Shown in pieces: positions 1 through 64,000 of a stretch of DNA of 64,000 nucleotides. A program made the translations under genes and the position numbers. Location: positions 16,894 through 80,893 of IMG/VR virus record IMGVR_UViG_3300027791_001841, one strand, 5' to 3'. Origin of the DNA: a virus. Under the pieces are notes generated by a model. It searched no databases. It had not been told where the DNA came from and saw only the letters and a program-made list of their open reading frames with translations. Numbering within the stretch: position 1 is the first letter of the stretch; each line of letters begins with the position of its first letter.

Positions 1-194
1 GCTAACACTCCATTCCATCCACCAAATATAACTACTTCAGCATTGGCAACATGATTAGACTTTTCTAAAGTTTCAATTAACCAAGTTTTTGATTTTAACT
101 GGCCTCCCCAAAAACTTTCAAGTGTACGGTCTCTATCTTCGCTGTTGCGAATAGCGTCCATCCAAAACTTTATATCTTGAATATCAATCTTCAT
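1..194 (-). CDS. Partial protein, possible SAM-dependent methyltransferase (N-terminal part)
   Basis: The gene begins with ATG at 194 and runs off the left edge, so only about 64 residues are visible. Its start overlaps the TAA of the upstream radical SAM gene (TAATGA), which suggests translational coupling. The visible end contains a hydrophobic strand followed by a Gly-rich turn (VVIFGGWNGVL), which resembles motif I of class I methyltransferases in related marine phages. The call rests on that short motif only. The family cannot be settled without the rest of the gene. Confidence 0.5.
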   Translation of the reverse strand, partial: MKIDIQDIKFWMDAIRNSEDRDRTLESFWGGQLKSKTWLIETLEKSNHVANAEVVIFGGWNGVL

Positions 195-1174
195 TACTTT
201 ACCTTTGGTATCTTACTGTCTGCACTACTTACACATGTATCGGTAATACACTTAGTTGGTGTCTTAAACAGCGTAAAACCGCCCTGTAGCGTACCTAATG
301 GTTTATCGCTACAACTATATGCTCTCTTGACAGTATCACCGCTTATAATGCAGCTTTGATATCCTGCGTTACATGTCCAATCTTTAAATTTATTAAATCC
401 AAAAGCGTTCATGCGTTCAGCTTGGTCCAACCCATAGTCGTTGCCTTTGGCATCTTCCATGTACATTTGCATTACTTCTTTTTCTTTCCAGTGCTGTGGG
501 AATCCTCTTTGCATTCTTGTGATTTGTTCTTCAGTGTATCCATGTACAACGAAAGATGCGGTGGGGTCAGATTGGGGTTTGAGAGTGACATTGATACCTC
601 TGGTGGCAAATCGTTCCAGGCGTTCGTAAAGTTCCTCAAACATTTCAGGAACCATAACTTGATTGATCGTAACATAAACTCCTCCTTTCATAAGCTGAAG
701 ACATTTATCTCCAAACTCTTGTTCATTAGCAAACTCTGCATGATAACTTGCAGTAATACTTCGACGGTGTAAATGCTGTGTAGCATCAATAAATCTGTTC
801 CACCATTTACTACCTGGACTTAAATTCGTTGTTAGATGCAAACTTAGATACTTAGCATCATCATCGTTGGCATAGTGTTCTATTAAATCACCAAACTTCT
901 TATACGCAGTAGGCTCACCACCACTAAAGCTAAAGTGGAATTCTGTAAAGCCATTATCTCTAGCCTGACGTTTTATCTCATCAAGCGCATTAGTATATAT
1001 TTCAAACTCCTGATGATCCGGTACATTCGTGTTTGCATACGGCCAACAGTAGCTACAACTGTAATTACAAAAGCGGCCTAATATCCAGCTAACATTAAAC
1101 AATGGCTGGTCAAGCATGGTCTTTTGCCCAAACTTAACAATATTGTGAAACGGTATTAAAGTAAAATCATTCAT
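194..1174 (-). CDS. Radical SAM protein with extra C-terminal cysteines
   Basis: About 326 residues. A canonical radical SAM cluster motif CxxxCxxC lies at residues 36-43 (CNYSCSYC), followed by a SAM-binding FSFSGGEPT segment. The C-terminal third has at least five more cysteines (near WTCNAGYQSC, YSCSD, TKCITDTC), which suggests a SPASM/Twitch-like auxiliary Fe-S cluster. I chose ATG 1174 over the upstream ATG 1237 because the 21 extra residues would lie over the opposite-strand promoter at 1202-1230. A TTAAATA late-type box (1183-1190) sits 8 nt before ATG 1174. It overlaps the next, methyltransferase-like gene, so the two may act together. The substrate is unknown; it is not QueE. Confidence 0.85.
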   Translation of the reverse strand: MNDFTLIPFHNIVKFGQKTMLDQPLFNVSWILGRFCNYSCSYCWPYANTNVPDHQEFEIYTNALDEIKRQARDNGFTEFHFSFSGGEPTAYKKFGDLIEHYANDDDAKYLSLHLTTNLSPGSKWWNRFIDATQHLHRRSITASYHAEFANEQEFGDKCLQLMKGGVYVTINQVMVPEMFEELYERLERFATRGINVTLKPQSDPTASFVVHGYTEEQITRMQRGFPQHWKEKEVMQMYMEDAKGNDYGLDQAERMNAFGFNKFKDWTCNAGYQSCIISGDTVKRAYSCSDKPLGTLQGGFTLFKTPTKCITDTCVSSADSKIPKVK

Positions 1175-1201
1175 TATATACGTATTTAACCACTTTAATG
1201 C

Positions 1202-1230
1202 TTGACAAACACAGTCTAGGCTTATATAAT
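1202..1230 (+). promoter_or_regulatory. Consensus sigma70-type promoter
   Basis: TTGACA at 1202-1207, a 17 nt spacer and TATAAT at 1225-1230 match both consensus hexamers exactly. It reads into the histone H1-like gene at 1276, giving a leader of about 39 nt with an AAGGA ribosome site. Host RNA polymerase should recognise it, so early expression is likely. Confidence 0.85.
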
Positions 1231-1275
1231 AGAACATGCAGCAAACGAATGCCGCATTTTAAAAGGAAAAATAGT

Positions 1276-1470
1276 ATGAGTAATTTAGAAAACCTCAAAA
1301 CAAACTTTGAGGCGTTTTTGGAAGAGAACGTAAAATTTGAAGCAGGCAACGGCGCAGCTGGTACAAGAGCTCGCAAGGCACTACAAGAAATCACTAAGGC
1401 AGCTAAAGAAATTAGAAAAGAAATTACTGACACAAAAAATGCACGGAAAGATACAGCATTAGGACAGTAA
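1276..1470 (+). CDS. Histone H1-like (Hc1-type) DNA-binding protein
   Basis: A 64-residue Lys/Ala-rich protein. The segment from FEAGNGAAGTRARKAL to EIRKEI follows the conserved core of bacterial Hc1/histone H1-like proteins (GN.AAGTRaRKalq.I...aqeiRKei). Such proteins bind and compact DNA. ATG 1276 is preferred over the in-frame ATG 1198 because AAAAGGA lies 9 nt before it and the upstream codons overlap the promoter. The gene is monocistronic: a consensus promoter precedes it and a strong hairpin terminator follows 13 nt after the stop. Likely roles are packaging or masking phage DNA, or altering the host nucleoid; these are inferences. Confidence 0.78.
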   Translation: MSNLENLKTNFEAFLEENVKFEAGNGAAGTRARKALQEITKAAKEIRKEITDTKNARKDTALGQ

Positions 1471-1483
1471 CCACCCATAAACG

Positions 1484-1509
1484 TGTAGGGCCTTTGCGCC
1501 CTACATTTT
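1484..1509 (+). terminator. Rho-independent terminator
   Basis: An 8 bp stem (TGTAGGGC / GCCCTACA, arms 1484-1491 and 1498-1505) with a 6 nt loop is followed by TTTT. It ends the histone H1-like transcript just before thyX. Confidence 0.85.
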
Positions 1510-1532
1510 ATCTACACATAAAGGAAAAGTAA

Positions 1533-2219
1533 ATGACAGCAGTACGTCTAGTATGCTATTCAAAAGCGACGGATGATTTTGAAGCAGAAGGTTTAACAGA
1601 TCTACAGGAACTCATTGCATTTTGTGCAAAGGTTTCAAACCCTACAGCACAGATTAACAACGATACAAGCGAACGATTAATTAAGTATTTGATTAAACAT
1701 CAACACTGGTCACCACTTGAAATGGTTAATGCCACATTGGAAATTGATACCACTCGAGATATTGCACACCAGGTTGTTCGACATCGTAGTTTTGCGTTTC
1801 AAGAATTTAGTCAACGGTATGCTGATCCAGCAAGTATGGGTGATCAGTTTGTAATAAGTGAAGCACGTTTGCAAGATCCTAAGAACAGGCAGAACTCTGT
1901 TGACTTAGATCCTGAAAGTGATGGACATGCTATTCTCCAAGGCACTTGGAAAAATAAACAACAAAGAGTAATTGATGCCGCAAAAGATGCATATGACTGG
2001 GCAATTGAAAATGGTATTGCTAAAGAACAAGCTCGTAAAGTTTTGCCAGAAGGCTTAACTAAGTCACGTTTGTATATGCAAGGTAGTATTCGCAGTTGGG
2101 TACATTATATTGACCTACGTGGATCCAATGGCACTCAAAAAGAACACATGGAAATTGCCCATGCTTGTGCTAAAGTAATTGCAGAAATCTTTCCGTTGAT
2201 GGACACAATTAAATCGTAA
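1533..2219 (+). CDS. thyX: Flavin-dependent thymidylate synthase ThyX
   Basis: 228 residues. ThyX makes dTMP from dUMP with methylene-tetrahydrofolate and FAD/NADPH, independently of host ThyA. The signature RHRxxxxxExSxRY is present at residues 83-96 (RHRSFAFQEFSQRY). The family's usual RHR..S.NE form carries Gln-Glu here. A GGAAAAG ribosome site lies just before ATG 1533. The gene follows a terminator and has no clear promoter of its own. ThyX is common in T4-like marine phages and supports dNTP supply during replication. Confidence 0.95.
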   Translation: MTAVRLVCYSKATDDFEAEGLTDLQELIAFCAKVSNPTAQINNDTSERLIKYLIKHQHWSPLEMVNATLEIDTTRDIAHQVVRHRSFAFQEFSQRYADPASMGDQFVISEARLQDPKNRQNSVDLDPESDGHAILQGTWKNKQQRVIDAAKDAYDWAIENGIAKEQARKVLPEGLTKSRLYMQGSIRSWVHYIDLRGSNGTQKEHMEIAHACAKVIAEIFPLMDTIKS

Positions 2220-2233
2220 AGAGAAAAAATCTC

Positions 2234-2262
2234 TTGACAAATGATATATATCAGCGTATAGT
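2234..2262 (+). promoter_or_regulatory. Sigma70-type promoter
   Basis: TTGACA 2234-2239, a 17 nt spacer and TATAGT 2257-2262. It drives the 433-residue protein at 2295; the leader of about 26 nt contains AGGAGC. Confidence 0.8.
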
Positions 2263-2294
2263 TAATTTTTCTACAGGATATACAGGAGCAAAAA

Positions 2295-3596
2295 ATGGCC
2301 AGGGCTAACAAAGCAGCAGCTAAACCTAAAAAGAAAACCGTTCGGGCGGCACCTCGCATCATGCGTGGAGCAAAGCTAAAAGAACCTAGTTGGGAAGGAT
2401 ACGAAGAGTGGACTGGTGAAGAAGTTCATAAGTTTCGTAGATTTACTTCAACTTGGTACTACGAAAACTTTAAACCCGACGACTTATACGGGGATGTTTA
2501 CGAATGGATGAAAAATGAAGGTACTTACACTGACGAACAGATTAAATGGGCAAAAAATGCTCCTAAATCAGCGTTGAGTGTTACAGCTGGTATTGTTGCT
2601 AGAATGGACATGCAAGGCGCTCCTAGGGATTGTACTGTAGAAGCAGAACATTGGTTATCATTAGCTGGTACAAGTGGGCATTTAAAATCATCAATTGAAT
2701 TTTTAGAAAAAAGAATCTATAATGCTATTGAACAAGGCAAAGACAAAATTGAAGAAAAGGTAGCTGAAGAAAAAGCAAAAAGCAATGTGCGTGTTCTTAC
2801 TATTCAAGAACGTATTCGAGAGCAGTCTGTTGCAGCGTGTGAAAAGTTTGACCTGTGGTTGGACGACTTTTGTGACGATCCAAAGAAGTTTGATCCAAAG
2901 AAGTTTGACTTTGCAAGACATTTTGCAGTAATGAAAATTACTCAAGCTCATGCAAGGATGATAGCATCGATGTATCAGCCCGAACTTGATGAAATGAAAG
3001 AATATGTTTCACCGACTAAGTTGTCTAAGAAGGCAACTGAAATGGATCACGATCATGCAGCACAATTGCAAGAAGCATATGCACATGTTAACAAAGCTGA
3101 TGCTAAGAAGTTTATTGCAGCATTAGATCGACTAGTAGGCGCATGTGATGTTATTATTGAATCTAGTAAAGCAACACGTAAGCCTCGTAAGCGTAAAGTG
3201 TACAGTGCAGATAAACTTGTTGCTAAGATGAAATATGCTAAGACTGATGACAAGTATCAATTAGCTAGTATCAATCCAGAAGATATTATCAAAGCTAACG
3301 AGCTTTGGGTGTTTAATACTAAAACACGTAAAATTGGCAAGTATGTTGCTGATATCATCGATCCGCTAGGTGCAGGTCGAGAAGGTAGTGGACTTAGTGT
3401 AAAAGGTACAACTATTACTGGGTTTAAAGAAACTGAAAGTATTCAGAAGACCTTACGTAAACCTGAAGAACAACTTAAAGAGTTTAAGACATCCGGTAAA
3501 GTTAAACTGCGAACGTTCTTAGATGATATTAAAGCGGTTGATATTAAGCTAAACGGACGCATAAATAATGATATAATATTATTGAAAGTACAATAG
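2295..3596 (+). CDS. Conserved phage protein of unknown function, 433 aa
   Basis: I do not recognise a functional domain. The N-terminus is Lys/Ala-rich (about 20 residues). The middle (roughly residues 135-170) is predicted helical and highly charged. A short tandem duplication (DPKKF twice) lies near residue 200. A run of positive residues (KATRKPRKRK) near residue 295 could contact nucleic acid. It has its own sigma70-type promoter and a good ribosome site (CAGGAGCAAAAA), so it is probably expressed early and is clearly a real gene. Codon use matches its neighbours. Confidence 0.8.
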   Translation: MARANKAAAKPKKKTVRAAPRIMRGAKLKEPSWEGYEEWTGEEVHKFRRFTSTWYYENFKPDDLYGDVYEWMKNEGTYTDEQIKWAKNAPKSALSVTAGIVARMDMQGAPRDCTVEAEHWLSLAGTSGHLKSSIEFLEKRIYNAIEQGKDKIEEKVAEEKAKSNVRVLTIQERIREQSVAACEKFDLWLDDFCDDPKKFDPKKFDFARHFAVMKITQAHARMIASMYQPELDEMKEYVSPTKLSKKATEMDHDHAAQLQEAYAHVNKADAKKFIAALDRLVGACDVIIESSKATRKPRKRKVYSADKLVAKMKYAKTDDKYQLASINPEDIIKANELWVFNTKTRKIGKYVADIIDPLGAGREGSGLSVKGTTITGFKETESIQKTLRKPEEQLKEFKTSGKVKLRTFLDDIKAVDIKLNGRINNDIILLKVQ

Positions 3597-3621
3597 CGAA
3601 AACAGCTTTTCTGCGTAAAGG

Positions 3622-3629
3622 AATAAATA
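3622..3629 (+). promoter_or_regulatory. T4-late-type promoter box, 5 nt before the ATG
   Basis: AATAAATA at 3622-3629 is followed by exactly 5 nt and then ATG 3635. With a T4 late box at -13 to -6, +1 falls on the A of ATG, so the transcript is predicted to be leaderless. Confidence 0.6.
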
Positions 3630-3634
3630 GTAGT

Positions 3635-4444
3635 ATGGATCAGACAAAACTTAATCAAGCACTCTTAGACTTAGAATCAGCACTCACAAACGATGGTGGC
3701 TGGGCTACAAATCAGTCAGTAATGTTTAAAACCGATGTTAACGGCAAAGGCATATTTTGGGCTGGCAGCGACTACACTAAACAACTTGTGTTGATGGAGG
3801 ATAATATCTTTTCAACTGAGAATGTAGACGTTGCTAAAAACAAAGGATTCAAAGTAGGTGGACTTGACGTATTAACACAAAGCGCACTAGGTAGCAGTGT
3901 TACTGAAAGTAACCTTAAAACATTAGGTAGATTACGTGGGTTGATTGTAGACGGTTCGATGTCTATTAACCAGTATGTTTACTACGATGCTGGATCTGAT
4001 AGATTAGGTATTGGTACTGATCAACCAAATGGCCAAGTTAGTATTGCTGAAGATGGTATTGAAATTGTATTAGGTGCAGAAGATGCATCAAAAGCATATC
4101 TTGGTACATACGGTAGTCATGCTTTACACATCAAAACTGATAATCAAGATAGAATTGTTGTAGAAGCAGGTGGCAATGTTAAAATTACAAACGATGCAAA
4201 AATTGCTGGTAAGTTAGCAGTAGGTGTTTCAAATCCTGATGCACAGGTTGACCTACATGTTAGAGGTCCAATTAAATTTAACAACGCATTACACATTAAC
4301 GGCACAGAAGCACCGCAAGGTGGAAATTACAATCAAGGTGATATTTGTTGGAACACTAAAGCAAGACAAAAATCATACATTGGTTGGGTATGTATCCAAG
4401 CAGGTAACCCAGGTATATGGGCACCATTTGGAGAAATTCGATAG
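3635..4444 (+). CDS. Probable virion/tail-fibre structural protein
   Basis: 269 residues rich in Gly, Asp and Val, built of short beta-type repeats. Phrases such as GIGTDQPNGQVSI and AVGVSNPDAQVDLHV are typical of phage fibre shafts. The C-terminus (KSYIGWVCIQAGNPGIWAPFG) resembles the end of marine phage fibre proteins. It is preceded by a late-type promoter box, as expected for a structural gene. The gene for a small DUF115-like protein follows after 3 nt. Which fibre or baseplate part it forms is not clear. Confidence 0.65.
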   Translation: MDQTKLNQALLDLESALTNDGGWATNQSVMFKTDVNGKGIFWAGSDYTKQLVLMEDNIFSTENVDVAKNKGFKVGGLDVLTQSALGSSVTESNLKTLGRLRGLIVDGSMSINQYVYYDAGSDRLGIGTDQPNGQVSIAEDGIEIVLGAEDASKAYLGTYGSHALHIKTDNQDRIVVEAGGNVKITNDAKIAGKLAVGVSNPDAQVDLHVRGPIKFNNALHINGTEAPQGGNYNQGDICWNTKARQKSYIGWVCIQAGNPGIWAPFGEIR

Positions 4445-4447
4445 CTT

Positions 4448-5056
4448 GTGCCAACGTTAGTATTAGGTAATGGAGAGAGTCGAAAAGGCTTAGATTTACC
4501 ACAACTATTTCCAAAATACACATTAGTAGGATGTAACGCTGTACATAGAGATATGACGGTTGAACATCTTGTCTGTTGTGATCGACGCATGGTACACGAA
4601 TCCACTGAGGGGTTGAACACAACGGACACAAAGATATATGTTCGTGAAGAAAACTATCAGTACTTTCGTAAAGTTAGAAAAGATAAACGTATTCATGCAG
4701 TGCCTGAACTTCCTTACACCGACGAACAAAAACAAAATCAACCTATTAACTGGGGCAGTGGACCGTATGCAGTGTTAGTTGCTGCAAACTTAGAGAGTGA
4801 CGAAATAACTCTATTAGGATTTGATTTATACGGAATAAACGAGAAAGTTAATAACTTGTACAAAGGCACAGACAACTATTCAGATGAACATTCACATCCA
4901 ATTGATCCTTCGTTTTGGGTTAGACAAATTGGATTAATTTTTAAACACTTTCCTAACAAACAATTTATTATAAAAAACATGCACGAATGGGACTTTCCAG
5001 CACAGTGGAAAAAGCCTAATGTGCGTTTTGAACAATTTTTTAAATCAATATCTTGA
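4448..5056 (+). CDS. Putative DUF115/sialyltransferase-like glycan protein
   Basis: About 202 residues starting at GTG 4448, 3 nt after the fibre gene's stop, with no strong ribosome site, so coupling is likely. The N-terminus LVLGNGESRKGLDL followed by LVGCNAVHRD resembles the nucleotide-sugar-binding beginning of DUF115 / CST-I-like proteins (GNGPS...N). A second conserved-looking stretch is NWGSGPYAVLVAA followed by LLGFDLYG. The glycan role is a weak inference supported by nearby kdsA and glycosyltransferase genes. Confidence 0.55.
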   Translation: MPTLVLGNGESRKGLDLPQLFPKYTLVGCNAVHRDMTVEHLVCCDRRMVHESTEGLNTTDTKIYVREENYQYFRKVRKDKRIHAVPELPYTDEQKQNQPINWGSGPYAVLVAANLESDEITLLGFDLYGINEKVNNLYKGTDNYSDEHSHPIDPSFWVRQIGLIFKHFPNKQFIIKNMHEWDFPAQWKKPNVRFEQFFKSIS

Positions 5057-5080
5057 CTTCTGCACAAGATCGTGTATAAT
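5053..5080 (+). promoter_or_regulatory. Sigma70-type promoter of the queD-kdsA unit
   Basis: TTGACT 5053-5058, a 16 nt spacer and TATAAT 5075-5080. Predicted +1 is near 5087, leaving a leader of about 70 nt before queD. The -35 box overlaps the stop of the preceding gene. Confidence 0.75.
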
Positions 5081-5100
5081 TAGTATTATTATATTAACAA

Positions 5101-5135
5101 AAGGTCTTGGCGTCAACCCTTCTAATTCTGCCGCC
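5101..5135 (+). promoter_or_regulatory. Candidate H-type pseudoknot in the queD leader (possible preQ1-like riboswitch)
   Basis: AAGG (5101-5104) can pair with CCTT (5118-5121), and GGCG (5109-5112) in the loop can pair with CGCC (5132-5135). The crossing order gives a small H-type pseudoknot. The segment GGTC...GTCAACCC is loosely similar to preQ1-I type 2 aptamers. However, the A-rich third loop of that class is absent, and the ribosome site (TAGGAG, 5142-5147) lies outside the structure. The position directly before queD motivates the suggestion. Confidence 0.3.
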
Positions 5136-5155
5136 CATATATAGGAGTTACAATT

Positions 5156-5638
5156 ATGGGACAATATTTTTCAACAAAAACATACGGACACAACATTGGG
5201 TTGAGTGCTGTGTTTAGACAACCTAATGCTGATCATTCGCATTGTCATTTACTACACGGATACAGCTTACAATTTAAGTTTGTATTTGGTTGCAGTGATT
5301 TAGACAATAAGAACTGGGCAGTTGACTTTGGAGGATTAAAACCTTTGAAGGCTTGGTTAGAAGATCATTTCGATCACAAAACAGCAATTGATGTTAAAGA
5401 TCCACACATGGAAACATTTATGGATCTTGAAGCTAAAGGCTTAGCAGAGATTAGAGTATTTGATGGTGTAGGTGCAGAGAAGTTTGCAGAACATGCATGG
5501 CAATTTGCAGATAAACTTATACGTGAAGCAACTAACAATCGTTGTTGGTGCGAGTCGGCAGAGTGTGCAGAACACGGTGCAAACAGTGCAATCTATACAC
5601 CATATCATACACGCAGAGAAACATACAAGGAAGATTAA
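5156..5638 (+). CDS. queD: QueD-family 6-carboxy-tetrahydropterin synthase
   Basis: 160 residues. QueD converts dihydroneopterin triphosphate to 6-carboxy-tetrahydropterin, the second step toward 7-deazaguanines. It belongs to a divergent subfamily also found in alphaproteobacteria. The core HSHCHLLHGYS is at residues 27-37, followed by VDFGGLK, FDHKT and a C-terminal EHGANSAIY. Relative to E. coli QueD, the first zinc His (AAHR) is Phe (AVFR), and the second His of HGH is Tyr36. His27, His29 and His34 may bind the metal instead. GGAGTTACAATT precedes the ATG. It works with FolE (52535) and QueE (55994). Confidence 0.88.
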   Translation: MGQYFSTKTYGHNIGLSAVFRQPNADHSHCHLLHGYSLQFKFVFGCSDLDNKNWAVDFGGLKPLKAWLEDHFDHKTAIDVKDPHMETFMDLEAKGLAEIRVFDGVGAEKFAEHAWQFADKLIREATNNRCWCESAECAEHGANSAIYTPYHTRRETYKED

Positions 5639-6421
5639 ATGACGGAAGGTATGAGAATTATAGCAGGTCCGTGTCAGCACGAATCACTAAAGCAATCATT
5701 AAGAATTGCTGAAGAGTGTAAACGTGTATGTGAAAAGCACGGTATTGAATATTACTTTAAAGCTAGTTTTGATAAAGCAAATAGATCAAGTATTAACGGT
5801 CAGCGTGGACTTGGATTAAATGCTACACTACACGATTTTGAAACTATCAAAGATAGACTTCTTGTAAAGACAATCACTGACGTGCATACAGTACCACAAA
5901 TCAATTGGATTACAGAAGGATTTAACGACACTGTAGATGCTTTACAGATTCCAGCGTTCTTATGCCGACAAACAGATTTAGTGCAGGCAGCATGTGCTAC
6001 AGATAAAATTGTTAATATTAAAAAAGGACAATTCTTAGCACCATGGGATATTGAAAATATACTAAGTAAAACTGAAGGTGCCAAAGAGGTTTGGATTACA
6101 GAAAGAGGAACTAGTTTTGGATATAATACTTTGGTCGTTGATTTCACTGGTATGGATTACATGCTTAACAATATCAGTGCTGATATCGTATTCGACGTTA
6201 CCCACTCTGTACAAAAACCAGGTGGTAACGGAAGCAGTAGCGGCGGCAATAGGGATTACGTTCCTGGCTTATGCCGGGCAGCAAGTGCTTTGGGTATTAG
6301 GAATTTCTTTTTAGAAGTACACGAAGATCCAGACAACGCACCTAGCGATGGACCTAATGCATTACATTTAAAAGATTTTGAAGCAGTGGTCGACAGCATT
6401 GTCCGCCATGCTGAGTGCTAA
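5639..6421 (+). CDS. kdsA: 3-deoxy-D-manno-octulosonate 8-phosphate synthase
   Basis: 260 residues, a full KdsA. It condenses phosphoenolpyruvate with arabinose 5-phosphate to give KDO-8-P, the precursor of the lipopolysaccharide inner-core sugar. Hallmarks are FKASFDKANRSS near residue 42, LQIPAFLCRQTDL, NIKKGQFLAPWD, TERGTSFGYN and the C-terminal EVHEDPDNAPSDGPN. The N-terminal AGPC carries the Cys of the metal-dependent class rather than the Asn of E. coli KdsA. It starts directly after the queD stop, with AAGGA as ribosome site. A phage copy suggests interest in envelope or capsular sugars. Confidence 0.93.
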   Translation: MTEGMRIIAGPCQHESLKQSLRIAEECKRVCEKHGIEYYFKASFDKANRSSINGQRGLGLNATLHDFETIKDRLLVKTITDVHTVPQINWITEGFNDTVDALQIPAFLCRQTDLVQAACATDKIVNIKKGQFLAPWDIENILSKTEGAKEVWITERGTSFGYNTLVVDFTGMDYMLNNISADIVFDVTHSVQKPGGNGSSSGGNRDYVPGLCRAASALGIRNFFLEVHEDPDNAPSDGPNALHLKDFEAVVDSIVRHAEC

Positions 6422-6424
6422 TGA

Positions 6425-7237
6425 ATGGCTATAGAAAACCACAACTTTACTAAGGCAGAACGTAAAGCGCAAAAAGCAGCTAGGCGTTTAGAAAAAGAGT
6501 TTAGAAATACTGATAAACTCCGTCAAAACGACAATGGCCCAGTAACAAACATTTTATGTGTTAGGTTTGGTAACAAGTACGGACACGAATATGTTATTAA
6601 ACTACGCAACATGATTGCAAGACATTGTCATGTGCCATACACGTTCAATTGCTTAACTGATGATCCAAAACCTATAGAAGGCGTAAACAACATTGTTATA
6701 CCAAACAAAGGATATCCTCGAGGTTGGTGGCACAAAGTACATATGTTTGATCCGTCATTACCATTAGAAGGTAGAATATTATACATGGATCTTGATGTTG
6801 TTGTACACAAGAGTATTGATAAATTTTGTAATGTGTGGCTAGATGATTTTATAGGAATTAGAGATTTTAATAGAAAGTTCCATCCTGGTTACAAACATTT
6901 AAACAGTTCAGTTATGGCATGGAATGCTAGAACCCAACAAAAAATCTTTCAAAGGTTTATTGAAAATCCAGCTCACGCTCAAAAACTCCACGGTGACCAA
7001 GATTGGATTTGGCAACAGTGTAGGGAAGAACTTAGATTTTGGCCTGACGAATGGATACAAAGTTACAAATGGGAAATACGCAGTCGTGATGAATTAACAA
7101 TGCGTGACGGACAACGAAACTTTAGAGATATTAGAAACGATATTAAACCACATTCAGATTGCTCAATTGCAGTGTTTCATGGAGATCCAAATCCAGCACA
7201 AGTAAAAGATAGTTTTGTAGTTGACAACTGGCAATAA
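6425..7237 (+). CDS. Putative glycosyltransferase with a DxD motif (GT-A/GT8-like)
   Basis: 270 residues. The N-terminus is a charged Lys/Ala/Arg helix. A Rossmann-like strand (NILCVRFGNKYG) begins near residue 42. GRILYMDLDVVV near residues 115-126 contains the Asp-x-Asp metal and sugar-nucleotide motif of GT-A transferases. DQDWIWQQ and VFHGDPNP near the end fit the fold's late acidic and His-Gly motifs. It lies 3 nt after kdsA and probably belongs to the same operon. Donor and acceptor are unknown. Confidence 0.75.
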   Translation: MAIENHNFTKAERKAQKAARRLEKEFRNTDKLRQNDNGPVTNILCVRFGNKYGHEYVIKLRNMIARHCHVPYTFNCLTDDPKPIEGVNNIVIPNKGYPRGWWHKVHMFDPSLPLEGRILYMDLDVVVHKSIDKFCNVWLDDFIGIRDFNRKFHPGYKHLNSSVMAWNARTQQKIFQRFIENPAHAQKLHGDQDWIWQQCREELRFWPDEWIQSYKWEIRSRDELTMRDGQRNFRDIRNDIKPHSDCSIAVFHGDPNPAQVKDSFVVDNWQ

Positions 7238-7255
7238 AGATAGTAATATAATATT

Positions 7256-8080
7256 ATGTTTAACTTTAAACGAAATAAGAAAAGTTGGTTACGTTTTTAC
7301 TCACTAGATGAGAACGTTGCTACCTTATATCCAATTGAGCCTGCAGGTAATGCAGACCGTAAATTTAATGATGTAGGAACTAGAAGGGTTCGCCCTGAAA
7401 GTGGTAATCAAATATCTAAAAATTGTCCCGGTATCAAACCGTTGATGAAGTCAGGATATGTTCTTAGAGCGCCAGCAGACTTTGTTATTAAAACAGGGCC
7501 TGATATTGAAAACCTTGGTTGGGAAGTTCCATTTCACTTTGTAAAACCTAATAGTGGCAATTACACTATTCAAGGATACGAGTACTATATTAATTGGCAT
7601 GCGCCTTGGCAGACAGAACCATTAATTCCAGATGACACTAAGAATACAAATAAGCCCTATCATAATTCAGCAGTTAAAGTTGAAACTCCTTGGAGAGTAA
7701 AAGCTAGTGATGACATGTTGTTATTACAGATGCCTGTTTCGTATAACAACGAAACAAGATTTACGGCTGCTTACGGAATTATTGATCCAATGTATATGCA
7801 TGCCATTCCTGTGCAATTGTTTTGGCATGTACTTGAAGGCGAGACATTAGTTAAAGCAGGCACTCCATTAGCACAGTATATCCCAATTAGTCGATCAATG
7901 TTACACGAACACGAAATAACAGTGGACACTGGCGGCGATATTGAACGAGAAGTTGAAGATGCATTTGTGTTTGCTAATCATCACAAGTTTGCTAAAACAG
8001 ATAACGTAGTTGCTAAAGTACAAAGAGTAATGAAATTATTTAAGCACTTCAAAAAGAAATATCCAAAATCTAAACTTTAA
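7256..8080 (+). CDS. Conserved phage protein (possibly DUF6065-like)
   Basis: 274 residues with no enzyme motif I can name. The pattern CPGIKPLMKSGYVLRAPADF near residues 60-80 resembles the DUF6065-type families, in which a conserved CP precedes a (S/G)-GY/W-x-L-x-x-P motif. The middle is rich in aromatic and Pro residues (YYINWHAPWQTEPLIP), and the C-terminus is strongly basic (FKKKYPKSK). It follows the glycosyltransferase within an accessory sugar-related group. No good ribosome site precedes the ATG. Confidence 0.6.
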   Translation: MFNFKRNKKSWLRFYSLDENVATLYPIEPAGNADRKFNDVGTRRVRPESGNQISKNCPGIKPLMKSGYVLRAPADFVIKTGPDIENLGWEVPFHFVKPNSGNYTIQGYEYYINWHAPWQTEPLIPDDTKNTNKPYHNSAVKVETPWRVKASDDMLLLQMPVSYNNETRFTAAYGIIDPMYMHAIPVQLFWHVLEGETLVKAGTPLAQYIPISRSMLHEHEITVDTGGDIEREVEDAFVFANHHKFAKTDNVVAKVQRVMKLFKHFKKKYPKSKL

Positions 8081-8093
8081 AAAAGGAACTACT

Positions 8094-8216
8094 ATGCTTA
8101 ACAATATTTTAAAAGTCTTAGCTATAATTTTTTTAACAGAACTTTGTATCTTATACGGGTCTGATGTGTACACTATGTTATTTTATGTGGACCCATTTTA
8201 TACAATTGAACCATGA
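8094..8216 (+). CDS. Small single-span membrane protein, 40 aa
   Basis: The ATG at 8094 follows AAAGGAAC by 6 nt. The TGA at 8214-8216 overlaps the next ATG (ATGA at 8213), a typical coupled junction. Residues 5-20 (ILKVLAIIFLTELCIL) form one hydrophobic segment, and the tail is short and aromatic. The function is unknown. Spacing and start/stop overlap support it as a true gene. Confidence 0.65.
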   Translation: MLNNILKVLAIIFLTELCILYGSDVYTMLFYVDPFYTIEP

Positions 8217-8917
8217 AACGATTTATTTTTGATGTTGACGGAACACTGACACCTAGCAGGCAGCGCATTAATGCTGATTTTCAACGCTGGTTTTTAGAGT
8301 TCACATACGACAACGCTGTACATCTTGTTACAGGCAGTGACTATCCTAAAACTGTAGAACAAGTTGGTACTAGTATTGTTGAAAATGTTAATACTGTTTA
8401 CAATTGTAGCGGTAGTGATGTTTGGGAAGCTGGAAAGAATATTAGAAGTTCAGACTGGGTTTTACCGTTAGTAGAAAAGTCTTTTTTAGATGGAAAGTTA
8501 GTCGAAAGTACATTTCCTTTACGCACTGGATTACATATTGAAAATCGTACAGGTATGGTAAACTATAGTATTGTAGGACGTAATGCTACAATGAAAGAAC
8601 GCAAACTGTATGCTATTTACGACAACGAACACAACGAACGAAATAAAATTGCATCAGAATTCAATAATTTGTTTCCAAATTTACAAGCAACTGTAGGTGG
8701 CGAAACTGGTATTGATATTGCACCACGTGGCAATGATAAAAGTCAAATATTAAGCGACTTTGATTCTAATGACGAACTACACTTTTTTGGTGATGCTATG
8801 CACAAAGAAGGAAATGACTATCCTTTAAAGCGACAAATCATTGACAATGATTTAGGAATGTGTTATACTGTAATAGACTGGAAACACACTTGGGAATTAT
8901 TAAAACAACATGATTAA
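8213..8917 (+). CDS. HAD-superfamily phosphomannomutase-like protein (eukaryote-type PMM fold)
   Basis: 234 residues. HAD motif I is FDVDGTLTPS at residues 5-14, with the two catalytic Asp. NRTGMVNYSIVGRNA in the cap domain closely follows the substrate loop of eukaryote-type phosphomannomutases (RNGMLNVSPIGR). Motif III/IV is HFFGDAMHKEGNDYP near residue 196. If active, it would interconvert mannose 6- and 1-phosphate for GDP-mannose, or act as a sugar phosphatase. It is coupled to the small membrane protein before it and overlaps uvdE by 8 nt. Confidence 0.78.
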   Translation: MKRFIFDVDGTLTPSRQRINADFQRWFLEFTYDNAVHLVTGSDYPKTVEQVGTSIVENVNTVYNCSGSDVWEAGKNIRSSDWVLPLVEKSFLDGKLVESTFPLRTGLHIENRTGMVNYSIVGRNATMKERKLYAIYDNEHNERNKIASEFNNLFPNLQATVGGETGIDIAPRGNDKSQILSDFDSNDELHFFGDAMHKEGNDYPLKRQIIDNDLGMCYTVIDWKHTWELLKQHD

Positions 8918-9959
8918 ACGTATAGGCTTCGCATGTAAATACATGCACCCGGACCAAACACAGACTAAGAAAGTATTAGAAGAAATTCAGCGGCCACTAA
9001 ATACAAAAAGTACAACAGTACAGTGGCTTAATAGACAAACCCGTGAAGTTGCTGAAGAACGGTTGTGGGATATTATGGTTCATAATGTACAATCGTACAT
9101 GAACCTAATTACATATGTTGGAGGTTTACCAAATGAATTACGAATGGTTAGACTTGGTAGTGATGTACTTCCTGTGTATACTCAGCATGAGTGGTCTTAT
9201 TTTTGGCGTAAGCCGGATGTTGTTGCGTACTGTGAGAAAAACTTTGCAAACGTTGGCAAACAAGCAAGAGCCCTCGATGTTAGACTCTCCATGCACCCAG
9301 GCCAATTTACAGTCCTTGCTTCAGATAGTCCGGAAATAGTAGAGAGGAGCATAGAAGAATTTGAATATCACACCGATGTCATCCGCTGGATGGGCTATGG
9401 ACGCACATTCCAAGACTTCAAGTGCAACGTCCATATATCAGGCAGGCAAGGTCCAGCCGGTATTAAACATGCAGTCAACAACAGACTTTCTCAAGAGGCG
9501 AGAAACACTATTACGATCGAGAACGACGAAAACAAATGGGGAATCGCAGACAGTCTTGAGCTTGCCAATACCTGCGCACTCGTACTCGACATACACCATC
9601 ACTGGGCAAGAGAAGGTGAATATATTTTACCCACCGATGATAGATTTAAACGCATAGTTGATAGTTGGCGCGGTGTACGTCCTGCAATGCATTACAGCTA
9701 CAGCAGAACAGAACACTTGCCTGAAGGCTTTGCACATGACACTATGCCTGATATGCCTGTACTATTAGAACAAGGCTACAAAAAAGGTAAACTAAGAGCG
9801 CACAGTGATTATTATCCTAATGATAAAGTTAATGACTGGGCATTAAGTTTCTTAGACTATGCAGATATTATGTGTGAAAGTAAATGTAAGAATTTAGCGA
9901 GTATTAAATTGTATGAGCATTACTTAGGCAGCAAAACTCTCGCCGCAGCCGCAGCTTGA
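8910..9959 (+). CDS. uvdE: UV damage endonuclease UvdE
   Basis: 349 residues with a TIM-barrel endonuclease fold that nicks 5' of UV photoproducts. The conserved metal-binding stretches are in order: RLSMHPGQFTVLAS (about residue 125), CNVHISGRQG, TIENDENKWG, LDIHHHW and RPAMHYSYSR. UvdE occurs in other marine T4-like phages and suits a sunlit habitat. The last 36 nt overlap the opposite-strand iscA-like gene, and the Ala-rich C-terminus is encoded in this overlap. Codons between about 9260 and 9610 are richer in G/C third bases than the rest of the gene. Confidence 0.93.
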   Translation: MIKRIGFACKYMHPDQTQTKKVLEEIQRPLNTKSTTVQWLNRQTREVAEERLWDIMVHNVQSYMNLITYVGGLPNELRMVRLGSDVLPVYTQHEWSYFWRKPDVVAYCEKNFANVGKQARALDVRLSMHPGQFTVLASDSPEIVERSIEEFEYHTDVIRWMGYGRTFQDFKCNVHISGRQGPAGIKHAVNNRLSQEARNTITIENDENKWGIADSLELANTCALVLDIHHHWAREGEYILPTDDRFKRIVDSWRGVRPAMHYSYSRTEHLPEGFAHDTMPDMPVLLEQGYKKGKLRAHSDYYPNDKVNDWALSFLDYADIMCESKCKNLASIKLYEHYLGSKTLAAAAA

Positions 9960-10262
9960 TGTTGCATTAGGATTTCTAATTACAAGTTGAGATCCAAAAA
10001 CTTCTTTAACAAAATCAACTTCAGTGCCAGCGACATACATTACACTAAACTCATCAATAGCAAACTTGCCATTGGGTAAGTCAATAACTTCGTCATTCGC
10101 TTCAACAGCATCTTCCATCTTCCATTCGTATTGAAATCCGGCGCAACCGCCGCCCTTGACTTGAAGTCGGACGACAGGTTGGCCTTGTTCAGTAATCAGA
10201 GTCGACATGTGGTCGATAGCTGACTGTGTAATTGATACTAATCTTTTTTCCAAATTGTCCAT
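9924..10262 (-). CDS. A-type Fe-S cluster carrier (HesB/IscA family)
   Basis: 112 residues. The three conserved cysteines of A-type carriers are present: GGGCAGFQY (near residue 40) and the C-terminal SSCGCGESF. Such proteins pass Fe-S clusters to target apoproteins. A second, different A-type protein is encoded at 32489-32815. It converges with uvdE, sharing 36 nt of coding sequence, and its start overlaps the small membrane protein gene upstream by 25 nt. Confidence 0.92.
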   Translation of the reverse strand: MDNLEKRLVSITQSAIDHMSTLITEQGQPVVRLQVKGGGCAGFQYEWKMEDAVEANDEVIDLPNGKFAIDEFSVMYVAGTEVDFVKEVFGSQLVIRNPNATSSCGCGESFAA

Positions 10263-10405
10263 GCACCATAACCGATTGCGCCATATGCTGCTATTTTAGC
10301 AAATGGTCCTGCTATTAAAACTATCACACCGACTGCAATTAAAATTGTCCCGTCCCATGATGTTCTTTCTTCTAATCTATCTTTAATCCAATTAATAGGG
10401 TTCAT
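10238..10405 (-). CDS. Small membrane protein, 55 aa
   Basis: ATG at 10405 follows GGAGAAACAAA, a good ribosome site. The first 18 residues are hydrophilic, followed by a long hydrophobic region (about residues 19-50: TILIAVGVIVLIAG and on) that could form one or two spans, and a Lys-Lys-Asp end. Its 3' end overlaps the iscA-like start by 25 nt in a different frame, suggesting coupling. The function is unknown. Confidence 0.65.
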   Translation of the reverse strand: MNPINWIKDRLEERTSWDGTILIAVGVIVLIAGPFAKIAAYGAIGYGAWTIWKKD

Positions 10406-10457
10406 TTTGTTTCTCCATATAATTTTCGCTCACATGTATATTTAGTTAAAAATAATT

Positions 10458-10745
10458 TTAAAATTTAGAGATTGGGATGTCTTGAGATATTGGAAGATCC
10501 CATATTTGCTTTTGCTCTACACCTTTTCGTTGTGCAAATCTTTTGGCATCACAGTTGCTACACACATGAAAATAGTTGTTGCTTAATCTAGTTCTATTAA
10601 TCTTCTTAAGGTCTCTGGTAAATACAGTATCACAATTGTCGCATTGTAAATGTACAATGGTTTTAGCTCGACAATATTCGTGAGTATTGCCTAATTTGCT
10701 TTGCCGAGTGTAATGAGTATTAATTCTTTCTGTCTTTATGAACAT
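10458..10745 (-). CDS. Conserved T4-like phage zinc-ribbon protein, 95 aa
   Basis: Two CxxC pairs (CDNCDTVF near residue 35 and CSNCDAKRFAQ near residue 62) form a probable zinc ribbon, with a basic N-terminus (KTERINTHYTRQSK). The sequence closely resembles a small protein widespread in T4-like marine phages. It may bind nucleic acid, but no activity is known to me. It is preceded on its own strand by a late-type box (10751-10757) at 5 nt from the ATG. Confidence 0.75.
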   Translation of the reverse strand: MFIKTERINTHYTRQSKLGNTHEYCRAKTIVHLQCDNCDTVFTRDLKKINRTRLSNNYFHVCSNCDAKRFAQRKGVEQKQIWDLPISQDIPISKF

Positions 10746-10750
10746 GTTAT

Positions 10751-10757
10751 TATTTAC
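10751..10757 (-). promoter_or_regulatory. T4-late-type box, 5 nt before the ATG (minus strand)
   Basis: On the minus strand GTAAATA (10757 to 10751) is followed by 5 nt and ATG 10745. The geometry is the same as at 3622, 37810, 42410, 42808 and 48648, but on the opposite strand. Confidence 0.5.
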
Positions 10758-10787
10758 TCTTTTACATTAGGCTTATAAAATTATTGG

Positions 10788-10794
10788 CTAAATA
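10788..10794 (+). promoter_or_regulatory. T4-late-type promoter box (CTAAATA)
   Basis: CTAAATA, the form of the late box usual in marine T4-like phages, lies 31 nt before the giant tail-fibre gene. No -35 hexamer is evident, as expected for a late promoter. Confidence 0.6.
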
Positions 10795-10825
10795 TATGTA
10801 GATGAAAGACTTATTGGGGTTATAA

Positions 10826-13800
10826 ATGGCACGTAAAATTGTAGATATTGGTAGTATTGGAAACGACGGTACCGGCGATAGTATTAGAGATTCGTTTCGT
10901 AAAACAAATGACAACTTCAAAGAGCTGTATAGCTCATTAGGACTTGGTGATAAACTTACATTTATTGCTCTTGATGATACACCACAGTCATTCTTAGGGC
11001 AAGAAGGTGCAATATTAGCGGTTAATCCAACCACTGACGGAGTACAGTTTAAGCAACTTACAGCTGGTCTTGGCATCACAGTTGATGATATATCAAACTC
11101 TAATCAAATTATTATATCTACTGAATTTAGTGAAATTTCAGGCGATACTTCACCACAACTAGGTGGTAACCTTTCAGTACAATCAGGTGGTAACACCTAC
11201 AGAATTCAAGGCTTAGATACTCCGGTAACTTCAGATGAGGCTGCTTCTAAAGGATATGCAGATACTAAAATTTCAAGAGCAGGTGTTGGTACTATTGACC
11301 CTGCTACAGGCAACCAAAACGTAGCGTTTGGTACTATGACAGGGCCGTTAATTTTAAGCAGAAGCCCAACGCCAGAAGATGACGAGCTATATGACGGCTT
11401 AATTGCTGCAACAAAACAATATGTTGATGGTGCAGCGTTTGGTAGTAGTGTAAATCTTTATGTTGCTACATCAGGACAAGACGAAAGAGTTGGAGTTAGT
11501 GAAGAACTACAAGGTAGAGCTCTTGCTTATGCATACAAAACAATTGAAGCTGCTCTAAAACGTGCAGAAGAAATTGTTTTAGAATCATTAGACGATATTG
11601 GTCCATACAAAAAACAACTTACTTACAATAACGGTTCAGGAATTGTAACACTATCACAAATTGATACTTCACCTGATTCAGGTACTGGATTTGCTGGTAC
11701 TGCTAGAATGAGTGTTGACAAAGTTACAATGAATGCTCCTGGTGCAAACTATCAAGCAGGCGATATTATTACACTGTCGGGTGGTACAGGAACAAGTGCA
11801 ACTATTAAGGTGCTTTCAACAGCAACTTCTCCAGGTGCAATTACAACGTTTCAACTAGTAGCACAAGGTGATTATACAGTATTACCAGGAACTGTAGGAG
11901 TTGCAACTACTTCCGATAGTACATTTGGTCTTGGAGCTACATTTGATATTACATATAAAGTCAATGGGGTTGATATTAGTGCTGGTGGTAGTGGTTATAG
12001 TTTAGTATCAGTAAGAGTAAGCGCAGCACTTCCGGCTGTAGGATCGTTTGGTAATGCAGTTATTAGTAGCGGAATTATTACTAGTGTTGACATTTTAGAT
12101 GCAGGTTCAAACTTTACAACAGTACCAACAGTTGAAGTTGACTTACCAAGATTCTTATTAGCAACCGGCGGATATCGTACAGATTACACAGGTGATGTAT
12201 TAACAGATACTCCTGTAGCATTTAGAACTAGAGACATTAGAGAAGGTTTATTCTTACGAGGTGAAACATCTGGAGCGTTAGCACAGATCCTAGCACACAC
12301 AGGTGCATTAGATAGTAACGGCAACGAAATATTTGATGTTGACATTAAGTATGGTACATTCTTAATTGACGAAGCTATTTCATACGGTGACATTACTAAC
12401 CAAGTACAAATTTCATTGTTTATTGAAAGTGGCATATACCAAGAAAACTATCCACTTAAAGTACCGAAGAACGTTGCTATCATTGGTGATGAATTTAGAC
12501 GAGTATTAATTAAGCCAAGACCAGGAACATCGAGTTCTCCTTGGTCATTCCAGAAGTTTAGAAGAGACCCTATAGTTGACGGGTTGACTGTTGCAACACA
12601 ATTATACGGTCATCATTATCTAAGTGATTCACTATCACCTGTATACCCTAAAATTGATAATGCAGGTGGACGTACAAAGGCAGCGGCGCTTATTAAATTA
12701 AACAAATCGTTTATCCAAAACGAAGTTGTTGAATGGATCAATCTACAGATTGCTACGAATACTGCACCGTTTACACAATCATTTACATATAATCAAGCAC
12801 TATGTAAACGTGATGTTGGACTAGTTGTTGACGCTATGATCTTTGATATAAGGTATGGTGGATATAACAGAACAATTTCCGCAGGTTTAAAATATTATCA
12901 AAGTGCGAGTGGGCGTGTTGCTATTGGTGCGCAACTATCTCAAACAATTGCAGGTCTTGAAAGAGCCCAAGCAGCAATTGATTATGTTCTTACTAACGTT
13001 GCACTACCTGGCACAATTACTACTGCACTACAAATTATTGATACTTCATTCATAGCAGAAACTGGCTCACAAGGAGTAGTTGCTGAATTATTTGATGCTA
13101 TTGAAGATGTTATGGACGGTTCAGGTTCAGTTAACTATCCAAAAGAAAATGATGTACTAGATGTGTTCTTAATGAACGATGCTAACATTATTAGAGCTGT
13201 TACTGGTCAAGGACATGGCGGCTTTATGATGGTGCTTGATCCAGAAGGACAAATACTTGCTAAGTCACCGTACTGTCAAGAATCTGCATCATTTAGTAAA
13301 TCTATTAACAAGCAAACATTTGCTGGTGGTATGTTTGTTGACGGCTTTGCTGGTAACTTACAGTTTCAACATGCTTCGTCAACATCTAATACAAGAATTG
13401 AAGTTACAGGATTAGAAAGACTGCCGCAGTTGCCTGCGTCGTTTATTGTTGATGACACTGTTTTTAGAATTAACTATGTTAGAGATTTTGTATACAATAA
13501 AAACGGATCATCTGCATCATTTATTTTAGATGAAACTACAGCATTTACTAGAGCTGCTGGTGCTGCTGTAACAACTATTTCACAAGCAAGTCCAGCAACA
13601 TTTACAAAAGTAGCACACAGACTACAAGAAGGTGCTGTTGTTAGATTTACTACAACAGGAACACTACCTTCACCGTTAGTAGTTGGGCAAGATTATTATG
13701 TATCTGGTACAAATATAACTACTAACACGTTCCAAGTTAGTGCTACGCCAGGCGGTGCAGACATTAACACAACTACAGCAGGGTCTGGAACACACAGTCA

Positions 13801-16800
13801 CGAAAGAATTTATGAAGTATTGATGCCTGGTAACAGATCAATGCTATCAAACGACTTTACACAAGTTGCTGATATGGGTTACGGCCTACTAGCAACAAAC
13901 GGTGGTTTAACAGAAGCAGTATCTATGTTTACATATTACTGTTATGCTTCGTATATGTCAATTAACGGTGCGCAAATTAGATCCGTTGGTGGGTCAAGTG
14001 CGCATGGTATCTACGCACTTGTTGCTGAAGGCTCGGATCCATTAGAAGTTCCGACACCAACAACATTGTATCATGATCTAGCACAAGCAGTTACATGTTA
14101 CTTCCCTAGTGCATCGTATGCAAACGTACAAGCCGGACTATTTTTGTTTGTTGAGGGTTACGATTATACACCATTAAACAATTCAGAACTTGAAGTTAAT
14201 CACGGAAACCTAATTTATAGATACCCAGTTACATCGGTTGCAACTGCCGACTTACCTGCAGGTGTTGTTAGACTTAACTTAACCAGCGACACAACTGGTA
14301 ACTTTGACGGAATATTTGCTGTTATTCCAAACGGCACTAAGATGTCATTACGTTCAAACTCACAGGTTATGTTAACAGGTGAACTTGTTAACGTTGCTAC
14401 AAGACCATCCACAGGTTTGATTTTACAAGAATACACTGATGTTTATCGTGTGTTACAATTTGAGTCAGAAGCAGATAGTAGAGGTAATTATGAATTTACT
14501 GCTACTGCTACTAATCCTGGTGTGTTTACATTTAAAGCAACTATAACAACAACTGCATCAAGCGGAAATGTAGCAACATTTAGTCAGAATCACGGATTAG
14601 TTGTTGGAGATACAATTGTTCCAGATGGCTCTGGTGGTGGATTAACTGGCGGTACAACATATCATATTATCGACGTACCAGAATATACTAGCGTTGTTTT
14701 AAGTGCAACAGCAGGCGGTAGTGCAGTAACACTATCAGATGCAACTCCTAATTTAAAAGTAGTTGTTCCACACAAACTACTATACAACTATAGACTAAGT
14801 TTTAGTTCAAGTAATACATTACCAGCAGGAATCACTGCAGGTGAAACGTATTGGATTAGAGAAGAAAATCTAACTGCAACAACTTTTGAAATATCAAATA
14901 TTATTAACGGAGCTGGGCCAGTTGAAATTACTAATACTGGTACTGGTACGCATAGTGCGATTATTGAAGGTGTTACTAGAACAACACTTAGAGAAAACTA
15001 TAACTACATTGACTTAACTGTTTACAAACCAGGTGAAGCAAAAGCTGCTACAACACAGACATTTACAGTGTCGGTTGCAAGTCCAGCAGTGATTACAAAA
15101 TCCAGCCACGGATTTAGTCAAGGTGACCCAATTACTCTTAACACCACAGGCGCATTGCCAACAGGGTTAAACACAAGTAACCATTACTTTGTACACACAG
15201 TTTTAAATTCAAACACATTTACAGTAAGTGTTGGATATCCAACACTAGCAGGCGCTGTTCAAATTGACACAACTGGCACACAAACAGGTACACATACATA
15301 TCATGTTCCGACAGGTGCAGTAGGAGATAGTAGTTTTGCAGTTGTTGCTGTTGCACCGCAAGAAAGAATAAGGGTAGCAGGTAGTACATTTGTATGGAAC
15401 GGTGAAATATATGTAATTAACACCTACGAAGATGAAACTGTAACCGGTAATCCATGGGGCAGACTTACACTTGACCGTCCATTAGTAGATAGCTTAACAC
15501 AGTTTGAAGCAACATACTCTATTAAATCAGCGGTGCGTAGAGGGTCGCTTGGTGCTAGAGGTAAGCTAACAATTAGGATTTCATTGACTCGTGTTACATC
15601 ACACGATTTACTTGAGATTGGTACTGGCTCATATGCTGATACAAACTATCCAACAGAAATTTATGGACCGCCGGTTAACGCATTTAACCCTGACACTGAA
15701 ACTGATGAACGTACAGTGGGACGTGTGTTCTATGTAACCACTGACCAATTTGGTAACTTCAACGTTGGACCATACTTTAGAGTTGACCAAGGTACAGGTC
15801 AGGTTACATTCTCAGCAGCTATTGCTTTGAGTAACTTGGACGGTATTGGATTTAAACGTGGTGTTCCAGTTAGTGAATTTTCAACAGACTCAGCATTTAC
15901 TGATAACGCTGTTGATACTGTTCCAACAGAGAACGCAACAAGACTTTATATGGAAAGACGACTAGGTACATCGCATAGTGGTGCTCCTATTACACAAGCT
16001 AACTTAATACCATCAATTAGTGGTGGCTTTATGGCTCTAGACGGGTCGTTGTCTATGAAGTCTCCAATGTCGCTAGGTAATCAAAAGATTATTGATATTG
16101 CAGATCCTACACAACCAACAGACGGTGTTAACCTTAGAAGTTTAACATTTACTAACTTACAAGAATTTACAGTTAGTGACCTTAAAGCTAATGATATTTT
16201 AGTGTTTACTGGTAACGGTAACGATGCTATTAACAGTACAATAGTTGGTGATATTGCATTAGACATAGACTCAACACTTGGTACAATTGATGCACAGATA
16301 CAACCAGGTGTTATTGTAAACAATGATATTAATGCATCAGCAGCGATTGCTCAAAGTAAGTTGACTATGGCCGATGCTCAAACAAGAGCAGATGCAACTG
16401 GCATTACACAAGCAGAAAAAGGCATTGTAGCACTTGATAATACATACTTTACTGTTACTAACGGTTGGGTTACTATTACAAACAGTACAATTCCAAAAGC
16501 AAAACTAACAAATGTTGCTGCTAAGTCTGTAATTGGTAATAACACACTTGCTCCTGCAACACCAGCCGATGTAACATTTACTACTATTGTTGATGACGGT
16601 GGTGCTATTAAGAAAACACAATATAGTAGTACAGGATTCTTAAGAAGAACTAGTGGATCTAGTAATACTGCTGATGTTGATTATGGCATGATTGAAGCAA
16701 CATCAAATTCAACTTCAAGTACATTGATACAAAGAGACGGTAACGCAGATGCTAGTGCAAGAATATGGAACGCTACAAGTTCGTTTACAGTCAGCGGCAA

Positions 16801-17482
16801 CACAACAATGGCGCATGGTACATCTGGTACTGCTAGTTACACAAGACTTTATACAGGATCAAGCGGTAGTGGCGGGTTATACTTACAAACAGGTTCGTTA
16901 GCAACTGATAAACGTAACTTTTATGATAACGATTACCACAGATTTAGAACACAAAGCGGTGTTTCACTTGCTCCAATTGAAACATCACAAGTACTTACTA
17001 CTTCGTTAACTACTGGTGGTAATACTACAGCAGGTACAATTACAGGGCGTTGGTCATTAACAGGAACAACACCAAGCGAATCAAGGTTTGAAGCAACTTA
17101 TGCTGCTGACCTTGCTGAATACTACGAGGGTGACAAGGAATACGAAGTCGGTACAGTGTTAGTATTTGGGGGTGACAAGGAAGTTACTACATCTAATATA
17201 TATGCTGATACAAGAGTAGCAGGCGTTGTTTCAGATAGAGCTGCATATGTTATGTATACTGCATGTCCTGGACTTAAAAACCTTGTTGGATTACAAGGCA
17301 GAATTCCAGTTAGAGTAGTTGGTAAAATTAACAAAGGCGATTTGATAGTGACAGCAGCAATACACGGAGTAGGAATTGCAGCCGATGGTGATGTTAGAGC
17401 AGGAACAATCATTGGTAAAGCATTAGAAACATATGATAGCGATCATATTGGAACCATTGAAGTAGCGGTAGGGAGAACATAA
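10826..17482 (+). CDS. Giant tail-fibre/virion protein with peptidase_G2-like C-terminus
   Basis: 2218 residues, the largest gene here. The first 30 residues carry a module (IG.IGNDGTGDSIR, then NFKELY) shared with the proteins at 19448 and 19797, probably a virion attachment segment. Near residues 915-1530 are several related beta domains with the pattern 'H-G-hydrophobic-G-x, TTG-LP, G-x-x-YY/W, T-F-x-V/I, GTH'. The C-terminus (ADLAEYYEGDKEYEVGTV, then GGDKEVT and RVAGVVSD) resembles the peptidase_G2 autoproteolytic domains that trim phage fibres. It overlaps the next fibre gene by one base (TAATG). Host-receptor binding is inferred. Confidence 0.85.
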   Translation: MARKIVDIGSIGNDGTGDSIRDSFRKTNDNFKELYSSLGLGDKLTFIALDDTPQSFLGQEGAILAVNPTTDGVQFKQLTAGLGITVDDISNSNQIIISTEFSEISGDTSPQLGGNLSVQSGGNTYRIQGLDTPVTSDEAASKGYADTKISRAGVGTIDPATGNQNVAFGTMTGPLILSRSPTPEDDELYDGLIAATKQYVDGAAFGSSVNLYVATSGQDERVGVSEELQGRALAYAYKTIEAALKRAEEIVLESLDDIGPYKKQLTYNNGSGIVTLSQIDTSPDSGTGFAGTARMSVDKVTMNAPGANYQAGDIITLSGGTGTSATIKVLSTATSPGAITTFQLVAQGDYTVLPGTVGVATTSDSTFGLGATFDITYKVNGVDISAGGSGYSLVSVRVSAALPAVGSFGNAVISSGIITSVDILDAGSNFTTVPTVEVDLPRFLLATGGYRTDYTGDVLTDTPVAFRTRDIREGLFLRGETSGALAQILAHTGALDSNGNEIFDVDIKYGTFLIDEAISYGDITNQVQISLFIESGIYQENYPLKVPKNVAIIGDEFRRVLIKPRPGTSSSPWSFQKFRRDPIVDGLTVATQLYGHHYLSDSLSPVYPKIDNAGGRTKAAALIKLNKSFIQNEVVEWINLQIATNTAPFTQSFTYNQALCKRDVGLVVDAMIFDIRYGGYNRTISAGLKYYQSASGRVAIGAQLSQTIAGLERAQAAIDYVLTNVALPGTITTALQIIDTSFIAETGSQGVVAELFDAIEDVMDGSGSVNYPKENDVLDVFLMNDANIIRAVTGQGHGGFMMVLDPEGQILAKSPYCQESASFSKSINKQTFAGGMFVDGFAGNLQFQHASSTSNTRIEVTGLERLPQLPASFIVDDTVFRINYVRDFVYNKNGSSASFILDETTAFTRAAGAAVTTISQASPATFTKVAHRLQEGAVVRFTTTGTLPSPLVVGQDYYVSGTNITTNTFQVSATPGGADINTTTAGSGTHSHERIYEVLMPGNRSMLSNDFTQVADMGYGLLATNGGLTEAVSMFTYYCYASYMSINGAQIRSVGGSSAHGIYALVAEGSDPLEVPTPTTLYHDLAQAVTCYFPSASYANVQAGLFLFVEGYDYTPLNNSELEVNHGNLIYRYPVTSVATADLPAGVVRLNLTSDTTGNFDGIFAVIPNGTKMSLRSNSQVMLTGELVNVATRPSTGLILQEYTDVYRVLQFESEADSRGNYEFTATATNPGVFTFKATITTTASSGNVATFSQNHGLVVGDTIVPDGSGGGLTGGTTYHIIDVPEYTSVVLSATAGGSAVTLSDATPNLKVVVPHKLLYNYRLSFSSSNTLPAGITAGETYWIREENLTATTFEISNIINGAGPVEITNTGTGTHSAIIEGVTRTTLRENYNYIDLTVYKPGEAKAATTQTFTVSVASPAVITKSSHGFSQGDPITLNTTGALPTGLNTSNHYFVHTVLNSNTFTVSVGYPTLAGAVQIDTTGTQTGTHTYHVPTGAVGDSSFAVVAVAPQERIRVAGSTFVWNGEIYVINTYEDETVTGNPWGRLTLDRPLVDSLTQFEATYSIKSAVRRGSLGARGKLTIRISLTRVTSHDLLEIGTGSYADTNYPTEIYGPPVNAFNPDTETDERTVGRVFYVTTDQFGNFNVGPYFRVDQGTGQVTFSAAIALSNLDGIGFKRGVPVSEFSTDSAFTDNAVDTVPTENATRLYMERRLGTSHSGAPITQANLIPSISGGFMALDGSLSMKSPMSLGNQKIIDIADPTQPTDGVNLRSLTFTNLQEFTVSDLKANDILVFTGNGNDAINSTIVGDIALDIDSTLGTIDAQIQPGVIVNNDINASAAIAQSKLTMADAQTRADATGITQAEKGIVALDNTYFTVTNGWVTITNSTIPKAKLTNVAAKSVIGNNTLAPATPADVTFTTIVDDGGAIKKTQYSSTGFLRRTSGSSNTADVDYGMIEATSNSTSSTLIQRDGNADASARIWNATSSFTVSGNTTMAHGTSGTASYTRLYTGSSGSGGLYLQTGSLATDKRNFYDNDYHRFRTQSGVSLAPIETSQVLTTSLTTGGNTTAGTITGRWSLTGTTPSESRFEATYAADLAEYYEGDKEYEVGTVLVFGGDKEVTTSNIYADTRVAGVVSDRAAYVMYTACPGLKNLVGLQGRIPVRVVGKINKGDLIVTAAIHGVGIAADGDVRAGTIIGKALETYDSDHIGTIEVAVGRT

Positions 17483-19434
17483 TGGCGTATAATTCAAGCA
17501 TACAACCTGGTAATCCTCCACTAGTTTGGGATAGCTTTAGAAAAGCATTAGATGAAGTTAATGCAAACTTTGTAACCATTGGTGCAACACTTGCAGGGGG
17601 AGAGCAAAAGTCTATTATTTCTGCTACTCAAACAAGTCCAGTTATAGTAACAACTTCAGCAGCACACGGATTAGTTGACGGGCAGCGTGTAACAATTACA
17701 AATGCTGCTGGTATGACTCAACTTAATGGACAAACATTTTTTGTTGATGTTGCTTCAAATATAGCGTTTGGATTGTTTAGCGATGCAGGAATATCTACTC
17801 CAACCGACGGCACAGGATTTGGCGCATATACCGGTAGTGGATTAGCGCAACCGTTGTTAGAGTTTAGTACTCTTAACCTTGAAGCATTAACAACTTCAAT
17901 TAAGCCAGGAACTGATGCAACTTATGTATTTGGCGATGCTACACACAAATGGAAACAAGCACACATTGCTGAAACATTACAAGTAGCTGGACAAGAAGAT
18001 AACGGATTATATTTAGGAACAGCTCGTATTAAAGGAGAATCAGGAAAAGTTGATTTACCTTTTGGTTCAACAATTGCAGGCGATTTAATTATTGATCCTG
18101 AAAAAAGATATTTTAGATACATTAACTTAGACGATGGTGACATTGTTGAAGCTGATCACACTAACGATACACTATCGTTTTACGGTGGAACAGGAGTTCA
18201 ACTAGTTGCAGGTAGTGATGCAGACAGCATTACATTTATCAATGCTGGTGTAACACAATCTATTGCTAGTACAGGTATTTCAGTTAGTTCTGCAACAGGC
18301 AATGTAACTATTACTAACACAGGTGTTACATCTGCACAAAATACAACTAACATTCCATCTAGAGCAACAGGACGTACACCGGGAGAAGGTGTTACAGTTA
18401 GTACAACAACTGGCGCAGTACAGTTTACTAACACAGGTGTGCTAGAAGTACAACAAGGTTTTGGTATTACAGTTTCAACAGATGGTGCAACAGGTGTTGC
18501 AACTGTTTCAAACTCGGCGCCAGCTGTACCAACATTCCAACAAATTGCAGTCGATGGTCAAACAAACATTGCAGCAGATAATACTGCTGATATTTTAACG
18601 TTTGAAAATGGATACGGAATTACTATTACTACTGATACTATCAATGACAAGTTAATATTTACTGTTAACAAAGAAATTGATATTAGCGGTAGTGTATTTG
18701 GCGATGACAGTGCATTACTTGTTGATGGGGTGTTGTCGAAAATTGTTGGTCCAGTAGATACGCAAGGACCGTTATACATTGATAGTGTTCCTATTGCAAC
18801 TTCTGGAAATGATATAGTTCTTACATCAATATTACCATCAGGGCTTAGTACTACAATTGGATCAGTTTCAAGTCCATTTAATACTGTATATTCAAATCAA
18901 TTTGTTGGTAGCATTACAGGCGATGTAACAGGAAGTTTATTTGCAGACGATTCAACGCTCATGATTGATGCAGTTGATAACAAAGTGATTGCTTCATTAA
19001 CAGGTGATGTGACAGGTAATGTTGTAGGTAACTTAACAGGTAACTCAACAGGTTATCATACAGGCGATATAAAAGGTAGTGTATTTGGTGATGACTCTAC
19101 TAAGATTATTGACTCGGTCGAAAATAAAATATACGGCGATGTTATTGGAACACACACTGGAAACATATTTACAAACTTAATTGACAGTGCAGATAGTAGT
19201 GCAATTACTGTTACACCGATGACAGTGTTTAGCAGTGATGTTAGTGTACAAAACGAATTAACTGCTCCAGTAATTAACGCAGGAAACATAGTTAGCACAG
19301 GCTTTGTACAGTTTAGCAGTTTAACTACCACACAGCGTAATGCACTAGCTGCGGTGAATGGAATGGTTATTTACAATTCCACTGATAATAAATTTCAAGG
19401 CTATGAAGATAGTGCTTGGGTTAACTTGGTATAG
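17482..19434 (+). CDS. Tail-fibre-like virion protein, 650 aa
   Basis: The start is coupled to the giant fibre gene (TAATG). A variant of the shared N-terminal module (VWDSFRKALDEVNANF) is near residue 14. A domain at about residues 50-110 (TTSAAHGLVDGQRVTITNAA) matches the repeated beta domains of its neighbour. The C-terminal half has tandem motifs: FGDDSALLVDGV, FADDSTLMIDAVDNKV and FGDDSTKIIDSVENKI, alternating with GDVTGNVVGNLTGN collagen-like or beta-helix turns. The end (YNSTDNKFQGYEDSAWVNL) is a common fibre tip closure. This is a structural, late gene. Confidence 0.8.
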   Translation: MAYNSSIQPGNPPLVWDSFRKALDEVNANFVTIGATLAGGEQKSIISATQTSPVIVTTSAAHGLVDGQRVTITNAAGMTQLNGQTFFVDVASNIAFGLFSDAGISTPTDGTGFGAYTGSGLAQPLLEFSTLNLEALTTSIKPGTDATYVFGDATHKWKQAHIAETLQVAGQEDNGLYLGTARIKGESGKVDLPFGSTIAGDLIIDPEKRYFRYINLDDGDIVEADHTNDTLSFYGGTGVQLVAGSDADSITFINAGVTQSIASTGISVSSATGNVTITNTGVTSAQNTTNIPSRATGRTPGEGVTVSTTTGAVQFTNTGVLEVQQGFGITVSTDGATGVATVSNSAPAVPTFQQIAVDGQTNIAADNTADILTFENGYGITITTDTINDKLIFTVNKEIDISGSVFGDDSALLVDGVLSKIVGPVDTQGPLYIDSVPIATSGNDIVLTSILPSGLSTTIGSVSSPFNTVYSNQFVGSITGDVTGSLFADDSTLMIDAVDNKVIASLTGDVTGNVVGNLTGNSTGYHTGDIKGSVFGDDSTKIIDSVENKIYGDVIGTHTGNIFTNLIDSADSSAITVTPMTVFSSDVSVQNELTAPVINAGNIVSTGFVQFSSLTTTQRNALAAVNGMVIYNSTDNKFQGYEDSAWVNLV

Positions 19435-19447
19435 GGTGGATAGATAG

Positions 19448-19786
19448 ATGAGTAAACTAACAGTAAACATTGGAACATCCGCAAACGATAGAACAGGTGA
19501 CTCAATACGCTCAGCGTTTGAAAAGATTAATACTAACTTTACAGAATTATATACTGAGCTAGGATTAGATAGCGGTGGACTTAATTTAGGTGCGTTCGAG
19601 TTTGCAGGTAGTGTAATGACTACAACAGATTCAAGTGCTATTACAGTTGCGCAAAACACTACTGTAGACGGTAACTTAACTGTTACTGGCGATATTACAG
19701 GCTACATAAGTTTAGCAACATTAAAAACTGAAGTAGCAGCAAGTGCTGACTTTGCAGCATTTAAATCAAGAATAGCAGGATTATAG
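19448..19786 (+). CDS. Short tail-fibre paralogue, 112 aa
   Basis: The first 35 residues repeat the attachment module seen at 10826 (VNIGTSANDRTGDSIR, then FEKINTNF). The rest is a short beta segment (DSSAITVAQNTTVDGNL) similar to shaft repeats of the 650-residue fibre, ending in a small helix. It could be an adaptor that joins fibre and baseplate, or a truncated fibre. It sits 13 nt after the previous gene with GGATAGATAG before the ATG. Confidence 0.7.
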   Translation: MSKLTVNIGTSANDRTGDSIRSAFEKINTNFTELYTELGLDSGGLNLGAFEFAGSVMTTTDSSAITVAQNTTVDGNLTVTGDITGYISLATLKTEVAASADFAAFKSRIAGL

Positions 19787-19796
19787 GAGCGTATAG

Positions 19797-20375
19797 ATGA
19801 CAATCAGTTTAATTAACATTGGTAACATTGTAAACGACGGACTTGGTGACGATTTACGCACTGCGTTCCAAAAAGTAAACACAAACTTTTCAACACTAGA
19901 AACAGAATTAACAATTACTGCAACTAACCAAGGTGCAAACGGTGTTAATGTTTTTAGACAAAAAACTGGGGCTAATTTAGAATTTAGAAAATTAGTGGCT
20001 GGAACTAAAATGCAACTAGACCAAGGTGAAGAAGCAATTGTTGTTTCAAGCACAGCACCAGATGCATTTACTAGAATTGATACTGATGCAGGTAGCATGT
20101 ATGCTAATGTGCATCAACAAATAACTTTTGAAGGCACAAGTGCTCCGCTATCAGAAAACGGTGTTAAAGACATTGAAGTTACTTCTGTAGGTAGTACTAT
20201 AAAATTTAAAACTATTATACCTGTTACAGAGTACTTAACAACATACGACTTTGGGCCTGTTGGGTCAGGTCTTTTTGAAAACGCAATACAATTGGCGCTA
20301 CAAGGTTCTAATATTGATTTTGGTACACTCACATACGCTTCGGGAATCAATTTAGATGTCGGCGGATTGTCATAG
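19797..20375 (+). CDS. Virion protein with the shared N-terminal fibre module, 192 aa
   Basis: The N-terminus LINIGNIVNDGLGDDLR followed by FQKVNTNF is the third copy of the fibre attachment module in this cluster. The remainder is beta-rich with no enzyme motif. GGAGCGTATAG precedes the ATG. It lies between fibre genes and a large Ig-like structural gene, so a baseplate or fibre-adaptor role is inferred. Confidence 0.7.
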   Translation: MTISLINIGNIVNDGLGDDLRTAFQKVNTNFSTLETELTITATNQGANGVNVFRQKTGANLEFRKLVAGTKMQLDQGEEAIVVSSTAPDAFTRIDTDAGSMYANVHQQITFEGTSAPLSENGVKDIEVTSVGSTIKFKTIIPVTEYLTTYDFGPVGSGLFENAIQLALQGSNIDFGTLTYASGINLDVGGLS

Positions 20376-20389
20376 GGAGTTACAACTAA

Positions 20390-22864
20390 ATGGCAATTAC
20401 TTGGATTACGCCTGCAGGAGATTTAGGAACTTTTGAAGAAAGAGTTACTGTAAATATTCCTATTCAAGCGTCTACTGACTCTGGTCAACCAATTTCATAC
20501 ACTATTATTGCAGGTAAACTTCCTATAGGTTGTATATTACGTGATGGTGTTATCAAAGGAGCACCTGGCGAAGTTACAAAAGTTACACAATCAAAGTTTG
20601 TTATCAGAGCTAATGATGGTACAGACGGCTGTATGGATAGAACATTTAGTATGTCTATTGATGGTGCTGACTTTCCAGAATGGATTACAACTGCTGGATA
20701 TTTAAATGTTGGTAACGGCGATGCATACTTTGTACTAGATGATTCAGAAGTTAACTTTCAACTCGAAGCAACTGATAAAGATTTAATTGCAGGGGAAACT
20801 TTAAAATACTATATTGTTCCTAATAGTGGATTATTACCTCCTGGATTATTACTGTCCGAAACCGGTAACATTTCTGGGTTTACACAGCCAGTTCAAGCAG
20901 TAGCATATAACTCAAATGAATCAGGAGCATACGACACACACTCGTTTGATACTGTTCCGCTTGACATTGCAAAAAATACTTCAACAGGATTTGACACATA
21001 CTTTTATGATAATACAAGGTATGACTTTTCAGAAGGTAGTAGAATACCTGATAAGTTAAGTAGAAGTTATACATTTAGTGTTGCAATTACAGACGGTATA
21101 AATGCTGTACATAGAACATTTAAAATATATGTTGTAACTGAAGAATTTTTACAAGCAGATAACACATTGATGCAAGTTGACACAAACTTGTTTCAAGCAG
21201 ACTCTAGTAGAGATAGACAACCACTATGGATCACTCCATCATACTTAGGCAAGTATAGAGCTAACAACTTTTTAACTTTACCATTAGATGTATACGATCC
21301 GCCAACCCTGTCAGGAACTATTACATATTTTTTAGTTGCTAATAATCCAGATGGTACTCCAAGTACATTGCCGCCGGGGCTAACATTAGATACAGTAACA
21401 GGTGACTTATCAGGCGTTGTTCCTTATCAAGCTGCTGTTACTGAAAATTATAAGTTTACAATGAGAGCTGTAAACTTTCCAGTAAGTCTTGCAAAAATTA
21501 ACTATGTGCTCACTGGCGACTGGAGCAGTTTGCGTACTTATAACGTTAACGATGCTGTTGTAGTTGATGGACTAATTTATATTTGTATTGAAGCACACCT
21601 TAATAAATTACCAACTGACACTAATTATTGGATACTAGGAGTTTCATCAGCTGAAAGAACATTTAATGTAGACATCATTGGTGAAATTGAAAGTTCAATT
21701 TCATGGATTACCCCTAGTGATAGAGGTACTATTAAACCTAATGATCCTAGCAACATATACGTTGAAGCAAAAAGTTTGTTATACGGTGGAAGATTACTTT
21801 ACACACTAGAGAGTGGATCACTTCCACCTGGCTTAGAATTTCTACCTACAGGGTTAGTTCAAGGAAAAGTAAAACAATTTCAGGATAATAAAGGCTTAGG
21901 TTTAACTAGATTCTTTGATCGAGATAGTGCAGGCGAAGATTCATCAACATTGTCAAGAGATTTCAGTTTAACATTTGATCAAACAACTACAAGTTTTGAC
22001 AAAGAATTTAGATTCACTATTAAAGCACAAGACGGTGCAAATTTTGCTGAAAGTTTAAGAACATTTAAACTTAAAGTAGTTGCTGACAATCAAAAAGTAT
22101 TTTCAAACATATATGTTAAAGCATTACAGTCTAAGCAGAAAAGATTAAATTGGTTTAATTTTATTACAGATTCTACAATATTTAAAGCAGAAGAAATATA
22201 TCGATACGGAGACCAAAATTACGGTATCCAAAGTGAACTAAAAGCACTACTGTTTGCTGGGATTGAAAGTAAAACAGCACAAATGTTTGTATCTGCTATG
22301 GGGCAGAATCACTACAACAAACGTTTTACGTTTGGTAATATTAAACAAGCAGTAGCAAAAGACCCATTGACTAATAACACATTATATGAAGTAGTATATG
22401 TGGATCTTGTTGATGATTTAGAAAAAAATGGTAAAAGTATATCGCAGGTAGTAGAACTAAAAGATAACATTAATAGTAAAATAATTGTAAGTTATGACGC
22501 AATTACTATTGATAGTGATGTTCCGCTAGTTAGCGACTCAGATCATCAAAGAATTTTTCCTAATTCAGTAAATAACATGCGTAAGAGAATACGTACATTA
22601 GGAGACAGAGATCGAGGATTTTTACCGCTTTGGATGAGAAGTATCCAAAATACCGCAACATATGAACTTGGGTTTACTAAAGCACTAGTGTTATGTTATA
22701 CTAAACCAGGGAAGTCTCAAAAAGTAGTAGCAAGAATTAAAGCAAATGGCTTTGATTTTAAGACTATTAACTTTGAAGCAGATCGTTATATCGTAGATAT
22801 AATTGATGGGCAAATTGAGGATAAATACATTGTATTCCCGCAACGTGGAGAGAAAAGACCGTGA
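20390..22864 (+). CDS. Large Ig-like (cadherin/He_PIG type) virion structural protein
   Basis: 824 residues with at least three related Ig-like modules. Each opens with W-I-T-P (residues 5, about 280 and about 440: WITPAGDLGTF, WITPSYLGKY, WITPSDRGTI) and contains the 'LPPGL.L...G.I.G' putative-Ig signature (LLPPGLLLSETGNISG; TLPPGLTLDTVTGDLSG; SLPPGLEFLPTGLVQG). The C-terminal 250 residues are a mixed fold without repeats and end in a basic tail. GGAGTTACAACTAA precedes the ATG. It overlaps the next gene by 4 nt (GTGA). Probably a baseplate wedge or tail surface protein. Confidence 0.8.
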   Translation: MAITWITPAGDLGTFEERVTVNIPIQASTDSGQPISYTIIAGKLPIGCILRDGVIKGAPGEVTKVTQSKFVIRANDGTDGCMDRTFSMSIDGADFPEWITTAGYLNVGNGDAYFVLDDSEVNFQLEATDKDLIAGETLKYYIVPNSGLLPPGLLLSETGNISGFTQPVQAVAYNSNESGAYDTHSFDTVPLDIAKNTSTGFDTYFYDNTRYDFSEGSRIPDKLSRSYTFSVAITDGINAVHRTFKIYVVTEEFLQADNTLMQVDTNLFQADSSRDRQPLWITPSYLGKYRANNFLTLPLDVYDPPTLSGTITYFLVANNPDGTPSTLPPGLTLDTVTGDLSGVVPYQAAVTENYKFTMRAVNFPVSLAKINYVLTGDWSSLRTYNVNDAVVVDGLIYICIEAHLNKLPTDTNYWILGVSSAERTFNVDIIGEIESSISWITPSDRGTIKPNDPSNIYVEAKSLLYGGRLLYTLESGSLPPGLEFLPTGLVQGKVKQFQDNKGLGLTRFFDRDSAGEDSSTLSRDFSLTFDQTTTSFDKEFRFTIKAQDGANFAESLRTFKLKVVADNQKVFSNIYVKALQSKQKRLNWFNFITDSTIFKAEEIYRYGDQNYGIQSELKALLFAGIESKTAQMFVSAMGQNHYNKRFTFGNIKQAVAKDPLTNNTLYEVVYVDLVDDLEKNGKSISQVVELKDNINSKIIVSYDAITIDSDVPLVSDSDHQRIFPNSVNNMRKRIRTLGDRDRGFLPLWMRSIQNTATYELGFTKALVLCYTKPGKSQKVVARIKANGFDFKTINFEADRYIVDIIDGQIEDKYIVFPQRGEKRP

Positions 22865-23475
22865 GTAATATAAATTATTTAAGCATTAATGAAAATTTTC
22901 CAGTGGCTGGTGCCGATAACGACACTCAGACATTTAGAGATAATTTTGATACAATTAAAACAAGTTTGCAAACTACTAAAACAGAAGTACAAGCACTTGA
23001 AGATACTACTGCTAGATTAACAAATCCAGGTGGTGGTGCGTATGTTAACGACTTTCAGTTAAACCAAATTACTAGATCTGTATTTTTAAACAATAGAGAA
23101 AAAACTAATAATCTTGGTACTGTTCCGTTAGTCGGTGGCACAGTTACTGAAATTGATTTTCAAACTGGTTCTTACTTTATACTTGCAGCATCTTCAGCGT
23201 TAAACTTAAACTTTACTAATCTTGCAGGTGATCCTGCAAACGGTGAAGAAACTGCTACCCAAGGTGGCGTAAGTAAAATAACTTTAGAACTTCGCACATC
23301 AGGTGCAGGTGATAGAGCTGTTACATTTACAACAACTGGTGGTACTGTTATTAAGAAAGATGCTAACTTTCCTGCAAGCCTTGTAATATCATCAACAACT
23401 AATCCTACGTTTATTGAAGTTTGGAGACATGACCAAACAACAATCTTTATGAAATACTTGGGCATCTATAGCTAA
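22861..23475 (+). CDS. Virion structural protein, 204 aa
   Basis: GTG start inside the previous stop (GTGA). The N-terminus (INENFPVAGADNDTQTFRDNF) is a diverged version of the shared fibre module. The middle has a short coiled-coil-like stretch (KTSLQTTKTEVQALEDT), followed by a beta domain. It ends TAATG with the next gene. Position and composition point to a fibre or baseplate part. Confidence 0.7.
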   Translation: MSNINYLSINENFPVAGADNDTQTFRDNFDTIKTSLQTTKTEVQALEDTTARLTNPGGGAYVNDFQLNQITRSVFLNNREKTNNLGTVPLVGGTVTEIDFQTGSYFILAASSALNLNFTNLAGDPANGEETATQGGVSKITLELRTSGAGDRAVTFTTTGGTVIKKDANFPASLVISSTTNPTFIEVWRHDQTTIFMKYLGIYS

Positions 23476-23708
23476 TGTTCCATCCATTAGAGAAAGATCT
23501 TAGTGAGATGAAGACAGTTGATGTTGAACAAAAGCTGTCTGAATTGAACAAAAAATATTACCTAGCCGCACGTTTTGGCAATCAAGACCTATTGACACAA
23601 CTCCAAACATTTGTTATAATATATAGAAATGAGCTTTCACAAAGAGCCATTAATATGAAATTTGAAGAACAAGACCAGGATTTGGATCAATTGATTAATG
23701 TGGACTAA
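23475..23708 (+). CDS. Small conserved T4-like phage protein, 77 aa
   Basis: Coupled to the preceding structural gene by TAATG. It is mostly helical and charged (VEQKLSELNKKYYLAARFGN), with an acidic end (EEQDQDLDQLINVD). No domain is recognised. Similar small helical proteins follow structural genes in other marine myoviruses. Confidence 0.65.
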   Translation: MFHPLEKDLSEMKTVDVEQKLSELNKKYYLAARFGNQDLLTQLQTFVIIYRNELSQRAINMKFEEQDQDLDQLINVD

Positions 23709-24177
23709 AACAAATACTACTGAACAACTAATTAAGGGCATAGTAAAATATGGTCCTAACATCTTAGAAAACTGTATATGTAACGATGACCTTACAGTTT
23801 ACAAGAACAGAATCTCTCAAGAATTCTTAGATTACCCATTACCTAAGACTGATATCGATCATTCTAATTGGTTCGTGCCTCAAAAATATAGAGACATGAA
23901 TATCATTGACTTTGTACTATCAAAGACACAGAACGAAGAACAATATCAAAGAGCAGTAATTGAATTAACAGAATTTGAAAACAGAAATTTATTTCCACTA
24001 CTTAAACAAATGGTATATATAATAGACACACTAAGACAACACAATATTGTTTGGGGTGTTGGTAGAGGTAGTAGCGTAGCTAGTTATGTACTCCACTTAC
24101 TAGGGGTCCATAAGATAGATAGTATTAAATACAATATACCATTAAATGAGTTTTTTAAAGAAGAACCCAAAACATAG
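23698..24177 (+). CDS. DnaE-like fragment (DNA polymerase III alpha motif), 159 aa
   Basis: The C-terminal third (VWGVGRGSSVASYVLHLLGV followed by KIDSIKYNIPLNEFF) matches the GRGSAAGSLVAY.LGIT.IDP.KY...FERF palm motif of bacterial DNA polymerase III alpha. The rest of a DnaE (PHP domain, fingers, beta-binding domain) is absent, and a T4-type family B polymerase is encoded at 45171. It therefore cannot be an independent replicase. It may bind nucleotide or template, or interfere with host DnaE. It overlaps the previous gene by 11 nt. Confidence 0.7.
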   Translation: MWTKTNTTEQLIKGIVKYGPNILENCICNDDLTVYKNRISQEFLDYPLPKTDIDHSNWFVPQKYRDMNIIDFVLSKTQNEEQYQRAVIELTEFENRNLFPLLKQMVYIIDTLRQHNIVWGVGRGSSVASYVLHLLGVHKIDSIKYNIPLNEFFKEEPKT

Positions 24178-24188
24178 GAGAATAAGTT

Positions 24189-24410
24189 ATGGCACTAGTA
24201 AAAAGTATGAGAGGCAAGGAAGTTGACATGGAAAAGTTAAATCTTAGAAATGAAGAAACTCCTGCTGTAGGAAATGCAAAAGTAAATGCTCGCGGTGACG
24301 AATTAGGCGCTGGTGGTGCAATTGTTCGTACAAGAGAAGAAGTATTAGCAGACTACTACAAACAAAATCCAAGGGCTATTAAAGAAGAAATTGTTAGTCG
24401 CAAAAAATAA
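24189..24410 (+). CDS. Small conserved phage protein, 73 aa
   Basis: A good ribosome site (TAGGAGAATAAGTT) precedes the ATG. Highly charged and low in hydrophobic residues, it is probably partly disordered. RTREEVLADYYKQNPR near residue 47 looks like the most conserved block. It sits between the DnaE-like gene and the GroES-like gene. The function is unknown. Confidence 0.6.
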   Translation: MALVKSMRGKEVDMEKLNLRNEETPAVGNAKVNARGDELGAGGAIVRTREEVLADYYKQNPRAIKEEIVSRKK

Positions 24411-24426
24411 TTAGTTAGGATAAGAA

Positions 24427-24822
24427 ATGATTAAAGGTAAAGTTAAACCAATCCACGATAATGTATTAGTATACGATATGCACTTCGGGGAAACAACCAC
24501 ATCAGGTGGAATTATCATTGGAAATGATGATGGTAAAGCACATGGTGTTAAGGCTCGTTGGGCAAGAGTTTATGCTAAAGGTCCTGCGAACAAAGACGAA
24601 TACGAACCAGGTGATTGGATTTTAATTGCACACGGTCGTTGGTCAAGAAAGATGAAAGTAGACTGCCCCGAACTTGGTGAAGTTGAAATTCAGAAAGTCG
24701 AGGTAGAATCGATCCTTGTCGCAGCCGACAAAGATTACGAACCTAGCCTATCATATTACGGCGAAGAATATAGCCACGGATCTACTGCTAATTTCGATCC
24801 GGGCATGTTCGGCGCAAATTAA
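24427..24822 (+). CDS. GroES-like co-chaperonin (T4 gp31 functional analogue)
   Basis: 131 residues. The N-terminal part follows the GroES fold: VKPIHDNVLVYDM, a mobile-loop region (GETTTSGGIIIG), ARWARVYAKGPANK and YEPGDWILIAHGRWSRKM. T4 gp31 replaces GroES in folding the major capsid protein with host GroEL, and this protein probably does the same. The C-terminal 25 residues (SYYGEEYSHGS on) extend beyond GroES and are Gly/Ser/Tyr-rich. TAGGATAAGAA precedes the ATG. Confidence 0.82.
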   Translation: MIKGKVKPIHDNVLVYDMHFGETTTSGGIIIGNDDGKAHGVKARWARVYAKGPANKDEYEPGDWILIAHGRWSRKMKVDCPELGEVEIQKVEVESILVAADKDYEPSLSYYGEEYSHGSTANFDPGMFGAN

Positions 24823-25007
24823 TAAGCGTAAGCGATTTCAGGCATTAATCTAAAGGTTAATGCTTTTCGCGGACCTTGGGTCGTGTTTATTGTGACCTCC
24901 CCTGACTTCTCGTGAAACTCAATCTTAGTAATAATTGCTCGCTTGTTGTTTTTACCAACAAGGATTTCTTGACCTACTTCTAAGTTTAGTGAAAGATTCT
25001 TAATCAT
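24819..25007 (-). CDS. Small conserved protein, 62 aa, beta-barrel-like
   Basis: ATG 25007 is chosen over ATG 25067 because AGGAGAACAACCC lies directly before it and the longer form would overlap the opposite-strand promoter. The residue pattern (EVGQEILVGKNNKRAIITKIEF, shown in part) suggests a small SH3-like barrel. It converges with the GroES-like gene, the two stops overlapping. A minus-strand CTAAATA box lies at 25046-25052. The function is unknown. Confidence 0.65.
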   Translation of the reverse strand: MIKNLSLNLEVGQEILVGKNNKRAIITKIEFHEKSGEVTINTTQGPRKALTFRLMPEIAYAY

Positions 25008-25045
25008 GGGTTGTTCTCCTGTTAACCAGCGATTGCTGTTAAAAA

Positions 25046-25052
25046 TATTTAG
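25046..25052 (-). promoter_or_regulatory. T4-late-type promoter box (CTAAATA, minus strand)
   Basis: CTAAATA on the minus strand lies 38 nt before ATG 25007 and is followed by a normal ribosome site. It stands back-to-back with the plus-strand sigma70 promoter at 25061-25089. Confidence 0.5.
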
Positions 25053-25060
25053 CTTAGGGG

Positions 25061-25089
25061 TTGACAACTATTAAACACTACTATATAAT
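25061..25089 (+). promoter_or_regulatory. Consensus sigma70-type promoter
   Basis: TTGACA 25061-25066, a 17 nt spacer and TATAAT 25084-25089 match consensus exactly. It drives mazG, the cytidylyltransferase, gp44, ferredoxin and a small gene as one early operon ending at the 27320 hairpin. Confidence 0.85.
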
Positions 25090-25115
25090 AAAGAGTAACA
25101 TAAGGAGAAAGACTG

Positions 25116-25526
25116 TTGAACAACGTAGACTTAAATCGCTATCAAGAATTTGTAAAAGAAGTAACTAGTACAGCAAGTAATAATACTGCTGAACTATCAA
25201 AAACACTAGATAGCCTAGAAACCCAAAGTGGTGTTAACATGGCACTACTACTAACAGGCTCGATTGGAATGGCGAGTGAAGGAGGCGAATTTGCAGAAAT
25301 TGTTAAAAAATGTATCTTCCAAGGTAAACCACTTGACGATGAAACTATATTTCATGCTAAACGAGAACTTGGCGATATTATTTGGTATTGGATTAATAGC
25401 TGCAGGGCTCTTAGTATTGACCCTAACGAAGTAATTGCTGAAAATGTAAACAAACTAAAAGCTCGTTATCCGGGCGGAGAGTTTGATGTACATTATAGCG
25501 AAAACAGAAAAGATGGCGATCTCTAA
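25116..25526 (+). CDS. mazG: MazG-like nucleoside triphosphate pyrophosphohydrolase
   Basis: 136 residues from TTG 25116, preceded by AAGGAGAAA. MazG-type acidic motifs are present: EGGEFAEIVKK (near residue 54) and ELGDIIWYWINS (near residue 90), followed by NVNKLKARYPGGEF. Such enzymes hydrolyse NTPs or dNTPs to monophosphates. In phages they are proposed to affect ppGpp or nucleotide pools. First gene of an operon with a consensus early promoter. Confidence 0.88.
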   Translation: MNNVDLNRYQEFVKEVTSTASNNTAELSKTLDSLETQSGVNMALLLTGSIGMASEGGEFAEIVKKCIFQGKPLDDETIFHAKRELGDIIWYWINSCRALSIDPNEVIAENVNKLKARYPGGEFDVHYSENRKDGDL

Positions 25527-25539
25527 AAAGGACAACGAT

Positions 25540-25953
25540 ATGACAGTAGGAATTACGTTTAGTAGTTTTGATTTATTTCATAGTGGACATGTTGCTATGC
25601 TTAAAGAAGCAAGTGAGCATTGTAACTACTTAATTGTAGGACTACAAACGGATCCTACTATCGACCGTCCTGAAAAGAACAAACCTATCCAAAGTGTGTT
25701 TGAAAGATATGTACAACTAAAAGGTTGTTCGTATATTGATGAAATTATCCCTTACGAAACCGAGCAAGATTTACTAGATATACTGCTAACTTATACTATT
25801 GATCGTAGATTTATTGGTGAAGAATATAAGAAAAAAGATTTCTCTGGTAAACAGATTTGTGTTGACAAAGGCATAGAAATATATTATAATAAAAGACAAC
25901 ACTCATTTAGCACATCTAATTTGAGAAAACGAATAAGCGAGGCAAACAAATGA
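25540..25953 (+). CDS. Cytidylyltransferase-like protein (TagD/glycerol-3-phosphate type)
   Basis: 137 residues from ATG 25540 (AAAAGGACAACG before it; an in-frame upstream start lies inside mazG). The N-terminus GITFSSFDLFHSGHVAML is the nucleotidyltransferase HxGH motif in its cytidylyltransferase form. Unlike TagD, the C-terminal RTEGISTT block appears as a shortened FSTSNLRKRI. It probably activates a phosphorylated small molecule with CTP or ATP; the substrate is unknown. It overlaps gp44 by 4 nt (ATGA). Confidence 0.8.
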   Translation: MTVGITFSSFDLFHSGHVAMLKEASEHCNYLIVGLQTDPTIDRPEKNKPIQSVFERYVQLKGCSYIDEIIPYETEQDLLDILLTYTIDRRFIGEEYKKKDFSGKQICVDKGIEIYYNKRQHSFSTSNLRKRISEANK

Positions 25954-26864
25954 AAGAACTTTGGGTAGAAAAGTATCGTCCTAATACAATAGATGATTAT
26001 GTGTTTAAGGACAATCATCAGAAAGCACAAGTACAAGCATGGGTTAGCGATGTAAGTATTCCGCACTTGTTGTTTAGCGGTAGTGCAGGCATTGGTAAAA
26101 CAACAATGGCTAAGTTACTAGTTAATGAACTAGGCATTGAAGAGTTTGACGTATTACAAATTAACGCATCAAGAAACAATTCAGTTGATGACATTCGAGA
26201 TAAGATTACAAACTTTGTACAAATGATTCCTTTTGGTCCGTTCAAAGTTGTATTGCTTGATGAGGCTGATTACTTGAGTCCTAACGCACAAGCAGCATTG
26301 CGTGGTGTAATGGAAGAGTATCACAGTACATCGAGATTTATTTTAACGTGTAACTATCCTAATAGAATTATTCCTGCTATCCATAGTCGTTGTCAAGGCT
26401 TTCATATTGAAAAGATTGACCAAACAGAGTTTACTGCTCGTGTAGCAACTATTCTTGTAACTGAAAATATTGACTTTGATCTTGACACTCTTGACAGTTA
26501 TGTAAAAGTAGCGTATCCAGACTTACGTAAGTGTATTAACATGGTACAGCAAAACGTAAGCGGAACTAAACTTAGTGCGCCAAGCAAAGGTGACGAGGGC
26601 GAAGCTGACTGGAAGTTTGAAATGGTTGAGTTATTTAAAGCAGGTAAGATTACTCAAGCTAGAAAACTACTGTGTGGTAAAGTACGTGCTGAAGAAATGG
26701 AAGAGATTTATCGTTGGTTATATGATAACTTAGAAATATTTGGTGAAGAAGAAAAACAAGATACAGCAGTTATTATTATTAAACAAGGTCTTGTTGATCA
26801 CGCATTAGTTGCTGATCCAGAAATTAACTTGGCTGCAACACTTATTAAACTGGCGAGGCTATAG
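25950..26864 (+). CDS. 44: Clamp-loader ATPase subunit (T4 gp44)
   Basis: 304 residues. A AAA+ ATPase of the sliding-clamp loader: Walker [10 protein letters not shown] at residues 44-52, Walker B VVLLDEAD at 100-106, and the arginine-finger SRC motif at 146-148. The N-terminal [14 protein letters not shown] is the standard clamp-loader beginning. It loads gp45 (47914) on DNA for gp43 (45171), normally together with gp62; I do not see gp62 in this window. Coupled to both neighbours (ATGA upstream, TAGTG downstream). Confidence 0.95.
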
Positions 26865-27208
26865 TGGCTCATTTAGTAGATGACAAATGTATAATGTGCA
26901 AACACACAACGTGTGTTAGCGTATGCCCAGTAGACTGTTTTTACGAAGGTGAAAACATGTTAGTAATTAACCCAGATGAATGTATTGATTGCGGCGTGTG
27001 TATTCCTGAATGCCCCGAAGATGCAATCTTTCAAACAGATGATACAGAAAACAAATGGTATAAGCATAATCAGTATTTTTCCGAAACAGCTAACTGGCCT
27101 AACATTGTAGATCAAAAGCCGCCTATGGATGAATACGAAAAGTATACTCAGAGTGCAGAAGATAAGACGCACCTGTTTAAGGCTATACCCGCAATACAAA
27201 TAGACTAA
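26864..27208 (+). CDS. 7Fe-type ferredoxin (FdxA-like)
   Basis: 114 residues from a GTG overlapping the gp44 stop. Eight clustered cysteines: C9, C12, C17, C21 and C40, C43, C46, C50, plus C25, in the order of Azotobacter-type seven-iron ferredoxins ([18 protein letters not shown], then [14 protein letters not shown]). It carries electrons at low potential. Possible clients are the radical SAM enzymes here (QueE, 194-1174) or Fe-S assembly on phage IscU. Finding it inside the clamp-loader operon is unusual. Confidence 0.92.
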
Positions 27209-27321
27209 TGAAAATTAAAATAGAAGTAGAAGTAGACACATCTCAACAACAAGATCAAAATCTTATAGACGAACTCATTGAGCTTTTAGACTCGCTCCGC
27301 GATAGATTCCAAGAAGAATAA
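27208..27321 (+). CDS. Small acidic protein, 37 aa
   Basis: TAATG overlap with the ferredoxin gene. One strand-like beginning ([10 protein letters not shown]), a Gln-rich linker and an acidic amphipathic helix (LIDELIELLDSLRDRF). Its stop lies at the base of the operon terminator. Coding status is supported by coupling and an intact frame only; function unknown. Confidence 0.5.
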   Translation: MKIKIEVEVDTSQQQDQNLIDELIELLDSLRDRFQEE

Positions 27322-27341
27322 GGGGGAGTTTAACCCCCCTT
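27320..27341. terminator. Bidirectional hairpin terminator
   Basis: AAGGGGG (27320-27326) pairs with CCCCCTT (27335-27341) around an 8 nt loop. It lies in the short gap between the convergent gp44-ferredoxin operon and phoH and can serve both strands. Confidence 0.75.
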
Positions 27342-27347
27342 ATCTAA

Positions 27348-28073
27348 TTACTCGTCGCCGTACATTTGTAAAATTTCTCTTACAGCTTCATGTCTTTCGA
27401 TATCACTGTGATCAAACTGACAGATATCAACATATTGATGGTTCTGGAAGTTGTTATACAACCCAAGGAACTCTAATAACCCGTTACTTGAAGGCCTATC
27501 AGCCTGTCCTAAGTCACCGGTTACCACCATCTTGCTTCCTTCACCTAACCTAGTGAGAAGCATTTTCATCTGATTAGGCGTTGCATTTTGCATTTCATCT
27601 GCTATAATCACAGAGTTTTTAAATGTTCTGCCACGCATGTATGCTAAAGGACTAATTTCAAGTACCTTTTCACGCATCTGTCTTTCAACTTCAGCCTGAT
27701 TAAAATTGTCTCCGAACACATCAAATATAGGTCTCGTCCATGGTGCCATCTTTTCTTCTAGCGTTCCTGGTAAAAACCCATGCTGCTCGTCAACACTAAC
27801 TGCCGGTCTCGTAATAACAATTTTTTCAAAATTCGTATCTTTCCATTGATCAATAGCCCATTGTACACCCAGCATAGTTTTACCTGTGCCTGCTGGTCCA
27901 ATTGCAAACACAATGTGTGTGCGATTGTCATTTAACATTTCTAAATATGTTTCTTGAGATTTGTTTTTAGGTGTAATTACTACACGTTTTTTCTTTTGAT
28001 TAATGTTGATTACATTATTATATGTGGAGTGGGAAGTTTGTTGATGAGATTGTTGTTTTCTTTTTGACTTCAT
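27348..28073 (-). CDS. phoH: PhoH-like ATPase
   Basis: P-loop ATPase of the phage PhoH family: Walker A GPAGTGKT, ITRPAV, then VIIADEMQNATP (Walker B) and TGDLGQAD. PhoH is a common marine phage gene; its role is still unclear. The frame is open up to ATG 28181 (277 residues). I prefer ATG 28073 (241 residues) because a GGAGG lies 11 nt upstream; ATG 28082 is too close to it. The residues before the preferred start look unlike coding sequence of this family. Confidence 0.9.
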   Translation of the reverse strand: MKSKRKQQSHQQTSHSTYNNVININQKKKRVVITPKNKSQETYLEMLNDNRTHIVFAIGPAGTGKTMLGVQWAIDQWKDTNFEKIVITRPAVSVDEQHGFLPGTLEEKMAPWTRPIFDVFGDNFNQAEVERQMREKVLEISPLAYMRGRTFKNSVIIADEMQNATPNQMKMLLTRLGEGSKMVVTGDLGQADRPSSNGLLEFLGLYNNFQNHQYVDICQFDHSDIERHEAVREILQMYGDE

Positions 28074-28209
28074 ATTAAGCATATCCTCCGTGCTTTGTGG
28101 GTATTCGAGCAAGGACGTAACAACAGTATTGATGACATAGGTCCGTGTTCGAACATATAAGTATTTACTCGTTCTGTCCATTTATAAAGCTCTTAGTTTA
28201 ATTTTGAGC

Positions 28210-28216
28210 ATAAATA
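28210..28216 (+). promoter_or_regulatory. T4-late-type promoter box
   Basis: ATAAATA 28 nt before the gene at 28245. It is the first late box of the endolysin-containing unit that runs to about 31.4 kb. Confidence 0.5.
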
Positions 28217-28244
28217 CATATATACAAATAGGGACAAGACTAAC

Positions 28245-28784
28245 ATGGCAAGTACTAAAGATATCATTGCAAACATTGAACAAATTTACGGGTCTAACAA
28301 CAGTTTAAACCTACTCAAAGACTTTGAGCGTGTATTCGACGAATTAGATGTATATGTGTTTGACGGATGGCTTGACGGTGAATTAGTAGCCGGTCCAAAA
28401 GAAAGTAGATACTTTGTTGAGTGTACATTTATGTGGCCTCACAAAGAAATGCCTGAACCTGAGGGTGGAAAGAGACTTTTAGAGTACGGGTGTAAGGTAC
28501 AGTTTGCAGAATCAGCAGTTGCTAAAGTTAGAAAAATTAAAGATGTAAATGATATCCGTCCTGGAACTAGAAAAGGTAAGATCGACTACGAAGACATTTG
28601 GATGGTAAAGATTACTATGCCAAAACGTTTAATGAAAAATATCGACCGTGGATATAAAAACCTTGACAAGAACAAAGTACAAGACATATTGTCTAATAAT
28701 GCTGTTAACATGAACCTTGAACCTGCAGACGAACAAGCTCAAGCTCAAGCAGCAGAAACATCAGAGGTCCCAGCAGATGTATAA
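28245..28784 (+). CDS. Conserved T4-like marine phage protein, 179 aa
   Basis: No named domain. The block VFDGWLDGELVAGPKESRYF, then MWPHKEMPEPEGGKRL and MPKRLMKNIDRGY, is typical of a protein shared by T4-like marine phages. The last 25 residues are a Gln/Ala/Glu tail. A late-type box precedes it and the next conserved protein overlaps by 8 nt. A virion or assembly role is likely from the promoter class and is only inferred. Confidence 0.7.
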   Translation: MASTKDIIANIEQIYGSNNSLNLLKDFERVFDELDVYVFDGWLDGELVAGPKESRYFVECTFMWPHKEMPEPEGGKRLLEYGCKVQFAESAVAKVRKIKDVNDIRPGTRKGKIDYEDIWMVKITMPKRLMKNIDRGYKNLDKNKVQDILSNNAVNMNLEPADEQAQAQAAETSEVPADV

Positions 28785-29517
28785 AGTATTAGAAGAAGGA
28801 TTACGCAAAGGTGATTTAGAAGATCTAATCTATCCAATTTTTGAAGTAGATAAGTTTAGATCTAAAATGGGTGAAGACCGAGACGTATGTGTTGTTACGT
28901 TTCAAGCTAAAGATAGATATCCTGCAAAAGATTTAATGGAGTTTATTGAAAAAGGATTTTCTTTTGTTCTGGACGCAGATGTTAGTTCAGGTGAAAACGA
29001 AGAAGGCGAATATTCAGTATTTGTTGAGATTGAAAGAAGTAAACAAATAGCAGAGCAAGTTAAAGAATTAATTTACGGTATTTCAAAACTAACTAATATT
29101 AACGAGTGGAAGTTTCAGTACTACAAAGACGATACTACTAGAGATGTAACTACTGAAAATTTAAAAGAAGTAATTCCAGCTGATGGGCAAATGTACGAAG
29201 CAAAGATGGCAAAGTTTAGAGTCAACGAAGTTAAATCTTTCTTTAGTAAAACCTTAATGGATAACTTAGAATTACAAGACGACTTAATTACTATCTATAA
29301 ACCATTTAATAAAACTGTTAAGTTAAGATGGATTAAAGAAGGAAGAACGAAAGATATAATCGAAGGGATCGATGCACCAACGCAAATTGATGTAGGCGCC
29401 AGTTCAGAAACATTTTGGTTAAGCAAAGTGTTAGGCGACTACAATATTAGCAAAATGGGCGATAACTTCTTGTTCACAAATGGCGACAAAGCCATGTTAT
29501 TACAAAGGGCAGATTAA
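28777..29517 (+). CDS. Conserved T4-like marine phage protein, 246 aa
   Basis: ATG 28777 (MYKVLEEGLRKGDLEDLI) is chosen over an in-frame ATG 28717 that lies deep in the previous gene. GAGG lies 8 nt before it. Mixed alpha/beta and acidic, with no recognised motif. It forms a coupled pair with the gene before it and ends at the endolysin start (TAATG), so it is part of the same late unit. Possibly a virion protein. Confidence 0.7.
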   Translation: MYKVLEEGLRKGDLEDLIYPIFEVDKFRSKMGEDRDVCVVTFQAKDRYPAKDLMEFIEKGFSFVLDADVSSGENEEGEYSVFVEIERSKQIAEQVKELIYGISKLTNINEWKFQYYKDDTTRDVTTENLKEVIPADGQMYEAKMAKFRVNEVKSFFSKTLMDNLELQDDLITIYKPFNKTVKLRWIKEGRTKDIIEGIDAPTQIDVGASSETFWLSKVLGDYNISKMGDNFLFTNGDKAMLLQRAD

Positions 29518-30383
29518 TGTTTAAATTAGAAAAAGGGCATCTGGAAAAACTTATTCCAGGTAATAAAAATGTAGACGGATGGCATGCGGCACTTGTAGAT
29601 GTGCTACCTAAATACGGTATTGACACAGAAAGACGCATGGCGCACTTTATTAGCCAATGTGCTCATGAATCAAATAACTTCCGTAGTTTAGAAGAAAACT
29701 TAAACTACAGTGAAAAATCACTACTTGCTGTATTTGGACGTTACTTTGGTGATGCACCAAAAGCTAGTGCAGCAGAATATGCACGTAACCCAGAAAAGAT
29801 TGCAAACCGTGTTTACTTCGACAAGTATCGTAAGTACAAGATGGGCAATACAAACGAAGGTGACGGTTGGTTGTTCCGCGGACGTGGACTAAAACAACTT
29901 ACTGGTCGTGAGAACTACACCAAGTTTGGTGCTAGTGTAAATATGACAGCAGAAGAAGCAGCAGAATATGTTGCAACTCCAGCTGGTGCAGTAGAGTCAG
30001 CATGTTGGTTTTGGAATGCAAAGAACCTAAATAACATTGCAGACACAGATGATGTTACAAAGATGACTAAAATTATTAACGGTGGTAACATTGGACTTGA
30101 GTCGCGTCAGACACGTTATAAGAAAGCAATGGAAGTATTTGGTAACCCTGTAACACTTACAGATGATGCAGGTGATGACGATTTTGAAATTGATGACATT
30201 GGTGTACTACGTAAAGGTTCACGTGGCGAAGGCGTTAAAATGATGCAAGAAGCATTAGGCGTTGGCGCAGACGGAGCATTTGGTCCTGGTACAGAACGTG
30301 CATTAAAAGAATGGCAAACTACTAACGGCTTAACTGCTGATGGTATTGCTGGTCCAAAAACACTTGAGAAATTACTAGGATAA
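29517..30383 (+). CDS. Endolysin: GH19 muramidase/chitinase-like with peptidoglycan-binding domain
   Basis: 288 residues. The GH19 catalytic domain (about residues 1-205) shows HFISQCAHESNNF with likely catalytic Glu51, the second acidic cluster SLEEN, then RGRGLKQLTGRENY and INGGNIGLESR. An acidic linker is followed by a PG_binding_1 repeat (about residues 232-286: LRKGSRGEGVKMMQ, then GADGAFGPGTERALKEWQ). It cleaves peptidoglycan at lysis. There is no signal peptide, so holin-dependent release is expected; spanin- and holin-like genes lie downstream. Confidence 0.9.
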   Translation: MFKLEKGHLEKLIPGNKNVDGWHAALVDVLPKYGIDTERRMAHFISQCAHESNNFRSLEENLNYSEKSLLAVFGRYFGDAPKASAAEYARNPEKIANRVYFDKYRKYKMGNTNEGDGWLFRGRGLKQLTGRENYTKFGASVNMTAEEAAEYVATPAGAVESACWFWNAKNLNNIADTDDVTKMTKIINGGNIGLESRQTRYKKAMEVFGNPVTLTDDAGDDDFEIDDIGVLRKGSRGEGVKMMQEALGVGADGAFGPGTERALKEWQTTNGLTADGIAGPKTLEKLLG

Positions 30384-30387
30384 ACGT

Positions 30388-30873
30388 ATGTTTAGTTCAA
30401 TCAAGATTGCAATAGTATTAATAATGTTAGCTGGTGCAGGTGGTGGCGTAGTGTACGTTAAAACTTTAAAGTCAGATCTTGCTGTTAGCGAAGCTAACAA
30501 CGTAAAGCTAACAACAGCAGTAGGTGAACAAAAAGCAGCACTAGAACAAATGCAAAAAGATTTTACAGCAATTAATGTTGCTAAAAACAATCTTGAAGAT
30601 CAAACTAGAGTGTTAAACGCTGAACTTAATAATCTTAACGATAAGTTTAACAAAATAAATGCAAGTGGTGAGAAACGTGACATTGGTAACTTGGCTCAAC
30701 AAAAGCCTAGACTAATCGAACGTGCAATTAACACCGGAACAAAGAACGCCATGCGCTGTGTAGAAATAGCGATGGGCTCTCCATTAACCGAAAAAGAAGA
30801 AACGGCAACTAAGAAATCTAAGATTAATCCTGAATGCCCAAGTATAGCGAACCCAAACTATGTACCATATTAA
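30388..30873 (+). CDS. Putative inner-membrane spanin (Rz-like)
   Basis: 161 residues. One N-terminal transmembrane segment (about residues 5-24, IKIAIVLIMLAGAGGGVVYV) is followed by a long coiled coil (about residues 28-95) and a Cys-containing tail. This is the architecture of i-spanins that span the periplasm. It lies directly after the endolysin and overlaps a lipoprotein gene by 14 nt, which matches Rz/Rz1 organisation. Confidence 0.7.
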   Translation: MFSSIKIAIVLIMLAGAGGGVVYVKTLKSDLAVSEANNVKLTTAVGEQKAALEQMQKDFTAINVAKNNLEDQTRVLNAELNNLNDKFNKINASGEKRDIGNLAQQKPRLIERAINTGTKNAMRCVEIAMGSPLTEKEETATKKSKINPECPSIANPNYVPY

Positions 30874-31228
30874 AAATATATTTTTAGTTGTGCTACTAGG
30901 AGTAGCACTTACTGGTTGTTCAACTGTATCTCAGTTAGACGTGTTTAGTAAACCTATTGAAAGAACACCATTAAATCTTTCTAAGCCTGAAGTTGCTGAG
31001 TTAGAGCAACTTAAATTTATTATTATTACTAGCGAAAACGCAGAAGAAGTATTTGCTAAACTTAAAAAGAAAAATACAGACGCTGTGTTGTTCGGTTTAA
31101 CAGATGAAGGGTATGAGTCCCTTGCTAAGAACTTTGCGCATATACGGGCGTATATGCTTAAACAAGACGCCATTATAAACGAATACAAAGAGTACTACGA
31201 ATCAGGAAAACCTGATAGCGTAGAGTAA
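30860..31228 (+). CDS. Lipoprotein, candidate outer-membrane spanin
   Basis: 122 residues. A signal sequence of about 19 residues ends in a lipobox (ALTGC). The mature part is about 100 residues of helical, charged sequence, larger than a classical Rz1. It overlaps the i-spanin-like gene by 14 nt out of frame and is coupled to a second lipoprotein (TAATG). Either lipoprotein, or both, could pair with the i-spanin. Confidence 0.65.
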   Translation: MYHIKNIFLVVLLGVALTGCSTVSQLDVFSKPIERTPLNLSKPEVAELEQLKFIIITSENAEEVFAKLKKKNTDAVLFGLTDEGYESLAKNFAHIRAYMLKQDAIINEYKEYYESGKPDSVE

Positions 31229-31383
31229 TGTTAAAACTAATATTAGTAGTTTTTCTATCTACGATGATATCTAGTTGCTCTGCAAAGAACTGTAAAATTT
31301 CATCAAGCGTAAGTGTCGAAGACGCACAAAAGATCGACATAGATAAAGTCACACCTCGTGCAACATTTAGTTGTGACATTTAA
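31228..31383 (+). CDS. Second small lipoprotein, 51 aa (alternative o-spanin)
   Basis: TAATG overlap with the preceding gene. The signal peptide ends in a lipobox (MISSC), leaving a mature chain of 35 residues, the size range of Rz1-type o-spanins. It carries two further cysteines (KNC and FSC) that could form disulfides. Its stop is 8 nt before a sigma70 promoter. Confidence 0.6.
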   Translation: MLKLILVVFLSTMISSCSAKNCKISSSVSVEDAQKIDIDKVTPRATFSCDI

Positions 31384-31391
31384 TAAATTGG

Positions 31392-31420
31392 TTGACAAAT
31401 AAGAATAGTTTTGTTATACT
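31392..31420 (+). promoter_or_regulatory. Sigma70-type promoter of the Fe-S unit
   Basis: TTGACA 31392-31397, a 17 nt spacer and TATACT 31415-31420, 24 nt before the first iscU ATG. This separates the iscU-iscA unit from the upstream lysis genes in timing. Confidence 0.8.
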
Positions 31421-31443
31421 ATTAAAATAATAACTAAAAATTT

Positions 31444-31872
31444 ATGGCATATTCACAAAAAGTAGTAGATCGTTTTGAAGACGTTCTAAACAATCCGGCA
31501 AAGCATGGCGTGGGCCGCTTTGATCCAAACGATCCTAATGTAGCAACAGGAATGACAGGAGCACCGGCGTGTGGTGATGTTATGAAACTTGATTTAAAAG
31601 TTAATCCTGACACTGATGTTATTGAAGATGTAAAATTTAAAACATATGGATGTGGCAGTGCAATAGCAAGTTCAACAATGTTTGTTGAAATGCTTACTGG
31701 TCTTACAATGACACAAGCATTAGAGATCAAAGATAAAGATATTGCTGCTGCATTAGAACTTCCTCCAATTAAATTACATTGTTCAGTGTTAGCTGAAGAT
31801 TCAATTAAACGTGCCCTGCAAGATTGGGACGAAAAGAAAGCAAAGCGCAAACACAACAGAGGACCTGAATAA
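31444..31872 (+). CDS. iscU: IscU-like Fe-S scaffold protein, copy 1
   Basis: 142 residues. The three cluster-ligand cysteines and the conserved Asp are intact: [17 protein letters not shown] and [12 protein letters not shown]. The LPP[IV]K chaperone-binding motif is also present (LPPIKL). IscU assembles new 2Fe-2S clusters. Compared with copy 2 it has a longer N-terminal part (about 10 extra residues around KHGVGRFDPNDPN) and a basic C-terminal extension. No clear ribosome site precedes the ATG. Confidence 0.93.
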   Translation: MAYSQKVVDRFEDVLNNPAKHGVGRFDPNDPNVATGMTGAPACGDVMKLDLKVNPDTDVIEDVKFKTYGCGSAIASSTMFVEMLTGLTMTQALEIKDKDIAAALELPPIKLHCSVLAEDSIKRALQDWDEKKAKRKHNRGPE

Positions 31873-32060
31873 TGCCAATTAAATTTAAACCAACACAAAT
31901 CACTGTAGATCGATCTACAGGAAAAAAATCTATTCAAAACTTTTATATGCAATCTACTCCGTTAACAGAGATAACAAGTGCATATGAAGCACACAATACT
32001 ACTCCAAAATTTAAACAAAAGCTACGTAACGAACTTACTCGTAGAGGCCAATTAAGCTAG
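31872..32060 (+). CDS. Small conserved phage protein, 62 aa
   Basis: TAATG overlap with iscU copy 1. Basic, with the pattern 'IKFKPT....DR.T' at the start and 'KFKQKLRNELTRRG' at the end. This small protein recurs in T4-like marine phages. Its function is unknown. It lies between the two iscU genes but does not resemble any Fe-S factor I know. Confidence 0.7.
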   Translation: MPIKFKPTQITVDRSTGKKSIQNFYMQSTPLTEITSAYEAHNTTPKFKQKLRNELTRRGQLS

Positions 32061-32090
32061 TAATAAACTAGTAGCTAGTAATAAACTAGC
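32055..32090. repeat. Tandem duplication of an 18 bp unit
   Basis: AGCTAGTAATAAACTAG(T/C) occurs twice head-to-tail (32055-32072 and 32073-32090). The first copy covers the stop codon of the 62-residue gene. Each unit is partly palindromic (CTAG...CTAG). Probably a replication-slippage product; no function is evident. Confidence 0.8.
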
Positions 32091-32123
32091 AATAAAAGAT
32101 ACATTAACTAAGAGGACGCAGCC

Positions 32124-32492
32124 GTGGCGTATTCAGATAAAGTGATGGACCATTACGAAAACCCTCGTAATGTTGGTAAGTGGGAAATAGATGATAGCAT
32201 TGGAACTGGAATGGTAGGAGCTCCTGCGTGTGGCGATGTTATGCGTCTGCAAATTAAAGTAGAAGATAACATAATCACTGATGCTAAGTTTAAAACATAT
32301 GGATGTGGTAGTGCTATTGCAAGTAGTAGCTTACTCACTGAATGGGTTAAAGGAATGACATTAGAAGGCGCAAGTGAGATAAAGAACACAGACCTTGCAA
32401 CTGAACTTGCTCTACCTCCAGTAAAGATACATTGCAGTGTACTAGCAGAAGATGCTATCAAAGCTGCTATTGCAGATTATAAATCTAAGTGA
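32124..32492 (+). CDS. iscU: IscU Fe-S scaffold protein, copy 2
   Basis: 122 residues from GTG 32124, preceded by AGAGGACGCAGCC. All key residues are intact ([29 protein letters not shown]), as is the LPPVK motif bound by Hsp70/J-protein pairs. Length and N-terminus ([18 protein letters not shown]) are like bacterial IscU. It is roughly half identical to copy 1, so the two are diverged paralogues rather than a recent duplication. It overlaps iscA (GTGA). Confidence 0.93.
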
Positions 32493-32815
32493 TAACAATT
32501 ACTGAGGATGGTGCAACCCGTGTATCTGGCTTCTTAGAAACTCGTGGCAAAGGCCTAGGACTTAGAGTTAAGATAAAAACTACTGGTTGCTCAGGATATG
32601 CATATGTTTTAGAGTTTGTTGATACACTTAATGATGATGATACTGTGTTTGACTCCAACGGTATAAAGATTATTGTTGATAAAAAGTCACTAGTAATGAT
32701 AGACGGAACTCATCTAGATTATGTCAAAGAAGGACTCAACGAAGGGTTTCAATTCAAAAATCCTTGGGAAGACGCAACTTGCGGCTGTGGCGAATCATTC
32801 ACTCTTAAAAAGTAG
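32489..32815 (+). CDS. iscA: A-type Fe-S carrier (IscA family)
   Basis: 108 residues from GTG 32489, overlapping the iscU stop. Conserved cysteines are in TTGCSGYAY and the C-terminal CGCGESF. IscA takes clusters from IscU to targets. It is linked tightly to iscU copy 2, in bacterial isc order. The other A-type gene (9924-10262) is only distantly similar. There is no IscS, HscA or HscB here; host IscS must supply sulfur, and the J-domain protein at 33464 could assist. Confidence 0.92.
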
Positions 32816-32821
32816 TTAATG

Positions 32822-32828
32822 ATAAATA
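32822..32828 (+). promoter_or_regulatory. T4-late-type promoter box
   Basis: ATAAATA right after the iscA stop, 22 nt before the gene at 32851, which has its own AAGGAGCG ribosome site. Confidence 0.5.
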
Positions 32829-32850
32829 CAGTATAAGGAGCGAAAACATT

Positions 32851-33141
32851 ATGTTGGAAATGATTGAAAGAATGGTGAGTGATCGCCTTTGGATTTATAC
32901 CGCACTAGTTGGATCTCTTTTTGGACTTGCTTTCTCAACGTATTTTAAAGGTACAAGAATTGGGCTTTGGCTTTATGCTAAGTTTGATTTAACTGTAGAC
33001 TTTTTAGTTACACGCTGGGGATGGACTTGGTTACAACAACCAGATGATGCGTGGCGTAAAAAGTACCCGCATGTAACTAAGAAGATTGATGAACTAGAAA
33101 AGCGAATCAATAAGTTAGAATCTAAAGGAGCGAAGAAATGA
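32851..33141 (+). CDS. Membrane protein, 96 aa
   Basis: A hydrophobic region at residues 13-45 (LWIYTALVGSLFGLAFSTYF on) gives one or two spans. A Trp-rich stretch (TRWGWTWLQQPDDAW) follows, then a charged helical tail (KKIDELEKRINKLE). It overlaps the next small membrane protein by 4 nt (ATGA). The two may act as a pair, perhaps in lysis; this is inferred from proximity to the endolysin and spanin group. Confidence 0.65.
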   Translation: MLEMIERMVSDRLWIYTALVGSLFGLAFSTYFKGTRIGLWLYAKFDLTVDFLVTRWGWTWLQQPDDAWRKKYPHVTKKIDELEKRINKLESKGAKK

Positions 33142-33434
33142 GTGACGAATCACAAACTAAAAAAGTAAATATTGAATTAGAAGTTGATACAAGTATCGTT
33201 GATAGTTCTAAAAATAGATATCAAGGCTTAATCGATCTTGCTAAAGCAGTAGACGCTTGGAGAATTTTTCCAAGAGCATTCCTAACTGTTTACATTGTAC
33301 TACTATACAAAGTAGTAATTTGGTATATGGGCATCGGCACAGCAGTTACTATGGAACAAAGTGGGCTTGTATCAATTGTTGTTGGTGCTGGCGCAGCATG
33401 GTTTGGTTTATACACTGGAACCAGTAAGAAGTAG
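33138..33434 (+). CDS. Candidate holin, 98 aa
   Basis: A hydrophilic N-terminus of 40 residues is followed by two transmembrane segments (FLTVYIVLLYKVVIWYM and VSIVVGAGAAWFGLYTG) and a short Lys-Lys end. The Gly/Ala-rich second span and the 'IFPRAFL...Y' context resemble GTA/3TM-type phage holins. Its place among the lysis genes supports this. It could instead be another small phage membrane protein. Confidence 0.6.
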   Translation: MSDESQTKKVNIELEVDTSIVDSSKNRYQGLIDLAKAVDAWRIFPRAFLTVYIVLLYKVVIWYMGIGTAVTMEQSGLVSIVVGAGAAWFGLYTGTSKK

Positions 33435-33463
33435 TCCGTTAGCATTTAAAAATAAGTACTAGT

Positions 33464-34264
33464 ATGGATTATTACACTGTACTAGGCGTTAGCAAAAATG
33501 CTTCACAAGAAGAACTTAAGAAAGCATATAAGAAATCAAGTATGCAACATCACCCCGACAGGGGTGGTGATGAATCTAAGTTTAAAGAAATCAACGAAGC
33601 ATACAGCACTCTAAAAGATCCCGTTAAAAGACAGCAGTACGACAGTCCTCAGCCACAGGGGTTCGAGCAAAACTATGGCAACTTCAACGATATATTTGGT
33701 AGTATGTTCGGCCAAGGGTTCCAACAACAACAAAGACGTCCTCAAAATAGACAAGTTGACATTGCAATTGACCTAACACTAGAAGAAGTGTTTGAAGGTA
33801 AACAGATTGCAATGGAAATCCAACTACCAACCGGTAGAACTAAATTAATCGATATTAATATTCCAGCAGGAGCCGATCACGGTCATACTGTCAGATATGC
33901 AGGAATGGGCGATAATTCTGTTCCAAACATTGCACCAGGCGACTTAATGGTGCATATTCGCATTCGCAATCACCGAGACTATCAACGTCACGGTGATAAT
34001 ATACTATGTGAGAAAAAAATGCTTGTGTGGGATTTAATGTTAGGATCAACTGTAGACATTACAACACTATCAGGCAGACAGTTAAGACTTAATATACCCG
34101 CTGGCTCACAACCTGATACAACATTAAGCTGTAACGGAGAAGGACTACCAAACATAAAAACAGGAAGGAAAGGCAACTTACTAGTTAGAATTAAAGCAAT
34201 TGTTCCATCTAACCTAACACCAGAACAACGAAAAAAGATTATGGAAGTAAAACATGGATTATAA
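33464..34264 (+). CDS. DnaJ/CbpA-type J-domain co-chaperone
   Basis: 266 residues. J domain at residues 1-63 with the HPD catalytic motif at 30-32 (HHPDRGG), then a Gly/Phe/Gln-rich linker (GSMFGQGFQQQQRR) and the two C-terminal substrate-binding domains (VDIAIDLTLEEVFEG onward). The zinc-finger region is missing, so this is a class B protein like CbpA. It would stimulate host DnaK, for phage assembly or, given the adjacent iscU-iscA, for cluster transfer. It overlaps def by 11 nt. Confidence 0.92.
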   Translation: MDYYTVLGVSKNASQEELKKAYKKSSMQHHPDRGGDESKFKEINEAYSTLKDPVKRQQYDSPQPQGFEQNYGNFNDIFGSMFGQGFQQQQRRPQNRQVDIAIDLTLEEVFEGKQIAMEIQLPTGRTKLIDINIPAGADHGHTVRYAGMGDNSVPNIAPGDLMVHIRIRNHRDYQRHGDNILCEKKMLVWDLMLGSTVDITTLSGRQLRLNIPAGSQPDTTLSCNGEGLPNIKTGRKGNLLVRIKAIVPSNLTPEQRKKIMEVKHGL

Positions 34265-34778
34265 ATTAGATTTAGATTATAAGTTAGGTATGCATCAATC
34301 GTTAAAAGAACAAAGCGATATATGGGATTTTGAAAAAGAAGAGTTAGATCCTGAAGAACTCGAACATGATATGTGTAACTTTATGTTAAATCACAACGGC
34401 ATTGGTCTTGCTGCTAATCAATTAAATATTAGAAAGAGAGTATTTACAATTGGCTCTCAAAATGTTCCAGGCTTTCCTGAACCATTTGCTGTTTTTAATC
34501 CTGTAATTTTAGAATCCAGCGAAGATAAAGTTTTGCAGAAAGAAGGATGTTTGAGTTTTCCAGGACTATGGTTGCATTTAAAAAGACCCAAGTCAATTAT
34601 AGCACAATATCAAAACTCTAAAGGCGTAACAAAAGAAGCAAAAATTGAAGGATACCTTGCTACATGCTTTCAACACGAATTAGATCACCTAAATGGCATT
34701 TGTTTCGTTGACAAAGTGGGGCGATTGAAGTTACAATTAGCTATGACGAAATTAAAAAAGAGATTAAAAAAACAATGA
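34254..34778 (+). CDS. def: Peptide deformylase
   Basis: 174 residues. The three metal/active-site motifs are complete: GIGLAANQ at 49-56, EGCLSFP at 97-103 (ligand Cys99) and HELDH at 141-145. It removes the formyl group from new proteins. The C-terminus is a basic helix (KLKKRLKKQ) as in bacterial enzymes, longer than in many phage versions. It overlaps clpA by 4 nt (ATGA). Confidence 0.95.
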   Translation: MDYKLDLDYKLGMHQSLKEQSDIWDFEKEELDPEELEHDMCNFMLNHNGIGLAANQLNIRKRVFTIGSQNVPGFPEPFAVFNPVILESSEDKVLQKEGCLSFPGLWLHLKRPKSIIAQYQNSKGVTKEAKIEGYLATCFQHELDHLNGICFVDKVGRLKLQLAMTKLKKRLKKQ

Positions 34779-37132
34779 TTGAACCTAGTAAACAACTACA
34801 AGCAATTTTTGACTCATCAGTTAGTATTGCACAAAAGTATACACATACCAACATTACTATTGAACACTTAGTATGTGCTATTTTTAGTGATACTGAAACC
34901 GCAGCAGGACTACAAGAGTTTGGTGCCGATGTTGATTTTATTAAAACTAACTTAGAGCACTATCTAAAAAATAATTTAGCTGATATTACATCTAACGATC
35001 CACAAATTGTACCTAAAAAAACTGCATCAGTCGAACGTGTTTTAAATAGATGCTTTACACAAGTGTTATTCAGTGGACGTAATCAAATTGAAACAGCTGA
35101 TGTTATTATTAGTGTTATGAGTGAAAAGAATTCTTTTGCATTTTACTTCTTATCAAAAGGCGGAATTAATAAAGAAAAATTTGTCCAGCATTTCCAAAAG
35201 CATCACGTAAACAACGAAGAATTTTTTGAAGGCGACGAAGGAGAAGTTAATTTGAGTCCAGATCAGCTTGACAGGATTATTAATCAATTCTGTACTAACT
35301 TATCTATGAAAGCTAAACAGCGTGTAATTGATCCTGTTATCGGGCGTGATGATGAAATTGAAAAAATTGAATTAGTACTAGCTAGACGTAATAAAGCAAA
35401 TGTACTAATGGTTGGTGATCCAGGAGTTGGTAAAACTGCTATTGCAGAAGGCCTTGCACGTAAGATTTTTGAAAAGAAAGTTCCTAAGTTTATTCAAGAC
35501 CACCTTGTGTTTAGTTTAGATATTAGTGCATTAGTTGCTGGTAGTAAATATAGAGGCGACTTTGAAGAACGTATTAAAGCAGTATTAACAGCATTAGAAC
35601 GCAAAGGTAATATTATTTTGTTCATCGACGAAGCACATATGATGAGCGGAGCTGGATCAGCATCACAAGGTTCAAACGATCTTGCTAACATGTTAAAGCC
35701 TGCACTTACTAAAGGCAACATGAAAGTTATTGCTTCAACTACTTGGGAAGAGTATCGCAAGTACTTTGAAAAGGATCGTGCATTAATGCGTCGATTCCAA
35801 CGTGTAACTGTTGATGAACCTACACCTGAACTTACTGTAAAGATTATTAGAGGACTACGCAAGTACTATGAGCAACATCATAATGTTAAAATTACTGATG
35901 ATGCTATCCAACAAGCAGTAAATCTTTCAATTAAATATATGGCTGATAAGAAATTACCAGACAAAGCAATTGATATTATTGATTGTGCATCTGCAAGGTA
36001 CAAACTTAATGATGCTAAAGAAAATGAAGGCATCGTTCAGTTAGTTGATATTGAACAAGTTACATTTGAACTTTCTAAAATGATCAGTATGCCTTTAGAA
36101 ACTGTATCACAAAAAGAAAGTGGTAACCTTGCAGGACTTGATGTTGCTATGAAGAAAGCAGTGTTTGGACAAGATACCGCAGTTGAATCTATTCTTGATA
36201 AAATCTTTGTTGCACAAAGTGGAATGAAAGATCCTAATAAACCTATTGGTAGCTTTTTATTCTTAGGCCCAACTGGCACAGGTAAAACTGAAACTGCAAA
36301 ATCACTTGCTGATAAAATGGGCATGACACTTATTAGATTTGATATGAGTGAATACCAAGAAAAGCATAGTGTTGCAAGATTAATTGGTGCGCCTCCAGGG
36401 TACGTAGGTTACGATGATGATGCTGGACAGCTAATTAATAAACTACAAGAAACTCCTAATGCAGTATTACTATTAGACGAAATTGAAAAAGCACATAAGG
36501 ATGTATCAAATATTTTGTTACAATTTATGGATAATGGATTTGTTACAGGCTCAAATGGTAAGAAAGCAGACGGACGTAATACTATTCTTATTATGACATC
36601 AAACTTAGGTGCTGCTGATAACGAATCAAAACTTATTGGTTTTGCTGACAATGAAAAAGATACTGAAGACGATAAAGCAGTTAAAAAGTTCTTTGCTCCA
36701 GAGTTTAGAAATAGACTTGATGGCACTGTTAAATTTGCTAAACTTTCTAAAACTGTTGTTAAGAGCATTGTTGGTAAATTTATTGCTGAACTTAATACTC
36801 AACTCAAAGAGAAAAACATTTTAATTACATTAGATAAAGATGCTGTTGACTGGGTAGCAAAGAAAGGTTACAATCCTAAGATGGGTGCAAGACCGTTAGC
36901 AAGAGTTATTGATACTAATATTAAAACGCCTCTAAGTCGAAGAGTGCTGTTTGGTGATTTAGCAGAGGGTGGCAAAGTTGCTGTTAGCATTGTAAATGAT
37001 ACACCTGAATTTAAAGTAACGCCGATGCCAAAGCCTTTAACTAAAGATCAACGTAAAGCAAAAAAGTTAGAAGCTAAAGCTAAAATTGAAGAGGCTACTA
37101 AGAGTGTTACAGAAACCCAAGATAACCAATAA
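34775..37132 (+). CDS. clpA: ClpA-type AAA+ unfoldase with a ClpP-docking loop
   Basis: 785 residues, slightly longer than E. coli ClpA. An N-terminal Clp domain (about residues 1-145), AAA+ ring 1 (Walker A GDPGVGKT about residue 204) and ring 2 (Walker A GPTGTGKT about residue 498) are present. The ClpB/Hsp104 middle coiled coil is absent. An IGF tripeptide at residues 621-623 lies where ClpA has its IGL ClpP-binding loop; ClpX uses IGF. The enzyme is therefore predicted to dock host ClpP and redirect proteolysis. The C-terminus has a Lys/Glu-rich extension. Confidence 0.92.
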   Translation: MIEPSKQLQAIFDSSVSIAQKYTHTNITIEHLVCAIFSDTETAAGLQEFGADVDFIKTNLEHYLKNNLADITSNDPQIVPKKTASVERVLNRCFTQVLFSGRNQIETADVIISVMSEKNSFAFYFLSKGGINKEKFVQHFQKHHVNNEEFFEGDEGEVNLSPDQLDRIINQFCTNLSMKAKQRVIDPVIGRDDEIEKIELVLARRNKANVLMVGDPGVGKTAIAEGLARKIFEKKVPKFIQDHLVFSLDISALVAGSKYRGDFEERIKAVLTALERKGNIILFIDEAHMMSGAGSASQGSNDLANMLKPALTKGNMKVIASTTWEEYRKYFEKDRALMRRFQRVTVDEPTPELTVKIIRGLRKYYEQHHNVKITDDAIQQAVNLSIKYMADKKLPDKAIDIIDCASARYKLNDAKENEGIVQLVDIEQVTFELSKMISMPLETVSQKESGNLAGLDVAMKKAVFGQDTAVESILDKIFVAQSGMKDPNKPIGSFLFLGPTGTGKTETAKSLADKMGMTLIRFDMSEYQEKHSVARLIGAPPGYVGYDDDAGQLINKLQETPNAVLLLDEIEKAHKDVSNILLQFMDNGFVTGSNGKKADGRNTILIMTSNLGAADNESKLIGFADNEKDTEDDKAVKKFFAPEFRNRLDGTVKFAKLSKTVVKSIVGKFIAELNTQLKEKNILITLDKDAVDWVAKKGYNPKMGARPLARVIDTNIKTPLSRRVLFGDLAEGGKVAVSIVNDTPEFKVTPMPKPLTKDQRKAKKLEAKAKIEEATKSVTETQDNQ

Positions 37133-37817
37133 GAAATTTTATAATAAGTTTATATATAAAGTTAGTTTAAAGTTGCCGGGAGCTCGCGCTCTTCGGCTGC
37201 TTTCATACGCTCAAATTATTAACTTTATTTCTGTTCCACCGCCACATAGCCATTATCAACCTGATCCTAATCGAGGCTATATGGACTGGAGAGTAAAAGT
37301 AGGCAATACAATACACAACAACGCCAAAACTTGGTCTAAAATTATATCTTTATTTTCTGGAGTGCCAAAAAAAGATCTTTCGTTTCGAGTTGAAGGTGAA
37401 AGTGTAGACGTATATACAAACGATGTTAGTTTATATAATGAAGTAAGCCAGCAATTTAATGATATAACACTCCAAAGATCGCAACCTGCTGCTGGTATGG
37501 AAGACATTCTACTTAATAGTACAAGAGAGATATTTGTAGATAAATTGCCGTATGGTCGATATAATTATCGAGTTGATTTAAAGTGGCCAACTAAATTAGC
37601 ATGGGACGATATAGATAAATTATGCAATTTTTTTGAAGCACAACGTCCACGTATTACATTTACAGAATCTATTAAAAAATGGTTTTATGTTAATCGCCCT
37701 TATATGCAGACTCGAAGATACATCTATGTACAAGACGAACAAACATTAATGTTACTTAAATTAAGGTGTTCTGACAATATAGGCACAGTTTGTAAATATG
37801 TAGAAACAGGTAAATAG
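37104..37817 (+). CDS. Conserved phage protein of unknown function, about 237 aa
   Basis: I chose GTG 37104 because GAAGAGG lies 9 nt before it; TTG 37086 is also in frame. Either way the start overlaps the end of clpA. The beginning (ITNKKFYNKFIYKVSLKLPG) is shared by proteins of other T4-like phages. A second notable block is FEAQRPRITFTESIKKWF. No catalytic motif is recognised. It ends at the late-type box for the next gene. Confidence 0.65.
   Translation: MLQKPKITNKKFYNKFIYKVSLKLPGARALRLLSYAQIINFISVPPPHSHYQPDPNRGYMDWRVKVGNTIHNNAKTWSKIISLFSGVPKKDLSFRVEGESVDVYTNDVSLYNEVSQQFNDITLQRSQPAAGMEDILLNSTREIFVDKLPYGRYNYRVDLKWPTKLAWDDIDKLCNFFEAQRPRITFTESIKKWFYVNRPYMQTRRYIYVQDEQTLMLLKLRCSDNIGTVCKYVETGK
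37810..37816 (+). promoter_or_regulatory. T4-late-type box, 5 nt before the ATG
   Basis: GTAAATA, then 5 nt (GTAGT), then ATG 37822. The box overlaps the last codons of the previous gene. No Shine-Dalgarno sequence is present, so a leaderless transcript is predicted. Confidence 0.55.
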
Positions 37818-37821
37818 TAGT

Positions 37822-38184
37822 ATGAGTAATGAGAGTAGACAATTATTAGGCCTAATTGATTCGGTAGTATCCGACTCAGCGTATACGTACGGGTCTAAAT
37901 CAAAAGGCGCAGGGTATCATCGTAATAACGACGGTGTACATACTGTAGCTTATCAAGTGAACGCCTTCACTGGAACTATTAAAATCCAGGGAACATTAGC
38001 CGAAGATCCAGGTGATAATGACTGGGTAGATGTAATTGAATGGGGTGGAGATAGTGCATACTACTCTGCTAATGATTCAACAGATTACATTGGTACACAG
38101 ACCTTTACAGGTAAATTTATCTGGTTACGTGTAGGACATAATGTACAAGACGGGCGTATTATCCAAGTTCTTTATAACTATTAA
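37822..38184 (+). CDS. Probable virion protein, 120 aa
   Basis: Beta-rich and acidic, with many Tyr, Gly and Asp residues. The pattern 'VNAFTGTIKIQGTL....DW' then 'TGKFIWLRVGH' looks like a jelly-roll or Ig-type virion decoration or neck protein. Expression from a late-type box supports a structural role. The exact component is unknown. Confidence 0.6.
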   Translation: MSNESRQLLGLIDSVVSDSAYTYGSKSKGAGYHRNNDGVHTVAYQVNAFTGTIKIQGTLAEDPGDNDWVDVIEWGGDSAYYSANDSTDYIGTQTFTGKFIWLRVGHNVQDGRIIQVLYNY

Positions 38185-38199
38185 GTTTGCATTAAACAG

Positions 38200-38206
38200 C
38201 TAAATA
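38200..38206 (+). promoter_or_regulatory. T4-late-type promoter box (CTAAATA)
   Basis: CTAAATA 28 nt before ATG 38235, with AAAGGATT as ribosome site. It probably starts the internal-protein block. Confidence 0.6.
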
Positions 38207-38234
38207 CAGTATAACTCTATTAAAGGATTATACT

Positions 38235-39380
38235 ATGCGGGATCTATTGAACAAACTTAAACTACTAGAAAGTGCTGTAATCGATACAGAAACTTTTGCT
38301 GTTGAAGAAACAGAAGTGTCATCTGAAATAAGAGACAAAATTGGTGCGTGGATTGCTACGTTTGACACATACATTGGTGGCAATGGCGACACATTACCAG
38401 AAGGCTATTTGCAGTGGGCATTAAACTCAGGCATCACTACAGACTTTGTTGAAACTAATGAAGCTGACGCAATGATAAAAAAACATGGCGAAGATAAATT
38501 TGAAAACGATCCGATGTCATTTATTGATGAGATGCCAATCACAAAAGCATGTATAGATGAGCTTGAAGCAATTACAGGCAATGATGACCTTGAAGATAAC
38601 GCAAAAATAATTGATCAGGTAATGAATAGTGACGGTAATGAATCAGTGAGTGTAAAAGCAACTGAAGATAAAAACAAACCTGGACAGGGTGCATTAGATA
38701 AATTTAGAGAGTTGCATAGAAAAAGTATTGGTTCAAATGATGACGAAGTTGTTTTGAAAGAGTTAATTGAAGTAATTAATGACGATTCTTTATTCGCAGA
38801 TGAATTTACAGCACTTAGAGCGTTTACTAGTCCATCACAGTATGACGACTCAGAGATAGTGACAGTACAAGATATCCCTGGAAATACTCCTGATGAAAAA
38901 ATTGAGACACTTCTAAAAGCAATAGATGATGATTCATGGGTAGAAAGTTTTGCTGAAATGTTAATGAAAGATTTTAGCATGGGAGAAAATACCAATCAAG
39001 AATTTGATAGAATTAAAGAACTTGCCGGTGCAAGTATTGATGAAACATATGATGACGATGATGCATTCTACGAAGCGTACGGTGAGATGTGGTTCAACGA
39101 AGATGAAATTATAGACGAAGCAGAGTATCAAGGACGCAAAGTTAAACTTGGCAAGCCAATGCAAGGTGATGTTAAGAAGTTTAAAGTTTATGTTAAAGAT
39201 CCTAAAACAGGTAATGTTAAAAAAGTAAACTTTGGTCACGGCGGAAGTAGTGTTAAAGGTAAAGCTATGAGCATTAAAAAGAATAATCCAAAAAGACGCA
39301 AGAGCTTTAGAGCAAGACACAACTGTGATAATCCAGGACCGCGTACTAAAGCACGTTACTGGTCATGTAGGAAGTGGTAA
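38235..39380 (+). CDS. Phage protein with the conserved Cys-containing basic C-terminal module, 381 aa
   Basis: The N-terminus MRDLLNKLKLLES contains a possible T4-type prohead protease site (L-L-E after residue 12). Residues 15-300 are very acidic and helical. The last about 80 residues switch to strongly basic: KKFKVYVKDPKTGNVKKV, then RARHNCDNPGP and KARYWSCRKW. This module appears at the ends of many virion-associated proteins of T4-like marine phages. A prohead core or internal protein is inferred. It is followed 1 nt later by the next gene. Confidence 0.7.
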   Translation: MRDLLNKLKLLESAVIDTETFAVEETEVSSEIRDKIGAWIATFDTYIGGNGDTLPEGYLQWALNSGITTDFVETNEADAMIKKHGEDKFENDPMSFIDEMPITKACIDELEAITGNDDLEDNAKIIDQVMNSDGNESVSVKATEDKNKPGQGALDKFRELHRKSIGSNDDEVVLKELIEVINDDSLFADEFTALRAFTSPSQYDDSEIVTVQDIPGNTPDEKIETLLKAIDDDSWVESFAEMLMKDFSMGENTNQEFDRIKELAGASIDETYDDDDAFYEAYGEMWFNEDEIIDEAEYQGRKVKLGKPMQGDVKKFKVYVKDPKTGNVKKVNFGHGGSSVKGKAMSIKKNNPKRRKSFRARHNCDNPGPRTKARYWSCRKW

Positions 39381-39381
39381 T

Positions 39382-39720
39382 ATGTTATTAAACGAACTAT
39401 TCTCAAGTATTGGTAGAGCAGAACACGAACGTGAAGAAGTTAATTGGCATGACGACTTAAGAGTCTTTATTGACAATGACAACGAAGCAATGACCAACGT
39501 GTTATTTCCTGCTATTAAGAAACATCAAAAATTTAAAGGTCACCCAAACGCATATAAAATTTATATTAGACCTTTAGAAAAGTGCAAAGAAATGTACTGC
39601 AATAAATTTGATATTCAAAACCCTGAAGAAAAGTTCACTAGAGAAAACCTTATTTCACTTGCTAGAGCAATGGCTAAGGAACAAGACGAACATATAGAGA
39701 ATGGTGATTATGAGAATTAG
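39382..39720 (+). CDS. Small phage protein, 112 aa (candidate internal protein)
   Basis: ATG 39382 is chosen over an in-frame ATG 39325 inside the preceding gene. The N-terminus MLLNELFSSIG resembles those of its neighbours (MLLSELF at 42422, MRIRDLF at 39710). The body is mixed and charged with IKKHQKFKGHPNAYKIYIRP as a notable stretch. No enzyme motif. The end overlaps the next gene by 11 nt. Confidence 0.65.
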   Translation: MLLNELFSSIGRAEHEREEVNWHDDLRVFIDNDNEAMTNVLFPAIKKHQKFKGHPNAYKIYIRPLEKCKEMYCNKFDIQNPEEKFTRENLISLARAMAKEQDEHIENGDYEN

Positions 39721-40324
39721 AGATCTATTTGAAGCTGCTGGAGACAAGCATGTGTCTTTTTGCTTTGGACGTTTTAATCCACCTACCTTAGGTCATAAAC
39801 AAGTGTTTGACACTTTAAAAAGTGTTGGTGGCGATTATAAAATCTATACTAGTCAAACCCAAAATAATAAAAAAGATCCCCTAGACTATGCTACTAAAGT
39901 AAATTTTATTCGTAAAATACATCCTTCATATGCTGATAACGTAGTTGAAGATACAAACCTTAATACCATTCTTAAAGTAGCAGTATCGTTAGAAGACCAA
40001 AATTATAATCATGTAACATTTGTTGCTGGTAGTGATAGAGTTGAAGCTATGGGCAAACTACTTAAAGATTATAACGGCAAAGAAGGCCCTCATGGGTATT
40101 ATAATTTTGAAACAATCGATCTTAAATCCAGCGGTCAAAGAGAAGATGGTGCTGAAGGTGTAGAAGGTATTAGTGGTACACTAGCAAGAGCTGATGCTGC
40201 TAATAGTGATATAAATAAATTTGCACAACATACTGGTGCAGGTGAATTTGCTGACGAACTTTATAGCGCAGTAAGAAAAGGACTAGGTATTAAAGATGAA
40301 AACACAGGGGAAGACAATGAATAA
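39710..40324 (+). CDS. Nucleotidyltransferase-fold protein (HxGH type), candidate packaged enzyme
   Basis: 204 residues from ATG 39710 (the ATG at 39701 would add MVI). After MRIRDLFEAAGDKH comes the cytidylyl/NMN adenylyltransferase motif CFGRFNPPTLGHKQV (residues 17-31, T-x-GH form) and later VTFVAGSDRVEAM. The C-terminal ISGT with SGQREDG fits the second nucleotide-binding loop (ISST-like). The substrate could be a nicotinamide or phospho-compound. L-F-E at residues 6-8 matches the T4 gp21 cleavage rule, so it may be packed in the head and trimmed. Confidence 0.75.
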   Translation: MRIRDLFEAAGDKHVSFCFGRFNPPTLGHKQVFDTLKSVGGDYKIYTSQTQNNKKDPLDYATKVNFIRKIHPSYADNVVEDTNLNTILKVAVSLEDQNYNHVTFVAGSDRVEAMGKLLKDYNGKEGPHGYYNFETIDLKSSGQREDGAEGVEGISGTLARADAANSDINKFAQHTGAGEFADELYSAVRKGLGIKDENTGEDNE

Positions 40325-41528
40325 TAAAATAAGAAATGAAGCTAGATCAAGTGCATCAGACCAAGCGGCAGCAGCTGGCGCTTATAATGGTGGCAAGAGT
40401 ATCGGTAAGCAAAATAAAAAACCCGGGCAAATGAAACGTTCACAAGCAGATAAAGATGCTGGTGTTGCAAGGATGCGTGATGAAGATGAAGCCGCTAAAA
40501 AAGCACAAAGAGATAGATTTGCCGCAATGAAAAAAGAATCGTACACTCCTACAAAAGACAAAGATGATTACGATGCTAAAGCAAAGGTCTTACAAGGTAT
40601 TCAGTTAGATCCTGAAACTTCAAAAGATCCAGAACTTAGAAAAGAATTAATTAAACGCAAAAACGCATTAGAAAAAGACAAGGCAAAACTTACAGATGCG
40701 TACGATCATCCAGAAGGAGCGAAGCTATCACGTCTTGGTAGAATACTTATGGACAAAGCAATTACAACTAAAGACGATGCATTATCAAATGTACTGTCAA
40801 GAGTTGGAGACGAGCTAACACGTTATGGCGCACCAGGCGGAGCAAGAGATATTAAAGAGCTTGAGTCGAGAACAAAATTACCTCAAGCAAAAATTATGAA
40901 ACTTATGTCATGGGCTGATTCACAAAAAGATGATAGCATATCTAAAGTTAAAGATCCTAAACCAAGCGATGAACCAGATGGAGAAGATGGAGAGTTTGAC
41001 GAAGATATGCAAGGTAAAGACAATATGGGCTTTACAGATAAACAAATTAAAATGGCATATGGTGTTCTAAACAACCCAAGATACAAGGGAGGTAACTATT
41101 CAGGTGCTGTTGAAGTGATTAACAAAATTGCACCCGGCCTTGCAGATCATCCTAGTGTTGCAAAAGCACTACAAAGAACAAATGAAGCAGTTAAAGAAAG
41201 TGCTAACTTAACTGATAAAGAACTAGTAGACGCAGTGTTTAAAGCAATAGACCTAGCAAACAGTTTAGACGTACATTATGCTGTTGACAAAGTGGGCGAA
41301 TTTGCAGAAGATCTGTATAGTGCAGTAAACGGCACAAATGAATCAGTGTGTTCAGAATGTAACAAGCCTAGATTTGTTGCTATGCCAGAGTCAATTCAAA
41401 AGCAATACAGCACTGTTAACGAAGAAAAACAAAAAGGCGTTGACGGCAAAGTATGCTGGAAAGGCTACAAGCGTATGGGCACCAAGAAAAAAGGTGGCAA
41501 GACTGTAGACAACTGTGTTAAAATGTAA
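40317..41528 (+). CDS. Lys/Asp-rich phage protein with VCWKGY...VDNCVKM C-terminus, 403 aa
   Basis: ATG 40317 has GGGGAAG before it and is preferred over ATG 40296. Residues 1-90 are Ala/Lys/Asp-rich and probably disordered. The middle is helical; a 'GFTDKQIKMAYGVLNNPRYK' block follows an acidic linker. The C-terminal module (KGVDGKVCWKGYKRMG, then KKKGGKTVDNCVKM) recurs in many T4-like marine phage proteins. An internal or prohead role is inferred. Coupled to the next gene (TAATG). Confidence 0.65.
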   Translation: MNNKIRNEARSSASDQAAAAGAYNGGKSIGKQNKKPGQMKRSQADKDAGVARMRDEDEAAKKAQRDRFAAMKKESYTPTKDKDDYDAKAKVLQGIQLDPETSKDPELRKELIKRKNALEKDKAKLTDAYDHPEGAKLSRLGRILMDKAITTKDDALSNVLSRVGDELTRYGAPGGARDIKELESRTKLPQAKIMKLMSWADSQKDDSISKVKDPKPSDEPDGEDGEFDEDMQGKDNMGFTDKQIKMAYGVLNNPRYKGGNYSGAVEVINKIAPGLADHPSVAKALQRTNEAVKESANLTDKELVDAVFKAIDLANSLDVHYAVDKVGEFAEDLYSAVNGTNESVCSECNKPRFVAMPESIQKQYSTVNEEKQKGVDGKVCWKGYKRMGTKKKGGKTVDNCVKM

Positions 41529-41728
41529 TGACTGAACTAGACGATATTGTTAGACTTGCCGGCATTAATGAATTCAAAGGATATACTCCTTGGGAAGGCA
41601 GCAATATTAGTATTAGTGGAAATGAAAAAGGCGAGCTAATGAAACAGCATGATATTAAACCAGGCACCCCTGAATGGTTTAAACTATGGTTTTCATTACC
41701 TAAGTTGACAGGCGAAAAAGCGATATGA
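41528..41728 (+). CDS. Small phage protein, 66 aa
   Basis: TAATG with the preceding gene and ATGA with the next. The start, ELDDIVRLAGINEF, recalls a short helix found at the ends of other virion-associated proteins of this phage group. The rest (GTPEWFKLWFSLPKLTGE) is aromatic. The function is unknown. Confidence 0.6.
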   Translation: MTELDDIVRLAGINEFKGYTPWEGSNISISGNEKGELMKQHDIKPGTPEWFKLWFSLPKLTGEKAI

Positions 41729-42417
41729 AAATATCTGAAATAATGATTGAAGGTGACGGGCGTAAGAAAGGTATCCACGGCAAAGGTCATCCTAAGCGCA
41801 AAAAGCAACAAGCTGCTATACATGCTAACGAAGCTGTTTTCATCAACATGATGAAATCTTTTATTGTAGAAAACTTTAAACTTAAAAACTTTACAGAAGA
41901 ACTAGGAGAACTAGATCCTTCTACTGAAATATATATAGATATGGACGGAGTACTTGCAGACTTTTTTGGTGACTGGGCTAAACTAATGGGTGTAGATAGT
42001 TTCCGTGATATTAAAGACCCTGGTCCTGCACTTGCAAAAATTAGAGCAACAGATGACTTTTGGTTAAAGTTACCATTACTTCCAGAAGCAAAAAAACTAC
42101 TGTCATTAATTAAAGAAGTCAAAGGCGAATACAACATTTGTACAAGTCCGTTAGCAAATGATCCAAATTCAGAACCGCATAAGCGTGAATGGATTAAAAA
42201 GAATCTAGCATTTTTTCCACCTAAGAATATACACATTACACACGACAAGCCACAGTTTGCTAAAACAAACGATGGTGCACCTAATATATTAATTGATGAT
42301 TACGGTGTTAACATTAATGCATGGGAAGCAGCTGGTGGTATTGGATTCAAACATAAAGATCATAAGTTTGAGCGCACAGCTAAAGAAATTAAACAACACA
42401 TGCAGAAAGGTAAATAG
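41725..42417 (+). CDS. HAD-family 5'(3')-deoxyribonucleotidase-like protein
   Basis: 230 residues. Residues 1-70 are a basic, Lys/His-rich extension (KKGIHGKGHPKRKKQQ) absent from ordinary nucleotidases. The HAD domain begins with YIDMDGVLADFFGDW (motif I, about residue 72). NICTSPLANDPNSEPHKREW is motif II and its loop, and PNILIDDYGVN is motif IV. This fits the dNMP phosphatase (NT5C) family. The extension begins MKISEIMIEG, similar to the short N-termini of neighbouring candidate capsid-targeted proteins. Confidence 0.78.
   Translation: MKISEIMIEGDGRKKGIHGKGHPKRKKQQAAIHANEAVFINMMKSFIVENFKLKNFTEELGELDPSTEIYIDMDGVLADFFGDWAKLMGVDSFRDIKDPGPALAKIRATDDFWLKLPLLPEAKKLLSLIKEVKGEYNICTSPLANDPNSEPHKREWIKKNLAFFPPKNIHITHDKPQFAKTNDGAPNILIDDYGVNINAWEAAGGIGFKHKDHKFERTAKEIKQHMQKGK
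42410..42416 (+). promoter_or_regulatory. T4-late-type box, 5 nt before the ATG
   Basis: GTAAATA, 5 nt (GTAGT), ATG 42422. The same 15 bases (GGTAAATAGTAGTAT) occur before ATG 37822. No Shine-Dalgarno sequence is present. Confidence 0.55.
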
Positions 42418-42421
42418 TAGT

Positions 42422-42811
42422 ATGTTATTAAGTGAATTATTTGCAGTTAAGCTCGAAGCTAAAGTCGAAATGTGCTCAGAAGCATGTTGCGGTAAGCCTG
42501 TAACAGAATGTTCTTGTGGACCAGACTGCAAACATTGTGACTGCTATGAAAAGAATAAAGGCGTAGAAGAAAGTGCTACAGCAGGCGCTACAGCAGCAGG
42601 AAACATTGCTAGTGTAGAAGCACCTCATTTAAGTCCAGGCAAAGCACGTGGTAAAAAGTCTTATACAGGCGACCCATGGGGCGGCAAATCAGGCACAAAA
42701 GCTCCACCTCAACCTAAAGTAAAGCAACCAAAAGCTGCTAATGGAACAGCTAAAAATGGGCTCGATATGAAGGGCAACATTTTTGGTGGCGGCGCGGCGA
42801 TAAAGAGATAA
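42422..42811 (+). CDS. Cys-rich small protein, 129 aa (candidate internal protein)
   Basis: MLLSELFAVKLEAKVEM is followed by a dense cysteine cluster (CSEACCGKPVTECSCG, then DCKHCDCY, residues 18-45) that probably binds zinc. The remainder is Gly/Ala/Lys/Pro-rich and likely disordered, with a basic end. The N-terminus is nearly the same as at 39382. Predicted leaderless late expression. Function unknown; a DNA-binding packaged protein is one possibility. Confidence 0.65.
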   Translation: MLLSELFAVKLEAKVEMCSEACCGKPVTECSCGPDCKHCDCYEKNKGVEESATAGATAAGNIASVEAPHLSPGKARGKKSYTGDPWGGKSGTKAPPQPKVKQPKAANGTAKNGLDMKGNIFGGGAAIKR

Positions 42812-42814
42812 ATA
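42808..42814 (+). promoter_or_regulatory. T4-late-type box, 5 nt before the ATG
   Basis: ATAAATA (preceded by G), 5 nt (TTAAT), ATG 42820. The box overlaps the stop codon of the preceding gene. Confidence 0.55.
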
Positions 42815-42819
42815 TTAAT

Positions 42820-43113
42820 ATGGAAAACAAACACCCAGATCACGAAGCTAAAATGGCCAAATCGGAATTAGTAAACATTGCTAAGAACGCTATGGATCTA
42901 TTTAAGATGATTGAAGAAGGTGACGAACTTGACGGATGGGTTAGCAGTTATATTACTATATCTAATGATCATATTAATTCCGTTCACGAAAAAATGTCCT
43001 ATGACTTTCAGGCTAACAGCACTAGAGAAAAAGGACCACGTGAGTACGAAGCTAATGCTTGTGAAAGTATTCGCAATAAATTAAAAGAGCAATGGGACAA
43101 AACCAAAGGATAA
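42820..43113 (+). CDS. Conserved small helical phage protein, 97 aa
   Basis: Helical and acidic. The block MAKSELVNIAKNAMDLFKMI followed by EEGDELDGWV recurs in T4-like marine phages, often inside larger virion-associated proteins. No catalytic motif. Predicted to be transcribed from its own late box. The next gene follows 4 nt later. Confidence 0.65.
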   Translation: MENKHPDHEAKMAKSELVNIAKNAMDLFKMIEEGDELDGWVSSYITISNDHINSVHEKMSYDFQANSTREKGPREYEANACESIRNKLKEQWDKTKG

Positions 43114-43117
43114 AATT

Positions 43118-44140
43118 ATGGACTTTAGAGATATATTAAATAAACTTCCAAAGGAAGAAAGTAAAAACGCTAACACACATAGCGGTTCATTACAGCAATT
43201 AGTTGAATCATCAGGCAACGCATATAAAAAAGTTGTGTTTGAAGGTTATACTGATAACGAGATTAGAGACTTATGTCATTCTAAAGACCACGACTGTGCA
43301 ACAACAGTAGTACATTCTGTGTACGGTAAAGGTAAACCAGTTTACGAAAGCCATGCTATTCCAGATGATAGCGGTAACGTTGCATGGTACGATGTGCAGT
43401 TTAAACATGGTATTGAAAAGAAAGTTCCAGCTTCTGATATGGAAATTTTAGTTACTGAGTCCCACGGTGCTAAGAAGAAGAAAGCCAAAAAAGAAGATGT
43501 AAAGTCCAAAGATACAGCAGTTAAAGAAGGCGGTGGCCGTGATATGGAATGTGGTCATTGTGATGGCACAGGTAAACATGGTGCTAAAGATTGTAAAAAG
43601 TGTGATGGCACAGGCGAAGCTCAAGCTGACAATGATCCAATGAACAATGAATCAAAGTTCCGTAGCAAGTTTGAAGACATGGTAGCTGAAGCTGGTAAGC
43701 CAGACTTCTTAGATGTTGACAAAGACGGTGATAAGAAAGAGCCAATGAAGAAAGCTGCTAAGGACGCTAAGAAAGCACCAATGAAGAAAGATGCTAAGAA
43801 AGATGCACCTAAAGGCAAAAAAGAAATGTCAGACAAGCAGAAAAAATTCTTTGGTAAAAAGAATGAATCTATAAAAACTGCTAAAAAGACAGTTGCTGAA
43901 TCAGTTGAAGTAATTAAAGATCCTTCCAATCTAACTTACAAGGAAATGATTAAACTTGTACAAGAGAGCGGCGGACAACAACAAATTGATCCAGTAGACG
44001 CAGTCCTTTGGACATGGGCACAACGAGTTGCTGCTTCTAAAGTAGAAGAGTCTAACAAAGCAGAAATTTTTGCAGGACTAATTTACGAGCGTAACGGCGG
44101 AACATTTAAAATGTTTGACGTACTAGCTGAAGACAAGTAA
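43118..44140 (+). CDS. Lys-rich modular phage protein with DnaJ-type zinc motifs, 340 aa
   Basis: An amphipathic N-terminus (MDFRDILNKLPKEES) is followed by an alpha/beta domain. A pair of CxxCxGxG repeats (CGHCDGTGKHG and CKKCDGTGEA, about residues 147-168) resembles half of the DnaJ zinc finger. Then comes PDFLDVDKDGDKKEPMKK, a Ca-loop-like motif common in this phage group, and a Lys-Lys-Asp-Ala repeat tract. The last 90 residues form a compact helical domain. Probably an internal or core protein. Its gene is the last before a strong terminator. Confidence 0.7.
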   Translation: MDFRDILNKLPKEESKNANTHSGSLQQLVESSGNAYKKVVFEGYTDNEIRDLCHSKDHDCATTVVHSVYGKGKPVYESHAIPDDSGNVAWYDVQFKHGIEKKVPASDMEILVTESHGAKKKKAKKEDVKSKDTAVKEGGGRDMECGHCDGTGKHGAKDCKKCDGTGEAQADNDPMNNESKFRSKFEDMVAEAGKPDFLDVDKDGDKKEPMKKAAKDAKKAPMKKDAKKDAPKGKKEMSDKQKKFFGKKNESIKTAKKTVAESVEVIKDPSNLTYKEMIKLVQESGGQQQIDPVDAVLWTWAQRVAASKVEESNKAEIFAGLIYERNGGTFKMFDVLAEDK

Positions 44141-44163
44141 AAAGAATTTATCCAATTCTACAT

Positions 44164-44197
44164 AAAAAAGCCAGTTGCAGGTTGACTGGCTTTTTTT
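44164..44197 (+). terminator. Rho-independent terminator
   Basis: A 12 bp stem AAAAAAGCCAGT / ACTGGCTTTTTT with a 9 nt loop and a T-tract. It closes the internal-protein block. The -35 element of the next promoter is inside it. Confidence 0.9.
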
Positions 44198-44210
44198 ATG
44201 ACTATATAAT
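44182..44210 (+). promoter_or_regulatory. Sigma70-type promoter overlapping the terminator
   Basis: TTGACT 44182-44187, a 17 nt spacer and TATAAT 44205-44210. The -35 box is formed by the hairpin loop and the start of its right arm. The promoter restarts transcription for dsbA, 25 nt before its ATG. Confidence 0.75.
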
Positions 44211-44234
44211 ATAACTTCAACTAGGAGATAACTT

Positions 44235-44504
44235 ATGTCAAAAATGTACGGGCCCGAAGAAAAGGCAAAACTTGAACGTCTAATTAAAGAAGGTTCCAAT
44301 GTACTACGTGAAGTAGAAGATTTGAACGAAGGCTTAAAAGACACTGTAAAAGCAGTTGCAGAAGAACTGGAAATTAAACCGAGTATTATTAATAAAGCAA
44401 TTAGAATTGCACATAAAGATAGCTGGAATACCCAATTGGAAGAGTGGGAAGAAATTGAAGCCATCTTAGGTATTACTAAAAACCTCCCTGACGATAAAGA
44501 ATAA
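44235..44504 (+). CDS. dsbA: DsbA-like dsDNA-binding protein (late transcription)
   Basis: 89 residues, helical and charged: EEKAKLERLIKEGSNVLREV, then LKDTVKAVAEELEIKPSIIN and KAIRIAHKDSW. This pattern fits the small DsbA protein of T4-like phages, which binds double-stranded DNA at late promoters. TAGGAGATAACTT gives a strong ribosome site. An early promoter precedes it. A late-transcription regulator matches the many late boxes in this window. Confidence 0.75.
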   Translation: MSKMYGPEEKAKLERLIKEGSNVLREVEDLNEGLKDTVKAVAEELEIKPSIINKAIRIAHKDSWNTQLEEWEEIEAILGITKNLPDDKE

Positions 44505-44509
44505 TTCAC

Positions 44510-44791
44510 TTGAACAAGATCAAATCATTCTGGATTGATAGCTATCAATCTGATAAAGTTGCTTTTGCATTTGAACTTGTTAGTTTTGTATTTACTGTTG
44601 CTGCAAGTCTCACACTTGCTATGAACGCAACAAACCCTAACATGTCGCTCATATATCCTTTCTTTTTTGTAGGTAGCACAACACAATGCTACGCTGCTTA
44701 TAGAAGGGGAGCGGCATGGGTAATGCTACTAACAGGCTATTTTGGAATAGTAAACATATACGGCTATCTTGTTGCTACACACATCATATAA
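44510..44791 (+). CDS. Membrane protein, 93 aa
   Basis: TTG start 5 nt after dsbA's stop. Three hydrophobic segments (AFAFELVSFVFTVAASLTLA; LIYPFFFVGSTTQCYAAY; WVMLLTGYFGIVNIYGYLVA) suggest a three-span inner-membrane protein. Similar proteins near replication genes occur in other T4-like marine phages. Function unknown. Confidence 0.65.
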   Translation: MNKIKSFWIDSYQSDKVAFAFELVSFVFTVAASLTLAMNATNPNMSLIYPFFFVGSTTQCYAAYRRGAAWVMLLTGYFGIVNIYGYLVATHII

Positions 44792-44797
44792 AACTAC

Positions 44798-44826
44798 TTG
44801 ACACCCGGCGTTAATTATGCTATAAT
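44798..44826 (+). promoter_or_regulatory. Consensus sigma70-type promoter, +1 at the start codon
   Basis: TTGACA 44798-44803, a 17 nt spacer and TATAAT 44821-44826. The expected +1 (7 nt after the -10 box) is 44833, the A of the ATG. The mRNA would be leaderless unless a downstream ATG is used. Confidence 0.8.
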
Positions 44827-44832
44827 ACAAGT

Positions 44833-45078
44833 ATGATTAAACACAATAATAGCTTTTTTACAAGCATGAGTCACTACTTAAAATGGTTAGCTACTGTAAT
44901 TTTAGTTTTTGGAACTGGAGTTAATGCCTTAGGCTATTATCCTGCAGGTCCTGCTATATTAACAGTTGGCAGTGCTATTTGGCTCAGTGTCAGCATCATG
45001 TGGAAAGAACCAGCATTAATAGTTACTAACGCAATCTTAACTGTAGTAGGGTTAGCCGGATTGTTGTACACGTTATGA
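44833..45078 (+). CDS. Membrane protein, 81 aa
   Basis: Two or three spans (LKWLATVILVFGTGVNALGY; AILTVGSAIWLSVSIMW; LIVTNAILTVVGLAGLLYTL). ATG 44833 coincides with the predicted transcription start; ATG 44866 is an internal alternative that also lacks a ribosome site. A 92 nt gap before gp43 follows. It holds a GTAAATA box (45087-45093) and an open frame of 25 codons from GTG 45097, which I do not call as a gene. Confidence 0.65.
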   Translation: MIKHNNSFFTSMSHYLKWLATVILVFGTGVNALGYYPAGPAILTVGSAIWLSVSIMWKEPALIVTNAILTVVGLAGLLYTL

Positions 45079-45170
45079 TACACAGGGTAAATAAAAGTGA
45101 AGAAGGTAATCGCAGGCCATAAACTGCTTAATGGGTATTTGTCAGCCAGAAGTGACATACAGGAGAATAA

Positions 45171-47840
45171 ATGAGTTACGTAGACGCTTTCTATAATCGC
45201 GATCAGGACGTTATTAACGTTGTTGAACGTGATGCAAAAGGTAATAGACATTACCGAGAATACAACCCAAGACATATTTTTTATTACGCAGACCCTAGAG
45301 GTAAGTTCCAGAGTATATATGGACAACCGCTATCAAGGGTAACTTGTAAAAACATCAAAGAGCTTCGCAAAGAACTTGCTATCCATAGCAACAAAAAACT
45401 GTTTGAAAGCGATATTAATCCAATTTACAGAATGCTTGAAGATAACTATCTCAATCAAGACGCTCCTAAACTAAACGTTGCGTTTTTTGATATTGAGGTT
45501 GACTTTGATCCCGAGCGTGGATACGCTTCACCAGAAGATGCGTTTATGCCAATTACATCTGTTTCTGTGTATTTGCAGTGGATGGAAACAATGGTGTGTT
45601 TTGCAATTCCACCTAAGACACTAAGCATGGAAGAAGCAGAGAAAGCTATCGAAGGCATTCCTAATGTAATGCTGTTTAAGAAAGAAAGTGAAATGCTTGA
45701 TGCATTTCTTGATGTAATTCAAGAAGCTGATGTACTAAGTGGATGGAACAGCGAAGGCTTTGATATTCCGTACACAGTTAATCGTATTACTAAAACATTA
45801 AGCAAAGAAGATACAAAACGGTTGTGTCTTTGGAATCAATATCCTAAAAAGCGTGAGTATGAGAAGTTTGGTAAAACATCTGTAACTTATGATTTAATTG
45901 GACGAGTGCATGTAGACTCATTAGAACTATATAGAAAATATAATTATGAAGAACGCCATACATATCGACTAGATGCTATTGGTGAGTTAGAGATCGGTGA
46001 GAACAAAACTGTTTATGATGGTTCACTTGATGCACTATACAACAACAATTTTAGAACGTTTATTGAATATAACATTCAAGATACTGCACTACTAGACAAG
46101 TTAGATAAGAAACTGAAGTTTATTGATCTTGCAAATACTATTGCACACGAAAACACAGTTCTTATTCAAACAACTATGGGTGCTGTTGCTGTTACAGAAC
46201 AAGGCATTATTAACGAAGCACACAGACGTGGCTTTATTGTTCCAAACAGAATTCGCAGAGAGCCAGGCAGCGAGCCAGCAGCTGGTGCTTATGTAGCATA
46301 TCCTAAAAAAGGTATTCACGAGTGGATTGGTAGTGTTGACTTGAACTCACTATATCCTAGTGTGATTCGTGCGTTAAACATGGGTCCAGAAACTATTGTT
46401 GGTCAACTACGTCAAGATGGTACTAAAGCACGTATTGAGGCTGAGATGGCTAAAGGTAAAAGTTTTGCTAGTGCTTGGGAAGGTCAGTTTGGTTCTGTAG
46501 AATACGAAGCTGTAATGGCTAAAGAAGTTGGTAGACAACTTACTATTGATTGGGAAGAAGGTGGCGGTGAAGACACTCTTAGTGCTGCTCAGGTATACGA
46601 TCTAATTTACGAAAGTAACCAGCCATGGATGCTTAGTGCTAACGGTACTATCTTTACACACGAAAAAGAAGGTATCATTCCTGGACTACTAAAACGTTGG
46701 TATAAAGAACGTAAAGAAATGCAAGGCAAGATGCGTGATGCTATTTCTGCAAATAATCCAATTGAAGAAGAATACTGGGCTAAAAGGCAGTTAGTTAAAA
46801 AGATTTTGCTTAACAGTTTATATGGTGCTATTCTTAATCCAGGTTGTAGATTCTTTGATAACCGTATTGGACAATCAACAACACTAAGTGGCAGAGCTAT
46901 TGTTAAACATATGGCTGCAAAGATTAACGAAATTATCACTGGCGAGTATGATCACACTGGCAAGTCAATTGTATATGGTGATACTGACTCTACATACTTT
47001 AGTGCATATAGCACACTTAAAGATGAGATAGATGCAGGTAATATTCCGTGGGATCGTGAAAGTGTTATGAACTTGTATGACACAATAGGCGACAACTGCA
47101 ATACAACGTTTCCTAAGTTTATGATGGATGCATTCCATTGTCCAAAGAGTCGTTCAGATGTTATTGCGGCAGCTAGAGAAATTGTTGCAACCAAAGGTCT
47201 GTTTATTACTAAAAAGCGTTATGCTGTATTGTATTACGATATTGAAGGCAAACGTACAGATGTAGACGGTAAAGACGGAAAGATTAAAGCAATGGGCTTA
47301 GATCTTAAACGTTCGGATACTCCTGTTATTATTCAGGAATTTTTAAATGAAGTGTTAACTCGTGTACTTGCAGGTGCCGAACAACAAAATGTACTAGATT
47401 ACATTACTGAATTTAGAACAGAATTTAAAGCAAGACCTGGTTGGGAGAAAGGATCACCTAAACGTGCAAACAAAGTTACTGAATACCAAGCTAAAGAAAA
47501 GAAGCAAGGTAAAGCTAACATGCCCGGACATGTTCGAGCAAGTATTAACTGGAACACGCTAAAGCGTATGAATGATGACAAGTATTCTATTACTATCACT
47601 GACGGTGCTAAAGTTATTGTTTGTAAAGTTAAACAGAATCCTATGGGCTATACAAGTATTGCATATCCTGTAGACGAACTAAGAATACCGCAATGGTTTA
47701 AAGAACTGCCATTTGATGGCGAGGCTATGGAAAATGCAGTCATTGACGAAAAACTTGGCAACCTTATTGGAGTATTGGATTGGGATATTAAATCTACTAG
47801 AAGTGATAATAACTTTAATAGCTTGTTTGACTTTGAGTAG
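45171..47840 (+). CDS. 43: Family B DNA polymerase (T4 gp43)
   Basis: 889 residues, the replicative polymerase. Exonuclease motif I FFDIEVDFD is near residue 107. Polymerase motif A DLNSLYPSVIRALN is near residue 390, motif B KKILLNSLYGAILNPG is near residue 543, and motif C YGDTDSTYF is at about 602-610. Then comes KKRYAVLYYDIEG. The C-terminal FNSLFDFE is the clamp-binding tail that docks gp45, whose gene follows. CAGGAGAATAA precedes the ATG. Codon use is typical of the window. Confidence 0.98.
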   Translation: MSYVDAFYNRDQDVINVVERDAKGNRHYREYNPRHIFYYADPRGKFQSIYGQPLSRVTCKNIKELRKELAIHSNKKLFESDINPIYRMLEDNYLNQDAPKLNVAFFDIEVDFDPERGYASPEDAFMPITSVSVYLQWMETMVCFAIPPKTLSMEEAEKAIEGIPNVMLFKKESEMLDAFLDVIQEADVLSGWNSEGFDIPYTVNRITKTLSKEDTKRLCLWNQYPKKREYEKFGKTSVTYDLIGRVHVDSLELYRKYNYEERHTYRLDAIGELEIGENKTVYDGSLDALYNNNFRTFIEYNIQDTALLDKLDKKLKFIDLANTIAHENTVLIQTTMGAVAVTEQGIINEAHRRGFIVPNRIRREPGSEPAAGAYVAYPKKGIHEWIGSVDLNSLYPSVIRALNMGPETIVGQLRQDGTKARIEAEMAKGKSFASAWEGQFGSVEYEAVMAKEVGRQLTIDWEEGGGEDTLSAAQVYDLIYESNQPWMLSANGTIFTHEKEGIIPGLLKRWYKERKEMQGKMRDAISANNPIEEEYWAKRQLVKKILLNSLYGAILNPGCRFFDNRIGQSTTLSGRAIVKHMAAKINEIITGEYDHTGKSIVYGDTDSTYFSAYSTLKDEIDAGNIPWDRESVMNLYDTIGDNCNTTFPKFMMDAFHCPKSRSDVIAAAREIVATKGLFITKKRYAVLYYDIEGKRTDVDGKDGKIKAMGLDLKRSDTPVIIQEFLNEVLTRVLAGAEQQNVLDYITEFRTEFKARPGWEKGSPKRANKVTEYQAKEKKQGKANMPGHVRASINWNTLKRMNDDKYSITITDGAKVIVCKVKQNPMGYTSIAYPVDELRIPQWFKELPFDGEAMENAVIDEKLGNLIGVLDWDIKSTRSDNNFNSLFDFE

Positions 47841-47857
47841 TTTGGATAAAAAAATTC

Positions 47858-47886
47858 TTGCTCTTTAACAAAAACCTAAATATAAT
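47858..47886 (+). promoter_or_regulatory. Overlapping late box and sigma70-like promoter before gp45
   Basis: CTAAATA at 47876-47882 overlaps TATAAT at 47881-47886, which has TTGCTC 17 nt upstream (47858-47863). The clamp gene could thus be read both early and late, 28 nt before its ATG with CGGAGAAC as ribosome site. Confidence 0.5.
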
Positions 47887-47913
47887 GTATATAACAAACG
47901 GAGAACTCTAAAA

Positions 47914-48651
47914 ATGAAAGACATACTAAAAGATATCGTAGATCACACACAGAACTTGGGATTCTTGACAACTGTCAAGGTATCTGGTGAAGAAAGTGAA
48001 ACTACAATGTTTTCTATGGCTGATGATAGATCAGTTATTATGGAAGCAAAGACGCACAATCCTTATCCAGACATGCTTGGCACGTTTGGTATGCCACAGC
48101 TTCAAAAGTTAAAGTATTTGCTAGATGGTAGTGAATATAAAACTGACGCTAAGATTAGTGTAACAACTGGTGTGCGTAACGACCAAACTATTCCAACAGG
48201 AATTAAATTTGAAAACGCAACAGGCGATTTTAAAAACGACTATAAGTTTATGCTTATGGAAATTATTAATGAGAAGATGAAAACTGTTAAGTTCCGCGGT
48301 GTTAAGTGGGATGTAGAAGTTGTTCCATCACTTGCTGGTGTGCAACGTTTTAACTTCCAAGCAGGTGCTAATAGTGAGCATCCAACATTCTTAGCTAAAA
48401 CTGAGGACGGCAATTTGAAGTTTATCTTTGGTGATGCAGGTTCGCATGGTGGCGAGTTTGTGTTTGCTACTGACACTATAGGTACATTGGATCGTGGTTG
48501 GACTTGGCCTGTTGCAAGTATCTTAGCAATTCTTAAAATTGCAGATGTAAACAACACTAAGATGAGTCTTAGTAACGAAGGTGCTATCCAGATCGAATTA
48601 GACAGTGGTTTAGCAACATACAAATATATCATTCCAGCACAGGCGGCCTAA
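47914..48651 (+). CDS. 45: Sliding clamp (T4 gp45)
   Basis: 245 residues, similar in length to T4 gp45. PYPDMLGTFGMPQLQKLKYL and PSLAGVQRFNFQAGAN are typical of phage clamps. It tethers gp43 to DNA, and in T4-like phages it also activates late promoters through gp33/gp55. It lies directly after gp43. gp44 is at 25950, so the replisome genes are not all together as in T4. Confidence 0.95.
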   Translation: MKDILKDIVDHTQNLGFLTTVKVSGEESETTMFSMADDRSVIMEAKTHNPYPDMLGTFGMPQLQKLKYLLDGSEYKTDAKISVTTGVRNDQTIPTGIKFENATGDFKNDYKFMLMEIINEKMKTVKFRGVKWDVEVVPSLAGVQRFNFQAGANSEHPTFLAKTEDGNLKFIFGDAGSHGGEFVFATDTIGTLDRGWTWPVASILAILKIADVNNTKMSLSNEGAIQIELDSGLATYKYIIPAQAA

Positions 48652-48654
48652 ATA
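48648..48654 (+). promoter_or_regulatory. T4-late-type box, 5 nt before the dpdA-like ATG
   Basis: CTAAATA, 5 nt (ATATT), ATG 48660. The box overlaps the gp45 stop codon. No Shine-Dalgarno sequence precedes the ATG. Confidence 0.55.
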
Positions 48655-48659
48655 ATATT

Positions 48660-50207
48660 ATGAAAGAACCAGTCAACTTATCACCATTACAGAAAGACTA
48701 CGCTGTGTATTTGCCAGCTATTAGTTCTTTCTATAGTACCTACGTTGCTAAACAGCGACTAGGTGAATTTATTCCAAAAGAAAGAATTCCTGCGGGCTTT
48801 GACCGCGGAATTGAAGGCATGAACTTCTTAAACGAAGAACAAGGATACTTTACATACAAGTATGGTTTGTATTCAGCAGGTCACGCACAATTGAATCTTG
48901 AAAAGACTATGGTACAAGATGCTATGGTACAAGATAGAGATCGTGGTAAAACAATGATTTTAGGTGACTCAGGTGGATATCAGGTTGGTAAAGGTGTTCT
49001 TAAGTTTGATTGGTTAAACTTTGATGGTCCTGCTGCAAACAAGACTAGAGATGACATTCTTAATTGGCTAGAGCTTACAGCAGATTGGTCAATGCTACTT
49101 GATGTTCCGACTTGGGCATGTGATCATATTCATGCTCCTAAAACAGGACTTAAAGACTTTCAAGACTGCTTAGATAAAACACGTTTTAATAACAAGTATT
49201 GGTTAGAGCGTAGACTAGGCGTAACTAAGTTTTTAAATGTACTACAAGGCTCAGACTGGGACACTGCTGAAAAGTGGTACGAAGGTGTTAAAGAGTTTAG
49301 TGATCCTGCTATTTGGGGTGACAAGGCTTGTGAAGGCTGGGCAATGGGTGGTGCTAATATGTGCAAGATGCCTATTACACTACGCAGACTTATGACAATG
49401 AAATTTGACGGTATGCTAGAAGGTAAAGACTGGATGCACTTCTTAGGTACTGCACAACTTGATTGGTCATGTTACTTAACTAGTATTCAAAGACAAGTAC
49501 GTAAACATATTAATCCTAACTTTACAGTAAGTTTTGATTGTGCATCACCGTTTATTGCAACTGCACATGGTCTTGTTTACACTAACAGTCAACACACTTC
49601 AAAGCGTTGGTCAGTTATTATGGACAAAGCAATGGATAATAAAGCACTTGCTGGCAGACATGACATTCCGTTTCCGTTTGAAAGTGAAATTGGTAGGCGT
49701 TTAAGTGTTGCAGACATTTGTCATTATGCACCAGGTATGCTTAACAAGATTGGTAAAGAAGGTAAAACAAGTTGGGATAGCTTTGGTTATGCACTAATGA
49801 TGTCACACAACGTGTATCAACATATTGTTGCTGTACAACGTGCTAACAACTTAACAGATATCGAACTTGCAAAGCAACGTCCAGACTGGAGACATTGGAG
49901 AAAAGTTAAAGAAGCAGATAAGAGTGATGAGTACTCAGCTTGGGTACCACGTAATATTCTTTACTTCGATCGTTTTGTTGAAGAACTATTTGAACAGCCT
50001 ACAAAAGAAGCAGCATTTGCAATGATTAAAGAAGCTGATGCGTTCCTTAAGAACTGTGAAGGTTCTAGACTACGTGGTGGTGTTACAAACATTGCTAACT
50101 CGCTGTTTGTTGAAGTTGACGATGCAGGTGACGAAATTGTTCCGTGGACTGATGACAGAGAAGATGACGAACTAGCTAAATTAGAAACTGAGTTAACAGG
50201 AGAATAA
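48660..50207 (+). CDS. dpdA: TGT-like transglycosylase, probable DpdA (7-deazaguanine insertion into DNA)
   Basis: 515 residues. tRNA-guanine transglycosylase motifs are in order: LGDSGGYQVG at 101-110 (Asp103 matches the base-recognising Asp of DSGGFQ), NVLQG at 193-197 (TGT GIVQG), GWAMGG at 226-231, and VSFDCASPF with Asp293 in place of the catalytic nucleophile of FDCVLPTR. The C-terminal CxCxxC zinc site of tRNA enzymes is not seen, and the chain is longer than TGT. This is the profile of phage DpdA enzymes that exchange guanine in DNA for a 7-deazaguanine. FolE, QueD and QueE here can supply the base. Confidence 0.82.
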   Translation: MKEPVNLSPLQKDYAVYLPAISSFYSTYVAKQRLGEFIPKERIPAGFDRGIEGMNFLNEEQGYFTYKYGLYSAGHAQLNLEKTMVQDAMVQDRDRGKTMILGDSGGYQVGKGVLKFDWLNFDGPAANKTRDDILNWLELTADWSMLLDVPTWACDHIHAPKTGLKDFQDCLDKTRFNNKYWLERRLGVTKFLNVLQGSDWDTAEKWYEGVKEFSDPAIWGDKACEGWAMGGANMCKMPITLRRLMTMKFDGMLEGKDWMHFLGTAQLDWSCYLTSIQRQVRKHINPNFTVSFDCASPFIATAHGLVYTNSQHTSKRWSVIMDKAMDNKALAGRHDIPFPFESEIGRRLSVADICHYAPGMLNKIGKEGKTSWDSFGYALMMSHNVYQHIVAVQRANNLTDIELAKQRPDWRHWRKVKEADKSDEYSAWVPRNILYFDRFVEELFEQPTKEAAFAMIKEADAFLKNCEGSRLRGGVTNIANSLFVEVDDAGDEIVPWTDDREDDELAKLETELTGE

Positions 50208-50208
50208 T

Positions 50209-50739
50209 ATGGAACGTACATACGAAGATGGTCACGTATCAAGTACAGCAAAATTTTTTGTAGGTGTAGAAGTTGAAAAAACTCCTGCATTTGGAAAGAA
50301 AACATTGTTCGTTACCGGTATTCATGATGTATCTGACATTCGTGACATGTTTAGCACATATGGCTGTGAACATATCTTTTTTGGTGCTAATCATAGCTTT
50401 GATCCACAAAAGTCGTGGGTAGCTGCAGACTGGGAAGAGTGGGAAGACATGATCGAAGTGTTCGTTAATGACGAAATTTTTTGTAGCTTAGATATTCCAA
50501 TTGCTGCTGTAGAAGACTTTATGGACAGTGGATTAGTAGAAAATATCTACTTTATTCCGCAGATCCGTGTACCATTGCCGTATGTTGATCAACTTGGTTA
50601 CAACGCTATGCTAAAAATTGATGACAAAGGCTTTAAGGCATCTAATCCAGGTGTTTGGTGTCATAGGGTTCGCGACCTTATGGATCATACTAAATTTACT
50701 CATTGGAGTGAATATGACAAAGACAAACTTATTGATTGA
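50209..50739 (+). CDS. Conserved phage protein next to dpdA, 176 aa
   Basis: Starts 1 nt after the dpdA stop with GGAGAATA as ribosome site, so the two are coexpressed. Alpha/beta, acidic, with VTGIHDVSDIRDMFSTYG and HIFFGANHSFDPQKSW as notable stretches and no named domain. A role as partner or specificity factor of the transglycosylase is possible from position only. Its stop overlaps the next promoter's -35. Confidence 0.65.
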   Translation: MERTYEDGHVSSTAKFFVGVEVEKTPAFGKKTLFVTGIHDVSDIRDMFSTYGCEHIFFGANHSFDPQKSWVAADWEEWEDMIEVFVNDEIFCSLDIPIAAVEDFMDSGLVENIYFIPQIRVPLPYVDQLGYNAMLKIDDKGFKASNPGVWCHRVRDLMDHTKFTHWSEYDKDKLID

Positions 50740-50764
50740 CTTCAATCAAGAAAGGTGTTATACT
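50736..50764 (+). promoter_or_regulatory. Sigma70-type promoter
   Basis: TTGACT 50736-50741, a 17 nt spacer and TATACT 50759-50764. It drives the group from 50824 through folE. Predicted +1 near 50771 excludes ATG 50767 as the start of the next gene. Confidence 0.75.
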
Positions 50765-50823
50765 AAATGCAACAACGTGAATCTTATTACAACTATATGT
50801 TAAGACGTATGAAAGAAGAAAAT

Positions 50824-51228
50824 ATGGCAAACGATAAAGAAAATGCTATGCAAAATGCAAAGCGAATGATTTGGGTTACTTTCACTAAAGAAGGTATCCA
50901 TAAGTATCCTGCGGCACTAGATGATCCTAGTCTTGCAACAGGTGATGAATACGATGTTAGTTTTTTGGGTTATCCCCACAGACACATCTTTCATTTTAGA
51001 GTAGGTATCACTGTAACACATAACGACAGAGATATTGAGTTTATTCAATTCAAGCGTTGGCTTGAGAAACTGTATGAAGGTGAACTTAATGTAGATTATA
51101 AATCTTGTGAAATGATGTCAGATGATTTGTATAAACAAATCACAACAAAACACCCCGGACGTGAAGTCCACATCGATGTCTCCGAAGACGGAGAAAACGG
51201 TGCCCATATTGAATATGCAAAGTATTAA
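50824..51228 (+). CDS. Conserved phage protein, 134 aa
   Basis: The frame is open from ATG 50767, but that codon precedes the predicted transcription start. ATG 50824 (MANDKENAMQNAKRMIWV) has GAAGAAA before it and is preferred; ATG 50797 and 50809 remain possible. HKYPAALDDPSLATGDEYDV then LGYPHRHIFHFRV are the most distinctive parts. This resembles a protein family common in marine myoviruses; function unknown. Confidence 0.65.
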   Translation: MANDKENAMQNAKRMIWVTFTKEGIHKYPAALDDPSLATGDEYDVSFLGYPHRHIFHFRVGITVTHNDRDIEFIQFKRWLEKLYEGELNVDYKSCEMMSDDLYKQITTKHPGREVHIDVSEDGENGAHIEYAKY

Positions 51229-51240
51229 AGGAGACCTACA

Positions 51241-51441
51241 ATGGGTTATTTTGCAGATCGGCCAGACGTGGTTAAGATCTTTACGGATCTCGAAGCGTAC
51301 AAAGAATTTTGTCGATTCAACGGTTTTAAATTTGATGAACGTGATCTTTATAAGCGAGAAAGTAGAGCTTTTAGAGCGTTTGAAAACCGCCATGGCTATA
51401 AGAAGTCATTCCAAAAGAAATTTAATAAACGGAGAAACTAA
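51241..51441 (+). CDS. Small basic phage protein, 66 aa
   Basis: AAAGGAGACCTACA before the ATG. Rich in Lys, Arg and Phe (YKEFCRFNGFKF; KKSFQKKFNKRRN), helical at the start. It directly abuts the next gene. Possibly nucleic-acid binding; no domain recognised. Confidence 0.6.
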   Translation: MGYFADRPDVVKIFTDLEAYKEFCRFNGFKFDERDLYKRESRAFRAFENRHGYKKSFQKKFNKRRN

Positions 51442-52491
51442 ATGAACATATGGCTAGTTGACTTAGAAGCAGTAGAAACACGTTACACTAAGCAGTGGAA
51501 AACGCAGTTTCCAAATCTGTTGCGAGGACATGGCCATACAGTAACCGTAGTCAACGGTGGGGATACGCCTCAGGCAACAACTCCTGGGGCGTTCCTCAAC
51601 TTCGGTGGAACTAATGTTTACAAAAGTAAGCAGTTAGAAATTATTGCTGAAGCATTTTGTAAAGGAGAAGTAAAAGATGGAGATTATTTCCTATATACGG
51701 ATGCGTGGAACCCAACTGTTATTCAGTTGCGCTACATGGCTGAACTGTTGGGCGTGGACATTCGAATTGGTGGCTTATGGCATGCTGGTAGTTATGACCC
51801 TGCTGATTTTTTAGGCAGACTGATCGGAGACAAACCGTGGGTAAGACATGCTGAAATGTCAATGTATGAATGTTATAATCATAACTTTTTTGCAAGTAAC
51901 TTTCACATTGACATGTTTTTAGAAGCGTTTAATGACAACTACAGTGTTGACATGGACAAAGCAATTAGAACTGGCTGGCCATTTGAGTATATGGCAAATA
52001 CATTAACAATGTACAAAGGTATGCCGAAACGAGATCTTATTTTGTTTCCGCATCGTGTTGCTCCTGAGAAGCAAGTTGACATATTTGAAGATCTTAGAGA
52101 AGCACTTCCGCAATATGAATTTGTTGTTTGTCAAGAAAAACAACTATCGAAGAACGAATACCACAACTTATTAGGTGAAGCTAAACTAGTATTCAGTGCT
52201 AATTTGCAAGAAACACTTGGCATTAGTTGGTATGAGGGTGCGCTTGTAGACACTATTCCTATGGTTCCGGACCGTTTAAGCTATACTGAAATGGCATTAG
52301 ACGAGTTTAAATATCCTAGTGATTGGACAACGTCATTTGCTGCATACAAAGAACACAAAGAACAAGTGGTTGCACAAATTATAGATTACATGGAAAATTA
52401 TAAAAAGTACTTACCTCGCCTAAATAAACAGGTACAAGTACTAAATGAGCAATATTTTAGTTGCTCAGATCTATTAAATGTGTTAAAATAA
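51442..52491 (+). CDS. GT-B-type glycosyltransferase-like protein, 349 aa
   Basis: The N-terminal half has a Rossmann-like start (MNIWLVDLEAVETRY) and GGLWHAGSYDPADFL. The C-terminal half has the GT-B order RDLILFPHRVAPEKQVDIF, YEFVVCQEK, AKLVFSANLQETLGISWYEG and then IPMVPDR, close to the GT4 pattern with a donor-binding E-x7-E-like loop. GGAGAAACTAA precedes the ATG. The gene lies between dpdA and folE rather than with the sugar genes, so DNA-base glucosylation is conceivable; a protein or glycan acceptor is equally possible. Confidence 0.7.
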   Translation: MNIWLVDLEAVETRYTKQWKTQFPNLLRGHGHTVTVVNGGDTPQATTPGAFLNFGGTNVYKSKQLEIIAEAFCKGEVKDGDYFLYTDAWNPTVIQLRYMAELLGVDIRIGGLWHAGSYDPADFLGRLIGDKPWVRHAEMSMYECYNHNFFASNFHIDMFLEAFNDNYSVDMDKAIRTGWPFEYMANTLTMYKGMPKRDLILFPHRVAPEKQVDIFEDLREALPQYEFVVCQEKQLSKNEYHNLLGEAKLVFSANLQETLGISWYEGALVDTIPMVPDRLSYTEMALDEFKYPSDWTTSFAAYKEHKEQVVAQIIDYMENYKKYLPRLNKQVQVLNEQYFSCSDLLNVLK

Positions 52492-52534
52492 TATAAAAGT
52501 TGGCAATCCACTGCCTAAACATCGGAGAATAAAA

Positions 52535-53224
52535 TTGAGTATAAGCGAAAAAATTAAAACAAAACTACAAGACGCAGGCGTTAGATTTTGGGCCGGCGAC
52601 AACATTAGTGAAGTCCTGCAAGAGGGCGACAAACAATTATTAATTGAAGAACTTACACCTAAGTTCGAAGCAGTATTAGACGGTCTTGTAATTGATCGTT
52701 ATACAGATCCTAACAGTATGGATACTGGTAAACGCCTAGCAAAAATGTATGTAAATGAATTAATGGCAGGTCGATATGATCCTATGCCTAATGCAACTGC
52801 ATTTCCTAATCACATAGATAACGGATACGAAGGTATGCTAGTTGTACGCAGTGAGCTTAAAAGTGTTTGCTCACATCATCATCAACCCGTAACTGGTGTT
52901 GCATATATTGGAATTATTGCTGGAGAAACTTTAATTGGACTTAGCAAATATACACGTATTGCACAATGGTGTGCTAGACGTGGCACATTACAAGAAGAAC
53001 TATGTAATGATATTGCTAGAGAGATTATGAGTTCAACTGGATCTACTAACGTAGGTGTTTACATCCAAGCAACACACGGGTGTTGTGAGAACAGAGGCAT
53101 TATGGCAAATAGCAGTCTTACACAGACAACTGTTTTAAAAGGTGCGTTTAAAGATGACGCTGGCACTAAGAAGGAATTTTTTGATAACATTAAACTACAG
53201 CAAGAATTTGCTTGTGGAAAATAG
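52535..53224 (+). CDS. folE: GTP cyclohydrolase I
   Basis: 229 residues from TTG 52535 (CGGAGAATAAAA before it). Converts GTP to dihydroneopterin triphosphate, the first step to folate and to 7-deazaguanines. Zinc ligands are present: CSHHHQP with Cys112 and His115, and Cys183 or Cys184 in HGCCENRG. KYTRIAQWCARR is the substrate helix. With QueD and QueE in the same genome, the 7-deazaguanine route is the likely purpose. A small hairpin (GGCA/TGCC, 52502-52515) lies in its leader. Confidence 0.95.
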   Translation: MSISEKIKTKLQDAGVRFWAGDNISEVLQEGDKQLLIEELTPKFEAVLDGLVIDRYTDPNSMDTGKRLAKMYVNELMAGRYDPMPNATAFPNHIDNGYEGMLVVRSELKSVCSHHHQPVTGVAYIGIIAGETLIGLSKYTRIAQWCARRGTLQEELCNDIAREIMSSTGSTNVGVYIQATHGCCENRGIMANSSLTQTTVLKGAFKDDAGTKKEFFDNIKLQQEFACGK

Positions 53225-53232
53225 GAGATAGT

Positions 53233-53448
53233 ATGCCAATACCAGAAAGAATAATTATGCCAGCAACAAAAGACCCAAGCATGGGACACTTTTACGTAAG
53301 CCTTGTTAAAAGTGCAGTACGCATTGTGGCAGGAGTGTCAATGATATACGGAGGCTACTACTTAGAATATTGGGGTACGCCATTTATAATCGCCGGAGTA
53401 GGCTTTGTAATTGCAGAGGCACTTGGCATATTAGAGGAGATAGTTTAA
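53233..53448 (+). CDS. Small membrane protein, 71 aa
   Basis: ATG 53233 with AGGAGATAGT upstream is preferred over ATG 53212, which lies inside folE. The hydrophilic start PIPERIIMPATKDPSMG is followed by one long or two short hydrophobic stretches (LVKSAVRIVAGVSMIYGGYY; PFIIAGVGFVIAEALGI). TAATG with the next gene. Function unknown. Confidence 0.65.
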   Translation: MPIPERIIMPATKDPSMGHFYVSLVKSAVRIVAGVSMIYGGYYLEYWGTPFIIAGVGFVIAEALGILEEIV

Positions 53449-53648
53449 TGCTAATTGAAGTTAAAGACGGACCATTTGCAAAAGCACTTGAAGAGAATTT
53501 AGATGACGGGGTCCTAATGAAAGAAGTAGTAATCCATAAAATTATAAACGGGTTACTAGTACGTCAAATTCACACTCGTGAGTATTCACAAAATAAAGAT
53601 GACTGGAACGATAGGTCGTCCAGTAAGCCATTATGCAAGACAAATTAG
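53448..53648 (+). CDS. Small conserved phage protein, 66 aa
   Basis: TAATG overlap with the membrane protein gene, with GGAGATAGTTTA as ribosome site. Hydrophilic; EVKDGPFAKALEENL and IINGLLVRQIHTREYSQNK are the recognisable parts. No domain known. The 3' end overlaps the next gene by 16 nt. Confidence 0.6.
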   Translation: MLIEVKDGPFAKALEENLDDGVLMKEVVIHKIINGLLVRQIHTREYSQNKDDWNDRSSSKPLCKTN

Positions 53649-53860
53649 ATTTACACAAAAAAAGAGTCTATTCCGTTGTTCCGCCAACATCAGCTAACGA
53701 CTGTATGATACTTACACCGGCTGAAGCGTTTATGTACAATCTTCGAGGAATACCGTTAGTTGATATGACTGAGAGGCACGGAATGACTATTAACCGTTTA
53801 AAACTAAGCAGGAAGGATCTAAATCATGGGACCGTGGAACGAACAAGTACAATTGCGTAG
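53633..53860 (+). CDS. Small conserved phage protein, possible HTH, 75 aa
   Basis: The C-terminal half (LVDMTERHGMTINRLKLSRK) could form a helix-turn-helix, but the match is weak. It overlaps both neighbours (16 and 35 nt), as is usual in this compact stretch. The overlapping frames make the exact start uncertain. Function unknown. Confidence 0.55.
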   Translation: MQDKLDLHKKRVYSVVPPTSANDCMILTPAEAFMYNLRGIPLVDMTERHGMTINRLKLSRKDLNHGTVERTSTIA

Positions 53861-54032
53861 ATCAAAATCTATTCAAACATTACTCGACACTAATCCTCAA
53901 TTGGATGAAGGTGTTCAAGGAATGTGGAAAAGAAAACTGAACGATCTTGCTGTTAACGAAGATGAATATAATTGCAGAGTTGTTGAGTTATATAAAAATA
54001 TTAAAACGGATTGGCTAACAGATGTTTCTTAA
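53826..54032 (+). CDS. Small conserved phage protein, 68 aa
   Basis: AGGAAGGATCTAAATC precedes the ATG. Helical: QLRRSKSIQTLLDTNPQLD then MWKRKLNDLAVNEDEY. It overlaps the previous gene by 35 nt and the cupin gene by 11 nt. Function unknown. Confidence 0.6.
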   Translation: MGPWNEQVQLRRSKSIQTLLDTNPQLDEGVQGMWKRKLNDLAVNEDEYNCRVVELYKNIKTDWLTDVS

Positions 54033-54450
54033 GTTTCTAAAACTAATTGGACGAGAGCGTATTATCTACGATAGAGATAACACAATTCCGTATCTAATTA
54101 GATACTATCTATTTTTAAAAGACAGAAAAAACTTTCCGTTTAATATTACTATGCACAAAGTACTAGTAAGTGACGAACCTACACTACACGATCATCCGTG
54201 GAGTTGGGGAGCATTAATTATTAAAGGTGGCTATTGGGAACACACTTCAGAAGGTAAGTTTTGGCGTGGGCCTGGTAGTATACGTTTTAGAACAGCAAAA
54301 GATTTGCATTGGTTAGAACTTGCTAAAGACGCAGACGGAAACGAAATTCCATGCTGGAGCATTTTTTATATGGGCAAGAAAGCTCAAGAATGGGGTTTTG
54401 TTAAAGATGGTAAATGGATACACAACGAGGATTATTTAAATCATGGGTGA
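54022..54450 (+). CDS. Cupin-fold protein
   Basis: 142 residues. The cupin metal motif 1 is HDHPWSWGALIIKGGYWEH (about residues 55-73), followed by GPGSIRFRTAKDLHWLEL as motif 2. This leaves a His/His/Glu/His-type metal site. Cupins bind sugars, small acids or serve as dioxygenases and isomerases; the substrate here is unclear. It overlaps the phosphoribosyltransferase gene by 8 nt, suggesting a shared pathway. Confidence 0.72.
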   Translation: MFLKFLKLIGRERIIYDRDNTIPYLIRYYLFLKDRKNFPFNITMHKVLVSDEPTLHDHPWSWGALIIKGGYWEHTSEGKFWRGPGSIRFRTAKDLHWLELAKDADGNEIPCWSIFYMGKKAQEWGFVKDGKWIHNEDYLNHG

Positions 54451-54991
54451 TATTAAGAAACATTATTATAGCTGGGCTGACGTAGAAAAAATGTGTGTAA
54501 GCATTGTTAATCAGATGTACGCTGACAGTTGGCGGCCTGATTACATTGTAGGTCTAACACGAGGCGGAAATGTGCCTGCTACTATTATTAGCAACATGAC
54601 TGGCATACGTTGCGAAGCACTTAAAGTAAGTCTACGTGACGATAACAGTCAAAGCGAAAGCAACTTATGGATGGCAGAAGATGCATACGGATATGCAAGT
54701 GATACAAATATCGGTGGTCCTACTACAGCAAAGAAAATCCTTATTGTAGACGACATTAACGATACTGGTGCTACTTTCAATTGGATCAAGGAAGACTGGC
54801 CTGCTAGTTGTTTGCCTGATGATCCGAGATGGGAGAAAGTTTGGTATAGTAACGTTCGGTTTGCTACCCTAACTAATAATCTAGCAAGTGACGCTACAGT
54901 TCCTGTTAGTTACACATGTCACGAAATAAACAAATTTGAAGAAGATGTTTGGCTTGTTTATCCTTGGGAAAATGTAGGAGAGTACACATGA
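54443..54991 (+). CDS. Purine-type phosphoribosyltransferase
   Basis: 182 residues. The PRPP-binding motif ILIVDDINDTGATF is at about residues 99-112, and YIVGLTRGGNVPATIIS near residue 34 is the flexible-loop entry of the Gpt/HPRT type I fold. It joins a purine base to PRPP or works in reverse. With a 7-deazaguanine pathway nearby, salvage of displaced guanine or of a deazapurine is an attractive but unproven idea. Coupled to its neighbours (8 nt overlap; ATGA). Confidence 0.82.
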   Translation: MGDIKKHYYSWADVEKMCVSIVNQMYADSWRPDYIVGLTRGGNVPATIISNMTGIRCEALKVSLRDDNSQSESNLWMAEDAYGYASDTNIGGPTTAKKILIVDDINDTGATFNWIKEDWPASCLPDDPRWEKVWYSNVRFATLTNNLASDATVPVSYTCHEINKFEEDVWLVYPWENVGEYT

Positions 54992-55221
54992 GTTATGACG
55001 ATCAATGCGCAGTAACATGCACACACAACGACAAAGTTGTAGATGCAGAAGTTGGCAATTTTAAATCTAAAGAGTTTGTTGAAGTATATATTGCAACAAA
55101 TAAAATTCACATGCGATGGAATGGTAAAACATACGTCGGCGGAATGGCTGGTATGGAATTTACTACACCGGGTCCAAGAGAATTTAAAGTAAAAACTGGA
55201 CGAGGTCGTTATGAAAGCTGA
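54988..55221 (+). CDS. Small conserved phage protein, 77 aa
   Basis: ATG 54988 overlaps the phosphoribosyltransferase stop (ATGA), with TAGGAGAG 6 nt before. A small beta domain: KEFVEVYIATNKIHMRWNG and AGMEFTTPGPREFKV. No name known. Overlaps the HIT gene by 11 nt. Confidence 0.65.
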   Translation: MSYDDQCAVTCTHNDKVVDAEVGNFKSKEFVEVYIATNKIHMRWNGKTYVGGMAGMEFTTPGPREFKVKTGRGRYES

Positions 55222-55585
55222 TACATTAGAGTTAGCAAAAAGCGAAGGCCGTGCTCCTTGGAATGACATTGAAATTGACACTAGAGATTTTACAGTGTTT
55301 CGTGACAAGTATCCGGTTACTGAAGGTCACACATTAATTGTACCTAAAACAGCAGACAGTGAAGGCATTATGAAATGTTTTAACTTTGCTGTTACTATGG
55401 GGTACGATAACGTAATCAGTGATAAGACTAATATCACAGGTTACAATATTGGTTTAAATGTAGGTGAGAGTGCAGGACAAACTGTTATGTATCCGCATGT
55501 ACATTTAATCTTTCGTAGAGACGGTGATACGGAAGATCCTAAGGGCGGCGTTCGAGGCGTCATTCCGTCAAAACAACAATACTAA
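55211..55585 (+). CDS. HIT-family nucleotide hydrolase/transferase
   Basis: 124 residues. The histidine-triad motif is YPHVHLIFRRDGD with His96 and His98; the third His of the usual HxHxH is Ile. FTVFRDKYPVTEGHTLIVPK is the standard HIT beginning, and DPKGGVRGVIP the standard end of the phage/bacterial subgroup. HIT proteins hydrolyse nucleotide phosphoramidates or dinucleotides. The gene sits next to the phosphoribosyltransferase, suggesting nucleotide metabolism. Confidence 0.85.
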   Translation: MKADTLELAKSEGRAPWNDIEIDTRDFTVFRDKYPVTEGHTLIVPKTADSEGIMKCFNFAVTMGYDNVISDKTNITGYNIGLNVGESAGQTVMYPHVHLIFRRDGDTEDPKGGVRGVIPSKQQY

Positions 55586-55598
55586 AAAAGGAAAGGGT

Positions 55599-55805
55599 AT
55601 GGAATTGAGACAGCAAATGATTAATGCAGCACGTAAACACGCTGAAGCTGAAATTGAACTACACAAAACAAATGTAGAAGTATACATGCAGAAAGTTGTA
55701 GGTATTGGAGAACATTCGGATATTATCGAAACGATCCAAAAAGAACTAGATAAAATGGCTTCTGCACACGATCGTCTAGAAATGTTAGACAAATATTTTG
55801 TCTAA
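55599..55805 (+). CDS. Small helical phage protein, 68 aa
   Basis: ATG 55599 follows AAAGGAAAGGGT. It is preferred over the in-frame ATG 55524, which lies inside the HIT gene. Almost fully helical and charged (QQMINAARKHAEAEIELHK; IIETIQKELDKMASAHDRLE), so probably a coiled coil. It overlaps the next gene by 8 nt. Function unknown. Confidence 0.6.
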   Translation: MELRQQMINAARKHAEAEIELHKTNVEVYMQKVVGIGEHSDIIETIQKELDKMASAHDRLEMLDKYFV

Positions 55806-55986
55806 GCAATGGACAGTTAAAGTAGAAGAAGACCCGGAGACAGGAGAGGTAATTTTACCTTTTCCGCCGGATCTTCTCAGCCAAATGGGATGGGATTTTG
55901 GTGATACTCTTATTTGGGATGACAATCTTAATGGCACCTTTTCAATAAAGAAAAAGGTTGACAACACCGATGAAAAGAAGGTATAA
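55798..55986 (+). CDS. Small conserved phage protein, 62 aa (AbrB-like pattern)
   Basis: TTG start overlapping the preceding stop region. The pattern 'VKVEEDPETGEVILPFPPDL then GWDFGDTLIWDD' resembles the swapped-hairpin fold of AbrB/MazE DNA-binding proteins and recurs in marine phages. The 3' end covers the -35 and -10 boxes of the queE promoter. Function unknown. Confidence 0.6.
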   Translation: MSKQWTVKVEEDPETGEVILPFPPDLLSQMGWDFGDTLIWDDNLNGTFSIKKKVDNTDEKKV

Positions 55987-55987
55987 T
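55958..55987 (+). promoter_or_regulatory. Consensus sigma70-type promoter of queE, +1 at the ATG
   Basis: TTGACA 55958-55963, an 18 nt spacer and TATAAT 55982-55987. Expected +1 is 55994, the A of the queE ATG. There is no Shine-Dalgarno sequence, so a leaderless mRNA is predicted. Confidence 0.8.
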
Positions 55988-55993
55988 AGTAGT

Positions 55994-56917
55994 ATGAATG
56001 AAACAATCGCAACTACCGAAGATACTAAGAAGTATTACTACAGTGAAATTTTTCACAGTATTCAAGGTGAAGGACAATACACTGGTGTTCCTACTGCTTG
56101 GATTAGATTCTTTTTATGTAACTTGCAATGTAACGGGTTTGGACAATTAGATCCAACTAATCCTGATACATACGAACTTCCGTTTGAAACTTTTGATTTA
56201 TCTAAAATTGATAAAGTAGAAGACTTACCTGTTTGGGATAAAGGTTGTGACAGCAGTTACACATGGGCTAAACGATATAAACACTTAATGGGGCAAGAAA
56301 CTCCTAAGGCATTAGCACATAAGATTATTGATATCTTAAAAACAGAGAGTAACCCGGAAGGGTTATTCTTACATCCTGTATCGCAACAGAGGCAACACTT
56401 CTGTGTTACAGGCGGCGAACCTATGATGCCACAAAGTCAGAAAGCGTTTATAGGTATTATGCGAGAGCTTAAAGCACAAAATAATTTACCCGCTAGTATT
56501 ACATTTGAAACTAACGGTACACAAAATCTTACACAAGAGTTTATTAACTTCTGGCAACAAGAAACAGAAATTGAATTATTCTTTAGTGTATCACCTAAAC
56601 TGTTTAGCACATCAGGCGAACTTGCTAAGAAAGCAATTAGACCCGAAGTAGTTGAGCAGTATCGTAAATTATCTAGCAAAGGACAATTAAAGTTTGTTGT
56701 TGGTAGTTTACAACGTGAGTGGGATGACATGGAGGCAGCTATAGCACAATTTCGTGAAGTAGATGTTGACTTTCCTATTTGGGTAATGCCCGTTGGTGCT
56801 AGAGAAGAAGAACAAACCGCAACCGCAGGGCATGTTGCAAAAATGGCATTTCAGAAAGGTTATAATGTAGCTGCTAGAGTACATGTATACTTATTTGGTA
56901 ATGCAATTGGAACTTAA
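55994..56917 (+). CDS. queE: 7-carboxy-7-deazaguanine synthase QueE with a split cluster motif
   Basis: 307 residues. A radical SAM enzyme that contracts 6-carboxy-tetrahydropterin to 7-carboxy-7-deazaguanine. Family marks are SIQGEGQYTGVPTAWIRF (residues 22-39), VTGGEPMM, ITFETNGTQ, FFSVSPKL and the C-terminal HVYLFGN. The cluster cysteines are Cys42, Cys46 and probably Cys85 (KGCDSSYTW). The usual CxxxCxxC is therefore stretched to C-x3-C-x38-C by a 36-residue insertion. ATG 55994 is chosen because the in-frame upstream ATG lies in the promoter. It should work with FolE and QueD. Confidence 0.9.
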   Translation: MNETIATTEDTKKYYYSEIFHSIQGEGQYTGVPTAWIRFFLCNLQCNGFGQLDPTNPDTYELPFETFDLSKIDKVEDLPVWDKGCDSSYTWAKRYKHLMGQETPKALAHKIIDILKTESNPEGLFLHPVSQQRQHFCVTGGEPMMPQSQKAFIGIMRELKAQNNLPASITFETNGTQNLTQEFINFWQQETEIELFFSVSPKLFSTSGELAKKAIRPEVVEQYRKLSSKGQLKFVVGSLQREWDDMEAAIAQFREVDVDFPIWVMPVGAREEEQTATAGHVAKMAFQKGYNVAARVHVYLFGNAIGT

Positions 56918-56926
56918 GGAGAATAT

Positions 56927-57307
56927 ATGTCATTTTTAACAAAAATACTTGGCTTAGATAAAATTAAAGAAATTAACAAAGCTAAAGACGAAGAACAGAA
57001 TAAACTGCTTAGTGCTAAAGATTTAGCAACTAAAAAGAAGCAACCGTGGGTAGGTGTAATTGATACACACATTAATAAAGATAATGTAAAGAACGGGTTC
57101 TTTGAACTCGACTGGAATGATCTGTTTATTAAACGTTTGATCAAAGAAGGATACGGAGTTGACAATGACAAGCATGAAGAAATTGTTGATCGATGGTTTC
57201 GTGAACTATGTGCTAACGTAGTTGTTGATGGTGACTTTGGCGGGCCTTTAGATGGTCTTCAAACTGGCAACATTGATATTAACAATGTAAAAAGAAATAA
57301 TGATTGA
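56927..57307 (+). CDS. Conserved T4-like marine phage protein, 126 aa
   Basis: A charged helical start (DKIKEINKAKDEEQNKLLSA) is followed by a conserved block WVGVIDTHINKDNVKNGFFE, LDWNDLFIKRLIKEGYG and EEIVDRWFRELC. The block recurs in T4-like marine phages, but its function is unknown. AAGGAGAATAT precedes the ATG. It probably shares the queE transcript, and its end overlaps the next promoter. Confidence 0.7.
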   Translation: MSFLTKILGLDKIKEINKAKDEEQNKLLSAKDLATKKKQPWVGVIDTHINKDNVKNGFFELDWNDLFIKRLIKEGYGVDNDKHEEIVDRWFRELCANVVVDGDFGGPLDGLQTGNIDINNVKRNND

Positions 57308-57332
57308 CATTGTGCGTAAAAGAGCGTATAAT
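57304..57332 (+). promoter_or_regulatory. Consensus sigma70-type promoter
   Basis: TTGACA 57304-57309, a 17 nt spacer and TATAAT 57327-57332. It drives the 5' nuclease gene at 57361; the leader of about 22 nt contains AAAGGC. Confidence 0.85.
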
Positions 57333-57360
57333 AACACTATAAACAATTAAAGGCAACGTA

Positions 57361-58350
57361 ATGACACATATTATAGTAGATACAGCAAATACATTTTTCC
57401 GTGCAAGACACGTTATTAATGGTAGTGCAGACATTAAGTTAGGTATGGCTTTTCATATTACACTTAACAGTATTAAGAAAGCATGGCAAGACTTCGATGG
57501 CACTCATGTTATATTCTGCTTAGAAGGTCGTAGTTGGCGCAAAGACTATTACGAGCCTTACAAACGTAATAGAAGTGATGCTCGTGCAGCACATAACGAA
57601 CAACAGCAAGAAGAAGAAAAGATCTTTTGGGAAGCGTTCGATACATTTAAAGACTTTGTTACAGATAAGACTAACTGTACTGTTATGCAACACAAACAGC
57701 TAGAAGCAGATGATCTTATTGCAGGTTGGGTACAAGCACATCCTGATGTTGATCATGTTATTATTAGTACAGATACAGACTTTCAGCAACTAGTTGCACC
57801 TAACTGTAAACTGTATAATGGTGTACAAGAAGTAACAACTACACACAAAGGCTTCTTTGATAAGAAAGGCAAGTTTGTTATTGATAATAAAACTAAGCTG
57901 CCTAAAGCTATTCCAGATCCTCAATGGTTATTGTTTGAAAAGTGTATGCGTGGTGACACAAGTGATAATGTGTTTAGTGCTTACCCTGGTGTACGTAAGA
58001 AAGGCACTAAGAACAAAGTTGGTTTAACTGAAGCGTTTGAAGATAAGACTACAAAAGGTTACAACTGGAATAACTTGATGTTGCAACGTTGGGTAGATCA
58101 TAACGGTGCAGAACATCGTGTACTAGACGATTACGAACGTAACCGTGTACTAATTGATTTATCAATGCAACCTAGTAACATTAGAACTATTATTAATGAT
58201 GTAATTGAAGAAGCAATGGTTGCTAACAAGGACGTTAGTCAAGTTGGTATTAGGCTAATGAAGTTCTGTCATTTATATGACTTAAAAAGAATTACAGATC
58301 AGGCGCAGGCATATGCTGAGCCATTAAATGCGAGGTATAACACAGTATGA
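57361..58350 (+). CDS. rnh: FEN/RNase H-type 5'-3' nuclease (T4 Rnh-like)
   Basis: 329 residues. Acidic metal-binding residues of the PIN/FEN fold: IVDTANTFFRA (first Asp), CLEGRSWRKDYYEPYKRNR, LEADDLIAGW and STDTDFQQL, then CMRGDTSDNV, which starts the helix-hairpin-helix region. In T4 this enzyme removes lagging-strand primers. It overlaps the next gene by 4 nt (ATGA). Confidence 0.9.
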   Translation: MTHIIVDTANTFFRARHVINGSADIKLGMAFHITLNSIKKAWQDFDGTHVIFCLEGRSWRKDYYEPYKRNRSDARAAHNEQQQEEEKIFWEAFDTFKDFVTDKTNCTVMQHKQLEADDLIAGWVQAHPDVDHVIISTDTDFQQLVAPNCKLYNGVQEVTTTHKGFFDKKGKFVIDNKTKLPKAIPDPQWLLFEKCMRGDTSDNVFSAYPGVRKKGTKNKVGLTEAFEDKTTKGYNWNNLMLQRWVDHNGAEHRVLDDYERNRVLIDLSMQPSNIRTIINDVIEEAMVANKDVSQVGIRLMKFCHLYDLKRITDQAQAYAEPLNARYNTV

Positions 58351-58823
58351 CACTAGACCTAAAAGCAAAACCCATTTTAGATGGAAAGTTTTGGATTGTA
58401 GAAAATGCAGGACAAAAAGTAGGAACACTTAGAAAGAACGAAGACAAGTTTGTTTTTAGTAACGAACACGGTGTTAAGTTCTATAATAGTAAATCAAGCA
58501 TTGTAAAAGAGTACGGAAAAGACTTTTTTGTTGCTAAGATTATAAAAGAAGCTACAGATGCTTTACCTAACGAAGTACAAGGGTATAAGTGTAGCACTTC
58601 ACCGCATAACTCAATGTATGATATACAGAAACGTTTGCCACTGTTTACAAAAAGTAAAGACTCAAAGAGTTTGTACTGTGCAGGCTATTATGTAATTAAA
58701 TTCGATAAAGGTTGGGTTAAATCATTCTGTCCTAAGCTCATTACACTGCAACGATATGCGTATAAAGGGCCATTTAAGACTGATTTAGAAATGAAACAGG
58801 TGCTATCAAATGTCAACAAGTAA
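58347..58823 (+). CDS. Conserved T4-like marine phage protein, 158 aa
   Basis: A beta-rich N-terminal part (LDGKFWIVENAGQKVGTLRK) is followed by YKCSTSPHNSMYDIQKRLPL, then FTKSKDSKSLYCAGYYVIKF and GWVKSFCPKLITLQRY. These blocks recur next to rnh in related phages. Several Cys could bind a metal. Function unknown. Overlaps the next gene by 14 nt. Confidence 0.7.
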   Translation: MTLDLKAKPILDGKFWIVENAGQKVGTLRKNEDKFVFSNEHGVKFYNSKSSIVKEYGKDFFVAKIIKEATDALPNEVQGYKCSTSPHNSMYDIQKRLPLFTKSKDSKSLYCAGYYVIKFDKGWVKSFCPKLITLQRYAYKGPFKTDLEMKQVLSNVNK

Positions 58824-59058
58824 CCTTCCTCAATCGCTTCCCAGCATAGAGAAGGTGCTACAACGTATTGCTGTTGCAGAGCAAACTCATCAAAAAGAAG
58901 TAAGAATTACTATTGCTGAAGCAAGAGCATTGACACTTGAATTATCGTTGTTTACGGCTAAGCTAGGCGTGGTTGTTACAGACATTAACGAACAATTAAA
59001 GCAGATTAGACAAAATAGTGAGCAAGTAGACGTAAAGTTTGAAGGCGGACAGTTCTAA
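58810..59058 (+). CDS. Small helical phage protein, 82 aa
   Basis: Helical, coiled-coil prone (IEKVLQRIAVAEQTHQKEV; VVTDINEQLKQIRQNSEQ), with an acidic middle. It overlaps the preceding gene by 14 nt. Similar small proteins are found in T4-like marine phages; no function is known to me. Confidence 0.6.
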   Translation: MSTSNLPQSLPSIEKVLQRIAVAEQTHQKEVRITIAEARALTLELSLFTAKLGVVVTDINEQLKQIRQNSEQVDVKFEGGQF

Positions 59059-59064
59059 AAAAGG

Positions 59065-59071
59065 ATAAATA
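59065..59071 (+). promoter_or_regulatory. T4-late-type promoter box
   Basis: GATAAATA, 31 nt before ATG 59103. Probably starts the late group of small genes to 61.3 kb. Confidence 0.5.
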
Positions 59072-59102
59072 TATACGTAGTTAATTAAAAAGGGTTACGT
59101 AT

Positions 59103-59387
59103 ATGAGCAGGCCAAAACCAAATGTTATTCTCGAACATATCAATCGAGAAACATATAAAGCAGAACAAATCTTAGAGAGCGAAGCAATTTGGGCGGTCTT
59201 CTATAAAGGAAAACCGTTTAACTTAAAAAGCGGAAGTATGGTGTCTAGTTACCCGGGACCTAAATATAAAAAGGTGTCTTTTTCTAATCCTGGACATGCT
59301 AGAAACTTAGCAAAGAAATTAAACTCAATGTTTAATACTACTGAATTTAAAGTCTACACACTAACTTCTGGAGCGGTGGAAGAGTAA
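59103..59387 (+). CDS. Conserved phage protein, 94 aa
   Basis: ILEHINRETYKAEQILESEA, then IWAVFYKGKPFNLKSG and SFSNPGHARNLAKKLNSMF, make up a small alpha/beta protein that recurs in T4-like marine phages. The basic second half could touch nucleic acid. It is expressed from a late-type box. Function unknown. Confidence 0.65.
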   Translation: MSRPKPNVILEHINRETYKAEQILESEAIWAVFYKGKPFNLKSGSMVSSYPGPKYKKVSFSNPGHARNLAKKLNSMFNTTEFKVYTLTSGAVEE

Positions 59388-59391
59388 TGGT

Positions 59392-59796
59392 ATGGATCAC
59401 AAAGACAATTACACTAGGGTTTTTTTAAAAGCAGCAGGGTTGTCAGCGGGAACAGAAGACATCAAAGAAAAGAAACCTCAATGGTGGTGGAATGTAAGAA
59501 GTAAATCCAATGGTGGTTTAAGATTAACAGATGATGCTGTTACATTTATACATGATGTTGCACAGATTAAAACATATCAAGTAAAATTTCCAAAACAGTT
59601 TAAAATTACACCACAAGTACTTTTATGGCTTGACAATTTTATCGAATCGCCGTATTATATAACTAAGACGTCTATTAGTGTGCTTAAAGAGAAGTCAGCG
59701 TTTGAATTATATCTGTTTAGTGGCGATATAAGTAAAATGGGCTATAACAAAGCATTAGCTAAAAGAATTACTGAAGAAACTAAGAACCAAGATTAA
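59392..59796 (+). CDS. Conserved phage protein, 134 aa
   Basis: The Trp-rich stretch KKPQWWWNVRSKSNGGLRLT near residue 28 and KTYQVKFPKQFKITPQVLLW near residue 60 are the most conserved-looking parts. Mixed alpha/beta and basic. It starts 4 nt after the preceding stop with GTAATGGT upstream, so the start is somewhat uncertain. Function unknown. Confidence 0.6.
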   Translation: MDHKDNYTRVFLKAAGLSAGTEDIKEKKPQWWWNVRSKSNGGLRLTDDAVTFIHDVAQIKTYQVKFPKQFKITPQVLLWLDNFIESPYYITKTSISVLKEKSAFELYLFSGDISKMGYNKALAKRITEETKNQD

Positions 59797-59816
59797 CTCC
59801 CATTAACTGAGCATAT

Positions 59817-59824
59817 TATAAATA
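59817..59824 (+). promoter_or_regulatory. Perfect T4 late promoter box (TATAAATA)
   Basis: TATAAATA at 59817-59824, identical to the T4 late consensus, lies 7 nt before ATG 59832. At most a 1-2 nt leader is expected. Confidence 0.7.
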
Positions 59825-59831
59825 TTATACA

Positions 59832-60101
59832 ATGATTGAACTTAATCCATTAGACGTACTAAGATCTAGAGAAGTAAAGAGCATGCCTCCGCACTTTTCT
59901 ACCATGAAGATATCTGATAATGAAAGATATGATTATCAAATTATTGATTGGATCAAAGAAAAAACTATCGGAAGGTTTAGCATTAATGCATACCCTAACG
60001 TTAGTAGTAACCAATTCAAAACATCTACATTTGTAGGGTTTGAAGAAGAAAAAGAGTTAACGTATTTTATGTTAGCTTGTCCATACTTAAGGAGAAACTA
60101 G
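59832..60101 (+). CDS. Small conserved phage protein, 89 aa
   Basis: LDVLRSREVKSMPPHFSTMK then YDYQIIDWIKEKTIGRF is the conserved-looking core. Small alpha/beta fold. No Shine-Dalgarno sequence, but a perfect late box lies 7 nt before the ATG. One base separates it from the next gene, whose ribosome site AAGGAGAAACTAG lies in its end. Function unknown. Confidence 0.6.
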   Translation: MIELNPLDVLRSREVKSMPPHFSTMKISDNERYDYQIIDWIKEKTIGRFSINAYPNVSSNQFKTSTFVGFEEEKELTYFMLACPYLRRN

Positions 60102-60102
60102 A

Positions 60103-60372
60103 ATGGCTGAAGAAACAAAAGACCCAGTAGCTACAGAAGCACCAGTTGGTGGTCCTGTTCCTACTCCCCAAGCAGATGCTCCAGCAGCACCTGACTTAAA
60201 CATTAGTGACTTAACTGCTGTAAAAAGCATTATTGAAGTTGCAACACAACGAGGTGCTTTTAAAGCTGCAGAACTTGAAGCAGTAGGTAAAGCATTTAAT
60301 AAATTGTCAACGTTTTTAGATCACGTTGTTTCACAACAACAGAAAGATCAAGGAGAAGCAGATAATGGCTAG
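60103..60372 (+). CDS. Conserved T4-like marine phage protein, 89 aa
   Basis: A Pro/Ala-rich disordered start (residues 1-32) leads to a helical domain: LTAVKSIIEVATQRGAFKAA, then ELEAVGKAFNKLSTFLDHV. The helical domain recurs in T4-like marine phages next to the following gene. Overlaps it by 8 nt. Function unknown. Confidence 0.65.
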   Translation: MAEETKDPVATEAPVGGPVPTPQADAPAAPDLNISDLTAVKSIIEVATQRGAFKAAELEAVGKAFNKLSTFLDHVVSQQQKDQGEADNG

Positions 60373-61003
60373 AAATATTAAACATGTTGGAAAGATGACT
60401 AATACCGGTGACCATGTTGCTGTTGTATTTAGAACTCTTCCAGGAGAATCAGATAACGCACTAGTATTGCAAACAGCAACACTACCTGATAACTATCACG
60501 ATAGCTTAATGAAGCTTATCGAAACAGACCAAGCACAAGAAGCGTTTGAACTAGGTGAGTTTATGTTTAGAAACTCTTTTCCAGACGGACGTCCTATGCT
60601 TCAAGCAATGCAGGCAGACAATCGTCTTAAGAAAGTTCCAACAGCGAACGTTACTATGACACCAACGTCTGTTCAAGCAATTCAATTAAATGAATTAAAT
60701 GGATTTATTGCTGAACAAAAAAATTGTGCTATTGACGACTTGCATACATTTGTAAGCGGTGCTCCAAAAGCTCAAAGAGACAATAGTCTAGAGCCTAAGA
60801 AAGCTGCTCCAATTGCAGAAGCTGCTCCAGTTACACAAGCATCAGATAACGGTGTATTGAGTGATGATGATCTTGCTAAGTCATTTAGATCACAAGCTGA
60901 TAGACTCAGCAAAGAAGCTGCTGAATTAAGACGCCAAGCAGAAGACCTAGTTCCAACTAAGCGTAAAGCTAAGACGGCAACTAAAGTGTCTGAGAGTGTC
61001 TAG
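60365..61003 (+). CDS. Conserved T4-like marine phage protein, 212 aa
   Basis: ATG 60365 (MARNIKHVGKMTNTGDHV) follows AAGGAGAAGCAGATA. It is preferred over ATG 60326 in the previous gene. The N-terminal 120 residues look like a compact domain (VVFRTLPGESDNALVLQTAT; TANVTMTPTSVQAIQLNELN). The rest is Ala/Lys/Glu-rich and helical. It recurs in this phage group without assigned function and overlaps the next gene by 8 nt. Confidence 0.68.
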   Translation: MARNIKHVGKMTNTGDHVAVVFRTLPGESDNALVLQTATLPDNYHDSLMKLIETDQAQEAFELGEFMFRNSFPDGRPMLQAMQADNRLKKVPTANVTMTPTSVQAIQLNELNGFIAEQKNCAIDDLHTFVSGAPKAQRDNSLEPKKAAPIAEAAPVTQASDNGVLSDDDLAKSFRSQADRLSKEAAELRRQAEDLVPTKRKAKTATKVSESV

Positions 61004-61304
61004 CAAACAGTACTTTCGTCCACCGAAGCATCTGGTCAAGGAATGGCCAGAAGTGTTCGACGACCTCTATATGAATACTATGCCCGTTGCGTATTTGGAT
61101 GCAATGCTATTAGAATTTAATGATGGAAGGATTTGGGAGATTAACATCAAAGAACATCTTGTTCAAGATGACCCAGATTCTGTAGCAAAAAAATTGCTAC
61201 AAACAATGAATGAATATAAAGATTCTATAAAGAAGGTAGATTTTAAAATTAATATAGATCTTCTTAAGAAAGAGATTCAAGATCGAACAAATAAACTATT
61301 GTAG
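60996..61304 (+). CDS. Conserved T4-like marine phage protein, 102 aa
   Basis: GTG start overlapping the previous stop region. PPKHLVKEWPEVFDDLYMNT, then MPVAYLDAMLLEFNDGRIWE, is a conserved block in T4-like marine phages. The second half is basic and helical. Last plus-strand gene before the terminator at 61320. Function unknown. Confidence 0.68.
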   Translation: MSSKQYFRPPKHLVKEWPEVFDDLYMNTMPVAYLDAMLLEFNDGRIWEINIKEHLVQDDPDSVAKKLLQTMNEYKDSIKKVDFKINIDLLKKEIQDRTNKLL

Positions 61305-61319
61305 TTTCTCAAATTAAAG

Positions 61320-61346
61320 AGCTAGTAGAAATACTAGCTTTTTTTT
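61320..61346 (+). terminator. Rho-independent terminator with a GAAA tetraloop
   Basis: Stem AGCTAGTA / TACTAGCT (8 bp, 61320-61327 and 61332-61339) capped by a GAAA loop, followed by a run of eight T. It ends the plus-strand genes at the convergence with the sugar dehydrogenase gene. Confidence 0.88.
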
Positions 61347-62523
61347 ATGTTCTAGTATTACCGTAATGAATTACTTTATGTCTATTAGATTTGTATTCTC
61401 TCCACGGATCAACTACAACACTATCGTCATTTAACGATACATACAGCTCAGGATGAGACATAAGAACAACAGCACTGTATGTTCTATTGTTTGGTTCAAA
61501 TGCTAACGGATCAATTTGAATTGGCGGAAATCCTGCTTCGTTACAATAATGTCCTACTAGTAGTGCATAACTGCCATCAACATACGGAACTCCAGGCTTA
61601 TAAGCAATACCGTTAAGTAAGATAGGAAGATCGTACTGCGTAGCGTTGTCAATTAATACCTGTGCCATATTCTTTGCTTGTATTTCTCTAGCATTCATAA
61701 TAGCATCAAAAATATCATAGCCCAAATCTAATTTGTCTGCCATGTAGCGCAGTGCAATATTGTCACGTGGATGACATCCACCGCCATCGCCTAGTCCTGC
61801 TTTCATATAACTAGGTCCCATAATACGTTGTGTACTGTTAGCTAACGCATCTGTAACAACATCTACATTAATGTGTCCTTGCTTTTCAGCAACATCTTGA
61901 ATCATATTAACAAGTCCAAGTTTCGTGCTAATAAATGTATTATAAAAAACTTTGATACACTCGCATTCATCCCAGGTGCCAATTTCGTATCTTGGATTGT
62001 TTTCCATAATTGTTTTATAGAAGTCTACAAGTTGTTTGGCATCACCGGTTTCACTACCATCTTCTGTACCAATCATTACCATCTCTGGATTGACCATGTC
62101 GTGTGCAACAGTACCCATTGCAATTAAGTATGGGTTGTATACAAACCGTGTGTTATGTATTAAAGGTACAAATTCTTCTCTTGTTGTTCCTGGTAGTACT
62201 GTGCTAATAAGGACTAGTAATTGGTCTTTGCTCATATTAGCGTTTGCTTCTTTTAGTACATCTATTACAATGTCATAACTAAAATCTTTAGGTTCCAAAT
62301 GTGCTGTTGGTGCTCTACCATCATATGAAGGATCATGAGGTGTAGGTACTGCTACAAAAACAATATCTCGATCTTTAACCATTGTTGATATTGACGAATG
62401 TACTGTTACTAAATTACTTGTAACTTCTCTAGTATCATATCCAGAAACGTTATGTCCTTTTTGAGCAATAGCTTCAGCGCATGGTAACCCCAATTTGCCT
62501 AGTCCTATGAATCCAATTTTCAT
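61345..62523 (-). CDS. UDP-glucose/GDP-mannose-type nucleotide-sugar dehydrogenase
   Basis: About 392 residues from ATG 62523 (AAAAGGAAAAATGTA upstream; ATG 62541 is also in frame). NAD-binding start KIGFIGLGKLGLPCAEAIA, VFVAVPTP, STVLPGTT, and the catalytic Cys in LGDGGGCHPRDN. It oxidises the C6 of a nucleotide sugar to an uronic acid. The C-terminal nucleotide-sugar-binding domain is shortened compared with Ugd. It fits with KdsA and the PMM-like enzyme as envelope-sugar genes. Confidence 0.9.
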   Translation of the reverse strand: MKIGFIGLGKLGLPCAEAIAQKGHNVSGYDTREVTSNLVTVHSSISTMVKDRDIVFVAVPTPHDPSYDGRAPTAHLEPKDFSYDIVIDVLKEANANMSKDQLLVLISTVLPGTTREEFVPLIHNTRFVYNPYLIAMGTVAHDMVNPEMVMIGTEDGSETGDAKQLVDFYKTIMENNPRYEIGTWDECECIKVFYNTFISTKLGLVNMIQDVAEKQGHINVDVVTDALANSTQRIMGPSYMKAGLGDGGGCHPRDNIALRYMADKLDLGYDIFDAIMNAREIQAKNMAQVLIDNATQYDLPILLNGIAYKPGVPYVDGSYALLVGHYCNEAGFPPIQIDPLAFEPNNRTYSAVVLMSHPELYVSLNDDSVVVDPWREYKSNRHKVIHYGNTRT

Positions 62524-62552
62524 TACATTTTTCCTTTTCAAATAACTGTATA

Positions 62553-62559
62553 TATTTAC
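62553..62559 (-). promoter_or_regulatory. T4-late-type box (GTAAATA, minus strand)
   Basis: GTAAATA on the minus strand, 29 nt before ATG 62523, with a ribosome site between. The rest of the gap 62560-62666 contains only GCGTTAAG-like inverted pieces without a clear terminator. Confidence 0.45.
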
Positions 62560-62666
62560 AAAATATACTTAAAAGACCGTTTAAGCCTGGTTTTAAGCAG
62601 AGAGCGTTAAGTGTTAGTAGTACATGTTAAACACGCTGTATGACGCTTAAAATACGTCTTAGGCAC

Positions 62667-63812
62667 CTAATTCATAGGCTTTATAAGCTGTTGTCTACGG
62701 TATAATACCTTGTAATTATGCTCTGCAATTGGCCGTACTTTGGACATCCATTCTCGCCATTCAATTTTATTTAATTTGCATATTCGTTCAATTTCATCTA
62801 CAATAGCAATAGCTCTATCACCATGATCTTCTATCGAATCGTAATGCTCGTTAATGTGCGGAGCAAACGTTTTATATCCTAATTTTTTAAGATACTGTAA
62901 CGTATTTGGTGAACCTACAAGTATAAACGGATGACCCATAGCAATAGTTTTAAATATTTTTTCGCTTAGAAATGGCACGTTTTCATAAAATGTAGTTTCA
63001 CTAACTACACTAAAAAATGTTTCTTGATAGTAAGATTCAATTGAAGGTTGGTGTTCTGCTCTATTAGTAACTAAATCTTTCTCATCAAGATACATAGGAG
63101 GCAACTGCTGCACTCCTTCAGATCTTTTTAATATCTTAGTAATTTCTTTGTGGCCATAATGTTTTTTACTTAACCAATTCCATATTTGTTTCCACTCTCT
63201 ACGATCATCTGATGGTGCTAGGCTAACATACCCTTCATCTAATAATCCTCTATCATATAGCATTGTAACTAATAAAGGACGATGCAATCTCCATCTTCTA
63301 TTTAAATTAAGAAACTTTTTAGTATACTTACGTTTCTTTTCTAACGTTGGTAGAGCGTTTCGTTGTCGTATAGTATCTTTACCGGTTGTTTCAAACAAGC
63401 TATACCACATAATTTTAATTTGTTCAGCATTATTCTTTTTACAATAGCTTAGTGTATAGCGTAACATAGTTGGCACACCTGACAAGAATACAACTTGACT
63501 TGCTGGAATGTTGTACTTATTAACTATGTGTTTGTATATTGCATCTACACTTTCGTAGAAGTATTCTAACGAGTTATCTAACACCAAATATATATTGTTA
63601 ATCTGCAATTCATGAATAGTGTGTTGATCTAAAATAGTATCTAACGGATAACATTCAAAACTGTTTGGGCCAGAAAATTGTATATACACGTAATCTAAGT
63701 TAAGTTTTAGTTTTGCATTTTCAGCAGGATTACTATCCATCGGAATCTTATTAGGATTATTTGAATTGTATGTTTGTAGATAAAATAAATCTTTAGAATT
63801 TAAACAGGCCAT
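62667..63812 (-). CDS. Putative glycosyltransferase-like protein, 381 aa
   Basis: No firm family assignment. The C-terminal third has the run 'FSVVSETTFYENVPFLSEKI', 'FKTIAMGHPFILVGSPNTLQ', 'LKKLGYKTFAPHINEHYDSI', a layout like the donor-binding half of GT-B / fucosyltransferase-like proteins (SEK.F....G.P.v..G.P). The middle is very basic (KKRKYTKKFLNLNRRWRLHR). It lies upstream of the sugar dehydrogenase on the same strand and is coupled to the partial gene before it (TAATG). Confidence 0.55.
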   Translation of the reverse strand: MACLNSKDLFYLQTYNSNNPNKIPMDSNPAENAKLKLNLDYVYIQFSGPNSFECYPLDTILDQHTIHELQINNIYLVLDNSLEYFYESVDAIYKHIVNKYNIPASQVVFLSGVPTMLRYTLSYCKKNNAEQIKIMWYSLFETTGKDTIRQRNALPTLEKKRKYTKKFLNLNRRWRLHRPLLVTMLYDRGLLDEGYVSLAPSDDRREWKQIWNWLSKKHYGHKEITKILKRSEGVQQLPPMYLDEKDLVTNRAEHQPSIESYYQETFFSVVSETTFYENVPFLSEKIFKTIAMGHPFILVGSPNTLQYLKKLGYKTFAPHINEHYDSIEDHGDRAIAIVDEIERICKLNKIEWREWMSKVRPIAEHNYKVLYRRQQLIKPMN

Positions 63813-64000
63813 TATAATCTACTTTGCTTGTTATTGTGTTCATTCCACCAAGTTTCTAAGTCTTTAAAAGATTTTGCTTCACGCACTTTCATTTCAGATT
63901 GATGTGCATATTCTGTCATGTTAGAAGTAACACGATGAGTAGGTAGCATTTTTTCTATGTATTTTACATGTCCTTTAGGTGTAGGATGATAGTCAGCAGT
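63812..64000 (-). CDS. Partial protein, C-terminal 62 residues
   Basis: An open frame that enters from the right edge and ends with TAA overlapping the next ATG (TAATG at 63810-63814). HPTPKGHVKYIEKMLPTHRV is reminiscent of the end of SGNH-hydrolase or sulfotransferase-like proteins (D-x-HPTPxGH). The tail is charged (KVREAKSFKDLETWWNEHN). Too little is visible for a firm call. Confidence 0.5.
   Translation of the reverse strand, partial: TADYHPTPKGHVKYIEKMLPTHRVTSNMTEYAHQSEMKVREAKSFKDLETWWNEHNNKQSRL

Follow-up and report, generated by a model that had tools for sequence, protein, structure and literature searches.

A glycosyltransferase and a QueD-shaped protein of a marine phage recur with 7-deazaguanine genes in phages unrelated to it: a possible sugar-bearing guanine in DNA

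The window analysed in this study is a stretch of 64,000 nucleotides (positions 16,894 to 80,893 of the 80,893-base IMG/VR virus record IMGVR_UViG_3300027791_001841). It encodes FolE, QueD and QueE together with a DpdA-like transglycosylase, a QueD-like T-fold protein and a GT4-type glycosyltransferase (Table 1). FolE, QueD and QueE convert GTP to 7-carboxy-7-deazaguanine (CDG), as is established for these families. The dpdA, folE and queE genes lie on one strand within 8.3 kb and only queD is remote (43 kb), hence the three transcription units over 50 kb described in the first-pass annotation are not well founded. The glycosyltransferase and T-fold genes, both missed in that annotation, sit between dpdA and folE in the window and are found again in relatives, in the neighbourhood of dpdA, folE or queE.

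Table 1 Features of the putative DNA modification module and its surroundings, in window positions
Feature	Position	Strand	Evidence
QueD, 'HGY' type	5156..5638	+	Pfam PTPS, E 2.4e-12; phrog_2389, E 2.3e-40
Cytidylyltransferase-like protein	25483..25953	+	Pfam CTP_transf_like, E 2.8e-12
Family B DNA polymerase (context only)	45171..47840	+	Pfam DNA_pol_B, E 5.3e-35
Conserved protein upstream of dpdA, 245 aa, phrog_12062 (context only)	47914..48651	+	31–78% identity, 9/13 loci
DpdA-like DNA-guanine transglycosylase (predicted), 515 aa	48660..50207	+	ATG start; TGT fold, hhalign to DpdA2, invariant Asp frame
Protein between dpdA and the QueD-like gene, 176 aa	50209..50739	+	Homologues at 43–56% identity, 6/13 comparison loci
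QueD-like T-fold protein, 153 aa, phrog_17812 (unnamed)	50767..51228	+	AlphaFold2 model, E. coli QueD match
GT4-type glycosyltransferase, 349 aa	51442..52491	+	EX7E motif, E257 and E265
FolE, GTP cyclohydrolase I	52535..53224	+	Pfam GTP_cyclohydroI, E 2.9e-37; CSHHH and HGCC motifs by eye
Phosphoribosyltransferase-like protein	54443..54991	+	Pfam Pribosyltran, E 1.8e-9
QueE, CDG synthase (radical SAM)	55958..56917	+	Likely ATG at 55994; phrog_2076, E 4.3e-52

The family matches in Table 1 bear out the earlier assignment of FolE, QueD and QueE. In QueE, C42 and C46 of the CX3C motif are invariant (9/9 aligned), and the window QueD keeps Cys30, Asp73-His74, Glu108 and Glu139 in alignment, with 'HGY' replacing the usual 'HGH'. 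Among the 18 records carrying this DpdA family, FolE and QueE were each detected in 17 and QueD in eight, most of the 18 being fragments. A long insertion lies between the CX3C motif of QueE (55994–56917) and the next cysteine and is present in six of nine aligned QueE proteins. Directly after queD starts a DAHP synthetase I family gene (5639–6421, Pfam E 4.6e-53), followed by a glycosyltransferase-like ORF (6425–7237) that is near queD and separate from the GT4-type gene. The contig also holds five weak radical-SAM matches beyond QueE, at window positions 875–1069 (minus strand) and in the 17 kb left of the window, which suggests further radical SAM genes.

The transglycosylase retains the catalytic frame described in the first-pass annotation. 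Asp103 and Asp293 are identical in 20/20 homologues in an alignment of DpdA-like relatives picked for diversity (A8), as are S104, G105, G106, D148, Q108, H260 and G263, while Q196 is kept in 19/20. In tRNA-guanine transglycosylases (TGT), the Asp of the DSGG motif is the general acid/base and a further Asp the nucleophile. The CxCxxC zinc motif, whose absence had also been pointed out, occurs in 0/20 of the aligned homologues, and a search of the record for PF01702 (Tgt) gave 0 matches, with the control positive in 14/14 genomes. Single-protein profile searches did not connect the protein to DpdA or TGT: at the thresholds applied, Pfam, PHROGs and NCBIfam yielded nothing, and PADLOC was likewise unhelpful. 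A first, narrow alignment gave nothing useful against PDB sequences and a weak match to nt-1 DpdA2 (hhalign, 7%), and A8 found TGT among PDB sequences only at E 1.7 or worse, via the DSGG stretch. The links were supplied by a structure model and by comparing A8 with an alignment of four DpdA2 proteins (A9: nt-1, ACP17, X1 and BUCT-ZZ01). That hhalign comparison reached 96.1% probability (E 3.1e-9) over approximately residues 100–325, placing DSGG on DSGG, pairing the FD/YD motif and aligning the nucleophile Asp. For the ACP17 DpdA2, in turn, the profile TIGR00449 (tgt_general) gave a hit of E 4.6e-7, under its cut-off.

The AlphaFold2 model, for which 27 relatives were used, reached moderate quality (mean pLDDT 66.2, pTM 0.74). 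Its best solved structures are tRNA-guanine transglycosylases (Foldseek E 1.3e-4; TM ~0.3–0.4), including the archaeosine TGT 1j2b (VIA Z 14.3, rmsd 5.1, 295 aligned), and archaeal and bacterial TGT alike align with Z ~14, rmsd ~5 and ~290 residues (VIA). Among viral models the top match is a 596-aa entry, the length of which fits the Vibrio 2.275.O protein, followed by the TGT of Achromobacter phage Motura (E 2.9e-7); nt-1 R9TGF0 (464 aa, DpdA2 length) also matches (E 1.1e-4). We conclude from these comparisons that the ORF encodes a divergent DpdA-type protein that shares homology with DpdA2 and falls within no named subfamily testable here. The TGT fold, the DpdA2 homology, the lack of CxCxxC and PF01702 matches and the co-occurrence of FolE and QueE together support a DNA 7-deazaguanine system as the best reading, with insertion into DNA predicted, and the first-pass preference for DpdA over tRNA Tgt gains support from the same evidence.

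Relatives of the DpdA-like protein were found in 13 phage records, comprising 11 Pseudomonas phages, Vibrio 2.275.O and Sinorhizobium Phosso, with 41–42% identity to those of the Pseudomonas PA5oct/Paride kind. A relative was encoded by 122 of 123 pattern-matched IMG/VR stretches in a first scan and by at least 593 of the 599 matches listed in a second, and this conservation excludes a chance origin of the ORF.

The 153-aa protein was modelled with high confidence (pLDDT 93.4) and, among solved structures, matches E. coli QueD best (4ntk; Z 12.1, rmsd 2.2, 109 aligned; Foldseek E 2.5e-5). Its QueD-like identity was settled by structure, as sequence profiles had failed: hhalign of the family against QueD was negative (2%) and PDB sequences gave chance hits only. 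The two proteins share the T-fold, three His and two Glu, with H45, H71, H73, E115 and E140 invariant in 45/45 family members and fitting, by eye, the metal and substrate residues of QueD. QueD catalysis uses a Cys before the His motif and an Asp-His dyad. That Cys is present in 6/6 of a QueD set versus 0/45 of the 153-aa family, where the invariant Cys114 is located elsewhere, and Asp-His, found in 6/6 of the QueD set, occurs anywhere in only 8/45 and is not conserved. With ring-site residues kept and the Cys and Asp-His missing, the protein would be expected to bind a ring of pterin or deazaguanine type but to perform other chemistry, and it probably processes CDG. One enzyme with such an activity is DpdL, reportedly a CDG decarboxylase; an NCBIfam search bearing on DpdL gave no match. 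The family is also present in Cellulophaga phages phiST, phi13:1 and phi19:2. A composite QueD, in which the 'HGY' QueD and the 153-aa protein form one active site, was rejected as the main reading because the T-fold family occurs in 26 phage records versus 123 with window-like QueD ('HGY' or not), some of which have QueC, e.g. BcepGomr.

The glycosyltransferase assignment rests on its family. E257, G260 and E265 are present in 8/8 aligned members, and the X1 (E 8e-12) and BUCT-ZZ01 (E 2.5e-6) members exceed Pfam glycosyltransferase cut-offs; the window protein itself gave no Pfam glycosyltransferase match and the family profile found nothing among PDB sequences. Using tblastn with single queries against 50,697 records, the ACP17 glycosyltransferase matched 20 phage records and the window protein 19 of those 20. 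Each of the 20 has at least one 7-deazaguanine gene. By the same approach, 317 records matched QueC, 186 matched QueE and 123 matched window-like QueD, together about 1% or less of the database. Eleven of the 20 are Pseudomonas phages with dpdA-like and T-fold genes (FolE, QueD and QueE being looked up in PA5oct only), and the remainder are Phosso, ACP17 (two records), X1, BUCT-ZZ01 and, with QueD, PhiXhv-12, PhiXhv-15, PhiXhv-16 and Ep032. The last four are the most distant and were not among the T-fold hits. In Xanthomonas phage PhiXhv-12 the gene follows, at a distance of two genes, a homologue of the Gat-QueC of 9g (33% identity, E 2.4e-74) and adjoins a gene annotated as N-acetylglucosaminyl-malate deacetylase, with no T-fold match in that stretch; this context ties the glycosyltransferase to deazaguanine genes generally and not to QueC-less ones only. 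Conversely, for phiST, Ahp1 and RHph_I1_18, which lack QueC and have the T-fold gene, neither the stretches examined nor tblastn gave a glycosyltransferase match. A glycosyltransferase acting on hydroxymethyl-pyrimidines was also considered and is not favoured, since the thymidylate synthase of the window is Thy1 (ThyX), not a known hydroxymethylase type, which leaves no obvious hydroxymethyl-pyrimidine acceptor.

Gene order varies between phages. In Phosso, dpdA is ~170 kb off, yet the glycosyltransferase and T-fold genes remain beside folE and queE. The order in Acidovorax phage ACP17 is queD, folE, dpdA2, glycosyltransferase, T-fold, queE; small genes precede both folE and dpdA2, and dpdA2 overlaps the glycosyltransferase gene by 4 bases. 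Xanthomonas phage X1 has folE, three genes, glycosyltransferase, dpdA, T-fold and queE; a PAPS-reductase-family gene is found beside folE. In Synechococcus phage BUCT-ZZ01 the run is queE, xanthine-guanine phosphoribosyltransferase, a small gene, queD, folE, a gene, dpdA2, T-fold and glycosyltransferase. A glycosyltransferase-family HMM recovered the proteins of ACP17 (E 4.4e-82), X1 (E 5.3e-40) and BUCT-ZZ01 (E 1.2e-21). Other genes of the window could contribute. The clade-conserved 176-aa protein is a possible accessory, the phosphoribosyltransferase-like protein may salvage guanine freed by base exchange, and the cytidylyltransferase-like protein is possibly involved in sugar or polyol activation; by synteny, a relative of the latter overlaps queD in one comparison locus (L178) and follows dpdA in another (L177).

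The lack of a visible QueC, on which the first-pass annotation had based its suggestion of CDG as the inserted base, extends to the whole 80,893-base record (0 matches). As that record is a fragment, its lack of QueC alone says little, and the argument rests on complete relatives: the PA5oct (286.8 kb) and Phosso (469.5 kb) genomes carry FolE, QueD, QueE and the DpdA-like gene and gave neither a QueC match nor, above the cut-off, one to QueF. The QueC profile scored over its cut-off in 12 of 14 control genomes. Among the 18 DpdA-family records, QueC and QueF over the cut-off were each found once, both in the partial genome of Vibrio 2.275.O, where a dpdA-like gene, QueF, a YhhQ-like transporter, QueC and FolE form one run. 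No QueC match at E<=1 was obtained in ACP17, BUCT-ZZ01, phiST, Ahp1 or RHph_I1_18, and X1 gave one match beneath the cut-off. The branch point at CDG rather than preQ0 is thus strengthened by the complete relatives. Plain CDG may not be the final base, given the glycosyltransferase and QueD-like partner between dpdA and folE. Excerpts of PMC6884629 describe another QueC-less phage, Bipper, as possibly CDG-modified.

The presence of QueC was compared with that of the two linked genes across 30 records (26 from IMG/VR and four phages, with nt-1 as a DpdA2 control). The T-fold protein and the glycosyltransferase each occur in 28 of these and both are missing only in Vibrio 2.275.O and nt-1, which are also the only two with full-length QueC (W02 and W04). 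Two IMG/VR contigs (G017 and G023) have partial PF06508 hits over the cut-off, covering 63–75 of 210 positions, and their glycosyltransferase matches are partial, at contig ends. These PF06508 hits, like the sub-threshold X1 hit, were not counted as QueC and may represent other PP-loop ATPases. The IMG/VR contigs are fragments, so absences in them are weak, and the 28 records are related, so that few independent events or lineages lie behind the pattern.

DNA 7-deazaguanines, DpdA and DpdA2 are already known (excerpts of PMC6884629), and excerpts of PMC7824862 ascribe a deazaguanine synthesis and incorporation system to Pseudomonas phage PA5oct. Compared with the DpdA2 system of Vibrio phage nt-1 (Hutinet 2019, PMC6884629, in the same excerpts), the window likewise has FolE, QueD-like and QueE genes and a transglycosylase whose DSGG and nucleophile Asp align in the profile comparison above. 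The two differ in that nt-1 DpdA2 belongs to phrog_10773 and the window protein to no PHROG, and in that nt-1 has QueC and lacks the glycosyltransferase and T-fold protein. PA5oct resembles the window in its DpdA-like, FolE, QueD, QueE, glycosyltransferase and T-fold genes and in that no QueC was found, and differs in having FolE and QueD ~55 kb from dpdA and a second QueD of canonical 'HGH' type; its two QueD-like genes, one 'HGH' and one 'HGY', lie at L106:9207–9725 and 11502–11972. ACP17 shares the pathway, the glycosyltransferase and T-fold families and the lack of a QueC match, but its transglycosylase is a DpdA2 (phrog_10773). What our sequence comparisons would add to these published systems is the link to a glycosyltransferase, which was not found in connection with deazaguanine DNA systems in the literature searched.

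From the families, folds, catalytic frames and linkage described above, and from the lack of QueC in complete relatives, we infer a substrate, an order of steps, a DNA target, a final-base chemistry and a biological role. FolE, QueD and QueE would make CDG from GTP, and the QueD-shaped protein would act on it, perhaps by taking off or changing its carboxylate. Next, the DpdA-like enzyme would swap guanine in DNA for the resulting base, with Asp293 as the nucleophile as in its family, and the linked GT4 enzyme would put a sugar on the modified base, so that the DNA escapes restriction and further defences that sense DNA. Our best explanation of the locus, which we consider reasonably probable, is a phage module for DNA hypermodification that does without QueC and in which CDG is processed, inserted and glycosylated. 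The more specific claim is advanced tentatively, at a little under even confidence: that phage DNA carries glycosylated 7-deazaguanine, which a QueD-fold enzyme with a new type of chemistry derives from CDG, which DpdA-type enzymes insert and which is sugar-capped by a dedicated GT4 family occurring with at least two DpdA subfamilies. A weak point is the sugar acceptor, as CDG offers a carboxylate and 7-deazaguanine nothing obvious, so that the sugar would have no obvious handle if the T-fold protein is a decarboxylase. Also against the module is that the glycosyltransferase and the lack of QueC are not strictly tied beyond the 30 records (PhiXhv-12; phiST, RHph_I1_18 and Ahp1), to which add the QueD count of 8/18, the weak DpdA model, the relatedness of the records and the partial state of the Vibrio 2.275.O genome.

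The DNA base might instead be plain CDG or 7-deazaguanine, with the T-fold protein a CDG decarboxylase, perhaps DpdL, and the glycosyltransferase serving surface or protein glycosylation or similar, which we regard as rather unlikely. Both dCDG and dDG are reportedly known phage bases. In Cellulophaga phage phiST the T-fold gene is found beside folE, queD and queE with no glycosyltransferase match, and a 259-aa phiST protein, by its length the product of the second gene past the T-fold gene, weakly matches the DpdA model structurally (E 0.014). Another Cellulophaga phage, phi38:2, is called 7-deazaguanine-modified in excerpts of PMC11515303. A separate role for the glycosyltransferase fits poorly, however, with its position next to, or not far from, dpdA and the T-fold gene across the window clade, PA5oct, ACP17, X1 and BUCT-ZZ01, which span two DpdA subfamilies, and with the 7-deazaguanine gene in 20/20 phage records of its family.

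A further point against the module is that many hosts possess QueC and could be a source of preQ0. In this alternative, host QueC would convert CDG to preQ0, the DNA would carry dPreQ0 as in phage CAjan and the phage genes would only raise flux. QueC is indeed common in prokaryotes, as the control genomes show, and excerpts of Hutinet 2019 (PMC6884629) allow that phages may depend on host preQ0. We nevertheless think this improbable, as the QueC-positive Vibrio 2.275.O (partial) and nt-1 are without the glycosyltransferase and T-fold genes and the 28 records without full-length QueC have both. That the enzymes serve queuosine-type tRNA modification and not DNA, for which the TGT fold and the shared precursor pathway would speak, appears very improbable in light of the missing CxCxxC motif (0/20), the DpdA2 homology and the DNA polymerase gene nearby.

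If the hypermodification module is as proposed, QueC-less phages would represent a deliberate branch and not incomplete pathways, and a function would be given to phrog_17812 and to a glycosyltransferase family that is unnamed in most of these phage records. The 7-deazaguanine bases known from phages bear small groups at C7 (excerpts of PMC6884629). A sugar at C7 would connect deazaguanines with T4-type glycosylation, two separate worlds of camouflage of phage DNA, and would provide a new form of protection from restriction, Cas nucleases and type IV enzymes. A glycosylated deazaguanine is directly testable in the isolated phages PA5oct, Paride, Callisto, ACP17 and X1.

Relatives of the DpdA-like protein at 28–34% identity were also observed on bacterial contigs and chromosomes of Shinella, Polynucleobacter, Limnohabitans, Brevundimonas and others (loci including L180, L181, L182, L185, L186, L187, L188, L190 and L194). 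A gene related to the L185 integrase is close by in 11 of 19 such loci, and a partner of ~555 aa is found in eight of 19 (one copy partial), the L180 copy having no Pfam, PHROG or PADLOC match; these loci possibly constitute a mobile DNA-modification cassette. In L185 a homologue of the glycosyltransferase family lies directly downstream of dpdA. The Rhizobiales locus L182 encodes, divergent from the dpdA-like gene, an 863-aa protein (L182:7328–9919) without a match in family searches and with a C-terminal DDD motif, GT-A-like by eye. Finally, a phage-like contig binned as Rhodobacteraceae (L178:9986–20181) carries a run starting with dpdA, T-fold, nucleotidyltransferase/mannose-P isomerase, glycosyltransferase and IMPDH genes and also holding FolE, a 2OG-Fe(II) oxygenase, the cytidylyltransferase and QueD, a richer hypermodification cluster.
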